Source: a virus. Taken from it: a stretch of DNA of 58,579 bases. The translations under genes were made by a program, and so were the position numbers. Of the stretch, positions 1-58,579 are shown one piece after another (within the stretch, counting starts at the first letter, position 1; each line of letters starts with the position of its first letter). The notes below the pieces were generated by a model. The model saw only the letters and a list, made by a program, of their open reading frames with translations, was not told where the DNA came from and searched no databases. The stretch covers positions 1-58,579 of IMG/VR virus record IMGVR_UViG_3300020034_000014; one strand, given 5' to 3'.

Positions 1-12
1 CGCCTAATTACC
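1..12. repeat. cos: Left copy of 12-bp terminal repeat (probable cos end)
   Basis: The first 12 bases, CGCCTAATTACC, are identical to the last 12. The match stops at exactly 12 bases. Joined across the ends, the site contains a two-fold symmetric element GCG-NN-TAATTA-NN-CGC, as terminase nicking sites often do. The packaging genes begin about 90 bp from the other end. Confidence 0.75.
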
Positions 13-271
13 CGCGTTGATTTCGTTGCTCAAAAAGGACCCAAGAAAAAAAATAAAATAAAAAATTATTTTTTCCGTGATGTAATGCACACATTGATTT
101 ATTCATAGTATTAAATAAAAAATTTTAAATAAAAAAAAACTATAATAATAAATTAATTATGACACATACATATAGTGTAATGATAGCGATGAATACCCAT
201 ACTATCCTCACCATGATGCACACCCCTATGCGACACCATGACATTAGATGCTGTGTATATACACGCCTTCA
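13..271. other. AT-rich noncoding region beside the left end
   Basis: No convincing gene is present. Positions 40-155 are long A and T runs, unlike the rest of the window. Together with the 90 bp beyond 58489 this forms a noncoding gap of roughly 350 bp around the joined ends. It could hold terminase-binding or bending sites and a late promoter, but I could not identify either with confidence. Confidence 0.5.
253..264. repeat. Perfect 12-bp palindrome
   Basis: GTGTATATACAC is a perfect palindrome lying just past the stop codon of the gpZ-like gene and in the noncoding region near the left end. It may be a protein-binding site. Nothing else ties it to a function. Confidence 0.35.
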
Positions 272-1021
272 TTATTTAAGCCTGCCTCCTGCACGCATGC
301 GCCTTTCGAGATTAGCCTTGAATTTGCGATCAAATATTTTTTGTGCTACCGGCCCCGGTTTAAAGCGCACTGAATAGTTTACACTGTTCACCGGCATAAG
401 CGCTGTGCGTATCGTGCTACCGAATCCCGAAGTAATGCGCTCATACACTACACCTGCTTTTAATTTCCCTCTGTTGACCGGCAACACAAAAAAGCTTCCA
501 CCACCGCCTTTCTTGCGTTGACGACGCAAACGACTGCCCCGCTTTTTTTCTGTTTCGTTTGCGGTAGGGTCAAACTGCACTGCCAGTTGTGACATTATTT
601 TAGTAATGAACTTTGCGGGTAAATTTCCATACGCATCTAGTGGCATGCTTCGGCCCGGTGTGAAAAATTTATTCCGTATGCGTGGATTCGCCTGCAATCT
701 TTTTTCAGGCGCTTTTTGCGCACGCCCGCCACCTTGCACATTGGGAAATAAATATTCGCTTGGTGGCACGCCTTTATTGACTTCTTTCCTGACAAACACT
801 TCTGCACTCAGTTTTCCCGGCGTAGCGGCTTTGAACAAAATGCTGTTTACCGTTAGTGGCCTTGGGCGGTCAAATACCCGGCGAAATTCATCCTTGAAGC
901 CATCGCGAATATCGAACGCGGTATCGTTGATCGATTTCACCATAATATTACTCAATTCTTTTTGCTCTATATCCTTGAAGCGTTTTATCAGGCGCGCAGC
1001 ATCAAAGGCAACCTTAAACAT
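272..1021 (-). CDS. gpZ-like minor tail / tail completion protein
   Basis: Encodes 249 residues. The layout matches the lambda gpZ-like minor tail family: an N-terminal helix (residues about 5-45, with the SINDTAFDIRDGF stretch), a central FDRP-x-P-x-TVNS stretch, a YLFPNVQGGGR motif, and a very basic Arg/Lys patch near residue 170. Such proteins sit at the head-proximal end of the tail. I chose the ATG at 1021 rather than 1048 because it is preceded by a strong GGAGGG Shine-Dalgarno sequence. The gene is odd in place: it lies at the end of the genome opposite the tail genes, but becomes continuous with the late operon once the cohesive ends anneal. Assignment is by overall pattern, so the exact role is uncertain. 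Confidence 0.6.
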   Translation of the reverse strand: MFKVAFDAARLIKRFKDIEQKELSNIMVKSINDTAFDIRDGFKDEFRRVFDRPRPLTVNSILFKAATPGKLSAEVFVRKEVNKGVPPSEYLFPNVQGGGRAQKAPEKRLQANPRIRNKFFTPGRSMPLDAYGNLPAKFITKIMSQLAVQFDPTANETEKKRGSRLRRQRKKGGGGSFFVLPVNRGKLKAGVVYERITSGFGSTIRTALMPVNSVNYSVRFKPGPVAQKIFDRKFKANLERRMRAGGRLK

Positions 1022-1316
1022 TTTTCCCTCCATTGGATTTTTCCACATGGGACAAAATCACGCCTTGCACCCATTGGGCGATATGTGAATATTCCGCGTG
1101 ATTATCAACGAACGAAAAAAAATTATTTTTCGCCAATCGGCCCGTGCCTACGTTGATCGATACCCAAAAATTTGATTTTGGCAAAGGGCGCAGGGAAATT
1201 ATTTTATAGTTTTTCCAGTGCCCCGTGCCGTGCCTTGCGTAGACACTCCATCCTGCAAGCGATCCGATGCACTCGGCGTTGTCGGGCACATTGCCCGCTA
1301 GAGTGTTTTTCTCCAA
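1014..1316 (-). CDS. Conserved-looking phage protein of unknown function
   Basis: Encodes 100 residues, ending 8 bp inside the gpZ-like gene. It has an aromatic-rich core with a KSNFWVSINVGTGRLAKN stretch, a pattern seen in small phage early proteins without known function. The start used is TTG at 1316, with AAGGAA only a few bases upstream, so the start is uncertain. No domain is recognised. Confidence 0.5.
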   Translation of the reverse strand: MEKNTLAGNVPDNAECIGSLAGWSVYARHGTGHWKNYKIISLRPLPKSNFWVSINVGTGRLAKNNFFSFVDNHAEYSHIAQWVQGVILSHVEKSNGGKNV

Positions 1317-1362
1317 TTCCTTCGCTTCACCATCACCGCTAGAATCTATCTGTTATCCGCCG

Positions 1363-1406
1363 AAGGCTACGCAGTCGCGCCTTAGTGCGGCGGTCAGCGT
1401 AGCCTT
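1363..1406. repeat. Long inverted repeat (10-bp perfect stem, 24-nt loop)
   Basis: AAGGCTACGC at 1363-1372 is the exact reverse complement of GCGTAGCCTT at 1397-1406. The loop has further short CGC/GCG pairing potential. It lies upstream of the minus-strand gene starting at 1316 and beside the tandem 10-bp sites. It has no T-run on either side, so a simple terminator is unlikely. A leader hairpin or an origin-associated structure is possible. Confidence 0.6.
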
Positions 1407-1484
1407 AACGGGATTAAAAGTCAATAGGCTATTTTAAAATTGTTTGGAATCAATGAGTTATCATGCTTTTTATGACAAATGAAT

Positions 1485-1514
1485 CCATGTGATATTACGT
1501 GATACTACGTGATA
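1485..1514 (+). repeat. Three tandem 10-bp sites (iteron- or operator-like)
   Basis: Three direct copies of a 10-bp element follow each other without a gap: CCATGTGATA, TTACGTGATA and CTACGTGATA. Ten-base phasing puts every copy on the same face of the helix. The same element forms the arms of the palindrome at 1559-1580. The sites lie upstream of a small winged-helix gene, so they may be its operator or a replication iteron array. Confidence 0.65.
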
Positions 1515-1558
1515 AACCGTCAAAATAAAATTTAAGTAATTGATTTTACAGGGAAATT

Positions 1559-1580
1559 CTACATGATATGTATCACGTAG
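1559..1580. promoter_or_regulatory. 22-bp palindrome built from the same 10-bp element
   Basis: The left arm CTACATGATA and the right arm TATCACGTAG flank a TG spacer. The arms are inverted copies of the tandem element with one mismatch. The site lies about 90 bp upstream of the winged-helix start codon. It looks like a dimer-binding site for the protein that also reads the tandem half-sites. Confidence 0.6.
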
Positions 1581-1633
1581 AACGCTTTTTTCCACATAAA
1601 AACGGGTGAAATTTAGCATTTTTCTGCTTCGTG

Positions 1634-1639
1634 TATGAT
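1634..1639 (+). promoter_or_regulatory. Possible -10 box for the winged-helix gene
   Basis: TATGAT lies 30 bp before the start codon and just downstream of the palindrome. The matching -35 region (near 1612, TTTAGC) is weak, which suits a promoter that depends on the upstream sites. This is a tentative call. Confidence 0.3.
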
Positions 1640-1668
1640 CGTGCGCCCATTAACGAAAAAGGCCTAAT

Positions 1669-1989
1669 ATGCTCAAGCCTGCAAAAATCCCGATAAGTAT
1701 TACCGTAGAAATTCGCATTTATTTAGATGACAAATGCATAAGACATAATGACCCCGACTCAAAATCTAGCGATCCTGAATTGACTTTATTGCGAGAGATC
1801 AAAAACGGAAAAGGCAATTTAACTGTAGCCAAACTAGCTAAAATTGCGAAACTGACACATATGCAAACGCGACTCAGACTTGCTAAATTTGCACAAAATA
1901 AATTAGTTGAACAGCTAGGCATCGGCTCAGGTAAAAGATACTACATTACAAAATTGGGCAAAATGCATCTAGAAAAACAAAACGCCTAG
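1669..1989 (+). CDS. Small winged-helix protein, paralog of the replication protein C-terminus
   Basis: Encodes 106 residues. From about residue 38 onward it closely matches the last 60-65 residues of the convergent prim-pol/RepA protein: both contain LT-x-MQTR, then KRY-x-ITKLG, and about half of the aligned residues are identical by eye. The segment looks like a winged helix-turn-helix DNA-binding domain. The N-terminal 37 residues are unrelated. A good Shine-Dalgarno (AAAAAGG) precedes the ATG. The stop overlaps the stop of the replication gene by the four bases CTAG. Inference: it may bind the same DNA as the replication protein, here the tandem 10-bp sites and palindrome just upstream, and so act as a repressor or copy control factor. 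Confidence 0.7.
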   Translation: MLKPAKIPISITVEIRIYLDDKCIRHNDPDSKSSDPELTLLREIKNGKGNLTVAKLAKIAKLTHMQTRLRLAKFAQNKLVEQLGIGSGKRYYITKLGKMHLEKQNA

Positions 1990-4052
1990 CAATCCCCGGC
2001 ATCGTCATTTGATTGCCGTTTTTCAGCGAATTTTGCTAATTGGGCACCACCCAATTTTGTGATGGTGTAGCGTTTCCATGCTCCCACGCCTTGCGCATCG
2101 ATTAACCCGACTTCGGCACATTTTTTAATTTCCACGCGCGTTTGCATAATCGTCAATTTTGCAGCTTCGGCCAATTCTAATAATGTCGCTTCACCCTTGC
2201 CCGCCTTTACCGCGAGCAATACCCGCTCCATGCGAGATTGATCCTCCAAGAGTTTTGCAGCCTCTTTTACGTTGCTTTCAATTTGCTGAATATCCGGCGC
2301 ATGCCTCAAAACACCGTGCGCGCCGACCTCGAAAAAAACATCCCCGGTATGCGGCCCATAATTATTTTTCACAAATCTTGCGACAACGTAGCGTCCGGCA
2401 TCATCTTCCGCCAATCCATATAAAGGCGCATCGCGTCTAGGGAGTCTGGTTAGCAACATCGATGCCCGCGCATTGTCTACCAGTGCCGAAGCCCCGCGCA
2501 CCACGCTTTGCGTCGCATCCTGTAGGCTCGTGACCTGCCCGCCTTTGCTCACATGATGCACCACGACAACCGCACATTTACACGTTGCCGCGATGCGATC
2601 CAGCGCCAGCATTAGCCGCGCCATTTCTTCGTTATCGTTTTCGCTGCCCCCGTTGAAAAATACCAGCGGATCGATTACAACTAATTTCATATCGTGCAAG
2701 GGTTTAATTTGTTCAATCAGGTAATCGACGCGATTTGTTTCCTGCAAATCACCGAATTCATCATGCGCCAGCATCCGCCAATCCAAGCCGCGCACTGATG
2801 CCACGCCCAAATGCTCTATGATCCTTTCGCGCTGTTTTTCGGTGTAGCCTTGCTGCTGTTGTATGGCATGTATGCGCCTATGGATATCATCTTTATCTTC
2901 CTCAGCAGTGAGTATCAGCGCCTTGCCCACTGTGCCCGGCTCAAATGGTCCCAGCGATTCACCGGCTGCAAAGGCTATGGCAAGTTGCAGCATTAAAAAA
3001 CTTTTGCTGCTACCGCCCGCGCCAGCGACTACCGTTACCTTACCGACTGCGATACGACCATCAAAAACCCACTCTAAAGGCACCGGCCCATGCTCATTAT
3101 TGAAGGCATACTCTGTGTCACCAATGACCCAAATACCTTGCGAAAATTCGCGCGTCAACGGCCTGTAGCCGCCTTTGCGCGCCAGCGCCATCACGCTGCG
3201 TATGGTCCAAAGCGCCCTATCCCGGTTGCGGTCAAATGTGTTCCACTTATTTAAATCATGCTCTTGGAATTTTTCACTCGACCTACTCCAATCTTCCCAA
3301 AGCGCAAAGCCCTTTTGTCCGTAGGCATGGCGCAACGCATGGCCTATATTGATCCATCGCGCATAGTCGCCTGCATCAATGTGCGCCAGCGCTTCGCGGA
3401 TTACTTCTACTTCAACCTTTGGAATTTTTGCCGTTCGTGGCGCGTCTTCGTCATCGCCCTCTATAACGCTAAACTCGCTACCCGGCCCCGTGTTGCTCAC
3501 ACTGCGCCCGCTCAAACTCTCAGGTAGTGGCACAATCTCTTGCTCCCAAGGCGCACAGTCTGCCCGCCATTGGTAGCGCCTGCCCGATTCATGCATGCTA
3601 GGCCATGCTACGACGAAGCCACGGCCCGCCTTTTTAACATCGATACCCTTGCCTAGCGTGCCGCCCGGCTCGCCTTCGTAGAATAGGTGTAGGCCACCGC
3701 CGCCGCTCTTTTGGATTACTGTTGTTGCTGCTTTGTCACCGGCCAATAATTTTCTAAGCGTGACTTCACCGCCATTACGCGGATCAATGTCAATCACGCA
3801 CGTTCCCGGCTTGGGCATGATGCCTATATGGGCATCCGGCCAACGCTGCCACCATACTACTAACTGCTTTTCGTTCGTGGTTGCTTTGTTTTGCCACGCC
3901 TTGATTAATGGGTGTTTGCCCGGCGTGTCGCATTGCACATCACCGCAGGCGCAACGCGCGGAACCATCACGCGCCTTGCGCAGCCACCAAACGGGCAAAA
4001 CGGGGAAACCCTCGCGGGCGTAGCGAAGCGCTGCGTCTTTTAAACTAGACAA
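1986..4052 (-). CDS. Prim-pol / RepA-like helicase fusion (replication initiation)
   Basis: Encodes 688 residues from a TTG start. Residues 1-180 are a bifunctional primase/polymerase domain: zinc-type cysteines C34, C36 and C41, the metal-binding VIDIDP pair (D88, D90), the SGGGGLHLF motif with H122, and GRGFVVAWPS. Residues about 215-295 resemble a PriCT-2 domain. Residues about 330-560 are a RepA/AAA_25-type ATPase with Walker A AGAGGSSKS (343-351) and Walker B LVVIDPLVFFNGG. The last 65 residues are a winged helix shared with the adjacent small gene. The protein should synthesise primers and unwind DNA at the phage origin. It is the only leftward replication gene; the other replication genes are on the plus strand. 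Confidence 0.88.
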   Translation of the reverse strand: MSSLKDAALRYAREGFPVLPVWWLRKARDGSARCACGDVQCDTPGKHPLIKAWQNKATTNEKQLVVWWQRWPDAHIGIMPKPGTCVIDIDPRNGGEVTLRKLLAGDKAATTVIQKSGGGGLHLFYEGEPGGTLGKGIDVKKAGRGFVVAWPSMHESGRRYQWRADCAPWEQEIVPLPESLSGRSVSNTGPGSEFSVIEGDDEDAPRTAKIPKVEVEVIREALAHIDAGDYARWINIGHALRHAYGQKGFALWEDWSRSSEKFQEHDLNKWNTFDRNRDRALWTIRSVMALARKGGYRPLTREFSQGIWVIGDTEYAFNNEHGPVPLEWVFDGRIAVGKVTVVAGAGGSSKSFLMLQLAIAFAAGESLGPFEPGTVGKALILTAEEDKDDIHRRIHAIQQQQGYTEKQRERIIEHLGVASVRGLDWRMLAHDEFGDLQETNRVDYLIEQIKPLHDMKLVVIDPLVFFNGGSENDNEEMARLMLALDRIAATCKCAVVVVHHVSKGGQVTSLQDATQSVVRGASALVDNARASMLLTRLPRRDAPLYGLAEDDAGRYVVARFVKNNYGPHTGDVFFEVGAHGVLRHAPDIQQIESNVKEAAKLLEDQSRMERVLLAVKAGKGEATLLELAEAAKLTIMQTRVEIKKCAEVGLIDAQGVGAWKRYTITKLGGAQLAKFAEKRQSNDDAGDC

Positions 4053-4207
4053 TATTTTTATTCCGGGCGCGGTTAATGGGCATCACGCACAAGCGTAGAC
4101 GTTGTGCGTAGCGCAAACTGTGCGAACGTTACGCCTTTGTGTGATGGCATTCAATACACTTTTGTAAAACTTGCAAGGCGTTGACTACACAACGAAAATC
4201 AAAACGC

Positions 4208-4236
4208 TTGAACGCCCGGCGCATGGGATATATAAT
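4208..4236 (+). promoter_or_regulatory. Strong sigma70-type promoter for a short transcript
   Basis: TTGAAC at 4208 and a perfect TATAAT at 4231 are separated by 17 bp. This is the best consensus promoter I see in the window. Transcription should start near 4243 and meet a strong terminator at 4291-4334, so the product is about 90 nt with no sizeable reading frame. Confidence 0.75.
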
Positions 4237-4242
4237 GCGCTT

Positions 4243-4334
4243 GTCTCGCTGCTCCCCGTGGCGTTGACTGGCGCATCGTGTAGGACGCAAGGGCGGTAGA
4301 ATCCGGGCGCGGAGACTACCGCCCCTTGTTTTTT
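4243..4334 (+). ncRNA. Candidate small RNA of about 90 nt
   Basis: The segment is bounded by the consensus promoter at 4208-4236 and the intrinsic terminator ending at 4334. It holds no plausible gene. It sits between the divergent replication gene and the early operon. It could be a trans-acting phage small RNA, or a leader that is terminated until an antiterminator acts. Ends are inferred from promoter spacing and the T-run. Confidence 0.55.
4291..4334 (+). terminator. Rho-independent terminator
   Basis: GGGCGGTAG at 4291-4299 pairs perfectly with CTACCGCCC at 4316-4324, and TTGTTTTTT follows at 4326-4334. The stem has nine base pairs with high GC content. Confidence 0.8.
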
Positions 4335-4349
4335 CAGCACAAATAAAAC

Positions 4350-4378
4350 TTGCATTCGATTACTTGCGGGCGTATATT
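4350..4378 (+). promoter_or_regulatory. Probable early operon promoter, degenerate copy of the repeated operator
   Basis: TTGCAT at 4350 and TATATT at 4373 are 17 bp apart. The DNA around the -10 (TTACTTGCGGGCGTATATT) matches the repeated operator/promoter consensus TTACGC-N4-GCGTATACT in its right half but has lost the left arm, and it lacks the upstream GTGTGA box. It lies downstream of the small RNA terminator and 114 bp before the first early gene. Confidence 0.5.
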
Positions 4379-4491
4379 TTCCGCTGCGCACTGGTAGGCG
4401 TCGCGTGCAGTCGCTTCCGTCCCCCGGATAGCGGCAGATACAACGCGCCTACTTTGTGCGCCCTCAAACGCAAGAGGAAACGGGGAACACC

Positions 4492-4812
4492 ATGCCATTT
4501 TTAGCACCAATGCCAAAGCGCAGAACGCCTATCACCGATAGGGTGTTGCTCGAAGCGCCACGCCATCAATTCGCGCCGCCCGGCGAACATTTTCTAATCA
4601 CACCAGCGCAAGCCTTGCTTGAGCAATGCAAAAAATTTGAATTACAAAATCAGGAATTATTAGCCGCGCTGAAACTTGCCGAAAAATTATGCAAAGAAGC
4701 GTTGCCTAAATTTAATTGGAGCGCATCGGCGCTAGACGCGAATGCAATCAGCCTATTGAATAATGTGCCTATCGCAATTAGCGCCGCGATCAAGAACGCG
4801 GAAAAACCATGA
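4492..4812 (+). CDS. Hypothetical early protein
   Basis: Encodes 106 residues, first gene of the early operon. The start at 4492 is preceded by AGGAAACGGGGAAC, the same GGGGAAC leader seen before several other early genes. Residues 40-75 are a helical, Ala/Leu/Lys-rich stretch, and the C-terminus is Ala/Ile-rich. No family is recognised. Its stop overlaps the next start by ATGA. Confidence 0.6.
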   Translation: MPFLAPMPKRRTPITDRVLLEAPRHQFAPPGEHFLITPAQALLEQCKKFELQNQELLAALKLAEKLCKEALPKFNWSASALDANAISLLNNVPIAISAAIKNAEKP

Positions 4813-4991
4813 CCATCAAAAAATCAATATTGATTCAAGTTATCGTGATTGATCAAGCAACCAATTTGCAGATCACACGCGAAATACAAATTTATGATAG
4901 TGATATCGGATGGGAACTCGAAAGGCTTTTTACCCGGCTAGGCGAAAAATACGCAAAAGAAATCGATCCCGCTTTTGAAAGTAATTACTAG
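4809..4991 (+). CDS. Hypothetical early protein
   Basis: Encodes 60 residues, coupled to the gene before it through ATGA. It has a beta-rich N-terminal half (KSILIQVIVIDQ) and an acidic C-terminal half. No family is recognised. Confidence 0.5.
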   Translation: MTIKKSILIQVIVIDQATNLQITREIQIYDSDIGWELERLFTRLGEKYAKEIDPAFESNY

Positions 4992-4993
4992 CC

Positions 4994-5191
4994 ATGACCG
5001 CGCCACTCGGCACGCTCACCATGCCCAAACTTGACGGTATCGAAATCAAGCCCGGCGTTTGGATTATTGGCGAACCTACGCCCGTGCCCGGCACTGACAA
5101 ATTGCACGCACTCGCTGAAATCGAAGGCACGCTTTGTCTGGTTGAATTGGTATTAAAATTTCCCGTTGATGTGAAGCCCATACCATTATGA
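4994..5191 (+). CDS. Hypothetical early protein
   Basis: Encodes 65 residues, two bases after the preceding stop. It is rich in Pro, Gly and Val and looks like a small beta protein. No family is recognised. Confidence 0.5.
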   Translation: MTAPLGTLTMPKLDGIEIKPGVWIIGEPTPVPGTDKLHALAEIEGTLCLVELVLKFPVDVKPIPL

Positions 5192-5370
5192 ATATCGCCG
5201 ATTTGATAATGGAATTACAAAAACACCCCGCTAACGCGGAAGTGTATGTCAGTGACGGTCCCGCACACGGCCAAAATATCGCGGATGAACGCGACCCGTT
5301 TATCATCAGAGACGATATCGAAATATGGGAAAACGATAAACTAAAAAAAGTTGAACGGGTGAAACTTTGA
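5188..5370 (+). CDS. Small phage protein with a LIMELQKHPANAEVYV-type N-terminus
   Basis: Encodes 60 residues. The opening helix-strand pattern (L-I-x-E-L-x-K-x-P-x-x-A-E-V) is common in small phage proteins whose role is unknown. It overlaps both neighbours by four bases. Confidence 0.55.
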   Translation: MNIADLIMELQKHPANAEVYVSDGPAHGQNIADERDPFIIRDDIEIWENDKLKKVERVKL

Positions 5371-5693
5371 CCACCAAAGAAATATTTTTTATCGTCGCAT
5401 TTATTTTTGCGTGCGTAGTGTTTGTCTACTCATACATTACCGTAGGACGTGCAAGGCGTGCGGTAGCGAATGCGCAAAGGCTTGCGCGAGTCAACACCGG
5501 CAAAATGCATGCGATTGATGAAACGCTGGATATGTATATTGCTGAACTCGACACCATACGTAAAGCCGCCAAGGAATTATGTATCATCGTTATCAATGAC
5601 CGCGCCGCCGTTAAAGAAAAACAAAAACGCGCGAATGCATTAATGCTATTACTCAAAGATTCTTATCAACGCATCGCGGAGCATAGGCTATGA
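5367..5693 (+). CDS. Small membrane-anchored protein
   Basis: Encodes 108 residues from a TTG start that overlaps the previous stop as TTGA. Residues 5-25 form one transmembrane segment. The rest is a helical, charged cytoplasmic or periplasmic domain that could form a coiled coil. Function unknown. Confidence 0.55.
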   Translation: MTTKEIFFIVAFIFACVVFVYSYITVGRARRAVANAQRLARVNTGKMHAIDETLDMYIAELDTIRKAAKELCIIVINDRAAVKEKQKRANALMLLLKDSYQRIAEHRL

Positions 5694-6190
5694 CTGACGA
5701 AGGAAAAATTATTATCGGTATAGTCATTGCATTTGTGTGCGCTGGTATCGTTTTGTATTTTGAATTCTTCCGGCGAAAAATAAACCACATCACCGGCAAC
5801 ATACCGCCGAAGCGCAACCCGCCGCCATACGCAGCGTCGCAGCTAGGCGTATGGAAAGGACGGCACACATTTGATAGTGGCTACACAACTTGCGGATGTT
5901 TTCCAATGTGCCGCATCGATTGCCCCGACCGCGCAACGTGCATAATTGAGTCCGGCCCACTGCACTATGCGCGTCTACCATCACAACGCGCGAGTTTGAT
6001 GCCGCTGTTCAACGAAGCAAAATTACAACGCGAAGAACGCGCAGAAGAAAAGTTAAGCCGCGATCTGGCGCGCATGCTCAAAGAACACATAGACGAAAAC
6101 CCGCGCGATCACCGGGCGAAGGCGCAGTTTATCAATTTGCACAATGCTAGTGATGGTTGGGGGTCTTATCATGCTCGTAAAAGAATATGA
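5690..6190 (+). CDS. Membrane protein with cysteine-rich middle
   Basis: Encodes 166 residues. Residues 6-28 are a transmembrane helix. Residues about 65-90 hold a cluster of five cysteines (CGCFPMCRIDCPDRATC), possibly a metal site or disulfides. The C-terminal third is a charged helix. It is coupled to both neighbours through ATGA. Function unknown. Confidence 0.6.
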   Translation: MTDEGKIIIGIVIAFVCAGIVLYFEFFRRKINHITGNIPPKRNPPPYAASQLGVWKGRHTFDSGYTTCGCFPMCRIDCPDRATCIIESGPLHYARLPSQRASLMPLFNEAKLQREERAEEKLSRDLARMLKEHIDENPRDHRAKAQFINLHNASDGWGSYHARKRI

Positions 6191-6393
6191 CAACCAAACG
6201 TAAGCGCATCAAAGCGCAACACACTTTGCTGCCGCATGAAAAGGACAAAGTGTTTCTGCGCGCATGGGCAAAGCACCGGCCCAATTACCTATATGGTAGT
6301 GATGCGCTTTCTAATGTATATGTAGGATGGAAACTCGCGCGGGAATTGGCGCGCATTCGCAGTAAGAAAAAATTCGGGGGCGTGTTTAAATGA
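6187..6393 (+). CDS. Hypothetical basic protein
   Basis: Encodes 68 residues with many Lys and Arg residues at both ends. It is coupled by ATGA overlaps to both neighbours. No family is recognised. Confidence 0.5.
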   Translation: MTTKRKRIKAQHTLLPHEKDKVFLRAWAKHRPNYLYGSDALSNVYVGWKLARELARIRSKKKFGGVFK

Positions 6394-6686
6394 AACTGGA
6401 ACGCTGGCAGAAAATGCTCAAGGCAAGCGATGGCACAGAAATTTTATATTATATGTTGCCTGATACGCTGGAAGATGACAGTCAGGAATTATCGTGTGTC
6501 GTGCATTTTCATGATCGTTGCGTGACCGTGCATATGTTGGGAATACCGAATACAACCGCGCAAAAATTCTTTGATGAAATTGGTGCAAAGACAGCGGATG
6601 CGACGCTAAAAATGGTAAACCAACTAGACGAAGTGAAAGCGAAAAAAGAAACGGGCGCGCATCATGCCGCACCGGGAATACACTAA
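6390..6686 (+). CDS. Hypothetical early protein
   Basis: Encodes 98 residues with a mixed alpha/beta pattern and a Lys/Glu-rich C-terminus. No family is recognised. Confidence 0.5.
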   Translation: MKLERWQKMLKASDGTEILYYMLPDTLEDDSQELSCVVHFHDRCVTVHMLGIPNTTAQKFFDEIGAKTADATLKMVNQLDEVKAKKETGAHHAAPGIH

Positions 6687-6699
6687 GGGATAAATTAAA

Positions 6700-6879
6700 A
6701 TGAATACTATCATGGATAAAACCATAGATATTGATGTAACTATGCCGCCGCTGCCGTGCAATCATGAAGATGCCAAGCGACACGCCAAAAGTCTAGCGCC
6801 ACACTCCAACATCGCGCGCTGTTATCTTGACCTTGTAGCAAAAATTGAAAATACAAACCATGACAACATGGCAGGATGA
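6700..6879 (+). CDS. Hypothetical small protein (59 residues)
   Basis: Opens MNTIMDKTIDIDV after the purine-rich stretch AAGGGATAAATTAAA and reads to a TGA at 6879, overlapping the next gene by 20 bases. It fills what would otherwise be a gap in the operon. It contains one Cys-Asn-His and one Arg-Cys-Tyr motif. No family is recognised. Confidence 0.45.
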   Translation: MNTIMDKTIDIDVTMPPLPCNHEDAKRHAKSLAPHSNIARCYLDLVAKIENTNHDNMAG

Positions 6880-7048
6880 ATATCAAACGCTGATTGATGA
6901 TTGTGTAAACCGCGAATCACGCTTGACAGATTTCGAGCGCGGATTTATCGATGGCCTTGCGCGTTACATCGATAGCGGTAAGCGCCCAACACCAGACCAA
7001 ATTGAATTGCTTAGTAATATATGGGAAAAAGCAACGGCGAAAGGTTAA
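6860..7048 (+). CDS. Hypothetical small protein
   Basis: Encodes 62 residues from the ATG at 6860. A TTG at 6845 in the same frame is possible but lacks a better ribosome site. It is helical and acidic with a FERGFIDGLARYI stretch. No family is recognised. Confidence 0.5.
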   Translation: MTTWQDEYQTLIDDCVNRESRLTDFERGFIDGLARYIDSGKRPTPDQIELLSNIWEKATAKG

Positions 7049-7051
7049 ACG

Positions 7052-7489
7052 ATGACACCACAAAAACAACTATTCGGGCACGATCCGACACAAGGCGTCT
7101 ACGGCGATTGCGCGCGTGCATGCGTTGCGTGCTTACTGGATTTGCCTATTGAAGATGTGCCACACTTCGCCGCTAAATTAATCAACGATCCGGACGGAAA
7201 TTTTAACGAAGAAATCGAAGTGTATTTACTTTTGCAAGGCATCGCGCCAATTTCGATTGCGTGGAAAGTAGAAGACTTGCAAACGTTGCTTGACTCAGTA
7301 TCACACAATAATAAAAATATTTACTACACACTCACCGGCACATCGCGCACCAAAGTAAATCACGAAGTTATTTGTCTGAATAACAAAATTGTTTTTGATC
7401 CATCACTTACCGATTCCGGCATCGTCGGCCCGTGCGCCGATGGATTTTATTGGACAACATTTTTTACAACGACGCGATTTATGGCATAG
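7052..7489 (+). CDS. Papain-like cysteine peptidase-fold protein (tentative)
   Basis: Encodes 145 residues. The N-terminal motif with cysteines C20, C24 and C27 followed by LLDLPIEDVPHF, and a later NHEVICLNNKIVFDP motif (His then Asp), follow a widespread phage and bacterial family with a Cys-His-Asp arrangement like papain-fold peptidases. Catalysis and substrate are unproven. It might process or counter a host protein early in infection. It stands alone between two small genes. Confidence 0.55.
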   Translation: MTPQKQLFGHDPTQGVYGDCARACVACLLDLPIEDVPHFAAKLINDPDGNFNEEIEVYLLLQGIAPISIAWKVEDLQTLLDSVSHNNKNIYYTLTGTSRTKVNHEVICLNNKIVFDPSLTDSGIVGPCADGFYWTTFFTTTRFMA

Positions 7490-7540
7490 AATCCACGGAC
7501 CCACACGGGTATTTTTAATTTAACTATAAAGGGTAATCGC

Positions 7541-7903
7541 ATGAGCAAAGCATTTTTAGAAGCACTACACGATATTATCGATGAACGATTGGTAACGCAT
7601 GCGTTGCTTGAAGAAGACAATCCCGCGCCCGCTGCGAAAAAGAAAGGCGCAGCGACAGCCGGAAAGAAAAAAAGCGCAGCAGTCGATGACGAAGTAGACG
7701 AAGAAATGTTGAAAGACCTCGCCAAGAGCGCCGCCAAAGTAGCAGGCAAGCCCGCGCTAGTGGCGTTGCTCAAGAAATACAAGGCAACATCGGTTTCAGA
7801 AATCCCCGAAGCGAAATACGAAGCCGCCGCAAAAGCAATGCGCGCCCTTGCGGAAACGGAAGACGATGACGCAACCGGCGATGACGATACGCTTTTTGAT
7901 TAA
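7541..7903 (+). CDS. Candidate recombination/ssDNA accessory protein with SSB-like acidic tail
   Basis: Encodes 120 residues: an N-terminal helix, a Lys/Ala-rich linker (residues about 30-48), a compact segment ALLKKYKATSVSEIPEAKY like the C-terminal modules of phage ssDNA recombination proteins, and an acidic tail ending DDDTLFD. The tail resembles the partner-recruiting C-terminal tip of bacterial SSB (DDDIPF) and matches the tail of the DUF2815 protein encoded 2.6 kb downstream. Function is inferred from these features and location. Confidence 0.5.
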   Translation: MSKAFLEALHDIIDERLVTHALLEEDNPAPAAKKKGAATAGKKKSAAVDDEVDEEMLKDLAKSAAKVAGKPALVALLKKYKATSVSEIPEAKYEAAAKAMRALAETEDDDATGDDDTLFD

Positions 7904-7953
7904 GTAATGGATAGGCTGCGCCCGGCCTTCACCACACCAAGGGAATAAAAATT

Positions 7954-8244
7954 ATGGATATGACAATTGCACAATGGCGCGAGCATCAGGACCGTTTTCG
8001 CATCACCGGGAACCGTTGCGCAACTGCGATGCAGGAAGCATCTGGCGCAGCCGACAGCCGCGCGATTGCTTATACATCATTCGCGTTTGCGATATGCAAA
8101 TTGCTTGAAGATGTTTCGTGTTCAACCGCTGACTATATGGAAGATCAGGAACGAAAAGACGCAGAACAAAAAACAGGATTTGCCAATGTGCCGGTCACGG
8201 TAAAGCCTTCGCAACCCGCACCGAAGCGCGGTAAAAACAATTGA
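7954..8244 (+). CDS. Hypothetical early protein
   Basis: Encodes 96 residues. The first 65 residues look helical and the last 25 are basic and Pro-rich. The stop overlaps a TTG start of the next gene. No family is recognised. Confidence 0.55.
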   Translation: MDMTIAQWREHQDRFRITGNRCATAMQEASGAADSRAIAYTSFAFAICKLLEDVSCSTADYMEDQERKDAEQKTGFANVPVTVKPSQPAPKRGKNN

Positions 8245-8450
8245 GCAACACCAGCAAGCGCCGCGTATGCCCGCCCGGTTTCATTATGATGCCGGAAGCA
8301 ATCGTAAAGTTTCTGCACGGTAGCGGCCCGCATCCCGATAGCCACAAATGGTTTGAAGAATCCGCGCGCTATCACATCGGGCACTTTTGGTGGCGTGCCT
8401 ACATCCGCGACTATGCACCGCCACAACCGAAGCGCAAGGCGAAGGCATGA
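8241..8450 (+). CDS. Hypothetical small protein
   Basis: Encodes 69 residues from TTG, overlapping the previous stop as TTGA. It is rich in His and Trp (HKWFEESARYHIGHFWW) with a basic tail. No family is recognised. Confidence 0.5.
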   Translation: MSNTSKRRVCPPGFIMMPEAIVKFLHGSGPHPDSHKWFEESARYHIGHFWWRAYIRDYAPPQPKRKAKA

Positions 8451-8632
8451 AACTAGATGATATGGGCGATGGTGAAACAATGCGCGTTGTTATCGTGCCC
8501 GAAAATATTTTTGAGCGCATCGCGTGCGAAGTATTCGCAGCGCTTGCGTTTCATGCCGTGCGCCGCTCGACATTCAGCAGAGAAAAAGGCGTTTGGCATT
8601 TTTGTATTTACATCGTCGCACTAAAAGATTAA
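8447..8632 (+). CDS. Hypothetical small protein
   Basis: Encodes 61 residues from the ATG at 8447, chosen because it overlaps the previous stop as ATGA. It has a beta-alpha-beta pattern. No family is recognised. Confidence 0.5.
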   Translation: MKLDDMGDGETMRVVIVPENIFERIACEVFAALAFHAVRRSTFSREKGVWHFCIYIVALKD

Positions 8633-8634
8633 TT

Positions 8635-8793
8635 ATGAAGCGCAAATTTAAAAAGTGGTTATGCCATTGGTTTTATATGGGGCATAAGTGGGCACCGCTT
8701 AGTATGAACGAAACCAGCGCAATCTATTTTTTCACTGAGGATGTTTGTTTAACTCGCTGCGAACGTTGTAGCGCTCTTGAGCCTTACGAATAA
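8635..8793 (+). CDS. Small zinc-finger-like protein (DUF1660-like pattern)
   Basis: Encodes 52 residues from the ATG at 8635. A basic N-terminus, a C-x8-H spacing (CHWFYMGHK) and a C-terminal CERC motif resemble the DUF1660 type of small phage proteins. It lies immediately before the DUF2800 gene. Confidence 0.45.
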   Translation: MKRKFKKWLCHWFYMGHKWAPLSMNETSAIYFFTEDVCLTRCERCSALEPYE

Positions 8794-10056
8794 ATGGCTC
8801 AACAAGTTGCCGAAGGCAAGCGCTACCATAAACGCCTTGCCGACCCCGAACGCTATCACGCGCCACTAGCGCCAAGTAGTGCATACCAATGGTTTGAATG
8901 CGCCGATTCGCTCAACGTGCGCAAGCGTGGCACGAATGAATACGCAGAAGAAGGCACCGCCGCGCATGAATTGCTAGGCTTGTGTTTGATCTGTGACCGC
9001 GATCCGCATGTGTTCATCGGCATGCATATCTATAAGCATTGGCAGGTAACGGAAGAAATGGCGGACGCGGTTCAACAGTGCATTGATTTCATTCGCGCAT
9101 ACCTTGCGAAGAATCCAAATGCAAAATTGATTTTCGATAAAACCGTTGATCCGCATTCACTTATCGGATGCGCGCCGGGCTATGCATCGGGAACGCTTGA
9201 CGTTGGCATAGATAATTTCCCGCTCGAAATTGTCATCATCGATTACAAGCACGGGCGCGTATCGGTAGACGTGGAAGATAACTTGCAAGTGTTTCAATAC
9301 GATCTAGGCTACTTCGCGCAATACGCCACGCGTCCATACCAGCAATACCGCCATGTAATCGCACAGCCGCGCAACAAGGACCGTGAAGCAGAGCGCATCC
9401 GCGAAGACGTGATAACGCATAGTGAATTGATGGCCTATCGATCACGACTAAAAAAGCGCATCACAGAAATCAAGCGCAATCCCAAACACCGCAAGGCGGG
9501 CGCGTGGTGCGATTGGTGCGGCGCAGCCGGAACATGCAAAACGTTAGCCGCGCTCAACATGAAGACGGCGCAACAGGAATTCAGTGACCTGATACCCAAG
9601 CGCAAAGGTGCTGCGCCTGTTGATCCTTTGGATATGGAACCGGAAGACGTAGCGTATATCGTTACGCAAGCGCCTTTAATTGAAAAATGGCTCAAGGCGG
9701 TATATGCGCAAGCGATGGCGAACGCGCTACGCGGCCACAAAAGCAAATATATAAAATTGGTAACGGGAATCACGAACCGCTACATATCCGACAAGGCCCA
9801 AGTCGCGCGTCAATTACTAGCGGATAATTTTCAGCCTAGCGAATTCGCACCGCGAAAATTGATAGGCATCCCCGCTATCGAAAGCTTGTATAAAAAGAAA
9901 CTAGGCCGCAGAATGCGCAAAGGCGAGCAAGCACTACCAGAAAGTATTTTGCGCTACATCAAACGCGATCCAAAACCACCGCTGCATATTGCATTGATGA
10001 CGGACGCGCGCCCGGCTGTTGCGCGCGGTCAAGAGTTTTCTGTATTGCCGGATTAA
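8794..10056 (+). CDS. DUF2800 family Cas4/RecB-like nuclease
   Basis: Encodes 420 residues. The order of motifs fits DUF2800: an early APSSAYQWFEC segment carrying the first cysteine, an EEGTAAHELLG motif, the nuclease core GTLDVG followed by IIDYKHG around residue 149 (Asp and Lys of the PD-(D/E)XK site), a Q-x-x-x-YDLGY segment, and a WCDWCGAAGTC cluster near residues 237-247. Four cysteines in this arrangement suggest an iron-sulfur cluster as in Cas4 and AddB. It should process DNA ends in phage recombination or replication, and in related phages it is encoded beside DUF2815 and polymerase genes, as here. Confidence 0.88.
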   Translation: MAQQVAEGKRYHKRLADPERYHAPLAPSSAYQWFECADSLNVRKRGTNEYAEEGTAAHELLGLCLICDRDPHVFIGMHIYKHWQVTEEMADAVQQCIDFIRAYLAKNPNAKLIFDKTVDPHSLIGCAPGYASGTLDVGIDNFPLEIVIIDYKHGRVSVDVEDNLQVFQYDLGYFAQYATRPYQQYRHVIAQPRNKDREAERIREDVITHSELMAYRSRLKKRITEIKRNPKHRKAGAWCDWCGAAGTCKTLAALNMKTAQQEFSDLIPKRKGAAPVDPLDMEPEDVAYIVTQAPLIEKWLKAVYAQAMANALRGHKSKYIKLVTGITNRYISDKAQVARQLLADNFQPSEFAPRKLIGIPAIESLYKKKLGRRMRKGEQALPESILRYIKRDPKPPLHIALMTDARPAVARGQEFSVLPD

Positions 10057-10092
10057 AATTTTCAACGTCACACAACGAAAGGTAAAAGTATC

Positions 10093-10467
10093 ATGAAGCT
10101 AATTCCGTTAGGCTCAAAAGTAGTAATCACTGTCGGCGCGATCAAAGGCAAAATTGTTGCGCATGCCGTGTATCAAAAGCAGCAGACAACGTATTGCATT
10201 CAAACCGGCGACGGTTCGCAATGGTGGCTCGAATCAAATCAATTCGCCGTGAAGACGTTAGCCACCAAACGCAAAACAAAAAAGCGCAAGGCATACAAGA
10301 AACGCGCGAAGAAAACGACCAAGCGCACCGCGAAGAAACGCGCCTATCGCAAAAGACGCAAGCCGCGTGCAAAGAAAAAAGCAGCAGAGCGCAAGACGGC
10401 GAAGCCTGCACGCATTAAACAAATCGTTGACGAAATGAAGGCCGCAGTAAAAGCCACCAAAAAATAA
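10093..10467 (+). CDS. Histone H1-like basic protein with small N-terminal barrel
   Basis: Encodes 124 residues. Residues 1-55 form a beta-rich domain resembling an SH3-like or KOW-like barrel. Residues 56-110 are almost entirely Lys, Arg, Ala and Thr, with repeated KKRA and KRTAKK units, followed by a short helix. This composition suits a DNA- or RNA-coating protein. It lies between the DUF2800 nuclease and the DUF2815 ssDNA-binding protein, so a role in handling replicating DNA is reasonable but inferred. Confidence 0.6.
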   Translation: MKLIPLGSKVVITVGAIKGKIVAHAVYQKQQTTYCIQTGDGSQWWLESNQFAVKTLATKRKTKKRKAYKKRAKKTTKRTAKKRAYRKRRKPRAKKKAAERKTAKPARIKQIVDEMKAAVKATKK

Positions 10468-10493
10468 TCACGCACACCAAAGGAATTTTATTT

Positions 10494-11177
10494 ATGGCAT
10501 TCAGAGCAAAGGTAAGGCCCGGCGCGCGTGGCTCCATGAAAGCAAAGCGCGAAGACGGCGAAGGGCGCGACAAGAAAAAAGATGATCCGCGCGTATGTCA
10601 AACACCCGTAGGCCGCGTTGGTTTCTGTCACGTATGGGAACCGCACAAATTTGATGATGACGACGACGAACAGGAGGCAAAATTTTCGCTTAGTCTAGTG
10701 CTAGACGAAGACGAAGATATTTCCGCCATCAAGAAATCATGCATCGCTGCCGCATATGAAAAATGGGGAGAAGCGGAAGCAAAAAAATTAGCGAGTTCCG
10801 GCAAACTCCATTTGCCATACAAACGCGCCGCGCAAGAATACGCGGAGTATGGCGAACCATATAGCGACGCGAGCGAAGAACAAATTATGATAAGCGCGCA
10901 CACTAACCAACAGCCGGGCATCGTGAATAATCGCGGTAAGAAATTGGTAGACGAAACCGATTTTTACAAAGGCTGCTACGCGCGCATGTCGGTATTTTGC
11001 AGCGCTTACGAATATCGCGGCAAGCGTGGCATATCGTTACTGTTGAATAACGTGCAACGCGCATCACTCGGCAAGAAAATTTTAGGTAGCCGTAAGGATG
11101 CATCGGAAGAATTCGACAATATCGAAAATGACGATGATGATATTGTTGATGATGACGATGATGCAATATTCGATTAA
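10494..11177 (+). CDS. ssb: DUF2815 single-stranded DNA-binding protein
   Basis: Encodes 227 residues. The sequence from VCQTPVGRVGF through KKSCIAAAYEKWG, LHLPYKRA, GCYARMSVFCSAYEY and GISLLLNNVQ follows the DUF2815 family, whose Enc34 phage member is known to bind ssDNA with an OB-like fold. The last 25 residues are Asp/Glu-rich and end DDDDAIFD, an SSB-type C-terminal tip that probably recruits replication partners. It should protect ssDNA for the polymerase and helicase encoded downstream. Confidence 0.88.
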   Translation: MAFRAKVRPGARGSMKAKREDGEGRDKKKDDPRVCQTPVGRVGFCHVWEPHKFDDDDDEQEAKFSLSLVLDEDEDISAIKKSCIAAAYEKWGEAEAKKLASSGKLHLPYKRAAQEYAEYGEPYSDASEEQIMISAHTNQQPGIVNNRGKKLVDETDFYKGCYARMSVFCSAYEYRGKRGISLLLNNVQRASLGKKILGSRKDASEEFDNIENDDDDIVDDDDDAIFD

Positions 11178-11212
11178 CGGCTAACACCACACAACACACG
11201 AAGGATTTTAAA

Positions 11213-11734
11213 ATGCCAATGGCTGATGACGATTTAGACGATGTGATTAACGGCCCGGCTGCGCCGACGAAGCCCAAACCCAAACAGACCGCAACTAAAA
11301 AGGCGGTCAAGAAAACCGCGAAGAAAAAAGCTACGCCCGCAGACAAATATGATTTTGATCTTGAAAGCGGCGTAGCAATAGCCATGATGAAAGCCCTCGC
11401 AAAATCAGTGAAGGCCGAAACGGTTATCAAGGATTTTGCAGTAGCGCATGAAGTAGAACCGTTCAAAATCCGGGCATGCGCCAAAGAACTTGCGCGCAAG
11501 AAAATACTGCGCGTGGAGAAAAACAAACAAGGTTTACTGGTTATGGATGTATGGAAGCCCAAGCGAGCGCCCAAGGGCGCATCAGGCGAACGTACCACGC
11601 GCCCGAAGCAGGCGGTAATAGTAATCACCATACCCAACATACCCGCGCGTATAGCGGCCATCATACGCACCGGCTTAAAGCTAAACCTTGCGCTGCAAAG
11701 CGTTAGCGCGGATGGTGTGCTAGTGATGGCATGA
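11213..11734 (+). CDS. Hypothetical basic protein, possible DNA-binding
   Basis: Encodes 173 residues. An acidic start is followed by a Lys/Ala/Thr-rich tract (residues 20-45), a helical domain with a helix-turn-helix-like AKELARKKILRVEKN segment (residues 85-105), and a C-terminal beta-rich stretch. It follows the ssDNA-binding gene and ends just before the tRNA gene. Function unknown. Confidence 0.5.
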   Translation: MPMADDDLDDVINGPAAPTKPKPKQTATKKAVKKTAKKKATPADKYDFDLESGVAIAMMKALAKSVKAETVIKDFAVAHEVEPFKIRACAKELARKKILRVEKNKQGLLVMDVWKPKRAPKGASGERTTRPKQAVIVITIPNIPARIAAIIRTGLKLNLALQSVSADGVLVMA

Positions 11735-11738
11735 CGCA

Positions 11739-11812
11739 GAGCCGGTAACTCAACTGGATAGAGTAGCGTATTTCTAATGCGCCTGTTGCAAGTTCAAATC
11801 TTGCCCGGCTTA
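11739..11812 (+). tRNA. tRNA-Arg (anticodon UCU)
   Basis: A full cloverleaf can be folded by eye: acceptor GAGCCGG/CCGGCTT with one G-T pair, D stem ACTC/GAGT, anticodon stem GCGTA/TGCGC around the loop TTTCTAA (anticodon TCT), five-base variable loop, and T stem GCAAG/CTTGC with loop TTCAAAT. The CCA end is not encoded. It would read AGA codons, which are rare in many Proteobacteria. Confidence 0.92.
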
Positions 11813-11824
11813 CCTCTCACAAAT

Positions 11825-11852
11825 GGCCCAATTCACCGGGCTATTTTTATTT
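11825..11852 (+). terminator. Rho-independent terminator after the tRNA
   Basis: GGCCC at 11825 pairs with GGGCT at 11838-11842 (one G-T pair) over an eight-base loop, followed by ATTTTTATTT. It separates the replication block and tRNA from the next promoter-driven unit. Confidence 0.65.
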
Positions 11853-11859
11853 GTGCGGA

Positions 11860-11905
11860 ACGTGACAAAATGCACTATGCAAAGTTACGCGACGGCGTAT
11901 ATAAT
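11860..11905 (+). promoter_or_regulatory. Repeated promoter/operator module, copy 1
   Basis: A CGTGA box at 11861, a weak -35 region at 11876, the inverted repeat TACGC-GACG-GCGTA at 11886-11899, and TATAAT at 11900. Spacing between box and -35 is 16 bases, as in the other four copies. It lies 100 bp upstream of copy 2 with no gene between them. Confidence 0.6.
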
Positions 11906-11961
11906 AGGGATGTCGGCAGAATGTCCGGCGCAATAAGGGCTAAAAAAAAGAATTGCAGCGA

Positions 11962-12005
11962 GTGTGATAAATTACCGTTGACAAGGTTACGCGCTGGCGT
12001 ATACT
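11962..12005 (+). promoter_or_regulatory. Repeated promoter/operator module, copy 2
   Basis: GTGTGA at 11962, a perfect TTGACA at 11978, the inverted repeat TACGC-GCTG-GCGTA at 11988-12001, and TATACT at 12000, with a 16-bp spacer. It drives the gene at 12032. An operator overlapping the -10 implies repression by a DNA-binding protein. Confidence 0.75.
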
Positions 12006-12031
12006 CCCTACATCAACAACGGGGAACTAAC

Positions 12032-12559
12032 ATGAATACTAAAGAAATCCTTACCGCCACCATCGCGCCGCTTCGCAAGCTTGCCGTTGATCGCGCGGTA
12101 TCGTTTGCTCAAAAAGATATTGAGCGTATCCGCGCTATCTTCGCGGAAGCAGGCAACGATTTTAATATCGCTGCGCCATATCCGAAAGTAACCGAAGGCA
12201 ACTACCAAAGCAAATTGCAATACCGGAACAAAATCAGCCGCTTCGTTACCACCGTTGCGCCTACCTATAGAATGAATGAGCCGCGCATTGTCAAATTTGA
12301 TGACAAAAAGATAAGTGAATACCTTACCACTGTTGCAAAGATAGCGGGCGAACAGTTCGATATGTATGTCGGTAAGCTTGCAAACAAAGTAGGCGATATC
12401 AAAAGCGCGCAAATTTGCGGAACTGAATTGTGGTTTGGATCGACGTTGACCGTGACAACCCCGGCAGGCACGATAGAAAAATGGCTAACCAAGCACATCC
12501 TTAACATGAGCAAGTATCATCTAGTATTTAGCCAATTTCCTACCCGCAAAATGAAATAA
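12032..12559 (+). CDS. Hypothetical early protein
   Basis: Encodes 175 residues from the ATG at 12032, preceded by the recurrent ACGGGGAACTAAC leader. The longer frame upstream crosses the tRNA and both promoters and cannot be coding. It has a helical N-terminal half (LTATIAPLRKLAVDRAV) and a mixed C-terminal half. It has its own promoter (module copy 2). No family is recognised. Confidence 0.6.
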   Translation: MNTKEILTATIAPLRKLAVDRAVSFAQKDIERIRAIFAEAGNDFNIAAPYPKVTEGNYQSKLQYRNKISRFVTTVAPTYRMNEPRIVKFDDKKISEYLTTVAKIAGEQFDMYVGKLANKVGDIKSAQICGTELWFGSTLTVTTPAGTIEKWLTKHILNMSKYHLVFSQFPTRKMK

Positions 12560-12573
12560 AAGAATCATGTCTA

Positions 12574-12617
12574 GTGTGACTTAATGCACTAGACACAGTT
12601 ACGCGCTGGCGTATACT
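12574..12617 (+). promoter_or_regulatory. Repeated promoter/operator module, copy 3
   Basis: GTGTGA at 12574, TAGACA at 12590, the inverted repeat TACGC-GCTG-GCGTA at 12600-12613, and TATACT at 12612. Element spacing is identical to copies 2 and 4. It drives the gene at 12649. Confidence 0.72.
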
Positions 12618-12648
12618 ACCTACTCACATCAACGAACGGGGAATTAAA

Positions 12649-12849
12649 ATGTTTCTACTAAACGAAAAAATCGAAGTCTGTAATTTTAGCGTTTACCTGC
12701 CGCTAAAATCGGATGGCACCCGCGCTACTAAAGGAACCGTAGTTGAACTATTAAACCGTGGCAACTTTAGCGTTAAGTTTGAAGGCTACGCGAATACTAT
12801 AGATTACACATCACAAGAAGCGCGATGCTTCCGCGTGGTGCAATCATGA
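12649..12849 (+). CDS. Hypothetical small protein
   Basis: Encodes 66 residues after an ACGGGGAATTAAA leader. It is beta-rich with a KGTVVELLNRGNFSVKFEG segment like a small SH3/KOW-type barrel. It is directly downstream of module copy 3. Confidence 0.5.
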   Translation: MFLLNEKIEVCNFSVYLPLKSDGTRATKGTVVELLNRGNFSVKFEGYANTIDYTSQEARCFRVVQS

Positions 12850-12956
12850 ATCCGGCTCGCCCTTACACACTAGCCGATTTTGAAAAAGAACGCGCATTGC
12901 GTGACCTAGAGCAAGCGCGCCGCGATGCTACCGTGCCGTATTATTTTGGCGGATAG
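12846..12956 (+). CDS. Hypothetical micro-protein (36 residues)
   Basis: Begins by ATGA overlap with the preceding stop. The helix DFEKERALRDLEQARRDA dominates. It is too short for family assignment, but the coupling supports translation. Confidence 0.4.
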   Translation: MNPARPYTLADFEKERALRDLEQARRDATVPYYFGG

Positions 12957-12988
12957 AATTTTAATCGCACCACTAACAGGGAACAAAA

Positions 12989-13177
12989 ATGAAATATCTA
13001 ATAGTCGCGGGCTTCGTTGCCGCATGGTTTATTGTTACGCTGCCGCTCAGCGGATGCACCACAACGCCTGCCATGCCTACGTATCGCGTAGTCGGTGCGG
13101 GAACATCACCGGGCACCGAAGCGGGCTATCTGGTGGACGTAGACGAAACGTTACCACTGGTAGCGCGTAAAGATTAG
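12989..13177 (+). CDS. Small lipoprotein
   Basis: Encodes 62 residues. A hydrophobic signal segment (residues 3-20) ends in LPLSGC, a lipobox, with the lipidated cysteine near residue 23 and a short periplasmic tail. An AACAGGGAAC leader precedes the ATG. It lies in an early operon, so it may be a superinfection or surface protein rather than a spanin. Function unknown. Confidence 0.6.
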   Translation: MKYLIVAGFVAAWFIVTLPLSGCTTTPAMPTYRVVGAGTSPGTEAGYLVDVDETLPLVARKD

Positions 13178-13182
13178 CCGCC

Positions 13183-13428
13183 ATGATTACGCACGTATAC
13201 CCGAATTTCCGCACGCGAAAAACAAAAGTAGGTTTCACCATGCGGCCGGGTGGCGGATGCACACAGCGAGCGTTGCCCGATGGCGAAATAGCGGGCGATA
13301 TTTTAATTTCAATTGATATAGATGCCATTGTGCAAACAATGGGGCGTAAGGCACTGCTCAATAAAACGGGTAAATGCAAAGACGGTTTTGTAAGTGTGAC
13401 TGTGCGCAACAAAAGGGATATACCATGA
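13183..13428 (+). CDS. Hypothetical early protein
   Basis: Encodes 81 residues with a Gly/Lys-rich N-terminus and a central acidic DILISIDIDAIV strand. It ends by ATGA overlap with the next gene. No family is recognised. Confidence 0.5.
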   Translation: MITHVYPNFRTRKTKVGFTMRPGGGCTQRALPDGEIAGDILISIDIDAIVQTMGRKALLNKTGKCKDGFVSVTVRNKRDIP

Positions 13429-13778
13429 AAACCCAATACCTACAACATGCCAACGGCGGAACCATCAAAGAAATTTTTTGTGTCGGGCACGAAACATATA
13501 AAGGCGTTGCCGATTGGTTCTATATGGGATCAGTCGAATGGAGCGATGGGACCAAATCGGCTAACGCAACAATCGCGCCTTGGGCGCTTTGCTGCGATCA
13601 AGAAAACCCTTTAGCAAAGGCAGAACTAAATACCGTTACTGCCATTTTAAAACGTTACCTAGACAACGCGGGAACGTGGCACGAACCGAAACAGAAAAAT
13701 GCCATGCGATACTCATGGACGCCACACAAACCAACTGGCACAAATTTAATTATCAAAGCAACGGACGCGCCAACATGA
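13425..13778 (+). CDS. Hypothetical early protein
   Basis: Encodes 117 residues from the ATG that overlaps the preceding stop. It contains a WFYMGSVEWSDG motif and a Cys pair (LCCDQ). No family is recognised. Confidence 0.5.
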   Translation: MKTQYLQHANGGTIKEIFCVGHETYKGVADWFYMGSVEWSDGTKSANATIAPWALCCDQENPLAKAELNTVTAILKRYLDNAGTWHEPKQKNAMRYSWTPHKPTGTNLIIKATDAPT

Positions 13779-13939
13779 AGCATACAGCGTATCAGCTTAT
13801 GTGCATCCGCATGTGCAAGCTAGAGATAGCTTTACAAGGGATCGCAGCGTATGCGCAAGCGAACAAAAGCACTAGCCGCGACCCTCTTGGACAAATTGAA
13901 ATTGCCGCACGTAAAGCGTTGAAAGGAAAAAAGTCATGA
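13775..13939 (+). CDS. Hypothetical small protein (54 residues)
   Basis: Coupled by ATGA to both neighbours. Mostly helical with a Lys-rich end. It is supported by coupling and by the absence of any other gene here. Confidence 0.45.
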   Translation: MKHTAYQLMCIRMCKLEIALQGIAAYAQANKSTSRDPLGQIEIAARKALKGKKS

Positions 13940-14061
13940 TCCAAAATATTATGCGCGTGATTTCTATAGCGCTTGTCGTTACGTTTGCCGTGTGGTGTTT
14001 CGCTAGTGCGATGCATGGCGATTTACTTTTTGTGCCGCAATTCTTAGGCCCGGCGTATTGA
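13936..14061 (+). CDS. Single-pass membrane micro-protein (41 residues)
   Basis: One hydrophobic helix (VISIALVVTFAVWCFASA) makes up most of the protein. It starts by ATGA overlap and its stop overlaps a TTG start as TTGA. Function unknown. Confidence 0.45.
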   Translation: MIQNIMRVISIALVVTFAVWCFASAMHGDLLFVPQFLGPAY

Positions 14062-14204
14062 TCGTGCGCGATAAAAAATCACAGCAATGGTTTAATGACT
14101 ATGATGCATACGCGAAAGACAAAACGCGCAAGGCAATCATTGGGTTTGTGGTGAACTTCGCCGCGTTGCTCATTGTTTGCATTTTGATCTTGGCAATAAA
14201 ATGA
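14058..14204 (+). CDS. Single-pass membrane micro-protein (48 residues)
   Basis: A charged N-terminal half is followed by a hydrophobic helix (GFVVNFAALLIVCILILA). It starts from TTG by TTGA overlap (a GTG two codons later is possible) and ends by ATGA overlap. With the gene before it, this forms a pair of tiny membrane proteins. Confidence 0.45.
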   Translation: MIVRDKKSQQWFNDYDAYAKDKTRKAIIGFVVNFAALLIVCILILAIK

Positions 14205-14428
14205 AATTTTACCGCGTAGCCCATCTATGTGAAGGCGGATGCAGCGCCGGTTATTCATGGCATTCATCAAAAACCGAAGCGAAAAAAGAAAGCCGGAAAG
14301 ACGTTAAGGATAATCCAGATCAATACAAAGATGAACCGCCAATAATTTTAGAAGTCGTATCTAAGCCAACAAAGAAAAATATACTTTCGATCCTTAAACA
14401 ATATGCCAGTTACCCGGATAACGGATAA
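14201..14428 (+). CDS. Hypothetical early protein
   Basis: Encodes 75 residues from the ATG overlapping the previous stop. It has a Cys/Gly motif (HLCEGGCSAGYSWHSS) and a Lys-rich C-terminus. No family is recognised. Confidence 0.5.
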   Translation: MKFYRVAHLCEGGCSAGYSWHSSKTEAKKESRKDVKDNPDQYKDEPPIILEVVSKPTKKNILSILKQYASYPDNG

Positions 14429-14626
14429 ATGATACGCGGTCACATCGCAGGCGCGGTAGCGCGTGAGATTCTAAACGAATACATCTATCACGATGGCGTA
14501 GCATACAAAGCCGCATGGCACGCGCTAGGCTCGCCAGCGGAGAATCATATCATCGCCGCGAATCGTGACTATCACACAATGTATATACTCGTATGGGCTA
14601 AGCATGAACAGGAACAGACACCATGA
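14429..14626 (+). CDS. Hypothetical small protein
   Basis: Encodes 65 residues, starting directly after the preceding stop. Helical, with several His and Tyr residues. No family is recognised. Confidence 0.5.
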   Translation: MIRGHIAGAVAREILNEYIYHDGVAYKAAWHALGSPAENHIIAANRDYHTMYILVWAKHEQEQTP

Positions 14627-14853
14627 CATTTGAGCATATTCAATTTGAATCTGAATTCCAAAGCTTTTTAAAAGAGTCATTCCATTCATCACCACACCCA
14701 ATGATTATAGAAACGTTGCGCGCTGCGTTTTATGGTGGCGCAGTAGCCGGGAGACTCTTTGAGGAAACACACGGCGAATTTGAATTTGCAAAAGCGATGG
14801 CGCAATTTAGCGTTGAATGGCAACGCGGGATAGAAAAGAAAGATACAAGCTAG
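14623..14853 (+). CDS. Hypothetical small protein
   Basis: Encodes 76 residues, coupled by ATGA to the gene before it and ten bases before the polymerase. A helical acidic protein with an AAFYGGAVAGRLFEE segment. No family is recognised. Confidence 0.5.
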   Translation: MTFEHIQFESEFQSFLKESFHSSPHPMIIETLRAAFYGGAVAGRLFEETHGEFEFAKAMAQFSVEWQRGIEKKDTS

Positions 14854-14862
14854 GCTATCGAT

Positions 14863-16875
14863 ATGCAGCAAGGCGAAATACATGGAGACTTTGAAACCTA
14901 TAGCGTATTAGACGTGCGCGACGTAGGCGCGTTTAAATATTTTGAGCATCCATCAACCGAAATTTTGATGTTTAATTTTGCGTTTAATGATGACGAAGAC
15001 GTAACGCGCTGGAATCCTGCAATGGGCATCACGCGCGAATTGCGCGAAGTCTACCAACGTGTAGAGAATGGCGAAACGCTTGTTGCCCATAACGCCATGT
15101 TTGAATTTTGCGGATGGAATCGGATCATGGTTAAACAGTTTGGAGCGCCACCGCTGCGCGCCAAACAATTACGATGCACCGCCGCCAAAGCCGCAATGTG
15201 CGGATATCCGCGCAGCCTTGAGAAAGCATGCGCCGCCGCGCGTGTCAAACACCAGAAGGACAAACGCGGAACGCAGCTTATCAATATCTTTTGCAAGCCG
15301 CGCCGCCCGACGAAAAATAATCCCGCGACACGCATCTATCCGGAAGATAACCCGGAAGCGTTTGAAGAATTTTGTCAATACTGCGATGCGGATATATTGG
15401 CAGAGCGTGACCTTGACAAAGCATTGCCTAACCTGCCCGCGTTTGAACGCAATGCATACTTGCATGATTTCATGGTGAACGAACGCGGTTTACCCATTGA
15501 CCTATACCGCGTGAAGCGCGCGATTAAAATACTGCGCGAATTGGAGCGCCGCGTTGTATTCAAAGTGCGCGCCCTCACCGAAGGCATTAACCCTACACAA
15601 GTTGCGCAGCTTTTGCAATGGATCAACGACCAAGGCGAATCGCTGCCCAACATGCAAGCGAAGACGCTAAGCCGCGCACTACTCCACAACACCATCACAG
15701 ATAGAAAAGTGCGCGCCGTGATTCGGCTGCGCATGGAAGCAAGCAAGGTATCGAATAAAAAACTATTGCGCATGGCGAGCGTGATAGGCGAATACTTCCG
15801 CGCACGCGGAACGATATTATTTTATGGCGCACACACCGGGCGCGCATCCGGGCGATTGATACAGCCACAAAACTTTGTGCGTGGCCTGATTGAAAAGGCA
15901 GATCAGATTGCGCTAATGGAAAAGGTTCTTGCGATGCTCGCAGACCGTTCCATTACCGCCGAAGATTTCGAGCGCGAATTCAAGCGCCCGTTGCACTCAC
16001 TGGCGCAGTGCATGCGCGGGTTTATTCGCGCGAAGCCCGGTAATAAATTAGTTGTGGTTGACTATGCGCAAATCGAAGCGCGCGTATTGGTTTGGTTAGC
16101 AGAGCAAAATGACGCAGTGCGCGAGTATGTTGAATACGATGCCGGGCGCGGCCATGATCGATATGTATTGATGGCTGCATACCTTTGGCATATCAAGCCC
16201 GAAGCGGTAAGCCCCGAACAGCGCCGCATTGCAAAGCAATTAGTTCTAGGCTGTGGGTTTGGTCTAGGATGGAAAAAGTTTATTGAGTATTGCGAAAAAG
16301 AGGATATTGTTATCGACGAAGAAATGAGTCAACGCGCGGTCAAAGCCTTTCGCACCAAGCATCAGAAAGTAAAATATTATTGGTATGACGTTGAAAAATG
16401 CGCGCTTGCCGCCATCCGCAAACCGGGAACACGCATCACGCTACGGAACATTAGTTTCTTTGTAGACGAAGAAAAAAGATTTCTGCGCATCAAACTACCA
16501 AGTGGGCGCGAATTATTTTACCCAACACCGCGCGCCGTGCCATGTTTAAAGTTTGGCAAGCCATCGCACCGTATCGAATTTCGCACCGAAATAAAAGGTC
16601 AATGGCTATGGCAAACTACTTACGGCGGTAAGCTCGTAGAAAATATTGTGCAAGGCATCGCTCGCGATATTATGGTTATTGGTGGATTGAACGCAGAGCG
16701 CGCGGGATTCAAATTAATTTTATGGGTGCATGATGAACTGGTAGCAGAAGTCTCACGACAGATTAAAAAACTATCTGCAAAATTTATGGAGTTAGTGGTA
16801 TGCGATCTTCCCGCATGGATTGGTATCTTGCCAATCAAAGCGGAAGGATTTGAAGCAGTCTATTACAGGAAATAA
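14863..16875 (+). CDS. polA: Family A DNA polymerase with 3'-5' exonuclease
   Basis: Encodes 670 residues. Exonuclease motifs are intact: DFETY (D9, E11), AHNAMFE near residue 75, and a final YCDAD. The polymerase domain carries motif A VVVDYAQIEAR near residue 400, motif B QRRIAKQLVLGCGFGLG near 455-470, and motif C WVHDELVAEV near 621. There is no 5'-3' exonuclease domain, as in other phage enzymes of this group. In motif B a Phe replaces the usual Tyr at the end of the O helix, a position that affects nucleotide choice. It should be the replicative polymerase, working with the prim-pol, ssDNA-binding protein and helicase. Confidence 0.95.
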   Translation: MQQGEIHGDFETYSVLDVRDVGAFKYFEHPSTEILMFNFAFNDDEDVTRWNPAMGITRELREVYQRVENGETLVAHNAMFEFCGWNRIMVKQFGAPPLRAKQLRCTAAKAAMCGYPRSLEKACAAARVKHQKDKRGTQLINIFCKPRRPTKNNPATRIYPEDNPEAFEEFCQYCDADILAERDLDKALPNLPAFERNAYLHDFMVNERGLPIDLYRVKRAIKILRELERRVVFKVRALTEGINPTQVAQLLQWINDQGESLPNMQAKTLSRALLHNTITDRKVRAVIRLRMEASKVSNKKLLRMASVIGEYFRARGTILFYGAHTGRASGRLIQPQNFVRGLIEKADQIALMEKVLAMLADRSITAEDFEREFKRPLHSLAQCMRGFIRAKPGNKLVVVDYAQIEARVLVWLAEQNDAVREYVEYDAGRGHDRYVLMAAYLWHIKPEAVSPEQRRIAKQLVLGCGFGLGWKKFIEYCEKEDIVIDEEMSQRAVKAFRTKHQKVKYYWYDVEKCALAAIRKPGTRITLRNISFFVDEEKRFLRIKLPSGRELFYPTPRAVPCLKFGKPSHRIEFRTEIKGQWLWQTTYGGKLVENIVQGIARDIMVIGGLNAERAGFKLILWVHDELVAEVSRQIKKLSAKFMELVVCDLPAWIGILPIKAEGFEAVYYRK

Positions 16876-16877
16876 AA

Positions 16878-17174
16878 ATGCCAAAGAAAATTTACCCGGA
16901 TTTCTTATTACGCGATATTTTTATCGATGATAGGCTATCACCGAAACTAAATAACTGGAAAGTGTTGCACGCCTACATAGCTGAATTACCAGTATCGAAA
17001 GCATCAATAGATAAACTTGAATCATTGATGGTAATGGAATTCGACCGCGACGCAGGCCCACGCGCCCATATCATTGAACGCCTGCATGGTAAATATGATG
17101 TGATGCGCCGCGCCGTAGAGTTTGCCGATATGCAAAAAATCGTTTCTGACTTGGTGAAACGTAAACACATATGA
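16878..17174 (+). CDS. Hypothetical protein in the replication block
   Basis: Encodes 98 residues, two bases after the polymerase stop. Mostly helical. It is coupled by ATGA to the zinc-ribbon gene that follows. No family is recognised. Confidence 0.55.
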   Translation: MPKKIYPDFLLRDIFIDDRLSPKLNNWKVLHAYIAELPVSKASIDKLESLMVMEFDRDAGPRAHIIERLHGKYDVMRRAVEFADMQKIVSDLVKRKHI

Positions 17175-17392
17175 CCGGCAAAGTTTATTTTTCAGAAAAG
17201 AAAATTATTTACCAATGGCGCGCGTCAAATATCTTTTGCCCGCTCTGTGGTAAACAAAATGTTTTTGAATTCTATGAACCCGAAGCAGTAATCAGAAAGT
17301 GTGCGTGTGTCGATTGCAAAAAACATTTTGATGTATGGGTAGGCGGTAAGAACGCAGACGATAACGAACCAAGTTTTAATTTTGATATATGA
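17171..17392 (+). CDS. Zinc-ribbon protein, copy A
   Basis: Encodes 73 residues with the paired motif NIFCPLCGKQ and CACVDCKKHF. It is clearly paralogous to the protein at 19265-19486 (shared IFCP-x-CGKQ and CAC-x-x-C). The two copies flank the nuclease and helicase genes. It is coupled at both ends by ATGA. Confidence 0.65.
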   Translation: MTGKVYFSEKKIIYQWRASNIFCPLCGKQNVFEFYEPEAVIRKCACVDCKKHFDVWVGGKNADDNEPSFNFDI

Positions 17393-17856
17393 GAATATCC
17401 AAGCATCAACGCATCTTAGAGTTTGCGAATCTCAACATTGATAAGGAAAAACACGTTACAGAAAACGTGATTGAAAATTATCTAGTGCGTGAGTGTCGCA
17501 AGCGCCGTGCCATCGTGTGCAAACTACAAACCGTCTACATCGGATTATTTGACCGCTTCGTAGTTTGGTATGCGTGTGATTGCTTTCCATCTAACATTGA
17601 TTGGATCGAAGCGAAGCGACCCGTAGGCGGAAAGTATGGACCGCATCAAGAATATTGGCGCGATGAATTCATAAAGCGTGGCTGCAATGTCGGAACGCTG
17701 CGCACCAAAGACGAAATCGATACATACATTAAGGCCCGGACGTGCGAACACACGCGAATAATTATTCCAAGAAAAGACTTATACCAACTCGGCACGCTCT
17801 CGCGCTCAAAAAAGCCGCGCGCCTTGAACGCATTGAAACGCGCTACACAGTCGTAG
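17389..17856 (+). CDS. VRR-NUC domain nuclease
   Basis: Encodes 155 residues. The pattern E-x3-(Y)L-VRECRKR, then LFDRFVVW with Asp near residue 55, then WIEAKRPVGG with the E-x-K pair near residues 72-74, and a following GPHQEYW (Gln) matches the VRR-NUC branch of PD-(D/E)XK nucleases. These enzymes cut structured DNA. In related phages the gene sits between polymerase and SNF2 helicase, as here. Its 3' end overlaps the helicase reading frame by 115 bases. Confidence 0.85.
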   Translation: MRISKHQRILEFANLNIDKEKHVTENVIENYLVRECRKRRAIVCKLQTVYIGLFDRFVVWYACDCFPSNIDWIEAKRPVGGKYGPHQEYWRDEFIKRGCNVGTLRTKDEIDTYIKARTCEHTRIIIPRKDLYQLGTLSRSKKPRALNALKRATQS

Positions 17857-19268
17857 ACGAAAAAGATAAACAGTTACGAACACACAAAGATTTTTGGGAT
17901 CACCAATTACAGAATTTTAAATTCTTATGGAAAGTCGGATGCGCTGCACTATTTTTAGATATGGGATTGGGCAAGACAACTATAATTTTGTCTTGGGTAA
18001 AAGCGCTAATCAACAAGCGCAAGATCAAACGCCCGGTATTACTTGTCGGCCCCATTCGCGTTATATACGGCGTGTGGGCGCAAGAAGCGCAAGAATGGAA
18101 ACACTTGCGCAGCCTTCGCTTTTCTATCGTGCATGGCACCGTAGCGGAACGCCTAGCCGCACTAGACGTGCATGCAGATTTCTACATGATCAACCCGGAA
18201 TCACTGGTATGGTTGCTGCGATTGTTTCGCAGTCGGCGTGCCCGTGCTAATTGGCCGTTTGATGTTTTGGTTATAGACGAATCAAGCATGTTTAAATCCG
18301 TTGCCGCGAAACGCTTCCGCGCCTTGCGCTACTTCTGCCCGCTGTTCAAACATCGCGCAGTATGCAGCGGAACACCGCGCCCCAATTCTCTGATAGAGAT
18401 ATGGACGCAAATGTATATTGTTGATCTAGGCAAGCGACTAGGCACAAGCTTTGATGTTTTCAAAAATCGATTTTTCCTGCCTGTTGGTGAAGGCAATAAA
18501 TATGTCCCGCGCCGCACATCCGAAAAGAAAATATATAAACTGATTGATGATGTTGCGGTAACAATGAAGTTATCAGATTGGAAGACTGACACACCGCCAA
18601 CATTAATAAACCCTATCGTGATTGATCTGCCGCCACACGCCCGCGCACTCTATGATAAGTTTGAAAAAGAATTATTTTTAAAACTGGATCAAGGCGACGT
18701 TCGCGCATTCAATGCTGCATCACTTACCGGCAAATGCCAACAGATAGCGAACGGCGCAATCTATACAATAGAGCGCGAAACCGAAACGACGATATGGGAA
18801 CACGTTCACGATGCAAAGCTAGAAGCACTGCGCGACGTGATAGACGAAACAGGTAGCCCAATCCTTGCCGCGTATTGGTTCAAACATGACCTAGCGCGCT
18901 TGCGTCACGCCTTCCCGGATGCCGCAGTATTCAGCCGAAAGAATCTTGACACACTCGAAAGCGAATGGAATAACAACAAGCACGATCTAGCGTTAGCTTT
19001 CCCGCGCACCGTGGCCTATGGTGGCAACCTGCAAAAAGGTCTAGGCTGCACTATCGCATGGTTTAGCTTGACGTGGAGTTATGAATTGTTTGATCAAATG
19101 AATTCGCGCATTGGTGGCGCACGCGCCCGCCGCCCGGTCATGGTTCACCAAATCATTGCGCGCAACACTATAGACGAAGCCATGATTATTTCACTACGCG
19201 CGAAAGCAAATGGCAACAGTGAATTTATGTCTGCGCTCACCAAATACCGGCGAAGGAAAGCAGCATGA
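17742..19268 (+). CDS. SNF2-type DNA helicase/translocase
   Basis: Encodes 508 residues from GTG at 17742. Motif I is LDMGLGKTT (residues about 71-79), motif II is VIDESSMFK near 178 (DES in place of DEAH), motif III is CSGTPRPNS, and the late motifs LGCTIAWFSLTWSYELFDQMNSR and the following Arg-rich segment are present (quoted here in part only). It should translocate on DNA during replication or fork repair. The start lies 115 bases inside the nuclease gene; no later ATG precedes the Walker motif, so a long overlap or a non-ATG start must be used. Confidence 0.88.
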   Translation: MRTHANNYSKKRLIPTRHALALKKAARLERIETRYTVVDEKDKQLRTHKDFWDHQLQNFKFLWKVGCAALFLDMGLGKTTIILSWVKALINKRKIKRPVLLVGPIRVIYGVWAQEAQEWKHLRSLRFSIVHGTVAERLAALDVHADFYMINPESLVWLLRLFRSRRARANWPFDVLVIDESSMFKSVAAKRFRALRYFCPLFKHRAVCSGTPRPNSLIEIWTQMYIVDLGKRLGTSFDVFKNRFFLPVGEGNKYVPRRTSEKKIYKLIDDVAVTMKLSDWKTDTPPTLINPIVIDLPPHARALYDKFEKELFLKLDQGDVRAFNAASLTGKCQQIANGAIYTIERETETTIWEHVHDAKLEALRDVIDETGSPILAAYWFKHDLARLRHAFPDAAVFSRKNLDTLESEWNNNKHDLALAFPRTVAYGGNLQKGLGCTIAWFSLTWSYELFDQMNSRIGGARARRPVMVHQIIARNTIDEAMIISLRAKANGNSEFMSALTKYRRRKAA

Positions 19269-19486
19269 GCAAAAAACCATACCAACGGATTATCATTAAA
19301 GAAAACTTTGAGCGCGCTTGGGAAACATCAGATATTTTTTGCCCATCGTGTGGCAAACAAAAAGTTTGGGTAGCTGTTGATTCAAGTATTCAATGTGCAT
19401 GCAAAGCGTGCGGAGAATATTTTTCTATCAATTCAATGATTGAAAATGAAAAAAATATGCCGCCTATGGATCAATTTCCAGAATGA
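19265..19486 (+). CDS. Zinc-ribbon protein, copy B
   Basis: Encodes 73 residues with DIFCPSCGKQ and CACKACGEYF. Same length and layout as copy A at 17171. It is coupled by ATGA to the helicase and to the following glycosyltransferase. Both copies may be adaptors for the replication machinery. Confidence 0.65.
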   Translation: MSKKPYQRIIIKENFERAWETSDIFCPSCGKQKVWVAVDSSIQCACKACGEYFSINSMIENEKNMPPMDQFPE

Positions 19487-20211
19487 ACACGCCACTATCA
19501 ACCGCGCGCCCGCCTGTTGGTGAAGACGTGGAAATATATGTGCTATCGAAGGACCGGCACCGCCAGCGCTCCACAACGCTGCAAACATTAAAAGATTCCG
19601 GGCTAGGCCCGCGAGTCAATCTTGTTGTGCCACACGATCAAGGCGAAGACTATATAAAATTTTCAAAGCATTACCAATGCGCTAGAGTTTTAAAATGCAA
19701 GGCCGATACGCTTGACAAGACGCGCCGGGCGATTGGTGAACGTGCAAGCGAAAAATTTATATTACTAGATGATGACCTTGAATTTTTCAAAGACGCGCGC
19801 CCGCATGCGGCCCGGCCCATTGGCGAACACTTCAATAACATTTTGATTTTGGTAAGCCGCATCCTTGATACGTGCGCTAGTTGTGCGATCACCACACGCC
19901 AAACCATAGACAACAAGATTCCCGGAAGGCCTAACCGCTACGGTAGCAAAGCCCTCGCGTATCGGCGCAGAGCATTTATGCAGTGCGATCCGCCGATAAC
20001 GAAGAAACACTATCACGTAGACGTAGCCGTTCAACTCGCACACATGGGCTACGAAAATTTCCTGATTGAAGAATTTATATGTAGGCAACAATCGCCTATT
20101 GCCTCAATGAAAGGCATGAATAACGACGATGAAATACTGCTGCGAAAATTTAAAGGCATTGAATGCAATCTAACGAAGGCGCAGCGTCACGCGCTAGATG
20201 ATATTTTATAA
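19483..20211 (+). CDS. GT-A fold glycosyltransferase-like protein
   Basis: Encodes 242 residues. The opening VEIYVLSKDRHRQRSTTLQT strand, the middle LVVPHDQGEDY, and the metal-binding ILLDDDLEFF near residue 95 follow phage GT-A enzymes, including those proposed to glycosylate modified bases (TET-associated type). No TET/JBP dioxygenase is visible in the genome, so DNA glycosylation is only one option. Its location at the end of the replication block rather than in the late glycan cassette favours a nucleic acid or host target over a virion target. Confidence 0.6.
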   Translation: MNTPLSTARPPVGEDVEIYVLSKDRHRQRSTTLQTLKDSGLGPRVNLVVPHDQGEDYIKFSKHYQCARVLKCKADTLDKTRRAIGERASEKFILLDDDLEFFKDARPHAARPIGEHFNNILILVSRILDTCASCAITTRQTIDNKIPGRPNRYGSKALAYRRRAFMQCDPPITKKHYHVDVAVQLAHMGYENFLIEEFICRQQSPIASMKGMNNDDEILLRKFKGIECNLTKAQRHALDDIL

Positions 20212-20224
20212 ACGGGGAACGCAA

Positions 20225-20446
20225 ATGAAAGATGACCTAGACCGCCACGGATTCAAGCCCGACGATTACACCACACCGCGCACCATCAGCCGCTTCTATA
20301 GTGATGATGGATACTACTCGCCGCAACAAGTGAACCGGCGCAAGTGGCGCGGGCGTCGCAAGACTTTTCTTTTCATGGCGGGATTTCTAGCTGCGATTGT
20401 CGGGCTATTGTGGCTATTTATCAAAGTGTTAGGCGATCCAAACTGA
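20225..20446 (+). CDS. Small protein with C-terminal membrane helix
   Basis: Encodes 73 residues from the ATG at 20225, preceded by AACGGGGAACGCA. A charged N-terminal 45 residues precede one hydrophobic helix (LFMAGFLAAIVGLLWLFI). Function unknown. Confidence 0.55.
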   Translation: MKDDLDRHGFKPDDYTTPRTISRFYSDDGYYSPQQVNRRKWRGRRKTFLFMAGFLAAIVGLLWLFIKVLGDPN

Positions 20447-20456
20447 TTGCGATCTA

Positions 20457-20500
20457 GTGTGACATATTACCGTTGACACGGTTACGCGACGGCGTATAAT
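20457..20500 (+). promoter_or_regulatory. Repeated promoter/operator module, copy 4
   Basis: GTGTGA at 20457, TTGACA at 20473, the inverted repeat TACGC-GACG-GCGTA at 20483-20496, and a perfect TATAAT at 20495. With a consensus -35 and -10 this is the strongest copy. It drives the gene series beginning at 20535. Confidence 0.78.
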
Positions 20501-20534
20501 GAATTACATCAACAACGCAACACGGGGAATCAAA

Positions 20535-20717
20535 GTGAGAAACACCGGCTACAGCATAGCAATAAAGAATGATGGTTATCATGTAGAGTATTTTACGATG
20601 AATAGCCAAACATTTGAAGTATCTATAATTGAAACACGCGGCCCATTCGATACATACGGCAAAGCAGAAGACGCGCAGCAATCCATGCGAACCGAACACG
20701 ATCACACGGGGAACTAA
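20535..20717 (+). CDS. Hypothetical small protein
   Basis: Encodes 60 residues from GTG at 20535, preceded by CACGGGGAATCAAA. An ATG at 20499 lies within the -10 box and would not be in the transcript. No family is recognised. Confidence 0.55.
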   Translation: MRNTGYSIAIKNDGYHVEYFTMNSQTFEVSIIETRGPFDTYGKAEDAQQSMRTEHDHTGN

Positions 20718-20718
20718 A

Positions 20719-20922
20719 ATGAAATTCGCAGTAAACCAAACCTACACCACACGCAGCGCTTGCGATCACAATTGTATTATCAGCGTGACCGTTAAAGCGC
20801 GCACAGATAAGACAGTTACCACAAGCGAAGGCAAAAAATTCCGCATCAACGTTTGGGAAGGCATAGAGCAAATTCGCCCTTGGGGTAGTTATAGTATGTG
20901 CCCAATAGTGCGCGCCGCTTAA
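20719..20922 (+). CDS. Hypothetical small protein
   Basis: Encodes 67 residues after a CACGGGGAACTAAA leader. It looks like a compact beta protein (TTRSACDHNCIISVTVKART, then KKFRINVWEG) of the kind seen in small phage nucleic-acid-associated proteins. No family is recognised. Confidence 0.55.
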   Translation: MKFAVNQTYTTRSACDHNCIISVTVKARTDKTVTTSEGKKFRINVWEGIEQIRPWGSYSMCPIVRAA

Positions 20923-20945
20923 TCGAATCAACACGGGGAACTAAA

Positions 20946-21071
20946 ATGAATTACAAAATGATAGCAGTGCCCAAACCGCCGAAGCTTATCAAGCGCCCTT
21001 GCCCGAAGTGTGGCAAGGCTGACATATCAACCGCTTGCCGCTTTTGTGGCATCAGTAAGTTAGCGCCGTGA
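20946..21071 (+). CDS. Zinc-ribbon micro-protein (41 residues)
   Basis: Starts after another CACGGGGAACTAAA leader. Contains RPCPKCGKAD and ACRFCG, a complete four-cysteine ribbon. Its stop overlaps the GTG of the next gene. Confidence 0.55.
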   Translation: MNYKMIAVPKPPKLIKRPCPKCGKADISTACRFCGISKLAP

Positions 21072-21355
21072 ATCCTGATTTTATTACGGGCTTTGTTTGG
21101 GGCGGAATCGTTACGCTTTGCGTTGTGCATTATTGGATGCGAAAAGAAATTAGATTTTTAAAAACAGAAAGACGAAAAATAAAAACACTAAACGCAATCA
21201 TGATTAAAGCCGGATACTTAGCCGCTAACGGTATGCCAATCTATCGCACAACGGACGGCGGAACGCATGCGCCGTATCCCGGCATGACTGACGATCAATT
21301 GCGCGATTTTGAAAAAGACTTAGACATACCGTCATCATTCGATAGGGGAAAATGA
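21068..21355 (+). CDS. Membrane-anchored small protein
   Basis: Encodes 95 residues from GTG (GTGA overlap). Residues 5-23 are a membrane helix. A Lys/Arg-rich helix and an acidic tail follow. Function unknown. Confidence 0.5.
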   Translation: MNPDFITGFVWGGIVTLCVVHYWMRKEIRFLKTERRKIKTLNAIMIKAGYLAANGMPIYRTTDGGTHAPYPGMTDDQLRDFEKDLDIPSSFDRGK

Positions 21356-21356
21356 A

Positions 21357-21770
21357 ATGCCAAAATACAATAATGCTTCGTCACATTACTATCGATGGAC
21401 AAATAAAAAACTCATTGATGAATTGCGTAAGTATGCCAACCTTGAAAGCTTTTCAGTTAGCACAATTGGCGAAAGCGCTACGATGCCTGCAACCGATGAT
21501 GCGATACGGGAAAAGACGCGCCTGTATCGTCAGACTTGGATGGACCCGCTCATTAATGAAATCGAATCACGCTTTATCAAAAAGATAACTGTCCCGGAAG
21601 AACGCGATATAAAACAAAACGCCCGGCGCGCTGCGATCCGTGGCGACAAACCCGAAACGTGCCCATACCCGGACGGCTCACCGCTTAGCATTCAGCGCAA
21701 GCGTTATGGCCTTTGGATGGATACGTTTAACGCAGAGCGCGCAGCAATCAAAGCAGGCAAACCAGAATGA
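21357..21770 (+). CDS. Hypothetical early protein
   Basis: Encodes 137 residues. I prefer this frame to the competing one starting at 21352 because it continues to an ATGA overlap with the next gene. It contains a KRYGLWMDTFNAERAAIKAG helix at its end. No family is recognised. Confidence 0.55.
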   Translation: MPKYNNASSHYYRWTNKKLIDELRKYANLESFSVSTIGESATMPATDDAIREKTRLYRQTWMDPLINEIESRFIKKITVPEERDIKQNARRAAIRGDKPETCPYPDGSPLSIQRKRYGLWMDTFNAERAAIKAGKPE

Positions 21771-21982
21771 ACCTAGAAGCGCTACAGGCGCACCAAGACG
21801 CAAAAGCCCGCCTGCACGTAGTTGTGCATGGTGTGACCGTTCCAACGCCCGCCTTGCTCGCCGTGCTGAAACGTGGCGTTAATACGTGGCAGGATCAACA
21901 TACCCAAGACGGCGATGCAATCCACGTGCTGATTAAGACACTGGAAGATTTACGCCCGGAAGTAACTAAATATAGGTTTTAA
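21767..21982 (+). CDS. Hypothetical small protein
   Basis: Encodes 71 residues. The alternation of hydrophobic residues suggests an alpha/beta mini-domain. It is the last gene before promoter module copy 5. Confidence 0.5.
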   Translation: MNLEALQAHQDAKARLHVVVHGVTVPTPALLAVLKRGVNTWQDQHTQDGDAIHVLIKTLEDLRPEVTKYRF

Positions 21983-22006
21983 ATGGGATAAATTTATTTT
22001 CGTTAA

Positions 22007-22050
22007 GTGTGATAAAAATCACTTGCATTATTTACGCACAGGCGTAAACT
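22007..22050 (+). promoter_or_regulatory. Repeated promoter/operator module, copy 5
   Basis: GTGTGA at 22007, TTGCAT at 22023, the longest inverted repeat of the set TTACGC-ACAG-GCGTAA at 22032-22047, and TAAACT at 22045. In this copy the GTGTGA box also has a right arm (TGTGA-N6-TCAC). It drives the DUF932 gene. Confidence 0.68.
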
Positions 22051-22114
22051 GTGAAGCGTGGTAGATGAAACACGCCACACGAAACTAAATCAACTTAACT
22101 CTAAAGGAAATAAA

Positions 22115-22984
22115 ATGTTTGCCACGAATCAAAATTTGAATACCACGTTCGCACCGGGACAACACCGCATCCAACGCGAAGGCTTCGGCTTTACCCGCGC
22201 TCTATCGAATGATGACCTTATGAAAATTGCCCCGGCGATCTTTGCCGATGCTGCGCACGCTTCACGCTCAGCACGTTACGGCTACGTATCAACCGTGCAA
22301 CTCGTTGACAGTTTGCGCGCAGAAGGCTTTTTGCCGGTTAGCGCTAAGTTTGTGAATACCAAAGATAGTTCAAAGGATGGTTTCCAAAAACATATGATGC
22401 GCTTCCGCCGCGCGGAACAATTGGAAGCCGCAGAAGCCCGCGAAGTTATTTTAGTGAACTCGCATGACGGCTCTAGCCAGCTTGAATTAATGGCGGGTAT
22501 CTATCGCATGGTTTGCTCTAATGGTTTGATTCTCGGCAGCAATGATTTCTCTATGAAAGTGCGCCACAACGTCAACGCAGTAGACAATGTAATCGAAGGC
22601 GCGTATCACATCGTTAAAGACTTCGATAAAGTAGGCGAGCAAATCGAAGGCATGAAGGCAGTTAAACTTGAGCGCCCCTTGCAAATCGCCTACGCCAATG
22701 CCGCGCTTGCAATGCGTTACGAAGACGTGGCGAACTGTGGCGTCAAGCCGGAAGCGTTGATACTGCCGAAGCGCACCGCCGATGCAGAGCCTAGCTTGTG
22801 GAATACTTTTAACGTGGTGCAAGAACGCATGATTCAAGGCGGTATACGCGGATGGAAGAAAAACGCCAACGGCCAAACCAAACGCGGAACGTCGCGCGCC
22901 ATTAACGGGATCAGCCAGAATGTTGCCATCAATCGCGGCTTGTGGACACTTGCCGAAGAAATGCGCAAAGCGATCAACGCTTAA
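22115..22984 (+). CDS. DUF932 family protein
   Basis: Encodes 289 residues from the ATG at 22115, preceded by AAAGGAAATAAA. The order FGFTRALSNDDL, GYVSTVQLVDSLRAEGF, MMRFRR, LVNSHDGSSQLELMAGIYRM-V-CSNGL and the later KVRHNVNAVDNV are typical of the DUF932 (phage/plasmid TIGR03299-like) family. Its biochemical function is unknown; members are common on plasmids and phages near replication genes. It is a single large gene with its own promoter module. Confidence 0.82.
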   Translation: MFATNQNLNTTFAPGQHRIQREGFGFTRALSNDDLMKIAPAIFADAAHASRSARYGYVSTVQLVDSLRAEGFLPVSAKFVNTKDSSKDGFQKHMMRFRRAEQLEAAEAREVILVNSHDGSSQLELMAGIYRMVCSNGLILGSNDFSMKVRHNVNAVDNVIEGAYHIVKDFDKVGEQIEGMKAVKLERPLQIAYANAALAMRYEDVANCGVKPEALILPKRTADAEPSLWNTFNVVQERMIQGGIRGWKKNANGQTKRGTSRAINGISQNVAINRGLWTLAEEMRKAINA

Positions 22985-22997
22985 CAACTAACCGGAA

Positions 22998-23020
22998 CCG
23001 CCGCCCGCAAGGGCGCGCGG
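22998..23020 (+). other. GNRA-tetraloop hairpin between genes
   Basis: CGCCC-GCAA-GGGCG at 23002-23015 forms a five-pair stem closed by a GNRA-type loop, with flanking CCG and CGG extending it. There is no T-run. It lies just after the DUF932 stop and immediately upstream of the next start, where no good ribosome site is seen. It may be an RNA processing or translation control element. Confidence 0.45.
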
Positions 23021-23026
23021 CCCATC

Positions 23027-23284
23027 ATGAATACCGGCAATCTCATCACGCGCGAAGATTTAATTTTAGATGGCTACATGGACGCGCGACAATTAGAGGA
23101 TGGCTCATGGGTAGCGTTGCAACGTTTGATGTTTACCTATTCAATTGTTACCGGCGTAACAGTAACAGGATGGGCAAAGCGTTTTTGCTTTGAGCATGAA
23201 CACGAAGCACGCGAACAAATGGCGACGCTCAAGGGCGTTGACGATGAACCTACAGGATGGATAGCGCGCAGACCGCAGGTATAA
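23027..23284 (+). CDS. Hypothetical early protein
   Basis: Encodes 85 residues. It contains a LDGYMDARQLEDGSWVALQR strand-rich segment and a FEHEHEAREQM helix. The ribosome site is poor, with a hairpin just upstream. No family is recognised. Confidence 0.55.
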   Translation: MNTGNLITREDLILDGYMDARQLEDGSWVALQRLMFTYSIVTGVTVTGWAKRFCFEHEHEAREQMATLKGVDDEPTGWIARRPQV

Positions 23285-23286
23285 CA

Positions 23287-23532
23287 ATGTCAATTGATCC
23301 GTATCTAAGAAACTATGTCAATGCTGATTGGCATAGCATGCCTAACAATTGGCAAGGCGCGCAAGTCGCTTTGCTCATGGACATACGAAGCGAATTGCGA
23401 AAACTTAACGGCCTGCTGCACTGTAAAAACTTTATCCAGATTCCCGGCAAGCTTGACCGCATCGGACGCAACACTGCCAAGCCTAAACGCAAGCGCAAAT
23501 CTGTAGCAAAAAAGAAAGCAGTAAAGAAATGA
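23287..23532 (+). CDS. Hypothetical protein with basic tail
   Basis: Encodes 81 residues from the ATG at 23287. The last 20 residues are Lys-rich. A NNWQGAQVALLMDIRSELRK helix precedes it. No family is recognised. Confidence 0.5.
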   Translation: MSIDPYLRNYVNADWHSMPNNWQGAQVALLMDIRSELRKLNGLLHCKNFIQIPGKLDRIGRNTAKPKRKRKSVAKKKAVKK

Positions 23533-23562
23533 CACCTAACACCACAACCACGGGAAACTAAA

Positions 23563-24015
23563 ATGGAATATACGTATAGGGATATCAAGATAACGGTTAA
23601 TGAATCGGCCCAATTTTGCGCACGGGTCAACGGCAAAGATATTAAATCCGCATCGCTTGCCGCGATTAAAAAACGCATTGATACAACAAAATCATTTGAA
23701 CCGTTTGACGCGCTGACTTTAAATTGGCATTACGTCGGTAAGCACACAATCGAAAAAGTCACTATCGCAAATTCAAAAGCACCAAAAGCGCGTTATTCAT
23801 GGAGTAACAAATTACTCTATATAACAACTCAGGGTAAGGAAATCCCGGAAACCCAACTATACGCGCTAGATCAAAAAACGTTGCTGGAAAGTTACGCCGA
23901 AATATCAAAAGGGAATCACAAAGCGAAGAAAGAATTGGAGGCGCGTATAGAAAAATCAGAGCATGACGCGAAAAAGAAACTGACCTCATATGCCGAACTG
24001 AATAAAACAAAATGA
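23563..24015 (+). CDS. Hypothetical early protein
   Basis: Encodes 150 residues after a CACGGGAAACTAAA leader. Residues 1-80 are beta-rich and residues 100-150 form a highly charged helix (likely coiled coil). It overlaps the next gene by ATGA. No family is recognised. Confidence 0.55.
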   Translation: MEYTYRDIKITVNESAQFCARVNGKDIKSASLAAIKKRIDTTKSFEPFDALTLNWHYVGKHTIEKVTIANSKAPKARYSWSNKLLYITTQGKEIPETQLYALDQKTLLESYAEISKGNHKAKKELEARIEKSEHDAKKKLTSYAELNKTK

Positions 24016-24185
24016 ACACGCAAACATTGGCAATGGTCACAGAGTTAATAGAAGCAGTCCGCGAAAATAAAAAGCCCCGGCTAGATAGAGCCTACGAAAA
24101 ATTAATATTTCACATTGATTTTTGGGAGCGCCGCTCTATGGAATACCACAAACTGCGCGACCTCTTGCGGGAAATGATTAAATGA
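24012..24185 (+). CDS. Hypothetical small protein (57 residues)
   Basis: Coupled by ATGA at both ends. Nearly all helical and charged. It fills the gap between two coupled genes, which supports it being real. Confidence 0.5.
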   Translation: MNTQTLAMVTELIEAVRENKKPRLDRAYEKLIFHIDFWERRSMEYHKLRDLLREMIK

Positions 24186-24379
24186 AAACTCCAAAGCCCG
24201 GCGATAAAGTTTTAATTCAGATCAACGATGCCGCGCTATGGGCGCGTGTTATGGTAACTGCACCGCCGCTCAATGGCACGCAACGTATATGCATAAAGCC
24301 CATTGAACCAGCGAACAGCAAGCCGCGCGCCGTGACACTAGATCAAACGCACACCAAGATTTTATTTAGTAATGGATAA
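24182..24379 (+). CDS. Hypothetical small beta protein
   Basis: Encodes 65 residues opening MKTPKPGDKVLIQIND, a small barrel-like pattern. No family is recognised. Confidence 0.5.
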   Translation: MKTPKPGDKVLIQINDAALWARVMVTAPPLNGTQRICIKPIEPANSKPRAVTLDQTHTKILFSNG

Positions 24380-24458
24380 CTCAACACCCGGCGAAGCAAT
24401 TTTTTGTTTGCTCGTTATCGCCGCAACAATCGTAGCATCATTATTAACGGGGAACTGA
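24372..24458 (+). CDS. Possible membrane micro-peptide (28 residues)
   Basis: A single hydrophobic helix (AIFCLLVIAATIVASLL) overlapping the previous gene by eight bases. Too short to be certain, but one of several tiny membrane peptides in the early region. Confidence 0.3.
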   Translation: MDNSTPGEAIFCLLVIAATIVASLLTGN

Positions 24459-24461
24459 ATC

Positions 24462-25301
24462 ATGGACGCGGCAACACGCAAAAAATTTATAGCAGCATTG
24501 AACGAAATAGAACCGCGATTAATGCCCGGCCCGCACCCGGTCAAGCCAATTCACATTCTTAGCCCTATCGATTTGCCCGAAAAGAAAACCGGGCGTATCA
24601 ATATCACGCATCGATTCGTAAAAGACAAAATAGAAATCATCGGATCGCGTCAAGCATTCACGCGCGGATTGCAACCTGTGATGCTCAAGCTAATTCAACC
24701 GCTCAAGATCACAACGCTAAGCGATAAAAAATCCGGCGTATGGATGACAGATTTACCGGAAGAATTATTCCAAATCCATAGCATGCTCGAAACCGTGCAG
24801 CCACGCGGCCACGTCTTGATAGGCGGGCTAGGTTTGGGTATAGCCGCGCTCATGGTGAATCAACATCCCGGCGTGAAGTCGGTAACGATAATCGAAAAGG
24901 ACGCAGACATTATAGAACTCTGCGCGCCGCAACACTTAAAGAAAAATATTATCTGCGCCGACATTACCGACTACTTAAAAAGCCACAAAGAAAAATTTAA
25001 TTGTTACTTGCTGGATACGTGGCGCGGAACAAATGAAATGACTTACTGGCGCGAAGTATTTCCATTGCGCCGGATCATTCGCAATCGTTTTGGTTTGCGG
25101 CCCGTGGTGCATTGTTGGGCGGAAGATATCATGCGCGGTCAAGTTGAGCGCGTATTGCGCGGTCCTAACCGCCATTGGAAATACCAAGACTTACCGCCGA
25201 TGACGCAGGCAATCGCGGAACGCTTTACCGAAAACGTCGGAACGAAAACATGGGAAAAAATTTATGGGGAAACAGTAGACGCTAATTTAAATCGGAGATA
25301 A
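24462..25301 (+). CDS. SAM-dependent methyltransferase, spermidine synthase-like fold
   Basis: Encodes 279 residues, preceded by AACGGGGAACTGAATC. The Rossmann core is clear: VLIGGLGLGIAALM (glycine loop), VTIIEKDADIIEL (ribose-binding acidic residue), ICADITDYL, and YLLDTW. The arrangement resembles spermidine synthase-like proteins more than DNA methyltransferases; no DPPY or NPPY motif is visible. The substrate is unknown. Together with the GT-A gene at 19483 it could belong to an early modification pathway, but nothing links them directly. Confidence 0.65.
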   Translation: MDAATRKKFIAALNEIEPRLMPGPHPVKPIHILSPIDLPEKKTGRINITHRFVKDKIEIIGSRQAFTRGLQPVMLKLIQPLKITTLSDKKSGVWMTDLPEELFQIHSMLETVQPRGHVLIGGLGLGIAALMVNQHPGVKSVTIIEKDADIIELCAPQHLKKNIICADITDYLKSHKEKFNCYLLDTWRGTNEMTYWREVFPLRRIIRNRFGLRPVVHCWAEDIMRGQVERVLRGPNRHWKYQDLPPMTQAIAERFTENVGTKTWEKIYGETVDANLNRR

Positions 25302-25306
25302 TCAAC

Positions 25307-25510
25307 ATGGATGCATCCAAGCTAGTGCAACTCTACATCAGTAAAGGGTATCGCATTGAACCAAACGGCGATGTTTACCGGCCCAATGGAACACTTGCGG
25401 ATAGAGTCACCATTCAGGCATTCGCCGCAATCGACAAAGCAACGCAGGTATCGCATGACCTTTCAAGGCGTGCCATTCGATCACACGCACGAACTAGAGG
25501 GACACCATGA
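25307..25510 (+). CDS. Hypothetical small protein
   Basis: Encodes 67 residues with an early GYRIEPNGDVYRPNG segment and a basic tail. It overlaps the next start by ATGA. No family is recognised. Confidence 0.5.
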   Translation: MDASKLVQLYISKGYRIEPNGDVYRPNGTLADRVTIQAFAAIDKATQVSHDLSRRAIRSHARTRGTP

Positions 25511-25854
25511 AGAAAAGCATAGCCTATCAAGCCGCACGAGCGCGCACGATCACAAAAACAAATATTCCTTTAGCAATGGCAGAACTTGCCCGCGTGCAAA
25601 TTGCGCTTGCTAATATTTTAGCGAGTGGATGGAATGAAACCGTCGCGCCAGTAGATACAACCTATAATCTAATCCGGCACATTGTCAACGTAGAAGCACA
25701 TTTCAATATGCTTAAAACCGATATTATAGCGGTTAAAAAAGAACAGCAACGCATACAAAAAAATGTTGACGATAAAAGCAAAACTGTTGCTGCAAAGAAA
25801 ACGAAAAGGCCGCAGGTTATCCATTCGCGCCATAAACCTATTCGACAAGTCTAA
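25507..25854 (+). CDS. Hypothetical helical protein
   Basis: Encodes 115 residues, mostly helical, with a Lys-rich C-terminus. No family is recognised. Confidence 0.5.
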   Translation: MKKSIAYQAARARTITKTNIPLAMAELARVQIALANILASGWNETVAPVDTTYNLIRHIVNVEAHFNMLKTDIIAVKKEQQRIQKNVDDKSKTVAAKKTKRPQVIHSRHKPIRQV

Positions 25855-26173
25855 GAAACGCCTGCATGTCAGCACTAGAATATTTGAACGTGATGACGGT
25901 TCACCCGGCGTGCGTGTCGGCTGTTACATGAACCGGCACCGACAAACCGCAATTGTTGTTAGTGTAGCACTCAAGAAAACCCGGTTCGTTACCACGCTAG
26001 GCAATCGCATCATGTGTTACGAATGGGGGCACGAAAGATTCAAACGCGAATTTAATTTAACGCTTCCACACTACCCGCTGCACCACGCGGCCCGGCGCTA
26101 CCTCACCGGGCACATGATGAAAAGCCCGGCGAGTATAGAAGCCTTGCAAGAAATTTTAAACGGGAAACGATAA
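25763..26173 (+). CDS. Hypothetical basic protein
   Basis: Encodes up to 136 residues. It opens inside the preceding gene (92-base overlap) and no clear ribosome site marks the start, so the true start may be further in. The C-terminal 90 residues (with GNRIMCYEWGHERFKREF) look like a folded domain. Stop and next start share TAATG. Confidence 0.5.
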   Translation: MLTIKAKLLLQRKRKGRRLSIRAINLFDKSKKRLHVSTRIFERDDGSPGVRVGCYMNRHRQTAIVVSVALKKTRFVTTLGNRIMCYEWGHERFKREFNLTLPHYPLHHAARRYLTGHMMKSPASIEALQEILNGKR

Positions 26174-26523
26174 TGACAAGAGATAAAAAAGGCAAACCAA
26201 TACCAAAGCGCAAATATAAAAGCGCACGCGCTGAAACACGCAATTGGTTAATCAAGAAAACTGCCGAAGCATACGCAACAATTACTGATGCAATAGATAA
26301 CGAAGAAAGATTTATCAAACTTGCGCGAGAGAAAGTTAATCAGCTTGACAACAAGCGCGAAGCCTTAGAAAAAACATTAAGTAATTATGTGAGTGATGCA
26401 AAGCCTCGCAGGACTATTTTAGTTGAAAATGGAAAAGTTCTATGCATTGAAAAACATTTACACGATGACTACAAAGACGGTTTTTATATCAGTGTCGATA
26501 TCAATACCGCAGAAAAATTTTGA
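26173..26523 (+). CDS. Hypothetical coiled-coil protein
   Basis: Encodes 116 residues with a basic start, a long charged helix (residues 30-75) and a beta-rich end. The stop overlaps the TTG of the next gene. Confidence 0.5.
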   Translation: MTRDKKGKPIPKRKYKSARAETRNWLIKKTAEAYATITDAIDNEERFIKLAREKVNQLDNKREALEKTLSNYVSDAKPRRTILVENGKVLCIEKHLHDDYKDGFYISVDINTAEKF

Positions 26524-26738
26524 TCATGTGCGAATCATCAAACTTTTTCTTGTCACTCGTAGCCTGCACAATTGGAATCGCTTTCACAATTAAATGGGCA
26601 TACCAGATTCAGCTTGCAAACTACCAGTCAGCGCTCAGTAGTTTGCATGCCGCAATCAGAGTGCAAGACACGACGATAGAGGTTTTGCAAACACAACTAG
26701 AGATTGCGAAACTCTCTAATCGTTCACCCCATATTTAA
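26520..26738 (+). CDS. Small membrane-anchored protein, last early gene
   Basis: Encodes 72 residues from TTG (an ATG two codons later is possible). One membrane helix (FFLSLVACTIGIAFTI) is followed by a helical tail. Its 3' end overlaps the 3' end of the convergent 929-residue tail gene by 23 bases, with no terminator hairpin seen. Confidence 0.5.
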   Translation: MIMCESSNFFLSLVACTIGIAFTIKWAYQIQLANYQSALSSLHAAIRVQDTTIEVLQTQLEIAKLSNRSPHI

Positions 26739-29505
26739 TCGCAAAAATCATATCCGCAATTTGCGCATCCGTTAGCGCCGGATCATACGGCAATCCGCAA
26801 CCGCGCCGCAGAATTTTACCTAGCAGTGCATCGTCAAGGTCACACAATTCTGCGAAGCCTATACCGCTCATTGTCTCGTATCCAGACAAGCCCAACAACA
26901 GGCCGAAAGTATCGCGCAGCAATGCACGCCCGCTAAAATACTTTGCAAAAATAAATTCTTGATCAGTCGGAAGCCTTAACGTAAACGTTCGCGCTGCGTC
27001 ACATCCAACGCCCGCCATTGCCACCAAGCCATTCGCGCAACCGACCGCCGCTTGATAAGGTATAGCACTGCACGCGGGCGCAGGCCCGCAACGTGCGCTT
27101 GCCGTCCATGTGCCTGCCGCTTCATCCCAAAATGGCGTGCCGTATGCAGTATATTTACCGTCTGCATTTTTCTGGTGAAAGCCCGCGCCGCCCCATTGCG
27201 TCCACCAAACCGAATCAATAGGCCCGCATGTGCCATCAGATAACGCTATGGTAATGTCGCGCCCGTTTTCGTTATAGCTCGCTGGTTGTGTCGGCCCGCG
27301 ACGGCCCAATGGTGCAATGTATGCATCGCTCACGGTTTGCGTTTGGATGTTAAGCGAGAACACGCAACCGCCGTGCGTTTCGCCCGTTGCATCCGTTGCA
27401 TAGCTAGAAGCGATCTGTAGAATATTCTTGCTATCCATCGCAAGCGATGCCGGATACCAGCAAGTGCCCACGCCTTGCGCCCCGGCGCGCTGGCGCAGCA
27501 TGGCGGGCGGAGTGTAATTCATTTCTGTAGACGATAACCCAAGCTTTCTAGGCATCGGCACCGGATTACGAAACACCGTTCGCACCATTTTGGTATTGTC
27601 GTTGAATTCTACAATGCGCCCGTTGTTGCGATCACTGCCATAGAATAAATGTTTCTGCACTTTGTCTTGCACGATATCCCATAGCCCATCAAAGCGCGCA
27701 GTGAGAAAGCTTCCATCACTATCGCCCTTCGTGCCATCGGCTGCACCGGCCCACACGGTAAACTTTGCCTTACCGCCCTTCGTCATCAATGGCGTAAGGT
27801 CACACTTGATAACGCGATTGTGGAACGTGTCCGCGATCAGAAACGTTTTCCAAAATAATTTAGGATCGTTGATATCGCCGTCGCGCGAGTCCCAACAAAA
27901 GCCCCACGCCTCAAGAAATCCTTTCACTGCTACCGCGTCCCAATCACCAATCAATTCAAATTCAAAATCTTTTACCGGGCGGTCATTGGGTTTGCGATCA
28001 CCGCCAATCGTAATAACGCGACCAACTTCATGAATGACGAAAAAATTACCTTGCGTGTTGAGTCCAAAGACTACGCCCGTTGATGGCGATACAAGCATCT
28101 TCCAAAAGTGCCCGCACGTTGCATGCCGTGCCTCGCCATTGCGCCCGGCAAGATCATCATTATTTTGGTCGTAATAATGGTATTGTTCAACTTCGTGAGT
28201 ATCTAAGTCACCGGATTCATTGATAGCCCAACTGCGCGCCCAGCCGTGCGCAATGGTCATCAGCAATTCGCGTGAATGAAATCCGTTCCATTGCACACCA
28301 AGGCCCGGCCCTTTTAATGGTAGCGTAGGAAATGGCGTCCGCTTGCGCTTAATGAAATTTCTTCCGCTATGCCGTGGCAACGTGCCCGGATAATCGATAT
28401 TGAAACTTTGCGCGTTTGGTTTGATGTTGCCATATTGCATATCATACCAAGGCATCGTTACGCGCGATGGTTGCGGCCCAAGCAACGGCGTATTATTGTT
28501 ATCAATCGTGATTTGATATTGCTCGCACCACATATTAATATTTTCGTGTATCGCACCCAAGTCGCCCGTTTGGTCAAACCATTGCAGCGTGTCAAGATTC
28601 GATTGCCACCATCCCGACAAGTTGCCCGGCGCGAATGTCGGCAATAACCAATCAGTGAACGGCACATTATTAAAAGTAAACTTCACGCGGCCAAACGGCA
28701 ACACCGCTTTACCGCCTTCCATTTGAATCTCAAGCTTGATTAGATTCTGACTGCCTTTGTATTTTTTAGACGGCCCTTGCCCGCGAACGTAGGAACTCCC
28801 TTTCGTCGGCGAATTTTTAATCCCGGCTTGCGGTTCAACCCAAAAAGCATACGGACTGCGTTGAACTGGTAGTAATGGTTTGGGCGGTAGTGGCGTGTAT
28901 GCGCCATTCTCAATATAAAATGTAACGCCTTTTGATAATCCAATCGGCGATGTGTCACCATTGGTAATTATCTGCACGCGATGCGGCGCAAAGTTTTTGA
29001 ATTTCGTTGTGTTGATAAAAAATGTATCTTTGTTCGCGGGCGTGCATGTTTGGGTTACGATGCCGTCTATCAGCAATTCCGCGAAGCCATCAATCCATCC
29101 CGGCGCATCAAACAACACTGGCACCACACCGCCGTATGTGCCCTCTTTGAAACTGCGAAACGTTACGATAGGATGCCCGCCTGTTGCTGGTGGCGGATCA
29201 ACGGGCGGAACATAAACGCAAGGCCGCTCACTTTCGCGTATCTCTGTCGCTTCACCAACGCACGGCGCACCGCCGCCCGATGATGGCGTCTTGACACTGC
29301 GCCGCCATACTTCGCGGTATGTCTGCATACCGTTAGGCTTGCACTGTCCTATAGGCTCAGCGCTCTCTAGCGCGAACGCGCCCCACTCGCAATTTACAAC
29401 GGGCGGAACTGGCGGCGCATCGTCGGTTATCGTCGCCTCACCATCAAAGGACTTTTTAGCACCGTCCACGTCCGCCGACCCGGTAAATTTAATTTTGGTA
29501 GTCAT
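26716..29505 (-). CDS. Large tail/receptor-binding candidate with thrombospondin-like and NHL-like domains
   Basis: Encodes 929 residues, last gene of the late region. Residues 39-96 follow a thrombospondin type-1 pattern: Cys-x-Trp-Gly, GQCKPNGMQTYRE, a run of Arg, Gly-Gly-x-x-Pro-Cys, and a final Arg-Pro-Cys, with cysteines at 39, 55, 82 and 96. A Pro-rich linker follows. Residues about 590-680 hold NHL/beta-propeller-like units (DGSFLTARFDGLWDIV, then YGSDRNNGRIVEF). The C-terminal 200 residues are Cys- and Gly-rich. Size, position at the end of the tail genes and adhesin-type domains suggest a host-binding tail protein. A terminator and a degenerate operator lie just upstream, so it may have its own promoter. 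Confidence 0.6.
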   Translation of the reverse strand: MTTKIKFTGSADVDGAKKSFDGEATITDDAPPVPPVVNCEWGAFALESAEPIGQCKPNGMQTYREVWRRSVKTPSSGGGAPCVGEATEIRESERPCVYVPPVDPPPATGGHPIVTFRSFKEGTYGGVVPVLFDAPGWIDGFAELLIDGIVTQTCTPANKDTFFINTTKFKNFAPHRVQIITNGDTSPIGLSKGVTFYIENGAYTPLPPKPLLPVQRSPYAFWVEPQAGIKNSPTKGSSYVRGQGPSKKYKGSQNLIKLEIQMEGGKAVLPFGRVKFTFNNVPFTDWLLPTFAPGNLSGWWQSNLDTLQWFDQTGDLGAIHENINMWCEQYQITIDNNNTPLLGPQPSRVTMPWYDMQYGNIKPNAQSFNIDYPGTLPRHSGRNFIKRKRTPFPTLPLKGPGLGVQWNGFHSRELLMTIAHGWARSWAINESGDLDTHEVEQYHYYDQNNDDLAGRNGEARHATCGHFWKMLVSPSTGVVFGLNTQGNFFVIHEVGRVITIGGDRKPNDRPVKDFEFELIGDWDAVAVKGFLEAWGFCWDSRDGDINDPKLFWKTFLIADTFHNRVIKCDLTPLMTKGGKAKFTVWAGAADGTKGDSDGSFLTARFDGLWDIVQDKVQKHLFYGSDRNNGRIVEFNDNTKMVRTVFRNPVPMPRKLGLSSTEMNYTPPAMLRQRAGAQGVGTCWYPASLAMDSKNILQIASSYATDATGETHGGCVFSLNIQTQTVSDAYIAPLGRRGPTQPASYNENGRDITIALSDGTCGPIDSVWWTQWGGAGFHQKNADGKYTAYGTPFWDEAAGTWTASARCGPAPACSAIPYQAAVGCANGLVAMAGVGCDAARTFTLRLPTDQEFIFAKYFSGRALLRDTFGLLLGLSGYETMSGIGFAELCDLDDALLGKILRRGCGLPYDPALTDAQIADMIFAIKYGVND

Positions 29506-29552
29506 GTAATACCCCTATTGATAGTAAGGCGATAAGATCTTAAAAAGGCTCT

Positions 29553-29571
29553 AGGATGCGCTACGGCGTAA
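29553..29571 (-). promoter_or_regulatory. Degenerate copy of the repeated operator on the minus strand
   Basis: Read on the minus strand, TTACGC-CGTA-GCGCATCCT matches the -10/operator part of the early module (TTACGC-N4-GCGTATACT) at 13 of 15 fixed positions. No TTGACA-like -35 is present. It lies about 50 bp upstream of the 929-residue tail gene. Promoter activity is uncertain. Confidence 0.4.
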
Positions 29572-29594
29572 ACGGCTAGGCGAGTGCCCAAACA

Positions 29595-29624
29595 AAACGG
29601 GAGCGCCGCAAGGCACCCCCGTTT
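29595..29624 (-). terminator. Probable terminator on the minus strand
   Basis: AAACGGG at 29595-29601 pairs with CCCGTTT at 29618-29624, with inner GCC/GGC pairing. On the minus strand the stem runs into TTTTGTTT. It would end transcription after the lysis-region genes and separate the large tail gene. Confidence 0.55.
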
Positions 29625-29660
29625 AGTCACACTATACCCCATTGCCGACAGTCTTTAATG

Positions 29661-30179
29661 CTACCTGTTACGGCGTGATGTCGCTTGGGGATCAGGCACC
29701 GGATTTTCTGGATTCGGTGGCGCGTTTGGATCGACATTTTCATCGTCCAACACTTGCGCTTGCGTTGCCGCCGCAGTAGCCGCTTGTGCTACCGCTTCCG
29801 CTTTGTCGGCCTCGCCTTTCACATCGGCAATCACTTGATCGAATAGCGCGCTTTGATCTGGTGGCAGTCCGTTTTTGATGCGTTGAATATCTTCGGCAAT
29901 ATTAGTTAGCCGTGTTGAAAATTGCGTAAGCGTATCAACCAACTTTGTATTTGATGCGCCCATGCGTGTTGTGCTTTCCCTTACCGCGTCCGCCATTTCT
30001 TGCGCTGTGCGAGTTACCATTTTTGCATCCTTTTGAAATTGATTCAGATTTTTAATTAAGCGGGCGTATGGATTATCCCGCCGCCAAACTCTACGCCATA
30101 ATTCCATTGTCCAATCTGTAAGCGTGCCTAACATTAGTATGCCCTGTAATGATGTAAGCAAACGCTGCAAAAAATTCAA
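29661..30179 (-). CDS. Helical protein in the lysis region, function unknown
   Basis: Encodes 172 residues from TTG, overlapping the previous stop as TTGA. The N-terminal 25 residues are amphipathic or weakly hydrophobic. Residues 45-110 form a long helix, residues 110-145 are Ala-rich, and the tail is Pro/Asn-rich. The pairing with the small lipoprotein gene just before it hints at a spanin partner, but a clear membrane helix is missing. Confidence 0.45.
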   Translation of the reverse strand: MNFLQRLLTSLQGILMLGTLTDWTMELWRRVWRRDNPYARLIKNLNQFQKDAKMVTRTAQEMADAVRESTTRMGASNTKLVDTLTQFSTRLTNIAEDIQRIKNGLPPDQSALFDQVIADVKGEADKAEAVAQAATAAATQAQVLDDENVDPNAPPNPENPVPDPQATSRRNR

Positions 30180-30355
30180 CGCAAATTACCGATTATAGAA
30201 TCTTGCGTTTTAACCCGGCACTGTGAAAACGTTACCGAATAATTCATACCGTCACGCTCATATCTTACCTTGTCACATTGATCAATCGAAGGCATGCCAA
30301 CACAACCGGCGATCAATGGAACCATCACTATACACAGCGCGATAACTTTTTTCAT
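30176..30355 (-). CDS. Small lipoprotein, outer spanin candidate (59 residues)
   Basis: The sequence opens MKKVIALCIVMVPLIAGCVG: a lipoprotein signal with lipobox LIAGC. Two more cysteines follow in a 40-residue tail. Size and location among membrane genes near the end of the late operon fit an outer-membrane spanin subunit (Rz1 role), which would fuse the envelopes at lysis. It lacks the Pro-rich middle of typical Rz1. It overlaps the following gene through TTGA. Confidence 0.55.
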   Translation of the reverse strand: MKKVIALCIVMVPLIAGCVGMPSIDQCDKVRYERDGMNYSVTFSQCRVKTQDSIIGNLR

Positions 30356-30735
30356 GGCGATGCCTTTCTATCTGTTGATCGACTCAGCCGCCCGCGAAAC
30401 TTTAAAGCCGCCTTGCATGACTGTATGCGAATGATCACATGACGCAATAGAAAGAAAGCGACACCGCACATGATCATAACGTTAGCCCGTGAAAATCGGT
30501 AATCATACTCACCAAGCAAATATTCCATGACAATAATCAAACAGCCCAACGCGACAGAGAACAGCGCCAGCTTGCCTAAGATACCATCATTATAATGCGG
30601 CCACAAACAAAGAAACATTGCGAGAAAAAACATCACCGTTAGCGCCGCGAGCATGGCTAATTGATACCACGTTGACGCGCCAAGAATATCAACCGCTTGC
30701 GCAACGTATGAAAATACATTTTCCAGATATTCCAT
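30352..30735 (-). CDS. Membrane protein, holin or lysis accessory candidate
   Basis: Encodes 127 residues with three hydrophobic segments near residues 23-45, 55-75 and 85-100, and a basic C-terminus. It overlaps both neighbours by a few bases. The topology fits a class I-type holin, but size and sequence are not diagnostic. Confidence 0.45.
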   Translation of the reverse strand: MEYLENVFSYVAQAVDILGASTWYQLAMLAALTVMFFLAMFLCLWPHYNDGILGKLALFSVALGCLIIVMEYLLGEYDYRFSRANVMIMCGVAFFLLRHVIIRIQSCKAALKFRGRLSRSTDRKASP

Positions 30736-31076
30736 TAATCACTTTTCTTTTCAGCGCCCGACCATTTGCGGAATACGTCCCCGACTATCACGGCAAGTTT
30801 AGTTTCGCGAATCGCATCAGTCACCGAAGACATTAACGACACGCCAAAAATCCCAAGCACAAATGATACGCCTTGCTCGACTGGTGCGCTCAGCCCTTGC
30901 CATGACGCAATCGATGGCGTTGTTTGGATGGCGATAAACCAGCCATACAGCACATAGAATACACCATCAACGAAGCCCGTAGGTTTGATGTAGCGAAGCG
31001 ACACCAGCGCGCCAAGAAACCCGGCGACAAGCACCGCCTTTTTCGCACCGAACAACCCAATCATGAACGCTTCCAA
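30735..31076 (-). CDS. Membrane protein, holin candidate
   Basis: Encodes 113 residues with two to three hydrophobic segments (residues 13-27, 37-50, 70-88) and a charged C-terminal tail ending GAEKKSD. Small membrane proteins with a charged tail directly after tail-tip genes are commonly holins. Adjacent to a second membrane gene, so the pair may act together. Confidence 0.5.
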   Translation of the reverse strand: MEAFMIGLFGAKKAVLVAGFLGALVSLRYIKPTGFVDGVFYVLYGWFIAIQTTPSIASWQGLSAPVEQGVSFVLGIFGVSLMSSVTDAIRETKLAVIVGDVFRKWSGAEKKSD

Positions 31077-31084
31077 TCACTACC

Positions 31085-31318
31085 CTATACAAAATAAGTC
31101 TTGATTGATTCCTGCCGCGCGATGCGCGATACAACGATGCCGTTGCGAATCGAAACGTTGTGACCTACTAGATATTCTACCGCGTCAACTATCTTGCATT
31201 CAAAGATTCCCGCAGGCGTCTTGACACGCGCGACTGTGCCATCGATGGCGACAATTTCGCCTAGCTGTTGCTCTGCATCGCCTGCTAGTTCCGCCTTGAG
31301 TAACGTTACTGGATTCAT
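31085..31318 (-). CDS. Small beta-barrel protein, tail region
   Basis: Encodes 77 residues with the pattern GEIVAIDGTVARVKTPAGIFEC, suggesting a small barrel. It is encoded immediately after the large tail-tip protein and could be a tail or baseplate accessory. Confidence 0.5.
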   Translation of the reverse strand: MNPVTLLKAELAGDAEQQLGEIVAIDGTVARVKTPAGIFECKIVDAVEYLVGHNVSIRNGIVVSRIARQESIKTYFV

Positions 31319-33760
31319 CTATGCCCCATCGTAGAAGCCCGAAGGTCGCTTGATATTCAGCGATGTAATCAACTCAACATGACCTAACCCCGCGCGTGAT
31401 GCCGTGTGCGTGATGCCTTCGATTTTACCAAACCATTGCGCAGCAATTGCACTATCGAAGAATTGCGCTATCTGCCCGGTTCGCAAACCATCGCGATAGC
31501 GCGCCTCTATATCCACGTCTTGCAAGCCGCGCGTTTGGCGGTCCAATTCGTTGCGCCCGCGTTGAATGGCGACACTCACACTACCAATCAACGGATCAAT
31601 AATATCATCACCGCGCCGCGATCCGTTGCCGCGTTGAACCATGATATCAACTAGCGCGCCGCTTGTAGGCGTGTCGGGATTATCCGGCTCATAGGCCACA
31701 ATCTGTAACTGAGCATCAAGAAAAGCAAATACATTATAACCAAGATAGCGAGAGAAATAATTAATCCTTGCCAGAGTTTCACCAGCAACAGAAAATAAAA
31801 TTTGTTCATCGTATGGCGCATGTGTCGGCGTGCCCAAGTTCCGGTCTATATAATCAACCGATGAAAGCGAATAGATTGGTTTAGATACGCGTGCTTCGCC
31901 CTTCACTACTTCCACAACTTCACTTAGGAACTCGGCAACACCGCCTGTAAACGAAATGATTGCTTTGCCTGCAAACAACGAATTGTCCAACACGAAATTA
32001 TTGCGCCACGGACGCGGATAGATTCTAAGGAAACCATTCGCGGGTTTATTTTCGTCTTGCGTGAACTCCATAATATCGCTACCGCTATCACCCGAAGCAT
32101 TCGCCGCGCTATCCAAGATGCGCAACGCATTTGCGAACTGTGGCAATACCGGCTGTTCCGATGAACTGAAACGATCATCGATATCATTATAGACGTGATC
32201 CGCAGTAGCAACACCATACGCAGGCACCGACACCGGGAAGTCATAGCGTATGCGAATATGCCCATCAGGATCACTCATCACAACCGCGCCCGCTGCCGCT
32301 GCAATCTGTTGCAACACGCGTAAAGGCGTTTGACCTGTTGAACCGATGCGCCCCGCAGGTATCGCCCAATGAATAACTTCCCACGTAGTATCCCCGAACA
32401 AATCGCCTAGCAGAATTGGGAGCAATTCAACCGTTGTATAAACTTGCGTAGATAGATCAATCGTCAACGGGCGGGCGCGCGGTTCCGCGAGCATGGCAAC
32501 TTTACTTATACCGCGCACCGTTGCATTGATTGCCACCATTCCCGAACGGCTTAGCGATTTGCCGTCAATGATAAAATTGTAAGTCTCTGCACCAATCAAC
32601 ACCGAAAAAGATTTATCCGCCGTGAACAATACATAGTCTGCGACGTTAAGCAATTGCATATCACATACCCATGCATATTGCCCATCCGCGCTATTAACGT
32701 TAAAGCTTTCTAATTCAACCTGCACACCGCCGACGATGGCAATGGGTTTATAGTTCGTTAAGAATTTCGTGTTTTCATCAAACAGCGAATAGACGATATC
32801 AAAATTTTTCTTTAGCGTGTTCGTTGCTTTGATATCGTAAACAATATCGAAATCTTTTCGTATGACATCTTTGAACGATGCGGCCAGATCAAACGATTTT
32901 GTGATTAGCCCGCTGAATGCGCCGTCAATGTCAACGTGTAACTCGTGCCGCCACGATCCGGCGATATCAAAATGCTTTGTGATAATCGACCCCGGCCCGC
33001 CGCCTATGTCAGATTCCGCATGTATCATCGTGAAACGTAAACTTGTCGGCGTGCTACCCGCCGCCGCAGCCGGAAATAATATACCGGCGTTATCCGGCGC
33101 AATCGATGGGCGGCCCAAGGGATCAGTCAATACCAAATCTATAAGAATGTCTGAATTGATATGATCGACAACAGTAAATCGCCGCTGCACGTCGCCCGGC
33201 TCATATGCCCAAAGTATTGTTACATCAACATTTACAACTGTGCCGGGCGGTAATGGATTGGGCACCGTCGCCAATGCGAGCCTTTGTTCATCCGGCCCGG
33301 ACGTTGCCGACGGCCCATCGTAAGACGCGCCAATATAAATTACAGTATTGCTACCGGCTTCGTCTGCGATTAAAAATAACGTTGCGGATTCGCCCTGTTC
33401 ATCAACGCCCGGAGATACGATGCTACGAAAACTAAACGGATTGAATAACTGTAAGAAAGATTCTGCGCCCGGAAAATAATTATCAGTGCCTTGCATATCT
33501 GACAGCAAATCATTGATGGTTAGCTGCACATGCAATGAATGCACATCGGGCAATGGTTCGGCAAGCGCATTTTCAATTCTGTATGCTGCTTGAGTATCGC
33601 CAAGTTCCAAGCCCGAAGGGTCAGCAATGCGCGGCTCAGCGCCCGGCGATGGCTCAGAGCCAAACGCTTGCGAGTTTAGAAAAAAGCCATCTTCCGGCGC
33701 GTAATCAAGTAACGTATCGCCCGGCGTGCCCGCGAACGTTGCATCTAAAAATGTTGGCAT
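31319..33760 (-). CDS. Tail-tip / baseplate hub-like protein
   Basis: Encodes 813 residues. The N-terminal third is beta-rich. Residues about 265-345 hold repeated units of the form K-x-FDI or KSFDL. The middle (LEPRARPL-type region through PAGRIGSTGQTPLRVLQQI-A and SDPDGHIRIRYDFPV) resembles the folded core of tail hub proteins in siphophages of this type. It is the last large protein of the tail-tip series that follows the tape measure, so a role at the distal end, contacting the host surface, is likely. Confidence 0.6.
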   Translation of the reverse strand: MPTFLDATFAGTPGDTLLDYAPEDGFFLNSQAFGSEPSPGAEPRIADPSGLELGDTQAAYRIENALAEPLPDVHSLHVQLTINDLLSDMQGTDNYFPGAESFLQLFNPFSFRSIVSPGVDEQGESATLFLIADEAGSNTVIYIGASYDGPSATSGPDEQRLALATVPNPLPPGTVVNVDVTILWAYEPGDVQRRFTVVDHINSDILIDLVLTDPLGRPSIAPDNAGILFPAAAAGSTPTSLRFTMIHAESDIGGGPGSIITKHFDIAGSWRHELHVDIDGAFSGLITKSFDLAASFKDVIRKDFDIVYDIKATNTLKKNFDIVYSLFDENTKFLTNYKPIAIVGGVQVELESFNVNSADGQYAWVCDMQLLNVADYVLFTADKSFSVLIGAETYNFIIDGKSLSRSGMVAINATVRGISKVAMLAEPRARPLTIDLSTQVYTTVELLPILLGDLFGDTTWEVIHWAIPAGRIGSTGQTPLRVLQQIAAAAGAVVMSDPDGHIRIRYDFPVSVPAYGVATADHVYNDIDDRFSSSEQPVLPQFANALRILDSAANASGDSGSDIMEFTQDENKPANGFLRIYPRPWRNNFVLDNSLFAGKAIISFTGGVAEFLSEVVEVVKGEARVSKPIYSLSSVDYIDRNLGTPTHAPYDEQILFSVAGETLARINYFSRYLGYNVFAFLDAQLQIVAYEPDNPDTPTSGALVDIMVQRGNGSRRGDDIIDPLIGSVSVAIQRGRNELDRQTRGLQDVDIEARYRDGLRTGQIAQFFDSAIAAQWFGKIEGITHTASRAGLGHVELITSLNIKRPSGFYDGA

Positions 33761-33761
33761 G

Positions 33762-35816
33762 TTATGACCGCCCTATAAAGGCAATGATTCTTTCCCGCTG
33801 TGTATCGTTATACCCGCCCGTGCGAATGGGCACGCCATCAGTGCGCCGCGCATAATTCAAACGTTGGTCATTTGGCGTTAGTTCCACCAACACATCAAGC
33901 AAATTCCCGTGCATCGTTTGATTTTGCGTATCGTTTTTTGCTTTTGTTAATGGCGCTAATGGTGGCGGAAGCGCCGCAGGATGAAACAAATCGACTAGCC
34001 CGGTATTTGTAATTGCATTCGCAACAGCGGTAACGCCATAACTCAAAACATTTTTTCCGATGATGTATTGCCCATACGGAAAATACGCGACGCTTGGCGT
34101 AGTGGCTCCCGGTATGCCGCCAATGCCCGGCCCGGCAGAACCGCTATGCACATCAACTTTTGGCTCCCATGTGCCTGTTCCCGATAGTCTTGCGCCTGTT
34201 TGATTCATTTTCGTTGTGCCGCCAACTGTCGCACGATTGCCGCTAGTTACGCTTGATTCGGCCTGTTGAAACCCAAACGTAAACATGCATTCGCGATCTT
34301 CTACGCTCAGCAGACACGCATGCGTTACGCGCGTAAGTGTTGACGATCCGGTTTGTGTTTCGACATAAGCTTGGTCCTCGAAAGCATCCGTAACAGAGTA
34401 AAGCCCGGCATCACCGTTGCAGTCCGGTCCCGGTATATTTATATTTCGCACAAAGTCGGGCGGGTTACTTGTCGCGCCTTTTGAAACGCCAACTGTGATA
34501 TCGAAAATATCAACGATGGTTTGCAACGCTTGCGAACCGGGAAAAACAAACCCAACGCCAAAGGGTGTTTGCGTCACGCCCGCCGTTGCGTCGCCACCAT
34601 AAGACGGCGCGGTTCCCTTACTATAGTTACCTAGTTGACAATGCGCCGTGGTATTTATCGGAGTCGTTACCCATCCCGCAGTCCCGCCACCACTAAACGG
34701 CGTGCGCGTTGTTTCCGCGTCACGATGATAATAAACAATGAATTCGGTATCATCATTGTAGTGAACGTGAATCGGCGCATGGATCAACCCGGTAATATCA
34801 GGCTGTGGTGTTTCCAAATGCACCGTGCCTGCTGCGCGTGAAGTATATTTATATTTTGTTAAATCCCCGGACACTTCTGAAAACGGAACATACATTCTAT
34901 GATCAACGTTACCCCGATTCATTATAAAAAGTTTTTCTGCATCAGGGTTTGATAACGTAGCAGTCAAAGACAAATTACTAATATCACTCCCCGTTGTGCC
35001 AAACTCCAACTTATAACGATTCACGCGCATCAATTCAGCCGTGGCGATATCACGGTTTAATTCGTTAGGATCACTCAACGCCTGAAACACGCGCCGCCCT
35101 ACAATGTTTTGTGCTTCGTGTCCGCTCTTACTGAATGCCCATCCATACGCTTCATAGAATGGCGATTGATCACCATCAGGGAAACCGGAACCACCATATA
35201 TTTTTTCAACGCCCGGCAGCGCAACACTAAAGGCCCAAGCCAAATCTAAATTTGAATTCGTTGACGGCCCCGGAAATGCAATACTTGAATAATATGGAAA
35301 CAATGAACTGGGCTTTAACGATTTTGTTATGCTGTTCGATTCCAAAAATTGGACCGGCGCAGTGTAGATACCTTTGTCCGCGCCCGTGGTAATTATTTCC
35401 ACTACCCAATACTTATTTTTTGGCGTGCCCAATGGTGGCGGTAAGACTGTCGCCTTGCACACTATGCCATGCGTCTTTGTATACGTTGAATGGAATGGAG
35501 ATTCCTCGCCGCGCCCGTGGAACTGTGCGACAGTTAAACGCATGCGACCCGTGAAACGCGCGGATGCTTTTGTATAGCGTTGCGCGTCGCGCAATTGCAA
35601 CGGCACCTTATAATTTTTTGTCTTCACCGCTGTTTCAGGATCAGGGCGCGGTAGCCCATCAATCGGCGTTATTTCTTCGTCACCGCCATTTGTAAAATGT
35701 GCGAAGTATTGCGAACCGCTGCGCAGCAATAAAAAATCTTTGCCCGGCGAATAATGAAATTCAACAATGCGATTGAACGGAAGCCCGTTACCTGTTGCTT
35801 CCCAAGTCTCAGCCAT
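33762..35816 (-). CDS. Tail protein of unknown function
   Basis: Encodes 684 residues, one base before the hub-like gene. Beta-rich with many Gly, Thr and Pro residues, and an early YSPGKDFLLLRSGSQYFAHF segment. No catalytic motif is visible. Position among the tail-tip genes suggests a structural role. Confidence 0.55.
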   Translation of the reverse strand: MAETWEATGNGLPFNRIVEFHYSPGKDFLLLRSGSQYFAHFTNGGDEEITPIDGLPRPDPETAVKTKNYKVPLQLRDAQRYTKASARFTGRMRLTVAQFHGRGEESPFHSTYTKTHGIVCKATVLPPPLGTPKNKYWVVEIITTGADKGIYTAPVQFLESNSITKSLKPSSLFPYYSSIAFPGPSTNSNLDLAWAFSVALPGVEKIYGGSGFPDGDQSPFYEAYGWAFSKSGHEAQNIVGRRVFQALSDPNELNRDIATAELMRVNRYKLEFGTTGSDISNLSLTATLSNPDAEKLFIMNRGNVDHRMYVPFSEVSGDLTKYKYTSRAAGTVHLETPQPDITGLIHAPIHVHYNDDTEFIVYYHRDAETTRTPFSGGGTAGWVTTPINTTAHCQLGNYSKGTAPSYGGDATAGVTQTPFGVGFVFPGSQALQTIVDIFDITVGVSKGATSNPPDFVRNINIPGPDCNGDAGLYSVTDAFEDQAYVETQTGSSTLTRVTHACLLSVEDRECMFTFGFQQAESSVTSGNRATVGGTTKMNQTGARLSGTGTWEPKVDVHSGSAGPGIGGIPGATTPSVAYFPYGQYIIGKNVLSYGVTAVANAITNTGLVDLFHPAALPPPLAPLTKAKNDTQNQTMHGNLLDVLVELTPNDQRLNYARRTDGVPIRTGGYNDTQRERIIAFIGRS

Positions 35817-35825
35817 GATGCGCCA

Positions 35826-36767
35826 CTACTGACAACCGAAGCCGCGCCCGGCAATTAGATTTAGTGCGCGCTGTTTCAACGCTGGCGAAATATTTCCACC
35901 GGGGGGCGTGGTAATACACGTTTTCACCGGCTTATAGTTAGTATCGGAATCATACGGGCGCAATGTTTGCACAGTGTATGTGCGTGAATACCCACGCCCA
36001 TTTGCATCCATGAAACCCACTTCATGCACGCGCTGCGTCTTTAACGATGTTGCTGGATCAATTATCGTTGTGCTGCCCGGATAGTTTCCATCGGTAGGAT
36101 AGTTAGGCGGTAGCTCGTATTCGCCTTCTGGCGTAGCAACGCTATACGATACCAAACGGTATAACTCTATTTGCCAGTCGCCCGTATTAATGTCTACCGG
36201 CTGCACTTGGTATATAAGCATTTCTTTTGTTGGTGGAAAAAATGCCGCAATCACGCCAAACGTTTTTGTTGTGCCGCCGCCCGGTAGATTATTAGTCACC
36301 GGCCTATAAGTGAAGCGCTGCCCGGATGTAACGTAATCAGTATAGGCTATGGCTGCATAAATCTTTTTATCTGATACCACTTGCCCGAATGCATCGGTGC
36401 GAATGTTTGCGGTAGTCGGTAATCCATTTTCATCAAATGCAAAAAGCGTTGTCAACGTCGGACTAGAATATTGCGGGCGTCGCGGTAACGATACCGACTG
36501 ACTGCCACTAAATGTAATCGTGCCGCCCGGCACAAAAATGGGAATAATATCGCCGCGTTGAATTTCGCCAATGTTTGAAACCAATTGAATGCGAAGATCA
36601 GCCGGGAACAATACCAAGTGGACATTGCCATCAGCAGGGACCGCGCCTTCGTAGCCTTCGATAGCAAGGTTTGCTGCTGCGACTGAATCGCCGTTTTCAT
36701 CTATCCCCGGCGAAGTCGGGCGCGGGAATTGCGCGACTAGGTATGCGCGTATCTGTTGCTCACTCAC
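35826..36767 (-). CDS. Tail protein of unknown function
   Basis: Encodes 313 residues, beta-rich, between two tail structural genes. Contains YTPLP-free mixed repeats of aromatic and Gly residues and no recognised domain. Probably a structural tail-tip component. Confidence 0.5.
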   Translation of the reverse strand: MSEQQIRAYLVAQFPRPTSPGIDENGDSVAAANLAIEGYEGAVPADGNVHLVLFPADLRIQLVSNIGEIQRGDIIPIFVPGGTITFSGSQSVSLPRRPQYSSPTLTTLFAFDENGLPTTANIRTDAFGQVVSDKKIYAAIAYTDYVTSGQRFTYRPVTNNLPGGGTTKTFGVIAAFFPPTKEMLIYQVQPVDINTGDWQIELYRLVSYSVATPEGEYELPPNYPTDGNYPGSTTIIDPATSLKTQRVHEVGFMDANGRGYSRTYTVQTLRPYDSDTNYKPVKTCITTPPGGNISPALKQRALNLIAGRGFGCQ

Positions 36768-36771
36768 AAAA

Positions 36772-37821
36772 CTAACTCAGCGTTTCAGCGACGAATGACA
36801 TACGCGCAAGATTATCGCTTGCCGTTGCCGTGCCCGCAGGTATGGCGCGCACGAACCAAAGAGGGACCGCGCAAGGCGTTGTTGTAAATGAAATCGTATC
36901 ACCATCAGCAAAGCCCGACCCGCTCAAGTCCACTTCCAACAATTGAAAATATATCTTTCCAAATGCCGGATTGATTGGCGCAAGTTCACTATTAGCGGTT
37001 ATATCCACGTCGCCAAGACTACCCAATAGATGCCCGCTGATATTCCACATATCCGGCGCAGTGAGTTTGGTTAGCGTCCAATGTTGAAATATGGTTCCCT
37101 GATTATTTAAAACCAAGTCTGCTAAATCAAAACCGCCGCCTACCGAATCCACAACAAGATTATCCTTGCCCGCCGCTAACTCTGTTTCAATTACGCCCAT
37201 CACACGCGCATCAGCGAAACCAAATCCGTTTGTTAGTGGCGCGGTCAAGTTAATTGTTGCTTGCGGCCCGACAAAATTTACCGTGTCGATAGTGGCATAT
37301 TCTTCTACACCGACACCAAGCACAATGTCAGATATGCGTATCATCATGCCATCGCGGAAGATTGGATACGCTGCATTTTCACAATCGACAACTAAAACCG
37401 AATCGCCGGGATTCACATCAGCGTTTAATTTACCGCTGCCCATGATCACACTAGCAATCGGCCCAACTGAACTATTTAAAATATCGTCTTGCGTGTCCGC
37501 GAAGTTATCGGGCGGAGTCGTTAAGTCAGCACCAAGTAACCAGAAAATTGCATCCGTTGCGGGCGTTTGTATATCAAGAAACATTTTCAATGAGGGAATT
37601 TCTTCGACACCATCGGTATGCACTTTAAAAAATGCCTTGCGGTATTTAACGCTGCCCGCCGTGCGTTCATCAAGCCCGGCGCTTTGAAATAAATTAGCAG
37701 GCGCACCACTCACAACCGATGCGGTAGCAACCGCTGCATTCAGCATACCGCCGCCGTTCGCGTCAATGTCCGCTTGAATCTCACTCTTGATTAAATATAA
37801 ATCGTTATCAACAATCGGCAT
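36772..37821 (-). CDS. Minor tail protein
   Basis: Encodes 349 residues, mostly beta strands, with acidic calcium-loop-like stretches but no enzymatic motif. It is the second gene after the tape measure, where distal-tail proteins are usually encoded. Family unknown to me. Confidence 0.55.
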   Translation of the reverse strand: MPIVDNDLYLIKSEIQADIDANGGGMLNAAVATASVVSGAPANLFQSAGLDERTAGSVKYRKAFFKVHTDGVEEIPSLKMFLDIQTPATDAIFWLLGADLTTPPDNFADTQDDILNSSVGPIASVIMGSGKLNADVNPGDSVLVVDCENAAYPIFRDGMMIRISDIVLGVGVEEYATIDTVNFVGPQATINLTAPLTNGFGFADARVMGVIETELAAGKDNLVVDSVGGGFDLADLVLNNQGTIFQHWTLTKLTAPDMWNISGHLLGSLGDVDITANSELAPINPAFGKIYFQLLEVDLSGSGFADGDTISFTTTPCAVPLWFVRAIPAGTATASDNLARMSFVAETLS

Positions 37822-37830
37822 TTGAAAATC

Positions 37831-38220
37831 CTAGACAGTAACAAAGCGAAGGAAACCAATGAACGCATCTTGTGCGCCTTCATTGGTATATTTTTCTACC
37901 GGCTCAAGATCGACCGCAGGCCCGCTAGTGAAATCGAAGATTACTTGATACGTGCGCCCATTGAATGAAAGCGTATGAAACGCGCCGGGAATCTCCGACA
38001 ATGCTATAAGAAAATCCCGCTGCGTCGCCGTCAACCATCCGTAATCGTCACCCGCTTGCAACGTCACCGGGATTCCTGCTAACAGCGTGCCGCTGTAGAC
38101 AACCGCGCCGCCACCTAGCGTGCGCTTGATACTCATGGAGTTTTTTAATTGCTGCGAACGCTCAAGCAATCGCATATCACCATTCAGCGGGAAACCATCA
38201 ATCGTTAAAACTACCGGCAT
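37831..38220 (-). CDS. Minor tail protein (distal tail candidate)
   Basis: Encodes 129 residues, directly after the tape measure (start and stop share a base). It has a compact beta-rich pattern, with GAFHTLSFNGRTYQVIFDF near the middle, like the small lambda gpM/gpL-region or distal tail proteins. It probably caps the tail tube end. Confidence 0.55.
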   Translation of the reverse strand: MPVVLTIDGFPLNGDMRLLERSQQLKNSMSIKRTLGGGAVVYSGTLLAGIPVTLQAGDDYGWLTATQRDFLIALSEIPGAFHTLSFNGRTYQVIFDFTSGPAVDLEPVEKYTNEGAQDAFIGFLRFVTV

Positions 38221-40688
38221 TATGTGCCCCGTGCCGCTGATTGTATGGCGTGCCCCAAGTCGCGCAGTGTTTCGCGCGTGCCTTGCACCTTGCCAATGTT
38301 GCGCCCGCCTACCATCAATTCAAGCGTGCCCATATTCTCAGCGTCCGCAGTGTTACCACCGCCGACTATGCCGCCTTCCGCGAAACGCGGCAAGCGCATT
38401 TTATTGATATCATCCATGAACTTTGTGCCGTAGTATTTTACAGCGGGAACTTGTGTGATTGCTTCGCCCGAAGTTATCCGCGCCAGAATGTTATCGGCGC
38501 GCGGGTTTGGCGCGATGCCCGGCGCAATACCACCGCCCGCGAATGCTTGGACCGTTGTATTACCCGGCCCGTTGATCTGCGCGGCAATGGCGATTTGAAA
38601 CGGCGTATCTGTCAGTGCCTTTTTAATTTTGTCTATCGTGCTTTGCAAACTTGCGTCATCGATGCCAACTTTCAATGATGACGCATCGGTTTGTAATTTT
38701 GTAATACTCTCCTGCAACTTTGATATTTGCGCGGTAACAGCTTCAATACCTTTCTGTGCGGATGTAGCTTGAGCAACTTCGGCTTCGCGCTTTTTGTTGA
38801 GTAATTCTTCAACTGCTGCGTTTGCTTCACCAAAAATTCTTTCGCCAATAAGGATTGCGTTAGGATCGATTTTTGTTGATTTTGCAATTTCACCGGCAAG
38901 CCCGGTAATCTCTTTGCGTATCTCCCGTGCGCGATCAAGGTTCCCGCGCAATACGGCGGATTGTAATTCATCAAGCTTTTCATTCGCCGTGCGAATCTTA
39001 ATACCGAACTGCTGTTGCTCTGTGAATTGCGAAAGACGTAGGCCCGCGAATAAGTCTTCTCCCTCTTTTCGATTGTCACGAATCTCTTTATCTATATCCG
39101 CTATTGCTTGCTGCGATTGTTTGTATTGATTAGTGAACTGCTGTTGTAGTTTTACCAAGTCGCCATAGTAGGCAACCGAAATATCAAGGCGTTGCTTTGA
39201 AGACTGCCGCGTAATCTCAGCCTGCACGCGCTCATTATTTTTTGTGTCGCCTAGATTCTTTTGAGCAAGTGCGCGCAGTGCGTTTTCTTTTGCTTGTGCT
39301 AACGCGATTTCAACCGTGAAAGCATCGCGCGCCGCGCGTATGCGTGCATCGGTTTGTGCGCGCTCCAATTGCGCTAAGCGTTGCGCCGCGCCTACTTGGT
39401 CCGGCCCGCCCGTGGTGCGCGCTTCAAGCAATGCGCGTTGTTGCTGAATTTGATCTTCAATAAATTTCCGGCGTAAGTCGGACTGCGCTTTTAATGATTT
39501 ATCGGTATCGTCGCCAATCTGTTTATTGAGTATGGCGAGCGCGTCGCGTGCCGCCTTACCTGCTAATCCTAGTTGATCTTTGATATCTTGCGTAGTCTTA
39601 TTCGTAACAACAGGTTTAATCGCCAGCTTGGGCGGTTCTTTAGCTAGATCAGTGAATATCTTTATAACATCGTCAACAGCGCCGAATCCAACGTGTTGCA
39701 AATTTTCAAAGAATTTAGTTGATGCATCGTTCGCTACTTGAATTGCGCCTTTAACATTTCCAGAAAACAAAGCAACAAGGGAAGCGCCAAGGCCCGTAAT
39801 AACATCGGTAACTGTAATTACGCTTCGTCCAATTATATTAGTGAATACACTAACTAGGTTAATAATAAACTCTAGCACTTTTCCGGTAACTTCACCGAAG
39901 CGTTGCATAGAGTGAACACCCTTATCTGTAACGGCTTCATTAAATTCATTAAATGTTTTTTGAATTGCTGGAACTAGTCCAGTTAAAAACTGTAATGCCA
40001 ATCCCTCAGAGCGTTTTTGCATCAACGTGAAATTATCATTCATCGATGCAGCCGCATCCGCAAGTTCCGTTGACACAATCAAGCCTAGACGTTCCGCTTC
40101 CGCGCGCACCGCCGCAAAACCTTTCGTGCCCACGTCATTCAATAGCGGTATCAGCTTCGCCGCGTCTTTACCGAATATGGCAATCAATGCATTAGTGCGA
40201 TCCAAGCCCGCGCCCATACCCGCCGCCGCGCGTGCGATCTTTTCAAACGATTGGTTTACATCCAATCCAACAAGATCACGGCCCGCTAATCCCAAATCAG
40301 CGAACGCGGTAGTCTGCGCCTCAGAACCGGCGAGCAATTCGCCGAGTGAACGATTCAAACGAACTAATGATTTTGCCAATTCTTCATTAGATACATTCGA
40401 CATATTCGCGGCAAAAGAAAGCGCGCTCAAGTCTTCGGTAGTGCCGCCTACTTTTTGTTGTAACTTGCCGATTTGATCAGCAGCGTTTAAGGCACTCTTG
40501 CCAATGGCAACCATGCCCGCTGTGATGGCGGTAAATCCAATCGCAGGAATTAAATTTTGTAAGCCGCCGAAAGCTTTTAATACACTGTTGCCTGTTGTCT
40601 TGCTCTGCGCGCTAATGCGCTGCATGCCTTTAATAATTTCGTCAATCCCTTCTGGCGAAATTTTTACGCGGATATCCGGCGTTGACAT
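38220..40688 (-). CDS. Tail tape measure protein
   Basis: Encodes 822 residues. The N-terminal region carries GLQNLIPAIGFTAITAGM and FGKDAAKLIPLLNDVG, typical of tape measures, followed by hydrophobic segments around residues 255-300 and long helical coiled-coil stretches to about residue 700. The C-terminal Gly-rich GGIAPGIAPNPRADNILARI and RFAEGGIVGGG segments are also typical. At about 1.5 angstrom per residue this predicts a tail near 120 nm. It follows the frameshifted chaperone genes, as is usual in siphophages. Confidence 0.92.
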   Translation of the reverse strand: MSTPDIRVKISPEGIDEIIKGMQRISAQSKTTGNSVLKAFGGLQNLIPAIGFTAITAGMVAIGKSALNAADQIGKLQQKVGGTTEDLSALSFAANMSNVSNEELAKSLVRLNRSLGELLAGSEAQTTAFADLGLAGRDLVGLDVNQSFEKIARAAAGMGAGLDRTNALIAIFGKDAAKLIPLLNDVGTKGFAAVRAEAERLGLIVSTELADAAASMNDNFTLMQKRSEGLALQFLTGLVPAIQKTFNEFNEAVTDKGVHSMQRFGEVTGKVLEFIINLVSVFTNIIGRSVITVTDVITGLGASLVALFSGNVKGAIQVANDASTKFFENLQHVGFGAVDDVIKIFTDLAKEPPKLAIKPVVTNKTTQDIKDQLGLAGKAARDALAILNKQIGDDTDKSLKAQSDLRRKFIEDQIQQQRALLEARTTGGPDQVGAAQRLAQLERAQTDARIRAARDAFTVEIALAQAKENALRALAQKNLGDTKNNERVQAEITRQSSKQRLDISVAYYGDLVKLQQQFTNQYKQSQQAIADIDKEIRDNRKEGEDLFAGLRLSQFTEQQQFGIKIRTANEKLDELQSAVLRGNLDRAREIRKEITGLAGEIAKSTKIDPNAILIGERIFGEANAAVEELLNKKREAEVAQATSAQKGIEAVTAQISKLQESITKLQTDASSLKVGIDDASLQSTIDKIKKALTDTPFQIAIAAQINGPGNTTVQAFAGGGIAPGIAPNPRADNILARITSGEAITQVPAVKYYGTKFMDDINKMRLPRFAEGGIVGGGNTADAENMGTLELMVGGRNIGKVQGTRETLRDLGHAIQSAARGT

Positions 40689-40689
40689 T

Positions 40690-41016
40690 TTATTTTAAAA
40701 TTTCCGGTTTCATCGGTGCTTTACTTTTCTGTTTCGTGTGTGGCGCAAGGCTTGCCCATACAATCATATCGTGCCGGTAAGACTCTAGCGCCGCCTTAAT
40801 CAAAACACTTTGCGCCGCGTGCATCAATTCATAGATAGGCCAATTCGCAACACGCAACGCTTTATCGTAATCAAATCCGCAAACTTCCCGCGCAACTTCG
40901 GCCCACTCACCAAGGACTAATGTAAGGCCGTAACTCCCGGCGTTTCGCTCGGCCCGCTCTGCCCCTTGTCGGCTAAAGAGTTTTGGAAACGATTCAACCA
41001 GTTTAGTCCTTGCCTG
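40690..41016 (-). CDS. T-domain extension of the tail assembly chaperone (-1 frameshift product GT)
   Basis: An open -1 frame runs from the slippery site to TAA at 40692-40690, adding about 108 residues. Its sequence reads like protein (AGSYGLTLVLGEWAEVAREV, then WPIYELMHAAQ), and it has no ATG-led start of its own near the beginning. Fused to the upstream frame it gives a protein of about 226 residues. This matches the lambda G/GT arrangement, where the T part contacts the tape measure while G coats it during tail assembly. The extension ends one base before the tape measure start. Confidence 0.82.
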   Translation of the reverse strand, partial: QARTKLVESFPKLFSRQGAERAERNAGSYGLTLVLGEWAEVAREVCGFDYDKALRVANWPIYELMHAAQSVLIKAALESYRHDMIVWASLAPHTKQKSKAPMKPEILK

Positions 41017-41369
41017 AAAAAACCGAATGTAACTTCCATCGCGAGCGATAAAACCTGTTCGCGATCATCTTGTGTATCGCACTTGTTAATGTGCGCAGCG
41101 GTAAGCTTTGCAACTTCGGGCGTCCACGATTGTTCGTCAACGCCTTCCGGTAACAGATAGCCCGCGATCAATTCTGCCGCTTTGCCTGAATCAAGTATGC
41201 AAGTTTGCAAGCGAACTAAATACGCTGCGCTATCTTCACCTTCCATTGCAATAACTTTATCCGCGCCTATGAAGCGTATCCACTTCATAAGGTAATGGTC
41301 ATTGATGACGGTGCGCCGCTCAAAATCTATGACACGAAAGCGACGCCCGCCTAGTTTAATTTCATCCAT
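40917..41369 (-). CDS. Tail assembly chaperone (G-like, unshifted product)
   Basis: Encodes 150 residues. Helical with an acidic middle (DEIKLGGRRFRVIDFERR at the start; a long helix from residue 95). It lies between the tail tube and tape measure genes, the standard place for the chaperone. A perfect slippery heptamer at codons 117-118 allows the -1 shift described for the extension. Confidence 0.82.
   Translation of the reverse strand: MDEIKLGGRRFRVIDFERRTVINDHYLMKWIRFIGADKVIAMEGEDSAAYLVRLQTCILDSGKAAELIAGYLLPEGVDEQSWTPEVAKLTAAHINKCDTQDDREQVLSLAMEVTFGFFRQGLNWLNRFQNSLADKGQSGPSETPGVTALH
41016..41022 (-). other. Slippery heptamer for programmed -1 frameshift
   Basis: On the minus strand the sequence is T-TTT-TTC, in phase with the chaperone frame (codons GGT-TTT-TTC). 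It fits the X-XXY-YYZ rule, and the -1 frame stays open from here to 40690. Downstream structure was not computed. Confidence 0.8.
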
Positions 41370-41376
41370 AAACTAA

Positions 41377-42171
41377 TTACAGCGATGCGCCCGCGCGGTC
41401 AAGCGTCCCGAAAGGGTCAGCCGGATGGTTTTCTGCGTCCGACAGAATCGAAAACGACAAATTGAACGCTGCATAATCTTCACCAATCAGGCCCAAGGCA
41501 CCATCAGGCGCAATCGATGCACGCCAGATTTCCAGCTTGTCATGCGCGCCCTTCGCGTCGTTATTTGAATCGTCAGCAAGGAACAACAGTGAACACGTTT
41601 TCCCAGACTCGCGGGCGATGGCGATGTTTTGCACATTCACTTGCGCCGCGTCAAAATCAATCGTCAAGTTGTCATCGTCTACAATCGTTACCGCCAATGC
41701 GTTGTCAAGAATTTGCACAACACCGAACGCGGTATTTACTTTGTAGTCTACATCCGCTTGAAGAATCACCGAACCGACAGCAACGACAACGTTAGAAACG
41801 CTGCGCTTACCAAGTTTGTAATACCCGCCACGTTTCACATTGGCGATATTGACAGTCAGACCGGGCGCAGCCGCTTGGTTATCTGTCAGCTTCGTGCCCA
41901 ACAGGAACAGCGCGAGATTGTTTAGCGTTTGTTCATTGAGCGTTGCCGTCAACGTATAACTTGAACGCAATACGCGCCGGTCAATCAGTGCGCCGCTTTT
42001 TTCCGTTGAACTGAATAGCTCAGCAGTCGTGATATCCGAAGTTAAATCAATCTGGTTTGCGTTGCCAACGAAATCATACTTGCCGCTCGGCAACCCATCA
42101 GCCCCATATACATCAATCAGCAACGAACCTTTGCCGAGTTTTACATACTCACCGCGCGCCGGAAATGGCAT
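41377..42171 (-). CDS. Major tail tube protein
   Basis: Encodes 264 residues. A beta-rich protein beginning RGEYVKLGKGSLLIDVYG, with DLTSDITTAELFSSTEKSG and NVKRGGYYKLGKRSV, followed by a C-terminal DFNLS-type strand region. The pattern and the position directly before the chaperone and tape measure genes identify the tube subunit. There is no sheath gene, so the tail is non-contractile. Confidence 0.8.
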   Translation of the reverse strand: MPFPARGEYVKLGKGSLLIDVYGADGLPSGKYDFVGNANQIDLTSDITTAELFSSTEKSGALIDRRVLRSSYTLTATLNEQTLNNLALFLLGTKLTDNQAAAPGLTVNIANVKRGGYYKLGKRSVSNVVVAVGSVILQADVDYKVNTAFGVVQILDNALAVTIVDDDNLTIDFDAAQVNVQNIAIARESGKTCSLLFLADDSNNDAKGAHDKLEIWRASIAPDGALGLIGEDYAAFNLSFSILSDAENHPADPFGTLDRAGASL

Positions 42172-42183
42172 TTTAATTTGCTC

Positions 42184-43008
42184 CTATGTTGTGATAACAG
42201 ACTTCAAAAGCCCCCACGTTGACGGCTGTGCAAATTCTTCTATTTGCCACTGCCGCCACGCCAAAGCGTGCGCCCATTTCGTTCTATCAGGCTGCACCAG
42301 AATATCTGTAAAGTGATGCGCTGCCACGTCCCAAGCCATCGCGCCCGCATCCGTAGCGATCACTGAAACACCCGCTAACGCTGCATCAACGCCCGCATTA
42401 CTATTATACGTTACCGCTACGATTGCATGATTCAATGCGTTTTCCAGCGTGCCGCCTGCAATCTGCACATCTTTAGCGGTAGGCTTGAAATTCGCCGCTA
42501 TAGGATGCGGCCTGAATGTTACGGGATATCCGCGCGCCTGCATAGCTTCGCACGCGCTGTTAGCCCACTTTTTAAAATCAACGCCTCGCAATGATGTGTC
42601 TGTAGGCACCTGCCCCAAGACTAGCGCGTAGCTGCCGTCCTTTGGATCACGCCAAGGCTTTATCAGATCATTAAAATGGTTGCCCCAACGCAAGCCGCTA
42701 TCGTTGCATGCCGGGAACTTCGCGCGCCCGTTAAGCCCATTCCATCCGGCGCTATACCAGTGGAAACGGTCAGCGACATACCCGCGCTCTATGACTAAAG
42801 TGTTTATGCCTTTTTCATAGAACTGCCGACCAATGCGCCAGCCCCACACAACAACAGCGTTGAAATTTAGCTTCGTGTGTAGAACATCAAAACTCCGAAT
42901 GTGTTCTATCGTCGGCACATCACCACACACACGCATTGAATCCGCCAACAAGTTAGCAATACAAACTTGGTCATCGTAGGCGCGGTTCAACGCTATCAAT
43001 ATTTTCAT
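42184..43008 (-). CDS. Glycan cassette: GT-B-like protein, paralog of the next upstream gene
   Basis: Encodes 274 residues. The N-terminal half has VVVWGWRIGR and TLVIERGYVADRFHWYSAGWN; the C-terminal half has VTFRPHPIA and a NALNHAIVAVTYNSNAGVDAALAGVSVI segment. This last stretch (residues in brief: VTYNSNAGVDA-ALAGV) is how KpsC-type and other GT-B capsule enzymes bind donor and mark invariable Ser/Glu positions. It shares layout with the protein at 43005-43820, so the pair arose by duplication. It is the last cassette gene, 12 bp before the tail tube gene. Confidence 0.6.
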   Translation of the reverse strand: MKILIALNRAYDDQVCIANLLADSMRVCGDVPTIEHIRSFDVLHTKLNFNAVVVWGWRIGRQFYEKGINTLVIERGYVADRFHWYSAGWNGLNGRAKFPACNDSGLRWGNHFNDLIKPWRDPKDGSYALVLGQVPTDTSLRGVDFKKWANSACEAMQARGYPVTFRPHPIAANFKPTAKDVQIAGGTLENALNHAIVAVTYNSNAGVDAALAGVSVIATDAGAMAWDVAAHHFTDILVQPDRTKWAHALAWRQWQIEEFAQPSTWGLLKSVITT

Positions 43009-43820
43009 CGATTACCACCGTTGAATTCTTTCCAGCAAGAACCATTCATGATTTCCGCCATGCTCCATTGATTCGCGGCCAATTCACATGCCCACGCTAA
43101 ACGATTAAGTGGATAGTGTGGCGTTTCGATTTTCGCAAAATCCTGTTCACACATATGGTATGCGCTGCATTCAGTTTTAGGCCCATCACAAAACACGGGC
43201 ACACCCTCTAATAACGCTTCCGTTGCCGTGTTGCTTGCGTATGTCACCAATGCATGCGCGCCTTGCAATGCCTCTTGTATGGGACTGCTGCGCCGCTCGT
43301 GTGGGCTAGGTTTGGTGCGAACAATAATATCTCTGTCAGTGTTCGCGCGCAGCGTTTCAATTGTATTTTGTAACCATGTGCCAAGGTCAAGCCCGCGCCA
43401 TCGGCCATACGATGCACCGGGCGGGCACACCAATACAAAATTACCTTGTGTCCACGGTTTAATTTCGAGTTTCAAATCTTGCCATCGGCGCAAATGATAC
43501 CGCGTAATCTCTCTAGGCTCGCCGCTCACCGCATACGCGCCGCGCGTGACACGGTAGTAGCCGCTGAAATGTCCCGGCTTGAAGTAGCCGTTATCGACAT
43601 ATACCCAATTGCGCCCGCCCATGATTGCATCATCAAGAAACGAACGCAGCCCGTAAGCGTCACCATACACAACGATACCGCCAGGCGACAAACCTACCGC
43701 ACTTTGATTGATGATGCGATACGGTAACGCGCTACCCATTGCGAAGCGCCGCCCGACACGATCAGAATTGCGGTTTCGCACACCGTAGACAGTATAGCGA
43801 GCGCCGTTAGAAACGTTCAT
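43005..43820 (-). CDS. Glycan cassette: GT-B-like capsule-type transferase
   Basis: Encodes 271 residues from the ATG at 43820 (ATGA overlap with the gene before it). A NWVYVDNGYFKPG segment, FVLVCPPGASYGRW, RTKPSPH, and HALVTYASNTATEALLEGV follow the KpsC/CMP-Kdo transferase-like pattern. Function is probably sugar transfer; donor and acceptor are unknown. It is coupled to its paralog downstream by ATGA. Confidence 0.6.
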   Translation of the reverse strand: MNVSNGARYTVYGVRNRNSDRVGRRFAMGSALPYRIINQSAVGLSPGGIVVYGDAYGLRSFLDDAIMGGRNWVYVDNGYFKPGHFSGYYRVTRGAYAVSGEPREITRYHLRRWQDLKLEIKPWTQGNFVLVCPPGASYGRWRGLDLGTWLQNTIETLRANTDRDIIVRTKPSPHERRSSPIQEALQGAHALVTYASNTATEALLEGVPVFCDGPKTECSAYHMCEQDFAKIETPHYPLNRLAWACELAANQWSMAEIMNGSCWKEFNGGNR

Positions 43821-44527
43821 GGTGCATGCACCTGTTGATACCATTCCTGAATGTAAGGCATCATATCCGGCGTACCATTTGTAAAATGAATTGCTTTAGG
43901 AATAATGTTAGGGTCACTTACACCGTAAAGCCAATTCCATTCTAGCGGCAACGCGCCTATCAATTCGTCATCACCTAACCATTTGAATTGATGCAGCCAT
44001 AGGCCCGGCATCGTGTTTAACTTTTCAATCGTTAGCAACGCATTCGCAGAATGGCGCAAGTTGAACAGCATCAAACTAGACCAAAGTTTTTTATCATAGT
44101 CTGTTTGCAAATATCCGCGCATTTTTATATCTGACGCACGTTTATAACTTTTATGTTTAACACACATCACTGCATAGCGATCATCGGCCAACTTAAACAA
44201 TTCGCCAACATTCGCGCGGAACATGAAATCCCCATCGCAGAATAAAGCCCAATCTATATTTTCCGGCGCTATGTGCGGAACGAAAAAACGTGATAGCGCA
44301 AATTGTGTTGCCATCGGTGCGTTACTAATCACATCATACATTTGCCCATTAGCGTTTTGCTTCATTGGCCTACGATACATTCCAGAATTTATCAATGGCG
44401 CAAGGTCTAAATAGGCTACGTCATATCTTCGCGGGCGTGCCATCGTTCGCAACAATGAATAGTGGCACACATCCGCGCTCACTGTTTCCCGCGAATCGCG
44501 CCCTACAAAAATTGTGCCTATCGTCAT
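43817..44527 (-). CDS. Glycan cassette: GT-A glycosyltransferase-like protein
   Basis: Encodes 236 residues from the ATG at 44527, which overlaps the FkbM stop as TGATG; the longer frame from 44626 would overlap by 100 bp. It opens TIGTIFVGRDSRE, and WALFCDGDFMFR near residue 100 is a D-x-D metal site. A later WLGDDELIGAL and HFTNG resemble GT8/GT-A enzymes. Acts in the same coupled unit as the other cassette genes. Confidence 0.65.
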   Translation of the reverse strand: MTIGTIFVGRDSRETVSADVCHYSLLRTMARPRRYDVAYLDLAPLINSGMYRRPMKQNANGQMYDVISNAPMATQFALSRFFVPHIAPENIDWALFCDGDFMFRANVGELFKLADDRYAVMCVKHKSYKRASDIKMRGYLQTDYDKKLWSSLMLFNLRHSANALLTIEKLNTMPGLWLHQFKWLGDDELIGALPLEWNWLYGVSDPNIIPKAIHFTNGTPDMMPYIQEWYQQVHAP

Positions 44528-45180
44528 CAATCCCAACTCAAAATAAAATCGCCCGATATTATGTCGCGCAATTTCGCGCCATGATCTTGCAACCGTATTA
44601 CTGCTTGTGTTTCCTCTAAGCCCCACTTTTGCGCGCGGCCCGGTTTCTGTTCAACGATGATGCACGGCTTGTCTCGCAGTATGGTTTTCTCACCGCCTTG
44701 CAAAGCAAATAGCTCGTAACCTTCGCAATCCAATTTGACGAAATCGACCATTTGCAAATTGAAACCGTCAAGCGTTTTTAGTGGCGTATCCCCGCCTTGC
44801 GCCTGATTTACCCAAGTATCACCGCTACTGTGTGGGCTTGTGTGCATCGTCACCATTGAATCCTCAAACCCTAACGCGCAGTGATGTAGCTGCACGCCTG
44901 AATATTTAGGGTCAAGATTTTTCACGAAGCACTGACGATGCGCTTCCATCGGCTCGAAAGCGTGAAGCATTTTAAACTTCTTCACTAGATGCATTGACCA
45001 TAGACCGCAGTGCGCGCCAACATCTACCGCCGTGCGGAATTGTTTGACATGCTTCAATGCTGCCTCTAGTTTATGGTATTGGTATGTTGGTTTGCCATCA
45101 ACAACCTTATTAATTTTTTCCATCCATTCCACTAGATGCGTTTCACCATCCGGCAAAAATAGACCTTTGTAATTCAGCAT
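44527..45180 (-). CDS. Glycan cassette: FkbM-type methyltransferase
   Basis: Encodes 217 residues. SAM-binding motif AVDVGAHCGLWSMHL (residues about 50-64), HAFEPMEAHRQCF, LKTLDGF, and the FkbM signature VDFVKLDCEGYELFALQGG near residues 145-163 (DCEG). FkbM enzymes O-methylate sugars and are common in surface glycan clusters. It likely caps or decorates the glycan made by the neighbouring transferases. It overlaps the GT9-like gene by seven bases. Confidence 0.8.
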   Translation of the reverse strand: MLNYKGLFLPDGETHLVEWMEKINKVVDGKPTYQYHKLEAALKHVKQFRTAVDVGAHCGLWSMHLVKKFKMLHAFEPMEAHRQCFVKNLDPKYSGVQLHHCALGFEDSMVTMHTSPHSSGDTWVNQAQGGDTPLKTLDGFNLQMVDFVKLDCEGYELFALQGGEKTILRDKPCIIVEQKPGRAQKWGLEETQAVIRLQDHGAKLRDIISGDFILSWD

Positions 45181-45983
45181 AATTTTGTTCCCAATAATTT
45201 GAATGAATCAAGCACCTGTTTTACTGAAATCTTTTCCATTTCCGCCCTACAGTGCGCGCATGGAAACCGACTCCCGCAAGTATCTTCTGTGCCTAAATTA
45301 ATATGCCCTTCGTATCCGGTCATCGATGGCGCAGTAAAGCCGCCGAAGATAACCACGCTTGGTTTGCAAAATGCAGCCGCCGTATGGTGTAACCCGCCTT
45401 CTGGCAATACGCATGCGGTAGCCCGTGCGATCACAGCGGATGCATGACGCATTGTCGGCGTGCATACCCAATGCGTGCCCGGTAGATTCTTTCCGCCTTC
45501 CGGCCCTAGTTGCACAACAGTAATTTTTGCCGCGCGAAATTCATCGACCAACGCTTGCCATTTTTTAATACCCCATTGCTTATTTATAGTTGCCTTCGCT
45601 TTGCTACCTGTTGCCTTGTTGTGAGATTCAATCACAACGAACGGCTCAAGGCCGCGCGTTGCATTGCGCCCAAAAATAATTTCTTTATCACTTAACGTAA
45701 TGATGCCCCGCTTTGCACGGTAGGCGCGATTGTGTAGCATGTGTGTATCGTTATAGCCCAACAGATACCCGCGCGCATGGCCTGAATTAATAATATCGGT
45801 GCAATCACGGCCATCAACCAATTTAATATTTTGATCGATGAATTCCAAATTTTCCCAAGCTAAATGCAGCGGGCGAACGAAGCGCCGATAATCAAGTATC
45901 CGCACCTTGCGCCCCGTCGCCTTGTATGCCGCGTAAGCTTCACCACTGGCAAGCACTTCGTCACCCCAGCCCACAATTTTCAC
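45174..45983 (-). CDS. Glycan cassette: GT9/heptosyltransferase-like protein
   Basis: Encodes 269 residues. The C-terminal half carries ITVVQLGPEGGKNLPGTHW and ATACVLPEGGLHHTAAAF-C-KPSVVIFGG, which is the donor-binding pattern of the heptosyltransferase/ADP-heptose type (GT9, GT-B fold). The N-terminal half is a degenerate acceptor domain. Four cysteines near the C-terminus (CGSRFPCAHCRAEM) may bind metal. Coupled to the upstream gene by a four-base overlap. Confidence 0.65.
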   Translation of the reverse strand: MKIVGWGDEVLASGEAYAAYKATGRKVRILDYRRFVRPLHLAWENLEFIDQNIKLVDGRDCTDIINSGHARGYLLGYNDTHMLHNRAYRAKRGIITLSDKEIIFGRNATRGLEPFVVIESHNKATGSKAKATINKQWGIKKWQALVDEFRAAKITVVQLGPEGGKNLPGTHWVCTPTMRHASAVIARATACVLPEGGLHHTAAAFCKPSVVIFGGFTAPSMTGYEGHINLGTEDTCGSRFPCAHCRAEMEKISVKQVLDSFKLLGTKLC

Positions 45984-46546
45984 CTTTCGTATTTATGGAA
46001 CGTGCCTTCTAACGGCCCGCCGATAATTTTTATATTGGCATCAGGCACCTTGCGCGCGAACGATTTCCAGCGGTTAATATGATGCGAAATATGCTGCACT
46101 GTGCCGCTACTTTTTGCGTCCGGCGTGTGAAAATATACACCGTCGCCAGTATAACAATCGATACCGATAATAATTACAGGATTACATCCCATCTTGTAAG
46201 CACAGTGCGCTGCTACAATTGCGCCATTGTGTTCCACGGGTTGCCGTGCTAACAAAAAATCACCATCGGCAACGGCGTGCGGAGAGAGTATAGGCACGCA
46301 AAATTTTGTTAGCTTCGCGGTTTTTCCGCCACCTATCGGTAACGGCTTATCTAGGATGCGATCAATCGCTACGATGTAATCACATTTACATTTATCCATA
46401 ATGCAACCGTGCTGATTTACACTTATACGCACAGCAACTTTAGGACATTTTAAATATTGTAAAGGCGCGGAAGGCCCGCCGCCTATAATTATCGCAGGGT
46501 AGTTTTCATATATGCCATACAGATTTTCAAACGGCGCAGCACTCAC
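45980..46546 (-). CDS. Glycan cassette: MptE/DUF115-like protein
   Basis: Encodes 188 residues. PAIIIGGGPSAPLQYL at the start (glycine loop), VRISVNQHG, DYIVAIDR, and GCNPVIIIGIDCY later fit the DUF115/MptE-like fold, which in surface glycan clusters resembles sialyltransferase-like nucleotide-sugar enzymes. It is the first cassette gene and overlaps the stop of the tail terminator-like gene by four bases, so the cassette is translationally coupled to a neck gene. Confidence 0.6.
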   Translation of the reverse strand: MSAAPFENLYGIYENYPAIIIGGGPSAPLQYLKCPKVAVRISVNQHGCIMDKCKCDYIVAIDRILDKPLPIGGGKTAKLTKFCVPILSPHAVADGDFLLARQPVEHNGAIVAAHCAYKMGCNPVIIIGIDCYTGDGVYFHTPDAKSSGTVQHISHHINRWKSFARKVPDANIKIIGGPLEGTFHKYER

Positions 46547-46983
46547 GATTCAGTATCTAAATTATCGCGTTTAGTTTGGTAGTCAACATTGAACACAATT
46601 GAACCAGCGATATAGATACGATCCATAATGCCACTTTCCCACTTAGATTCTAGCTCAGTCATTTGCATAATTTTTGCGCTGTGCAAATCACCAAGGCGCG
46701 CGATGGCATGAGAAATTAGCGGTTCTATACTGTCATCCATTTGGTCCGGCGTATCGCAAGCGTTAATGCATTGCACCGCGACGCGCAGCGATCGCCGTGC
46801 TACAGGCCCGCGCGAATTGCCCGGTATGGCTACGTCTTCATTGACAAAGAACACCGCTATAGCCGCTTCCCGGATCACGTTACCCGGAATCCAACGGCGT
46901 TTAGTAGCGGGCGGAATGTCTACCGGCAAATCAATATTAAGCGCCGTAATTATTTCATCGCGAATATCAAGGCGTCGTGACAT
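46543..46983 (-). CDS. Tail terminator-like / neck protein
   Basis: Encodes 146 residues. An alpha/beta protein with GNVIREAAIAVFFVNEDV, then GNSRGPVARRSLRVAVQC, and later strand-rich repeats, as seen in lambda gpU-like tail terminators of this phage type. It lies between the FII-like joiner and the cassette, so it is the last head-tail joining gene before the insertion. Start overlaps the joiner by 17 bases. Confidence 0.6.
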   Translation of the reverse strand: MSRRLDIRDEIITALNIDLPVDIPPATKRRWIPGNVIREAAIAVFFVNEDVAIPGNSRGPVARRSLRVAVQCINACDTPDQMDDSIEPLISHAIARLGDLHSAKIMQMTELESKWESGIMDRIYIAGSIVFNVDYQTKRDNLDTES

Positions 46984-47290
46984 TTTTAGTTGCCAAGTCT
47001 ACGGTAACTTTTGTGGTTTCGTCGCCATGCTCAGGAAAACAGCGCCGAAAAATATATGCGGTATTGCCTATGGTCACTTCGTCGCCTTCAACCAACGTAT
47101 TCACATCGTTAAATTGGCAATCGAAAGACAGATCAAACGAAGCAATAGAACCATCTTGTAATTCAACAACACGGTAGCGCTTGAAAAATATCCCTTTTAC
47201 TTCATTGCTGCCAAATACCATAGTCTCACCGATTGCACCGAAAATAATTCTATCTCCGGTATTGCGCATCCAATCGGCGAGACTCGGCAT
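46967..47290 (-). CDS. Head-tail joining protein (lambda FII-like)
   Basis: Encodes 107 residues. The order IFGAIGETMVFG-S, KGIFFKRY, a Cys-containing strand, GDEVTIGNTAYIF and a terminal beta segment follow the lambda gpFII-type joiner. It lies right after the major capsid gene, as expected. Confidence 0.65.
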   Translation of the reverse strand: MPSLADWMRNTGDRIIFGAIGETMVFGSNEVKGIFFKRYRVVELQDGSIASFDLSFDCQFNDVNTLVEGDEVTIGNTAYIFRRCFPEHGDETTKVTVDLATKNVTTP

Positions 47291-47303
47291 CTTTCAATCA
47301 CGC

Positions 47304-48317
47304 TTAGCTGTGCGCCAGACCTTGACGCAGAACGCTAGGACGTGTGCAATAAAACAGCGGATTGCTTTGAGCGTAAACGTCAACCCAACGCTCAGCGGGA
47401 TCAGGCACGATCTTAGAGTAAATCGGAATGCCTACCGTGTTCACCGTATCGATAAAATTAGCAGGCCCAAAAACAGCGCGGAACAATCCCGGCACGCCTA
47501 GCGGAAAAAAGCGTGCTTCCGAATCAGCGATGAAATCGACACTGCCAACCTTGCCCCGGTATTCTTCAAACAAAATCCCCGCATAGCCGAAAGTGCGACG
47601 CGCAAAAGTATCGCGCAACATTTCGCCTTCGCGCCATCGCTCATACGCTACGCGCGTTTCCGGCTCGGCTACGAGCATATCCATGAACTCCGAACCTACC
47701 AGCGCGCCGACACCACGCGACGGCGTAGCGCCTAGCAAATCCTCTTGCCGCCGTTGAATCTGGTGTATAGCCGTCCGGATGCTGCCTAGTGGCGGAGTAG
47801 AACCAAAATCAAAGTTTACCGGCGCATCTTCGGTAACTCCGAATTCGTCAAACAGATCATATAAAACTGTCGTGCCGTCCGCATCCATCACCCGGCCCTT
47901 AACAGCGCCAACGCGCATATGCTCGAAAGTAGCTTCCAAGCCTTGCACCATCGTTGCTTGTTTCTCGGCAACCTTGCCTTGAATGGTTTCAAGTTCCGAC
48001 TCAGTGCCAAACGCGCGGATGCCTTGAATTTCGTCAGCCATCAAACGATCTTCTACCGGCAAGTGAACAACATTCAACGGATGCACCTTACGGCCTTCTT
48101 TCAAATTCTGCGCCGCAGGCCCGCCGCGTGGTGCGGTCGGAACCAGATACAACACACCGCCCTTTTCTTCAATCTGTGCGGTCAGTGTGTTAATGCCCGA
48201 CTCCTCAAAAAGCCCCATAGCGCCAAGGCGTCCCGGCACAAATGGAATCTTATTGATTTTGTCGGTTAGTGTCGTGAGCGAAAATGCATCCGCCCGGAAC
48301 ATATCTAACATGGACAT
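47304..48317 (-). CDS. Major capsid protein (capsid E family)
   Basis: Encodes 337 residues. N-terminal MFRADAFSLTTLTDKINKIPF and LGAMGLFEESGINT, the central VAEKQATMVQGLEATFEHMR, KGRVMDADGTTVLYDLFDEFG, and the terminal TVGIPIYSKIVPDPAERW region are characteristic of the lambda gpE-type (PF03864) capsid. A decoration gene lies immediately before it in transcription. Confidence 0.92.
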   Translation of the reverse strand: MSMLDMFRADAFSLTTLTDKINKIPFVPGRLGAMGLFEESGINTLTAQIEEKGGVLYLVPTAPRGGPAAQNLKEGRKVHPLNVVHLPVEDRLMADEIQGIRAFGTESELETIQGKVAEKQATMVQGLEATFEHMRVGAVKGRVMDADGTTVLYDLFDEFGVTEDAPVNFDFGSTPPLGSIRTAIHQIQRRQEDLLGATPSRGVGALVGSEFMDMLVAEPETRVAYERWREGEMLRDTFARRTFGYAGILFEEYRGKVGSVDFIADSEARFFPLGVPGLFRAVFGPANFIDTVNTVGIPIYSKIVPDPAERWVDVYAQSNPLFYCTRPSVLRQGLAHS

Positions 48318-48368
48318 TTTAAATTTCTCCTAATTTTTAGTAGTGCGTTTTTCTTTGCTGCCGTTCGC

Positions 48369-48746
48369 TTACGTGTTTTGTGTTTCTTTGGTAGTCGGCC
48401 CGTAGCGCGTGATGATGCCTTGCGCCAACAGATCAACAATAGCGCTATCGCGCGCCGCGTCGTTTTGTGAATCCAGAAATACCAAGTCTTCGCGCCGGAT
48501 TTCGGCATCACGGCGAATCACTGCGCCGCGAACAACACCGTCCGTTGCATCAACTTCGGAACACAAAACGCCTACCGCCGTGCCACCAACGAACGGCGTA
48601 TAGTTCGCGCCCGACAACTCAAGCACGGTTCCCGCTTTGATCACAGCCGCGCCGGTAATATTTGCGTTTTCACGCGAGCGCGAATGATTTGCTTCGCTAA
48701 CAATAAAGCCTTCATTGTGCGGAAGCACTTCGGTTTTCGTAACCAT
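48369..48746 (-). CDS. Head decoration protein (lambda gpD-like)
   Basis: Encodes 125 residues. FIVSEANHSRSRENANI, ITGAAVIKAGTVL-x-L, GVLCSEVDA and the RRDAEIRREDLVF segment fit the gpD decoration family, which binds three-fold axes and stabilises the capsid. It lies between the protease and the capsid genes, as in lambda. Confidence 0.85.
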   Translation of the reverse strand: MVTKTEVLPHNEGFIVSEANHSRSRENANITGAAVIKAGTVLELSGANYTPFVGGTAVGVLCSEVDATDGVVRGAVIRRDAEIRREDLVFLDSQNDAARDSAIVDLLAQGIITRYGPTTKETQNT

Positions 48747-48786
48747 AGTTTTTTGCTCCTAATTTTTTAATGCGTTGAAATTTTGG

Positions 48787-49248
48787 TTATGCGGCCTTTT
48801 GTGCGCCGCCTTTGAAAAAGCTTGCACGCGTCTTGTAAATGTCGCTAGTCGTTGCAGTCGCCGCGATTTTCTCGCCGTCATCATTTGCGCCCGCATTCGG
48901 GATACGTGGTTGAAAGTTTTGCATCGCCTTATCCAGCTTGTTACCGTTCGCTTTTGTCGGCGCGATAGCAAGCAATTTTTTCGCTTCGTCAACGCTCATA
49001 TCAGTTGAGTAGGCTAGATGCTTTGCCATATCTTCGCGGCCCTTTGCCTCCTCGCAATCGATGATGCCGGATATGCGCGCCCGCTCAAGTTGTGCGGGCG
49101 AAGCGTTTGCCGCGCGTGCATCGGCTTCCGCCTTTGCTTTTGCATCAGCTTCCGCTTTGATTTTGGCGTCCGCTTCCGCTTTTACTTTCGCTTCGGCTTC
49201 GGCTTTGTCCATTTCGATTTTTGCTTGTGCCTCTTTTTGCGTATTCAT
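48787..49248 (-). CDS. Nested scaffold protein from internal start (Nu3-like)
   Basis: An in-frame ATG at 49248, inside the protease gene, has AAGGAA six bases upstream, a better ribosome site than most in the window. Translation from it gives about 153 residues, starting MNTQKEAQAKIEMDKAEAEA, covering the Ala/Lys/Glu-rich helical part and C-terminus without the protease domain. This matches lambda Nu3, nested in gpC, which acts as the head scaffold. The repeated KAEADAK units suit a coiled-coil scaffold. Confidence 0.7.
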   Translation of the reverse strand: MNTQKEAQAKIEMDKAEAEAKVKAEADAKIKAEADAKAKAEADARAANASPAQLERARISGIIDCEEAKGREDMAKHLAYSTDMSVDEAKKLLAIAPTKANGNKLDKAMQNFQPRIPNAGANDDGEKIAATATTSDIYKTRASFFKGGAQKAA

Positions 49249-50208
49249 TTCAATTTCCTTTTGTGAGTAAGTGAGTCTAATCGGCCCGGTCAAGCCCTGT
49301 TGCCGTATCAGTGCGTTACCTAATTCATTTGCGAATGAATTAACGCGATGCGCTAATCCAGATTCAACCGCCTTAAAGCCGGTAAACATCCCCGCCTTTG
49401 TGCCGCGCAACTTGTCAACACTCAGCCCGGTATTGCGCGAGACAGTATCAACAAAAAGTTTATAGATGGCGTCAATTTCCTCTTGCCATTCCTCTTTAAC
49501 ATTTTGCGATAGCGGTAAAAATGGATTGCCATCAATCTTTTTATCACCGGCATAGACATAAGTAATTGCAATGCCTTTTTTCTCTACTGCGCGCGAATAG
49601 TCATAATGCGCCGCCACAACGCCAATACTACCGACCGTGCCCGTGCGCGGAACAACAATTTCATCGGTTGCGCTCGCGAGTAGGTAGCCCGCCGATGCTG
49701 CAATTTCCGATACAGCCGCAGTGATTTTCTTCCCTTTGCCGCGTAGCTCATGAATTCTGTCCACCGCATCAAAGACGCCCGCGACTTCACCGCCGCGCGT
49801 ATCAAACTCCATGACAATTTCACCAACACGCGAGTCATGCATAGCCGCTGATAACATTTGTTCAATATTTGAATACGACACTAGCCCGCTCATGGCATCC
49901 ATATAATCCGCGCGCTGCACAAGTGAACCAATGACCGGCACAACCGCAACACCGTGGCCGACATAGTGCCCTTCCTGCCTCGGTTCAAATTCAGCACCGC
50001 CCATTGTTAGGATGCCATCCAAATGCGAAACTTCCGGCACACTCTCGCGTGCGTCGCCATCATCCATAAGCGACGGCTTAAACTCCACGATGCCAAGACG
50101 CGGCCCAATGACTTCCAAGATTTCGATTAGCTTGCGCTCTTGGATCATCAGCGGTTTATTAAAAACGCGCTGAATCAAATTTGCATAGCGGCCTGAATTT
50201 TTAGTCAT
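48787..50208 (-). CDS. S49 family head maturation protease with C-terminal scaffold
   Basis: Encodes 473 residues from the ATG at 50208 (the frame extends to 50253, but the later start has the ribosome site AAAGGT). Residues about 85-300 are an SppA/S49 domain: GEIVMEFDTRGGEVAG, VSEIAASAGYLLAS with the nucleophile Ser near residue 172, TGTVGSIGVV, and AGDKKIDGNPF with candidate catalytic Lys near 223. Residues from about 320 are a repetitive Ala/Lys/Asp scaffold. It matches lambda gpC and should cleave scaffold and portal during head maturation. Confidence 0.9.
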   Translation of the reverse strand: MTKNSGRYANLIQRVFNKPLMIQERKLIEILEVIGPRLGIVEFKPSLMDDGDARESVPEVSHLDGILTMGGAEFEPRQEGHYVGHGVAVVPVIGSLVQRADYMDAMSGLVSYSNIEQMLSAAMHDSRVGEIVMEFDTRGGEVAGVFDAVDRIHELRGKGKKITAAVSEIAASAGYLLASATDEIVVPRTGTVGSIGVVAAHYDYSRAVEKKGIAITYVYAGDKKIDGNPFLPLSQNVKEEWQEEIDAIYKLFVDTVSRNTGLSVDKLRGTKAGMFTGFKAVESGLAHRVNSFANELGNALIRQQGLTGPIRLTYSQKEIEMNTQKEAQAKIEMDKAEAEAKVKAEADAKIKAEADAKAKAEADARAANASPAQLERARISGIIDCEEAKGREDMAKHLAYSTDMSVDEAKKLLAIAPTKANGNKLDKAMQNFQPRIPNAGANDDGEKIAATATTSDIYKTRASFFKGGAQKAA

Positions 50209-50221
50209 GGTGTTTTTACCT

Positions 50222-51148
50222 TTACGCGGCCAGTAATAGAAAAACCGGATCACATCCTATTGTGAATTCGCAGGCCGCATTATATCTGACATATTTGCGT
50301 CTTGTTGGGTATGGAATAAACTGGTAAACGCGCGCCGTTTGAAGCGAACACGCGGCCTCACCACCGAAGCGTAGCCCGCCCGATGCAACGTAGACATACT
50401 CGCGCGCCCGCGTAGGCGGGATAGGTTTGTAGCGGTCAAGTGTCGGGAAACTGCCGCGATGCTCAAACACTGTGCCCGCACCGTGCCCAATGCCGCCCGT
50501 GACACTCGCGCGCCGGTAAGACGTGACCGCAACGCCACCGAAGACAACACCGCCCGCTGCAATGTAGTTATAAGGCGTTTTACTGGTAAGCGCCGCACCG
50601 CCGAAGTGAAGCCCGCCCGATGCCGCGTAAGTATCCGACTCAACAACATCAGCCGCACCACCAAATCGCGCGCCACCTGTTGCGACGTAGATATACTCAT
50701 TTTCTTCTGAGCCTGCTTCATACTCGGTATCAGCCTCGCCGCCTAAACGAATCCCGCCCGTTGCTTCGTAAGAATCTGATTCAGTTACATTTGCATCACC
50801 TGTAAAAACAATACCGCCTGTTGCAACATGAACAGCCACGCGCACAACATCAGCAACACCGCCAAAAAGTAAGCCACCTGTTGCCTCGTATGAATCGGAT
50901 TCAATTACATCCGCTGCGCCGCCGAATATCGCGCCGCCCGTTGCAAGATAATTGATTGTGCGCGCGATGCCCGCCGCGCCGCCTAGTGTTGCCCCGCCCG
51001 TTGCTTCGTATGAGTCAGATTCAATTACATCAGCGACACCACCATAAATCAGCCCGCCGAATGCAATGTATTCATAAACGGTAAAACTAGGCGGCGCGTC
51101 TTCGTCACCAGCAATCGGAAAATCAGATAGTGGTGAATTTCCGAACAT
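50222..51148 (-). CDS. Gly-rich tandem repeat protein (11 copies of a 20-residue unit)
   Basis: Encodes 308 residues. About eleven units of roughly 20 residues run from residue 26 to 290, each following Y-x-A-(T/S)-G-G-x-x-F-G-G-x-A-D-V. The last three are more diverged. Such a repeat suggests a beta-solenoid or fibre stalk, with one unit per turn. It lies between the LamG-type protein and the protease gene, a place that has no counterpart in lambda, and it could be a head-decorating or fibre protein. No known enzymatic motif is present. Confidence 0.65.
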   Translation of the reverse strand: MFGNSPLSDFPIAGDEDAPPSFTVYEYIAFGGLIYGGVADVIESDSYEATGGATLGGAAGIARTINYLATGGAIFGGAADVIESDSYEATGGLLFGGVADVVRVAVHVATGGIVFTGDANVTESDSYEATGGIRLGGEADTEYEAGSEENEYIYVATGGARFGGAADVVESDTYAASGGLHFGGAALTSKTPYNYIAAGGVVFGGVAVTSYRRASVTGGIGHGAGTVFEHRGSFPTLDRYKPIPPTRAREYVYVASGGLRFGGEAACSLQTARVYQFIPYPTRRKYVRYNAACEFTIGCDPVFLLLAA

Positions 51149-52519
51149 TTAAAAATCCGGATGGGGTGCGATTGGTGGCGTAAAATTACCGTTGTAACGT
51201 GCAACGCCTTTTGTTACGCGGAATTCATCAATGCGCCCGTTGAATGATGCCGTTGCCGCATTGCTCGCCGCACCAATTGCGAATACATTTGTATTATTTA
51301 TAATTGATGCGCTAGAAGTTCCAGTAGCGCCCGCGACGCCATTTAAAAATGTGCGGAACGTATTTCCTTCACGACACACGGCAACATGATAAGTTGTATT
51401 CGCTGCGATAGTGCCAATTACAACCGCGCTGCACATATCCCATGTTGTGCCGTTTGATGAACAATACCATTCTAAACTTGCACCGTTTCGATAAACAGTG
51501 TAACCAATTCCACCAACATTTATTTTTGAGAAAATATAAGACGTTCCAGTAACGACCACCGGGCGTATTAATAACTCAATTGTAAAATTGCCCGTGCCGA
51601 ATTCAAAATCTGCATGATCCGGCGTTGTAATTACGTCGCCCGTGCCGTCGCCAACATACGATGATATGCCGCGCAATGGCGTTGTTGTTGTATGTATTGC
51701 ATTGCCCGCCGCCGTCCAAGTTTTTCCTTTCACATCGATAAACGTAATCGAATTAATTACGTCTTCAAAATGCATCAACGAAACGACACTAAGAAAGAAC
51801 GGATCACCGTCCGGTATAGTTTCAAAAATAATGGTGAACGTTGCATTTAAAAATACCCCACTCATATCAGAATTTAACGCGGGATTGCCATCATATTTTT
51901 CTATGAAAGCAAAGTTACCACCTTGCGCAACGGCAATAACTTTAAGGTCAAGATTATTTGAATAGGTAATGCTCCCCTGTTCATGAATCGCGCCCGCAGG
52001 CAACGTAAAAGGAAAACTGCCTAGTATTGCTTGGTTGCTGTTTGCTGTTGTTGGGTATTCAATTTCAATGGTCATCACCAATAGATGCCCATGTTTCCAG
52101 TAGCGCCCATTCCTAGTAACCAGTGTAAGCGCCGCGCCGCTGCCATCGGTAAGCAAAAAATTACCGTGTTGTGGTTGAACAATATTCCCAAGCGCCGCAG
52201 TCAGCGCCGCCGCTGGCAACACCAGCGAAATAAAAAGCGCTTCGTTTATTGTCGCGAAATCAACCGGCGCATCGCTATTGCTAGATGAATATGTAGAAAT
52301 GCGCTCAAGCGTATTTAAGCTTGCGTTGTATCGGCAGTGCGCAACTTCCCAATCGAAAAACGTTGCACCATCAGCGACGCGAATTACGGCATCAACCGTA
52401 TCATTATTGAGGCACACCGCAGCAAAAGAACGATACGAGTCTAACGCTCCCTGTAGCTCAAAATCGGCGCTAAAGGGAACAGCATTTTCTTTGATGCGGT
52501 CGGCTCTTACATACGGCAT
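51149..52519 (-). CDS. Virion appendage protein with C-terminal LamG-type lectin domain
   Basis: Encodes 456 residues. The N-terminus (ADRIKENAVPF, ELQGALDSYRSFAAV, DWEVAHCRYNASLNTLERIS) follows the adaptor-like start common to phage tail fibre proteins. Residues about 275-450 form a LamG/concanavalin-like domain: GISSYVGDGTGDVITTP, then FELLIRP-type strands, and the ending FNGRIDEFRVTKGVARYNGNF. LamG domains bind carbohydrates. It is encoded among head genes, not in the tail-fibre position, which suggests a head appendage or a relocated fibre. Confidence 0.65.
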   Translation of the reverse strand: MPYVRADRIKENAVPFSADFELQGALDSYRSFAAVCLNNDTVDAVIRVADGATFFDWEVAHCRYNASLNTLERISTYSSSNSDAPVDFATINEALFISLVLPAAALTAALGNIVQPQHGNFLLTDGSGAALTLVTRNGRYWKHGHLLVMTIEIEYPTTANSNQAILGSFPFTLPAGAIHEQGSITYSNNLDLKVIAVAQGGNFAFIEKYDGNPALNSDMSGVFLNATFTIIFETIPDGDPFFLSVVSLMHFEDVINSITFIDVKGKTWTAAGNAIHTTTTPLRGISSYVGDGTGDVITTPDHADFEFGTGNFTIELLIRPVVVTGTSYIFSKINVGGIGYTVYRNGASLEWYCSSNGTTWDMCSAVVIGTIAANTTYHVAVCREGNTFRTFLNGVAGATGTSSASIINNTNVFAIGAASNAATASFNGRIDEFRVTKGVARYNGNFTPPIAPHPDF

Positions 52520-52533
52520 GCGCTACCCCTGAA

Positions 52534-52962
52534 TTAATCCGCCGATTCGGAAGCCGCAGTAAAGCGCGGAGTCACTTTTATTTGATCACCCAAATTTTGA
52601 ATATTGTAAGGCCCGTTGCCGAATCGCTCAGCCCAACGCACTACGCCATTAGAACCGGGATTGCGTTCCACAACATAATAGCCATACACATCCTGATTTT
52701 GTGCGCCCGCCGTGCTTGTAAAAATAACTTGCGGATGCTCGGCATCGCTAGGCGTGCCCGGCGTAAATACCCAATCGCCCGGATCAATTTCAATAGGCGC
52801 GTAGCCGGTAAAATCAGCTTCGTCAAAATTGCCCAAGTGCGAACCGTTGACCGGCGTGTAATTGTTTTTAAAAAGCTTGATGTCCAGATCATCCGGCGCG
52901 TCTACATTCAACAGGATTTTAAGCGCGCGATCTTCCGCAAGGTTTGGCACTACTAAAGTCAT
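52534..52962 (-). CDS. Small virion-associated beta protein (appendage block)
   Basis: Encodes 142 residues. The order ALKILLNVDAPDDLDIKLF, then DFTGYAPIEIDPGDW, VYGYYVVERN and WAERFGNG is a pattern I associate with virion proteins found near tail fibre genes in many phages. It directly follows the portal gene in the transcript and begins the appendage block. Confidence 0.6.
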   Translation of the reverse strand: MTLVVPNLAEDRALKILLNVDAPDDLDIKLFKNNYTPVNGSHLGNFDEADFTGYAPIEIDPGDWVFTPGTPSDAEHPQVIFTSTAGAQNQDVYGYYVVERNPGSNGVVRWAERFGNGPYNIQNLGDQIKVTPRFTAASESAD

Positions 52963-52978
52963 ATTATTCTCCGATTGA

Positions 52979-54964
52979 TTAAACTTGGTTTACGCGCTGC
53001 GCATGCGACAATTTGCCGTCCTTGTAAACCGGGATAACAGGTTTTGCCAACTCTTTAGAGAGTGTTTCAGCGATCACCCGCGTATTTTCATCTTGCGAAC
53101 GTTGCAATGTTTCCGCTAGATTGCGTTGATACTCGGCAAGCGCACCGATGGCGTGCGCAATCTGCCCCATTGCATGTTTAATACCTGCATCATCACCGGC
53201 GGGCGCTACATCGCCTAAATGAATGTGTGTCGCGCCAAACTTGACCGCTTGCTTTTTCTTTTTATCTGCCGCAGGCGTATTTTGTTCGTCTTCGTCTTTT
53301 TTCGCGTCTTCATCTTCGGTATCGGCAGGGTTTCCCGCGCCATTTTGCTTTTTGTCTTCATCGTCTAACTGTTCCGACGTTTTCGCAGCGCCATCGATGA
53401 CCGGATCAAGCGCGCCTTTTTCTAAACCGTATTCTTGCTCAATTTTCCGGCGAAACTGGATTTCTTGTGCGGTTTGCTCTAACAATTCTTCCCATCGCAA
53501 GCCCTCTTGTGCCGCTTCGATTTCCATTGTGGTTAGACCCATGCTAAACGCAACTTTTGTTGCTTCGCGTTCACGCAACGGATCAAGCGTGCCGCGTCCC
53601 GGACCAATCCACTCGCAACCGCACCAAGCGCCCTTTGCATCGTAAAAATCAGGCGTGCCCGGCAGTGTGGTTATCGTGCCATCGTTGAAAGCTTCCTCTA
53701 ACCATAGGCTATAGATGATCGACGCATCGCGCCCGCCAATAAACACTTGCCGCCCGGCGAAAAACTGCCATGCGGTCAACATCGCGGCCCGGAAACCCGT
53801 GTAATTGGTTTGCGAATAGTCGCGGCTCAATTGTTCATACGGCATATTCCAGCCGGCTGCGATATAGCGCAATACCGACCGCTCGAATTGCTCATATTGC
53901 GCGGTCGGATGTTCGACAGAATTAAATTTCAGTTCTTCGCCCGGATATAAATGCGGAATGCGAACACCGTTGTATTGAATTGTTTTTTCTTTATGGAATG
54001 CAGCTTTTTCCTTTGTGTATTGCGCCATTGGTGAAGCGTTGTTAGGCCCAACGCCTAACGCGCTGCCGACAGAGTGCCAATCCATAGGCGACTCTATCGA
54101 AGCCGCATACATTGCATTCAACACCGCCGCCTGCAATGTGACTTGCGAAAATTTGTCATGCATTTTTAATTTCGTAAGTGTCGCGGCAACGCCCGTATTT
54201 TTTCCGCGCGTTTGCCCGGCGCGCTCACGATCATAAATATGGATCACCATAGGACGGCCCCACGGCGTTTCCTTTGGCACGAATTGCCATTCGCGCATCT
54301 TGTATGAACCGGATGCAGAATCATTTTCAAGACGATTTACAAACCAATAGCCAACGGGAACGCCCAATTCATCAAACGCGACACCATCGCGTAATCTGTC
54401 GGTGTTAGGTTTACCGTTTGGGTTACTGACGCGCATCGGCTCTATCGTTTGAATTGCCGTCTTTTTTGTGCTGCCGCGATCCGGCAACCATTCGACAACC
54501 TGAAAAATTTCAAACGATGTAAGGTAACTGCGGTAACTTTGCGCGAGAATTTCACGAAAGCGCATCCCGCGCGATGCATCGCAATAACAATCAGGATCAT
54601 CCGCCCATTGTCGGAATTTTGATTCTGTGTCGCGCTCCCATTCGCGCGCCGCGTCTTTATCTTTTATTTTTAGTAGCTTCCAATCCGGTTTGCAATTCAA
54701 CTCTAGGCCGCTACCGATAATCCAGTCCAAATGTGTTTGCACCGCGCCACTGGTTAACCCATTATTGCGAATTAAATCTTGCGTGCGCGCCAAAAGCTTT
54801 TTTCTGTCGCGCAGAATTTCATCATCCGCGCTGTAGTATGCTGGTTGCCAAGTGCTTGTCTCATTCAGCACATTAGATGCACCGTCATGCGGAGTATCTA
54901 CTGCCAAGCGCGCCAGCGGATTACCGCGAGCGTCCACAAGTTGCGGAATGTTTGCCTTATCCAT
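52979..54964 (-). CDS. Portal protein (lambda gpB family)
   Basis: Encodes 661 residues. The core has NGLTSGAVQTHLDWIIGSGL, DLRDRDSE-type helices, GYWFVNR, HIYDRERAGQTRGKN, LYPGEELKFNSVEHPT and YIAAGWNMPYEQLSRDYS-x-TNYTGFR, the signature of lambda-type portals. Residues from about 540 are an acidic Asp/Glu/Lys-rich region followed by a His-containing helical tail. It forms the ring through which DNA is packaged. It is followed by the appendage block rather than directly by the protease as in lambda. Confidence 0.92.
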   Translation of the reverse strand: MDKANIPQLVDARGNPLARLAVDTPHDGASNVLNETSTWQPAYYSADDEILRDRKKLLARTQDLIRNNGLTSGAVQTHLDWIIGSGLELNCKPDWKLLKIKDKDAAREWERDTESKFRQWADDPDCYCDASRGMRFREILAQSYRSYLTSFEIFQVVEWLPDRGSTKKTAIQTIEPMRVSNPNGKPNTDRLRDGVAFDELGVPVGYWFVNRLENDSASGSYKMREWQFVPKETPWGRPMVIHIYDRERAGQTRGKNTGVAATLTKLKMHDKFSQVTLQAAVLNAMYAASIESPMDWHSVGSALGVGPNNASPMAQYTKEKAAFHKEKTIQYNGVRIPHLYPGEELKFNSVEHPTAQYEQFERSVLRYIAAGWNMPYEQLSRDYSQTNYTGFRAAMLTAWQFFAGRQVFIGGRDASIIYSLWLEEAFNDGTITTLPGTPDFYDAKGAWCGCEWIGPGRGTLDPLREREATKVAFSMGLTTMEIEAAQEGLRWEELLEQTAQEIQFRRKIEQEYGLEKGALDPVIDGAAKTSEQLDDEDKKQNGAGNPADTEDEDAKKDEDEQNTPAADKKKKQAVKFGATHIHLGDVAPAGDDAGIKHAMGQIAHAIGALAEYQRNLAETLQRSQDENTRVIAETLSKELAKPVIPVYKDGKLSHAQRVNQV

Positions 54965-54974
54965 TTTTCGCCTG

Positions 54975-55220
54975 TTAGAAAGTTACATTAAAACCACGAC
55001 GCGGCCCGTAGCAAGGCCCGCCATTCGGCCCGCCGCAAAGCGCTTCAAGTTCTAAAATGTAAACACGTAACTTGTTTATGTCATCGGAAGACGAATTACG
55101 AAACGACACCCCGCGCCCTTCATATGTCACCGATACTTGAATCGTGCCGGTCAACAATGAATGTAGCGCCGCGCGTGCTTCCGCTAATTTTTCAACGCAG
55201 GTAAGTGCAGCCTCAGCCAT
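54975..55220 (-). CDS. Head-tail joining protein W (gpW family)
   Basis: Encodes 81 residues. LAEARAALHSLLTGTIQVSVTYEGRGVSF, then INKLRVYILELEAL (each part quoted separately) fits the gpW fold, which plugs the portal after packaging. It overlaps the terminase gene by eight bases and precedes the portal gene by ten, as in lambda. Confidence 0.88.
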   Translation of the reverse strand: MAEAALTCVEKLAEARAALHSLLTGTIQVSVTYEGRGVSFRNSSSDDINKLRVYILELEALCGGPNGGPCYGPRRGFNVTF

Positions 55221-57315
55221 TTAGCGCCCTCGCTAGTTCCGCTATCGTGTCTTGCTTCACCGGCTCGCCACTAGTAGGCCTGATGCGTTTCAATGGATCA
55301 AGCGCCCAAACTGGCGGATCATCCCAATTGATTAAATGCGCCTTGAGCATTTGACACCCGCCGCGATTATATACTTTTAAGTCAAGCGCTTCATTTCTTG
55401 CGGCATTGTTCTTTTTCTTCCATCCATCGATAGCGCGGGTTTCAGCAGTCAACTCATTAAAAAAGTCCTTATCTAGCCACGTTGCAAAATGGCAGTAGCC
55501 CGGCCCCGGTTTTTCGCGGCCCAAATCACTCGCCAAACCATCTTTGATCAAGTTGACGTTAAGCAACCACACCGGCACGTCGCCCCGCGCGAACATGCCC
55601 CGCTTGGTTTGCCCGCGCGCATCCGGCCACGATTCCGCCGCTGTAGGTATCGTCAACCGTGCATCACCCTTCACAAGCATAAACTGCCGCCCGCGCCCCA
55701 TCTTATTCAACATGCGCCAATAGTCATAGGCGCGCTCTGTCACGCCTTCGCGCCCGCCTGAATCGCACACGGTTAAAACAATTTCGAGTTTTATTTCTTC
55801 ATGATCGATTAGCGGATACGTGCGCTTCATAACTTCTTCATGAATACAATTCCAATCCTCAATATAAGATGCCGGATTTGTATTCATGAAGAAGTCGGCA
55901 GACTCCATGCGTTTGCCCGTTGTGATTTTGTAGCGATCAATTACCCATGACTGCAAACCATTACCGAAGCCTTCTACCTGCACACTAAAGCCATATGATT
56001 GCACGTCAACCGCTGCCGTGAGAAAACAAACACCGGGCGGAACCTTGCCCGGTTCCCAACTCTCAAGACGTGACAACAACGCTTCCGGCCCACGATGGCG
56101 CGCGAGTGAACGCGAAAGGTATGGTGTCGCTTGGTCCGTTAGCGTGGTTGCCTTTAATGTTTCCTCTTGCCCGGTCAACGAATACGTCAATACGCCTTGG
56201 AAATATTTCTGCAATAGATTATCCCAACGTTGATACGTTGCCGCGACACCGCCTAACCAATACGATGCAATATTTGAATTGCGCCGCTTGCCTGTTATCT
56301 TGCCTTTGATAATGGTTTCGCCTTCGTGCAACCAACGACCCTTTGCATTCATCTTCAAACGATCTTCCATCTTATGCACCGTTGCGCATTTTTTGCATGT
56401 GATGAACGCGAATTGCTGCGCCAAGTCCGCAGGATTGGTAGCCTTCACCAATTTTTCTAATTCCTCGAATGGCGGTAGATTAAATAATTCAAGGCCCGGC
56501 TTTGCTTGCGTGAATTCGCCACACTCCAAGCACGGCCAAAACCAGCGCGCCCGCGTGCCTTGGTTGTATATTGCAAGTGAACCGCGCACTGGTGGCGCTT
56601 CGTGTTCCGTTTGCGGCCTCCAATTCGGATCAGTCAACGCCTCACCGGGCGAAGTTTCCGCCACACATTTTCCGCGTGACATATAAGTTTCAATACGTTT
56701 CATTGCCAAATTCCAGATTGGTCCCTCACCGTCTACGTTGTCGCGATTTTCCGGGCGATCATAGTCAGTGATAAAAACATATTGCAGCGTCTTGGATGAT
56801 AGTTGTGATATCGCAGGCCAGCCAATTTTTAAAAACATACCGCTGCGAAAATGTTTCGTGTGCAACGAATCATCACGCATACGCGTAGAAATGCGCGCCT
56901 GCAAATCGGGCGACTCGCGCAACGCGCGGCCAATATCACCGCGCGACATATCGCGCGCAGCATCACCAGACATTTGAATCATCAACGTATCACCGGGCGA
57001 ACACGTCACGATGTAGCACAACCCGCCTAGCAACATTGAATAGGTTTTACTTGAGCGCGCAGGCCCGACAAAAATTATGCCTTGATAATCGCGTGATGCG
57101 AGCATGTCCAACGGCTCAAGCATCATGGGCACCAGCGATCTATCCCATCTACCTTTTTCATTTCGCAGTGATGCGTGCGCCGCTTCCGATGGCGACAACC
57201 GGCGTGGTGGTAATACCATTTCCGCAATCCCGGCCAACACATCGCGCGTATCACCGAAGCGCGGCAAACATTTAGAACTAATCCTTCTGTCCCTTTCCTC
57301 CATTTGTATCGTCAT
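55213..57315 (-). CDS. terL: Terminase large subunit (GpA family)
   Basis: Encodes 700 residues. ATPase motifs: Walker A GPARSSKTYS near 84-93 and Walker B YVFITDYDRPENRD. A zinc-type pair CLECGE and CKKCAT lies near residues 240-310. The nuclease half has TAAVDVQSYGFSVQVEGFG and TVCDSGGREGVTERAYDYW. The GpA type is used by lambda and other cos-cutting phages, which fits the 12-base repeats at the genome ends. It overlaps the small-subunit gene by 38 bases. Confidence 0.93.
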   Translation of the reverse strand: MTIQMEERDRRISSKCLPRFGDTRDVLAGIAEMVLPPRRLSPSEAAHASLRNEKGRWDRSLVPMMLEPLDMLASRDYQGIIFVGPARSSKTYSMLLGGLCYIVTCSPGDTLMIQMSGDAARDMSRGDIGRALRESPDLQARISTRMRDDSLHTKHFRSGMFLKIGWPAISQLSSKTLQYVFITDYDRPENRDNVDGEGPIWNLAMKRIETYMSRGKCVAETSPGEALTDPNWRPQTEHEAPPVRGSLAIYNQGTRARWFWPCLECGEFTQAKPGLELFNLPPFEELEKLVKATNPADLAQQFAFITCKKCATVHKMEDRLKMNAKGRWLHEGETIIKGKITGKRRNSNIASYWLGGVAATYQRWDNLLQKYFQGVLTYSLTGQEETLKATTLTDQATPYLSRSLARHRGPEALLSRLESWEPGKVPPGVCFLTAAVDVQSYGFSVQVEGFGNGLQSWVIDRYKITTGKRMESADFFMNTNPASYIEDWNCIHEEVMKRTYPLIDHEEIKLEIVLTVCDSGGREGVTERAYDYWRMLNKMGRGRQFMLVKGDARLTIPTAAESWPDARGQTKRGMFARGDVPVWLLNVNLIKDGLASDLGREKPGPGYCHFATWLDKDFFNELTAETRAIDGWKKKNNAARNEALDLKVYNRGGCQMLKAHLINWDDPPVWALDPLKRIRPTSGEPVKQDTIAELARALNG

Positions 57316-58063
57316 TGCTTAATTTCTCCGGTTCGTCGGCGTCTTCCGCAAGTAAATCTTTATACATATCTTCGCGCAAAGAATCTAGCCGTTGCTCTAT
57401 TGATTTTAAAAAATCCGGCTTCGCGCCGCAGTCACGCTCTAAAATATCCGGTAACGTGTCGCAGAATTGCGCAAAAAGTTTGGCGACTGCCGCTAAGCGT
57501 TTTTCAACACCGGCAATCGGCACAAGTTGCCCACTCGACACCATGAGTTTCAAGCGATCATTTTCCGCCTGATAGTGTGCCTTGCGTTTCAGCGGATCAA
57601 GCTTATCAATATCTAATTTGCCTTCGTCATCACCAAGCATCACCGCAATAATTAAATCGCGTAGGCGGTAGACAGTCACGCCCAAAGTATTTACGCGACC
57701 TTTGATGCCGGATTTTCGCGCACGTATTATTGTTGTTTGCGGATCAACATTAGATTCCTTCGCAAATTGCGCTGTGCCCATCAAAATAACGCCATCTTCC
57801 AACATCAATGTGTTAGGCGTGCCCCGCATTTTTGCATTGCGATCTTTCGCCGCTGAATCTAACGGCGTGCGCTCACGATGCACGCCCAACACCGAATCTA
57901 TAAGTTTGTCTTGCCGCTTTAATCTTTTCTCACTGCGCGATGTAACGGGTTTCGCATTTTTCGCACGCACGGATTTTTTAATTGTGTCTTCAAGTTTCGC
58001 GCTGGCGCGTGCGCGCTTAAATAGCGTGGAAAAATCTTCGTTAGTTTCGGATGTTGCTGCCAT
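57278..58063 (-). CDS. terS: Terminase small subunit (Nu1/DUF1441-like)
   Basis: Encodes 261 residues. The central GTAQFAKESNVDPQTTIIRA is a helix-turn-helix of the type that binds cos DNA. DPLKRKAHYQAENDRLKLM and GQLVPIAGVEKRLAAVAKLF are typical of the DUF1441/Nu1 helical part that contacts the large subunit. The N-terminal 80 residues are basic and probably disordered. The gene lies directly before the large subunit and next to the probable cos end. Confidence 0.85.
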   Translation of the reverse strand: MAATSETNEDFSTLFKRARASAKLEDTIKKSVRAKNAKPVTSRSEKRLKRQDKLIDSVLGVHRERTPLDSAAKDRNAKMRGTPNTLMLEDGVILMGTAQFAKESNVDPQTTIIRARKSGIKGRVNTLGVTVYRLRDLIIAVMLGDDEGKLDIDKLDPLKRKAHYQAENDRLKLMVSSGQLVPIAGVEKRLAAVAKLFAQFCDTLPDILERDCGAKPDFLKSIEQRLDSLREDMYKDLLAEDADEPEKLSNDDTNGGKGQKD

Positions 58064-58087
58064 AGGTATCTGAGAAAAAGCAATAGT

Positions 58088-58489
58088 CTATACCCTACTG
58101 ACTATGCCCCAATAATACCAAAATGAAAGAGAAAAATTATCGGCAGGTATGGCCGACCCGCGTTTTCGATTGCAACTAAAACAAACCGGCTCTACAGCGA
58201 GAGGTTTATTATAGTCGCGATGCTCCCATACATGCGCCGATTTACCACAATCGGCGCATTTATATTTAGACGCTTTTTGTCGATAGCCCTTGCGCACTTG
58301 CCGACTAATTATATTAGTAGCTACCCGGCCACCGGCAATACGATTAGCACCAATATTCCCAATGCGTTGGCGCTCAGAAAGACACACTAAGCAATAACGA
58401 CTTGTTTTAAAACGAGCGTTTGGCCTGTGGCATGCGTAACAACATTTTATTTTTATATACCCGCGTGAATTGTTGATCCTTTGTGCCAT
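58088..58489 (-). CDS. HNH-like zinc protein beside the packaging genes
   Basis: Encodes 133 residues, the first gene of the late operon. It carries CYACHR near residue 17, CLVC near 33, CADCGKSAHVWEHRDYNKPL around 78-97 and CFSCNRKRG after it. The layout is that of phage HNH proteins that assist terminase cutting at cos (HHH-x-DY replaced by WEHRDY), but the final His of the second metal pair is missing (CN-x-KRG), so catalysis may be lost. Position between cos and TerS supports a packaging role. Confidence 0.65.
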   Translation of the reverse strand: MAQRINNSRGYIKIKCCYACHRPNARFKTSRYCLVCLSERQRIGNIGANRIAGGRVATNIISRQVRKGYRQKASKYKCADCGKSAHVWEHRDYNKPLAVEPVCFSCNRKRGSAIPADNFSLSFWYYWGIVSRV

Positions 58490-58567
58490 ATAGGATTTCT
58501 ATCGAAAATGAAAAGTTAATAGTATCTCTTGCATTGCTGTGAAATTTTTTTAGCAAAAATTTACGAG
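58490..58567. other. Noncoding stretch between the right end and the late operon
   Basis: An AT-rich 78 bp containing a T-run and short direct repeats, with no open gene. It probably holds terminase-recognition sites of cos and leads into the late operon. No consensus promoter with correct spacing was found. Confidence 0.45.
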
Positions 58568-58579
58568 CGCCTAATTACC
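58568..58579. repeat. cos: Right copy of 12-bp terminal repeat (probable cos end)
   Basis: Identical to bases 1-12 (CGCCTAATTACC). See the left copy. A 12-base overhang is the length known for lambda and, as I recall, for Chi-like phages. Confidence 0.75.

Follow-up and report, generated by a model that had tools for sequence, protein, structure and literature searches.

We found a cassette of six enzyme-like genes inside the lambda-like late operon of a phage (IMG/VR virus record IMGVR_UViG_3300020034_000014, whose whole stretch of 58,579 nucleotides we call the window), and we think it probable that these genes are expressed late and make a glycan that decorates virion proteins of the phage itself, which we infer to be the acceptor. 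Many unrelated phages have versions of the cassette among their virion genes, and this suggests that decoration of virions with sugars is far commoner than the proven cases. The best reading is that the window cassette serves virion O-glycosylation, virion glycosylation being already proven in mycobacteriophages; comparison across phages points to a product linked with the virion.

The cassette fills positions 42184–46546 on the minus strand, between the tail-terminator and tail-tube genes, with six intact ORFs. Five are predicted to encode sugar-transferring enzymes and one an FkbM-type methyltransferase; together, the six seem capable of assembling a short methylated sugar chain. The cassette and its nearest virion genes are as follows, in minus-strand order:

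47304..48317, minus strand: major capsid protein, a candidate acceptor (phrog_29, 6e-56)
46967..47290, minus strand: head-tail attachment/head closure protein, FII-like (PF05354, 2e-7; phrog_82, 2e-6)
46543..46983, minus strand: tail terminator, U-like, the upstream flank (phrog_4204, 0.0019; aligned in five related phages)
45980..46546, minus strand: gene 1, MptE/DUF115-like (Maf_flag10, pfam01973) putative glycosyltransferase, 188 aa, GTG start
45174..45983, minus strand: gene 2, GT9 (heptosyltransferase-like) glycosyltransferase, 269 aa
44527..45180, minus strand: gene 3, FkbM-family SAM-dependent methyltransferase, 217 aa
43817..44527, minus strand: gene 4, GT8-like GT-A glycosyltransferase, 236 aa from ATG 44527
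43005..43820, minus strand: gene 5, GT-B-like glycosyltransferase, 271 aa from ATG 43820
42184..43008, minus strand: gene 6, GT-B glycosyltransferase, retaining beta-Kdo transferase-like, 274 aa
41377..42171, minus strand: major tail tube protein with an Ig-like domain, the downstream flank and a candidate acceptor (phrog_807, 3e-42)

Major head protein, protease, portal and terminase genes lie farther upstream. The initial annotation had named the six genes and placed them in the virion operon, and both points are borne out by the intact ORFs, the family matches and the flanking virion genes. It had also described overlaps of one to seven bases, including one with the neck-side gene; counted from the tail-terminator gene onward, they are indeed 4, 4, 7, 1, 4 and 4 bases, and we regard the genes as coupled in translation. 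The starts given by the ORF tool for genes 4 and 5 (44626 GTG and 43844 ATG, both longer) are unlikely; from ATG 44527 and ATG 43820, the overlaps come to 1 and 4 bases. Between the cassette and the tube gene lie 12 bases that include AGGAG, and promoter- or terminator-like sites across 40500–48500 were in no excess over shuffled sequence. The G+C content of the block (0.483) is like that of the remainder of the phage, for which we found no close DNA relative among phage records. Location among virion genes is evidence of timing, not of substrate.

Family motifs are conserved in genes 1–4 and 6, gene 5 being the exception. Gene 1, which we propose to be the first, protein-linking enzyme, is a putative member of the Maf_flag10/MptE/Cst-II group. 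It matched PF01973 at 7e-6 (26.3 bits, under the curated cut-off of 34.6) and phrog_4603, an alpha-2,3-sialyltransferase family, at 3e-4, and a profile of 38 members matched, over short stretches, Cst-II (GT42) at 7e-6, the MptE HPPK at 0.016 and PDB 5mu5, which we take to be Maf, at 0.054. Its AF2 model is of low confidence (pLDDT 68) and matched nothing in the PDB at E≤0.001, so the assignment rests on the profiles. The C-terminal mini-domain on relatives of gene 1 proved too divergent to assign. The Maf flagellin glycosyltransferases have pfam01973 as their central domain, which is similar to Cst-II (PMC11339370); gene 1 appears to resemble this domain but is a single short domain that lacks the outer domains of Maf. 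Maf performs cytoplasmic O-glycosylation of a structural protein with a CMP-activated ulosonic acid as donor, and that of C. botulinum attaches Kdo or Neu5Ac to Ser/Thr of flagellin (PMC11339370).

Gene 2 exceeded the cut-off of 22 for PF01075 (GT9; 6e-6, 26.1 bits) and conserves the motifs GD and CX5CX2C; its profile matched the WaaF and WaaC structures at 5e-7 and 5e-4 and did not match the protein heptosyltransferase TibC, a likeness that we considered and dropped. Gene 3 matched PF05050 (FkbM) at 4e-12 (47 bits, over the cut-off of 22.7) and phrog_8156 at 6e-27, and it has the DVGA motif. Gene 4 matched the GT8-like phrog_28018 at 9e-45, Pfam GT8 at only 0.005 (under the cut-off) and WbbM in the PDB at 1e-3, and its DXD and C-terminal metal-binding His motif (HXXXGXP) are invariant in an alignment of six phages.

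For genes 5 and 6, neither Pfam nor PHROGs gave a significant family match. A fold search with the AF2 model of gene 6 (pLDDT 82) returned Kdo transferases (WbbB, KpsC and KrkA) as all of its best 28 PDB matches, with E from 3e-7 to 2e-5, whereas phmmer against solved structures gave nothing up to E 10. Gene 6 also has QVPTD at 133–137 and RPHP at 166–169, corresponding to the QXXXD and (K/R)XHP motifs of retaining beta-Kdo transferases (PMC12887879, PMC10148158). In the absence of a significant sequence match, we class it as resembling these enzymes in how it would work, not as a member of their families. It shares predicted fold and motifs with WbbB (GT99), KpsC (GT107) and KrkA (GT140), but its acceptor is probably neither capsule nor O-antigen. 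Gene 5 can be aligned with gene 6 and with homologues from Caulobacter phages and belongs to the same family as gene 6; it has RTKP only and lacks the QXXXD nucleophile motif.

The initial annotation had suggested looking for the same insertion elsewhere, and four phages with related virion genes (L114, L192, L200 and L201) indeed share the junction order of terminator, MptE-like gene, further genes and tail tube. With their terminators aligned, the cassette is at the terminator/tube junction in all five lineage members found, window included. The MptE-like gene always leads, and the followers vary in order and content, down to L200, which of this set has just the leading gene. In 19 phages with a 38–45% identical capsid, no cassette was found near the capsid gene, although some of these stretches stop before the tail.

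Beyond this lineage, we sampled 80 loci picked by GT9 similarity alone and scored their neighbours within 6 kb. At least three cassette families were present within that distance in 71 loci, and at least two other families in 35 of the 36 loci that have 5 kb or more on each side; this clustering across phages is more than chance. Cassette-family neighbours were almost always co-stranded (244/248), and the MptE-like gene led in 55 of 58 loci of the sample. When 156 genes flanking 48 cassettes were compared with PHROGs, nearly all those with a known function were virion parts: portal, major head, adaptors, Hc1, neck, protease, tail fibre and tube. The set also lies between portal and tail genes on the Bradyrhizobium plasmid pUSDA31-2. 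In cells the GT9 profile is seldom found: a scan of one genome from each of 84,980 species gave 12 matches. Like glycan loci, other cassettes have additional genes for methyltransferases, sugar epimerases and hexapeptide acyltransferases. Lone GT8 homologues in Mosig and S-SCSM2R lie outside virion modules.

Comparable gene blocks have been noted before. In Corndog and its relatives, the stretch from portal to protease contains genes for one O-methyltransferase, two glycosyltransferases and a putative GlcNAc-transferase, and capsid modification was proposed for gp35–gp38 of cluster O Corndog (PMC4351075), so that the earlier suggestion that a dedicated glycan pathway in a virion module was undescribed is overstated. 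As there, O-methyltransferase and glycosyltransferase genes are co-oriented within the virion operon; compared by description only, the Corndog block has another position, four genes against six and no MptE-like or GT9 gene named. Corndog is reported to be one of the phages whose virion proteins are glycosylated (PMC12363180), and mycobacteriophage capsid and tail-tube subunits are glycosylated according to later papers' accounts of Freeman et al. 2023 (PMC12619734, PMC12363180); the window phage likewise encodes predicted glycosyltransferases. The giant Caulobacter phages (Dolichocephalovirinae) have a near-complete equivalent in gp162–gp167 of C1 and gp126–gp131 of CcrColossus, comprising MptE-like, two GT-B, GT8-like, methyltransferase and GT9 genes. 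It differs in lying after the tail-fibre and before the lysis genes, in its gene order and, in C1, in its methyltransferase: we had taken the Caulobacter phage gp166 for FkbM, but it turned out to be Methyltransf_23. In the phiCbK genome paper the word 'glycosyl' is absent and the block is undiscussed; phiCbK itself did not appear in the matches.

We envision that gene 1 would start the chain in the cytoplasm by transferring a CMP-activated sugar, for which host CMP-Kdo is a plausible donor, to Ser/Thr of an abundant virion protein, the tail tube or capsid, much as Maf acts on flagellin. Gene 5, gene 6 with its likeness to Kdo transferases, and the GT9 and GT8-like enzymes could then extend the chain, and the FkbM enzyme would methylate a hydroxyl and may cap it. 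Variation among the followers behind an unchanging leader would allow the glycan structure to change while the attachment step stays, and the phage would probably gain from an altered particle surface; that this may hide the particle or alter adsorption, as the initial annotation proposed, is conjecture. We infer the sugars, their order of addition, the acceptor and the benefit. Looking for a mycobacteriophage-like acceptor tail, we compared capsid, decoration and tube termini and found nothing consistent, nor any feature there that clearly separates carriers from non-carriers. Possible, if rather doubtful, is a generalization in which Gram-negative phages share a modular virion O-glycosylation island, with a Maf-like enzyme placing host CMP-Kdo or another ulosonic acid directly on a virion protein and interchangeable glycosyl-, methyl- and acyltransferases giving each phage its own coat sugar, like bacterial O-antigen loci.

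Enzymes of the GT9, KpsC-like and Cst-II-like kinds usually act on lipid-linked saccharides, which makes the LPS core a possible target. The cassette might alter host LPS core or capsule late in infection, so that progeny do not stick to debris or other phages are blocked. In favour of this, gene 2 falls in the family of the heptosyltransferases (GT9), gene 6 is similar to Kdo transferases that take part in making capsule and O-antigen, gene 1 resembles an LOS sialyltransferase, Cst-II, and a glycosyltransferase beside late genes in Gratiaviridae (PMC8008677) and one in a Sinorhizobium prophage (PMC5537653) were interpreted in this way. We nevertheless consider this unlikely, since the 25 families listed for the cassettes include no flippase, polymerase or lipid-carrier initiator, the cassette accompanies virion genes across unrelated phages and its late-operon position leaves little time for surface remodelling. 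In addition, no window cassette protein has a long hydrophobic stretch (maximum 19-residue hydropathy mean ≤1.40), which fits a soluble acceptor.

That the MptE-like gene is an assembly or morphogenesis factor, and the others passengers in a permissive insertion site, would accommodate the variable followers, the presence of just the leading cassette gene in L200, and MptE-like genes that stand without other cassette families, near virion genes (L027) and at further loci (L208–L232). The passengers are not random, however: the same glycan families recur together and the variable additions are again sugar-modifying enzymes, making this explanation very unlikely. Synthesis of a sugar on modified bases of phage DNA is likewise very unlikely. 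Phage glycosyltransferases often modify DNA, and the window phage has a separate TET-associated-glycosyltransferase-like gene at 19483–20211, but that gene is far off in another, early-looking block, whereas the cassette is found in the company of virion genes, its members are similar to LPS, capsule and flagellin enzymes and not to base glucosyltransferases, and no base-modifying enzyme is among the listed cassette families.

Virion glycosylation has been proven in few phages, and the cases we found are mycobacteriophages. If glycosylation of the phage's own virion proteins is the true function, virion glycosylation would be common, since the cassette recurs in virion modules of proteobacterial phages, and the constant first gene would serve as a marker for finding it. 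Such decoration would bear on adsorption, particle stability and the recognition of phages by other organisms, and the cassettes would be a source of new protein-modifying enzymes.

The lambda-like late operon lies on the minus strand of this 58,579-base IMG/VR virus record and runs in the order terminase, portal, protease, decoration protein, capsid, FII-like head closure, tail terminator, six cassette genes, tail tube and tape measure. As the initial annotation had proposed, the six genes form a coupled block between the neck/terminator and tail tube genes: all six ORFs are intact, and overlaps of 1–7 bases (4, 4, 7, 1, 4 and 4, with gene 4 starting at 44527 and gene 5 at 43820) join the block. 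Its base composition is that of the phage, promoter- and terminator-like matches in the region do not exceed their frequency in shuffled sequence, and the tail tube gene follows after a 12-base gap with its own AGGAG. Between portal and protease the window also holds a pair of additional genes, and it has two features on the plus strand:

51149–52519, minus strand: extra gene whose product has a C-terminal Laminin_G_3 lectin-like domain (PF13385, 6e-19)
50222–51148, minus strand: second extra gene, with no family match
22058–22984, plus strand: DUF932 protein (1e-35)
11739–11814, plus strand: tRNA-Arg(tct) gene

Genes 2 and 3 score above the curated cut-offs for GT9 and FkbM, respectively. Gene 4 has a phage-family match at 9e-45, and the DXD and C-terminal HXXXGXP of GT8-like enzymes are kept in six diverse phages. 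Gene 1 matches PF01973 weakly, below cut-off, and a profile of 38 relatives retrieves the sialyltransferase Cst-II (7e-6), with MptE and 5mu5 weaker. Genes 5 and 6 have no family match. For gene 6, the fold predicted from 38 relatives (pLDDT 82) finds retaining beta-Kdo transferases as its first 28 PDB matches, and QVPTD and RPHP occupy positions equivalent to the QXXXD nucleophile and (K/R)XHP CMP-binding motifs of those enzymes (PMC12887879, PMC10148158). QXXXD is absent from gene 5, and both motifs occur in 4 of 136 scanned members of the gene 5/6 GT-B family, plus one in podovirus ct7QV12; because so few members have both, we limit the Kdo assignment to gene 6.

Homologues elsewhere have varied surroundings:

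L234 (podovirus ct7QV12), 4792–5613: gene 6 homologue carrying QPDAD and RPHP; it lies upstream of terminase, and close by is a gene annotated as glycosyltransferase tibC
L026 (Synechococcus phage S-SCSM2R), 6998–10523: GT8-like homologue that is not in a virion module; genes close to it are annotated KdsB and KdsA, for CMP-Kdo supply
L022 (Caulobacter phage C1 gp166), 14795–15322: annotated FkbM methyltransferase, an assignment we reject, as it matches Methyltransf_23 instead

The cassette recurs in other phages. The GT8 profile matched at least 587 viral-contig stretches and the GT9 profile 147; only loci resembling the profiles could be found, and the sample is therefore not a survey. Three or more cassette families lie within 6 kb in 71 of 80 GT9-selected loci, where 244 of 248 neighbours are co-oriented and the leading gene is the MptE-like one in 55 of 58. 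Selection by GT8 alone gave looser loci: three families are present in 13 of 80, and many of the loci are short contigs. PHROG families flanking 48 cassettes, tallied as families rather than genes since a single protein may match several, include portal, major head, adaptor, closure, neck, protease, fibre and tube, and the place of the cassette inside the virion module differs from phage to phage. In giant Caulobacter phages the set follows the tail fibres. On Bradyrhizobium elkanii plasmid pUSDA31-2, probably a phage-plasmid, the annotation runs portal, ORF, MptE-like, GT8-like, GT9, two methyltransferases, ORF, GT-B, more ORFs and tail genes:

L233 (pUSDA31-2), 2526–7560: cassette within the plasmid's tailed-phage virion module
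L233 (pUSDA31-2), 10398–11033: second MptE-like gene, directly before the tail terminator region

The initial annotation called for a search for the same insertion in other phages, and tail-tube and GT9 searches located it in three viral contigs (L114, L200 and L201) and a 51 kb contig from a Gammaproteobacteria bin (L192). All four run from terminator through an MptE-like gene and variable genes to tail tube.

Cassette order at the terminator/tube junction (M, MptE-like; 9, GT9; F, FkbM; 8, GT8-like; B, GT-B-like; b, GT-B resembling retaining beta-Kdo transferases)
Window: M-9-F-8-B-b
L114: M-9-F-B-b
L201: M-B-F-9
L192: M-B-B-9-F-8
L200: M, then ORFs (one Pfam-confirmed methyltransferase, three without family)

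No empty site was seen in this lineage, and the cassette was not found in more distant capsid relatives, one of which (L014) has 2.5 kb between capsid and tape measure versus 6.6 kb in the window. The MptE-like proteins of these four contigs and of L027, another compared locus, carry a C-terminal extension of ~40–60 residues, similar by eye, that window gene 1 lacks; its top PHROG match (0.007) is a family of unknown function.

The main rival to virion glycosylation is alteration of host LPS or capsule, because the cassette enzyme families usually serve that purpose. Against it, the extra cassette families listed include no transport or lipid-carrier genes, and the window cassette proteins have no hydrophobic segments, although modification of the LPS core would be compatible with both absences. 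Hydrophobic stretches do exceed 1.6 in some GT9 and GT-B homologues from other loci. Glycosylation of DNA by the cassette is less likely. A gene in the replication block could carry out DNA glycosylation separately:

19483–20211, plus strand: TET-associated-glycosyltransferase-like gene (PF20691 2e-4, below cut-off; phrog_842 8e-13)

For glycosylation of the virion, Maf provides a literature model of direct cytoplasmic sugar transfer to protein, likened to gene 1 through pfam01973: its pfam01973 domain resembles Cst-II, and it can place Kdo on flagellin Ser/Thr (PMC11339370). Because gene 1 is nearly always first, and some phages have it but none of the other families, we propose that it would make the protein–sugar link; the other enzymes would then extend the glycan and methylate it. 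The analysis shows which genes are present, their motifs, the fold predicted for gene 6, the coupling and the recurrence among virion modules; sugar donor, acceptor, order of addition and benefit are what we infer here.

The initial annotation held that a dedicated pathway in the tail module is not known to have been described. A partial literature search for FkbM and glycosyltransferase genes in the capsid or structural gene sets of phages yielded no account of this cassette, and the string 'glycosyl' is absent from the phiCbK genome paper. Virion glycosylation as a kind is already known: Corndog has a modification-gene block that lies between its portal and protease genes (PMC4351075), and glycosylated mycobacteriophage capsid and tube subunits are reported in PMC12619734 and PMC12363180, citing Freeman et al. 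2023. The glycan cassette itself is real and conserved, and it most likely serves the virion.
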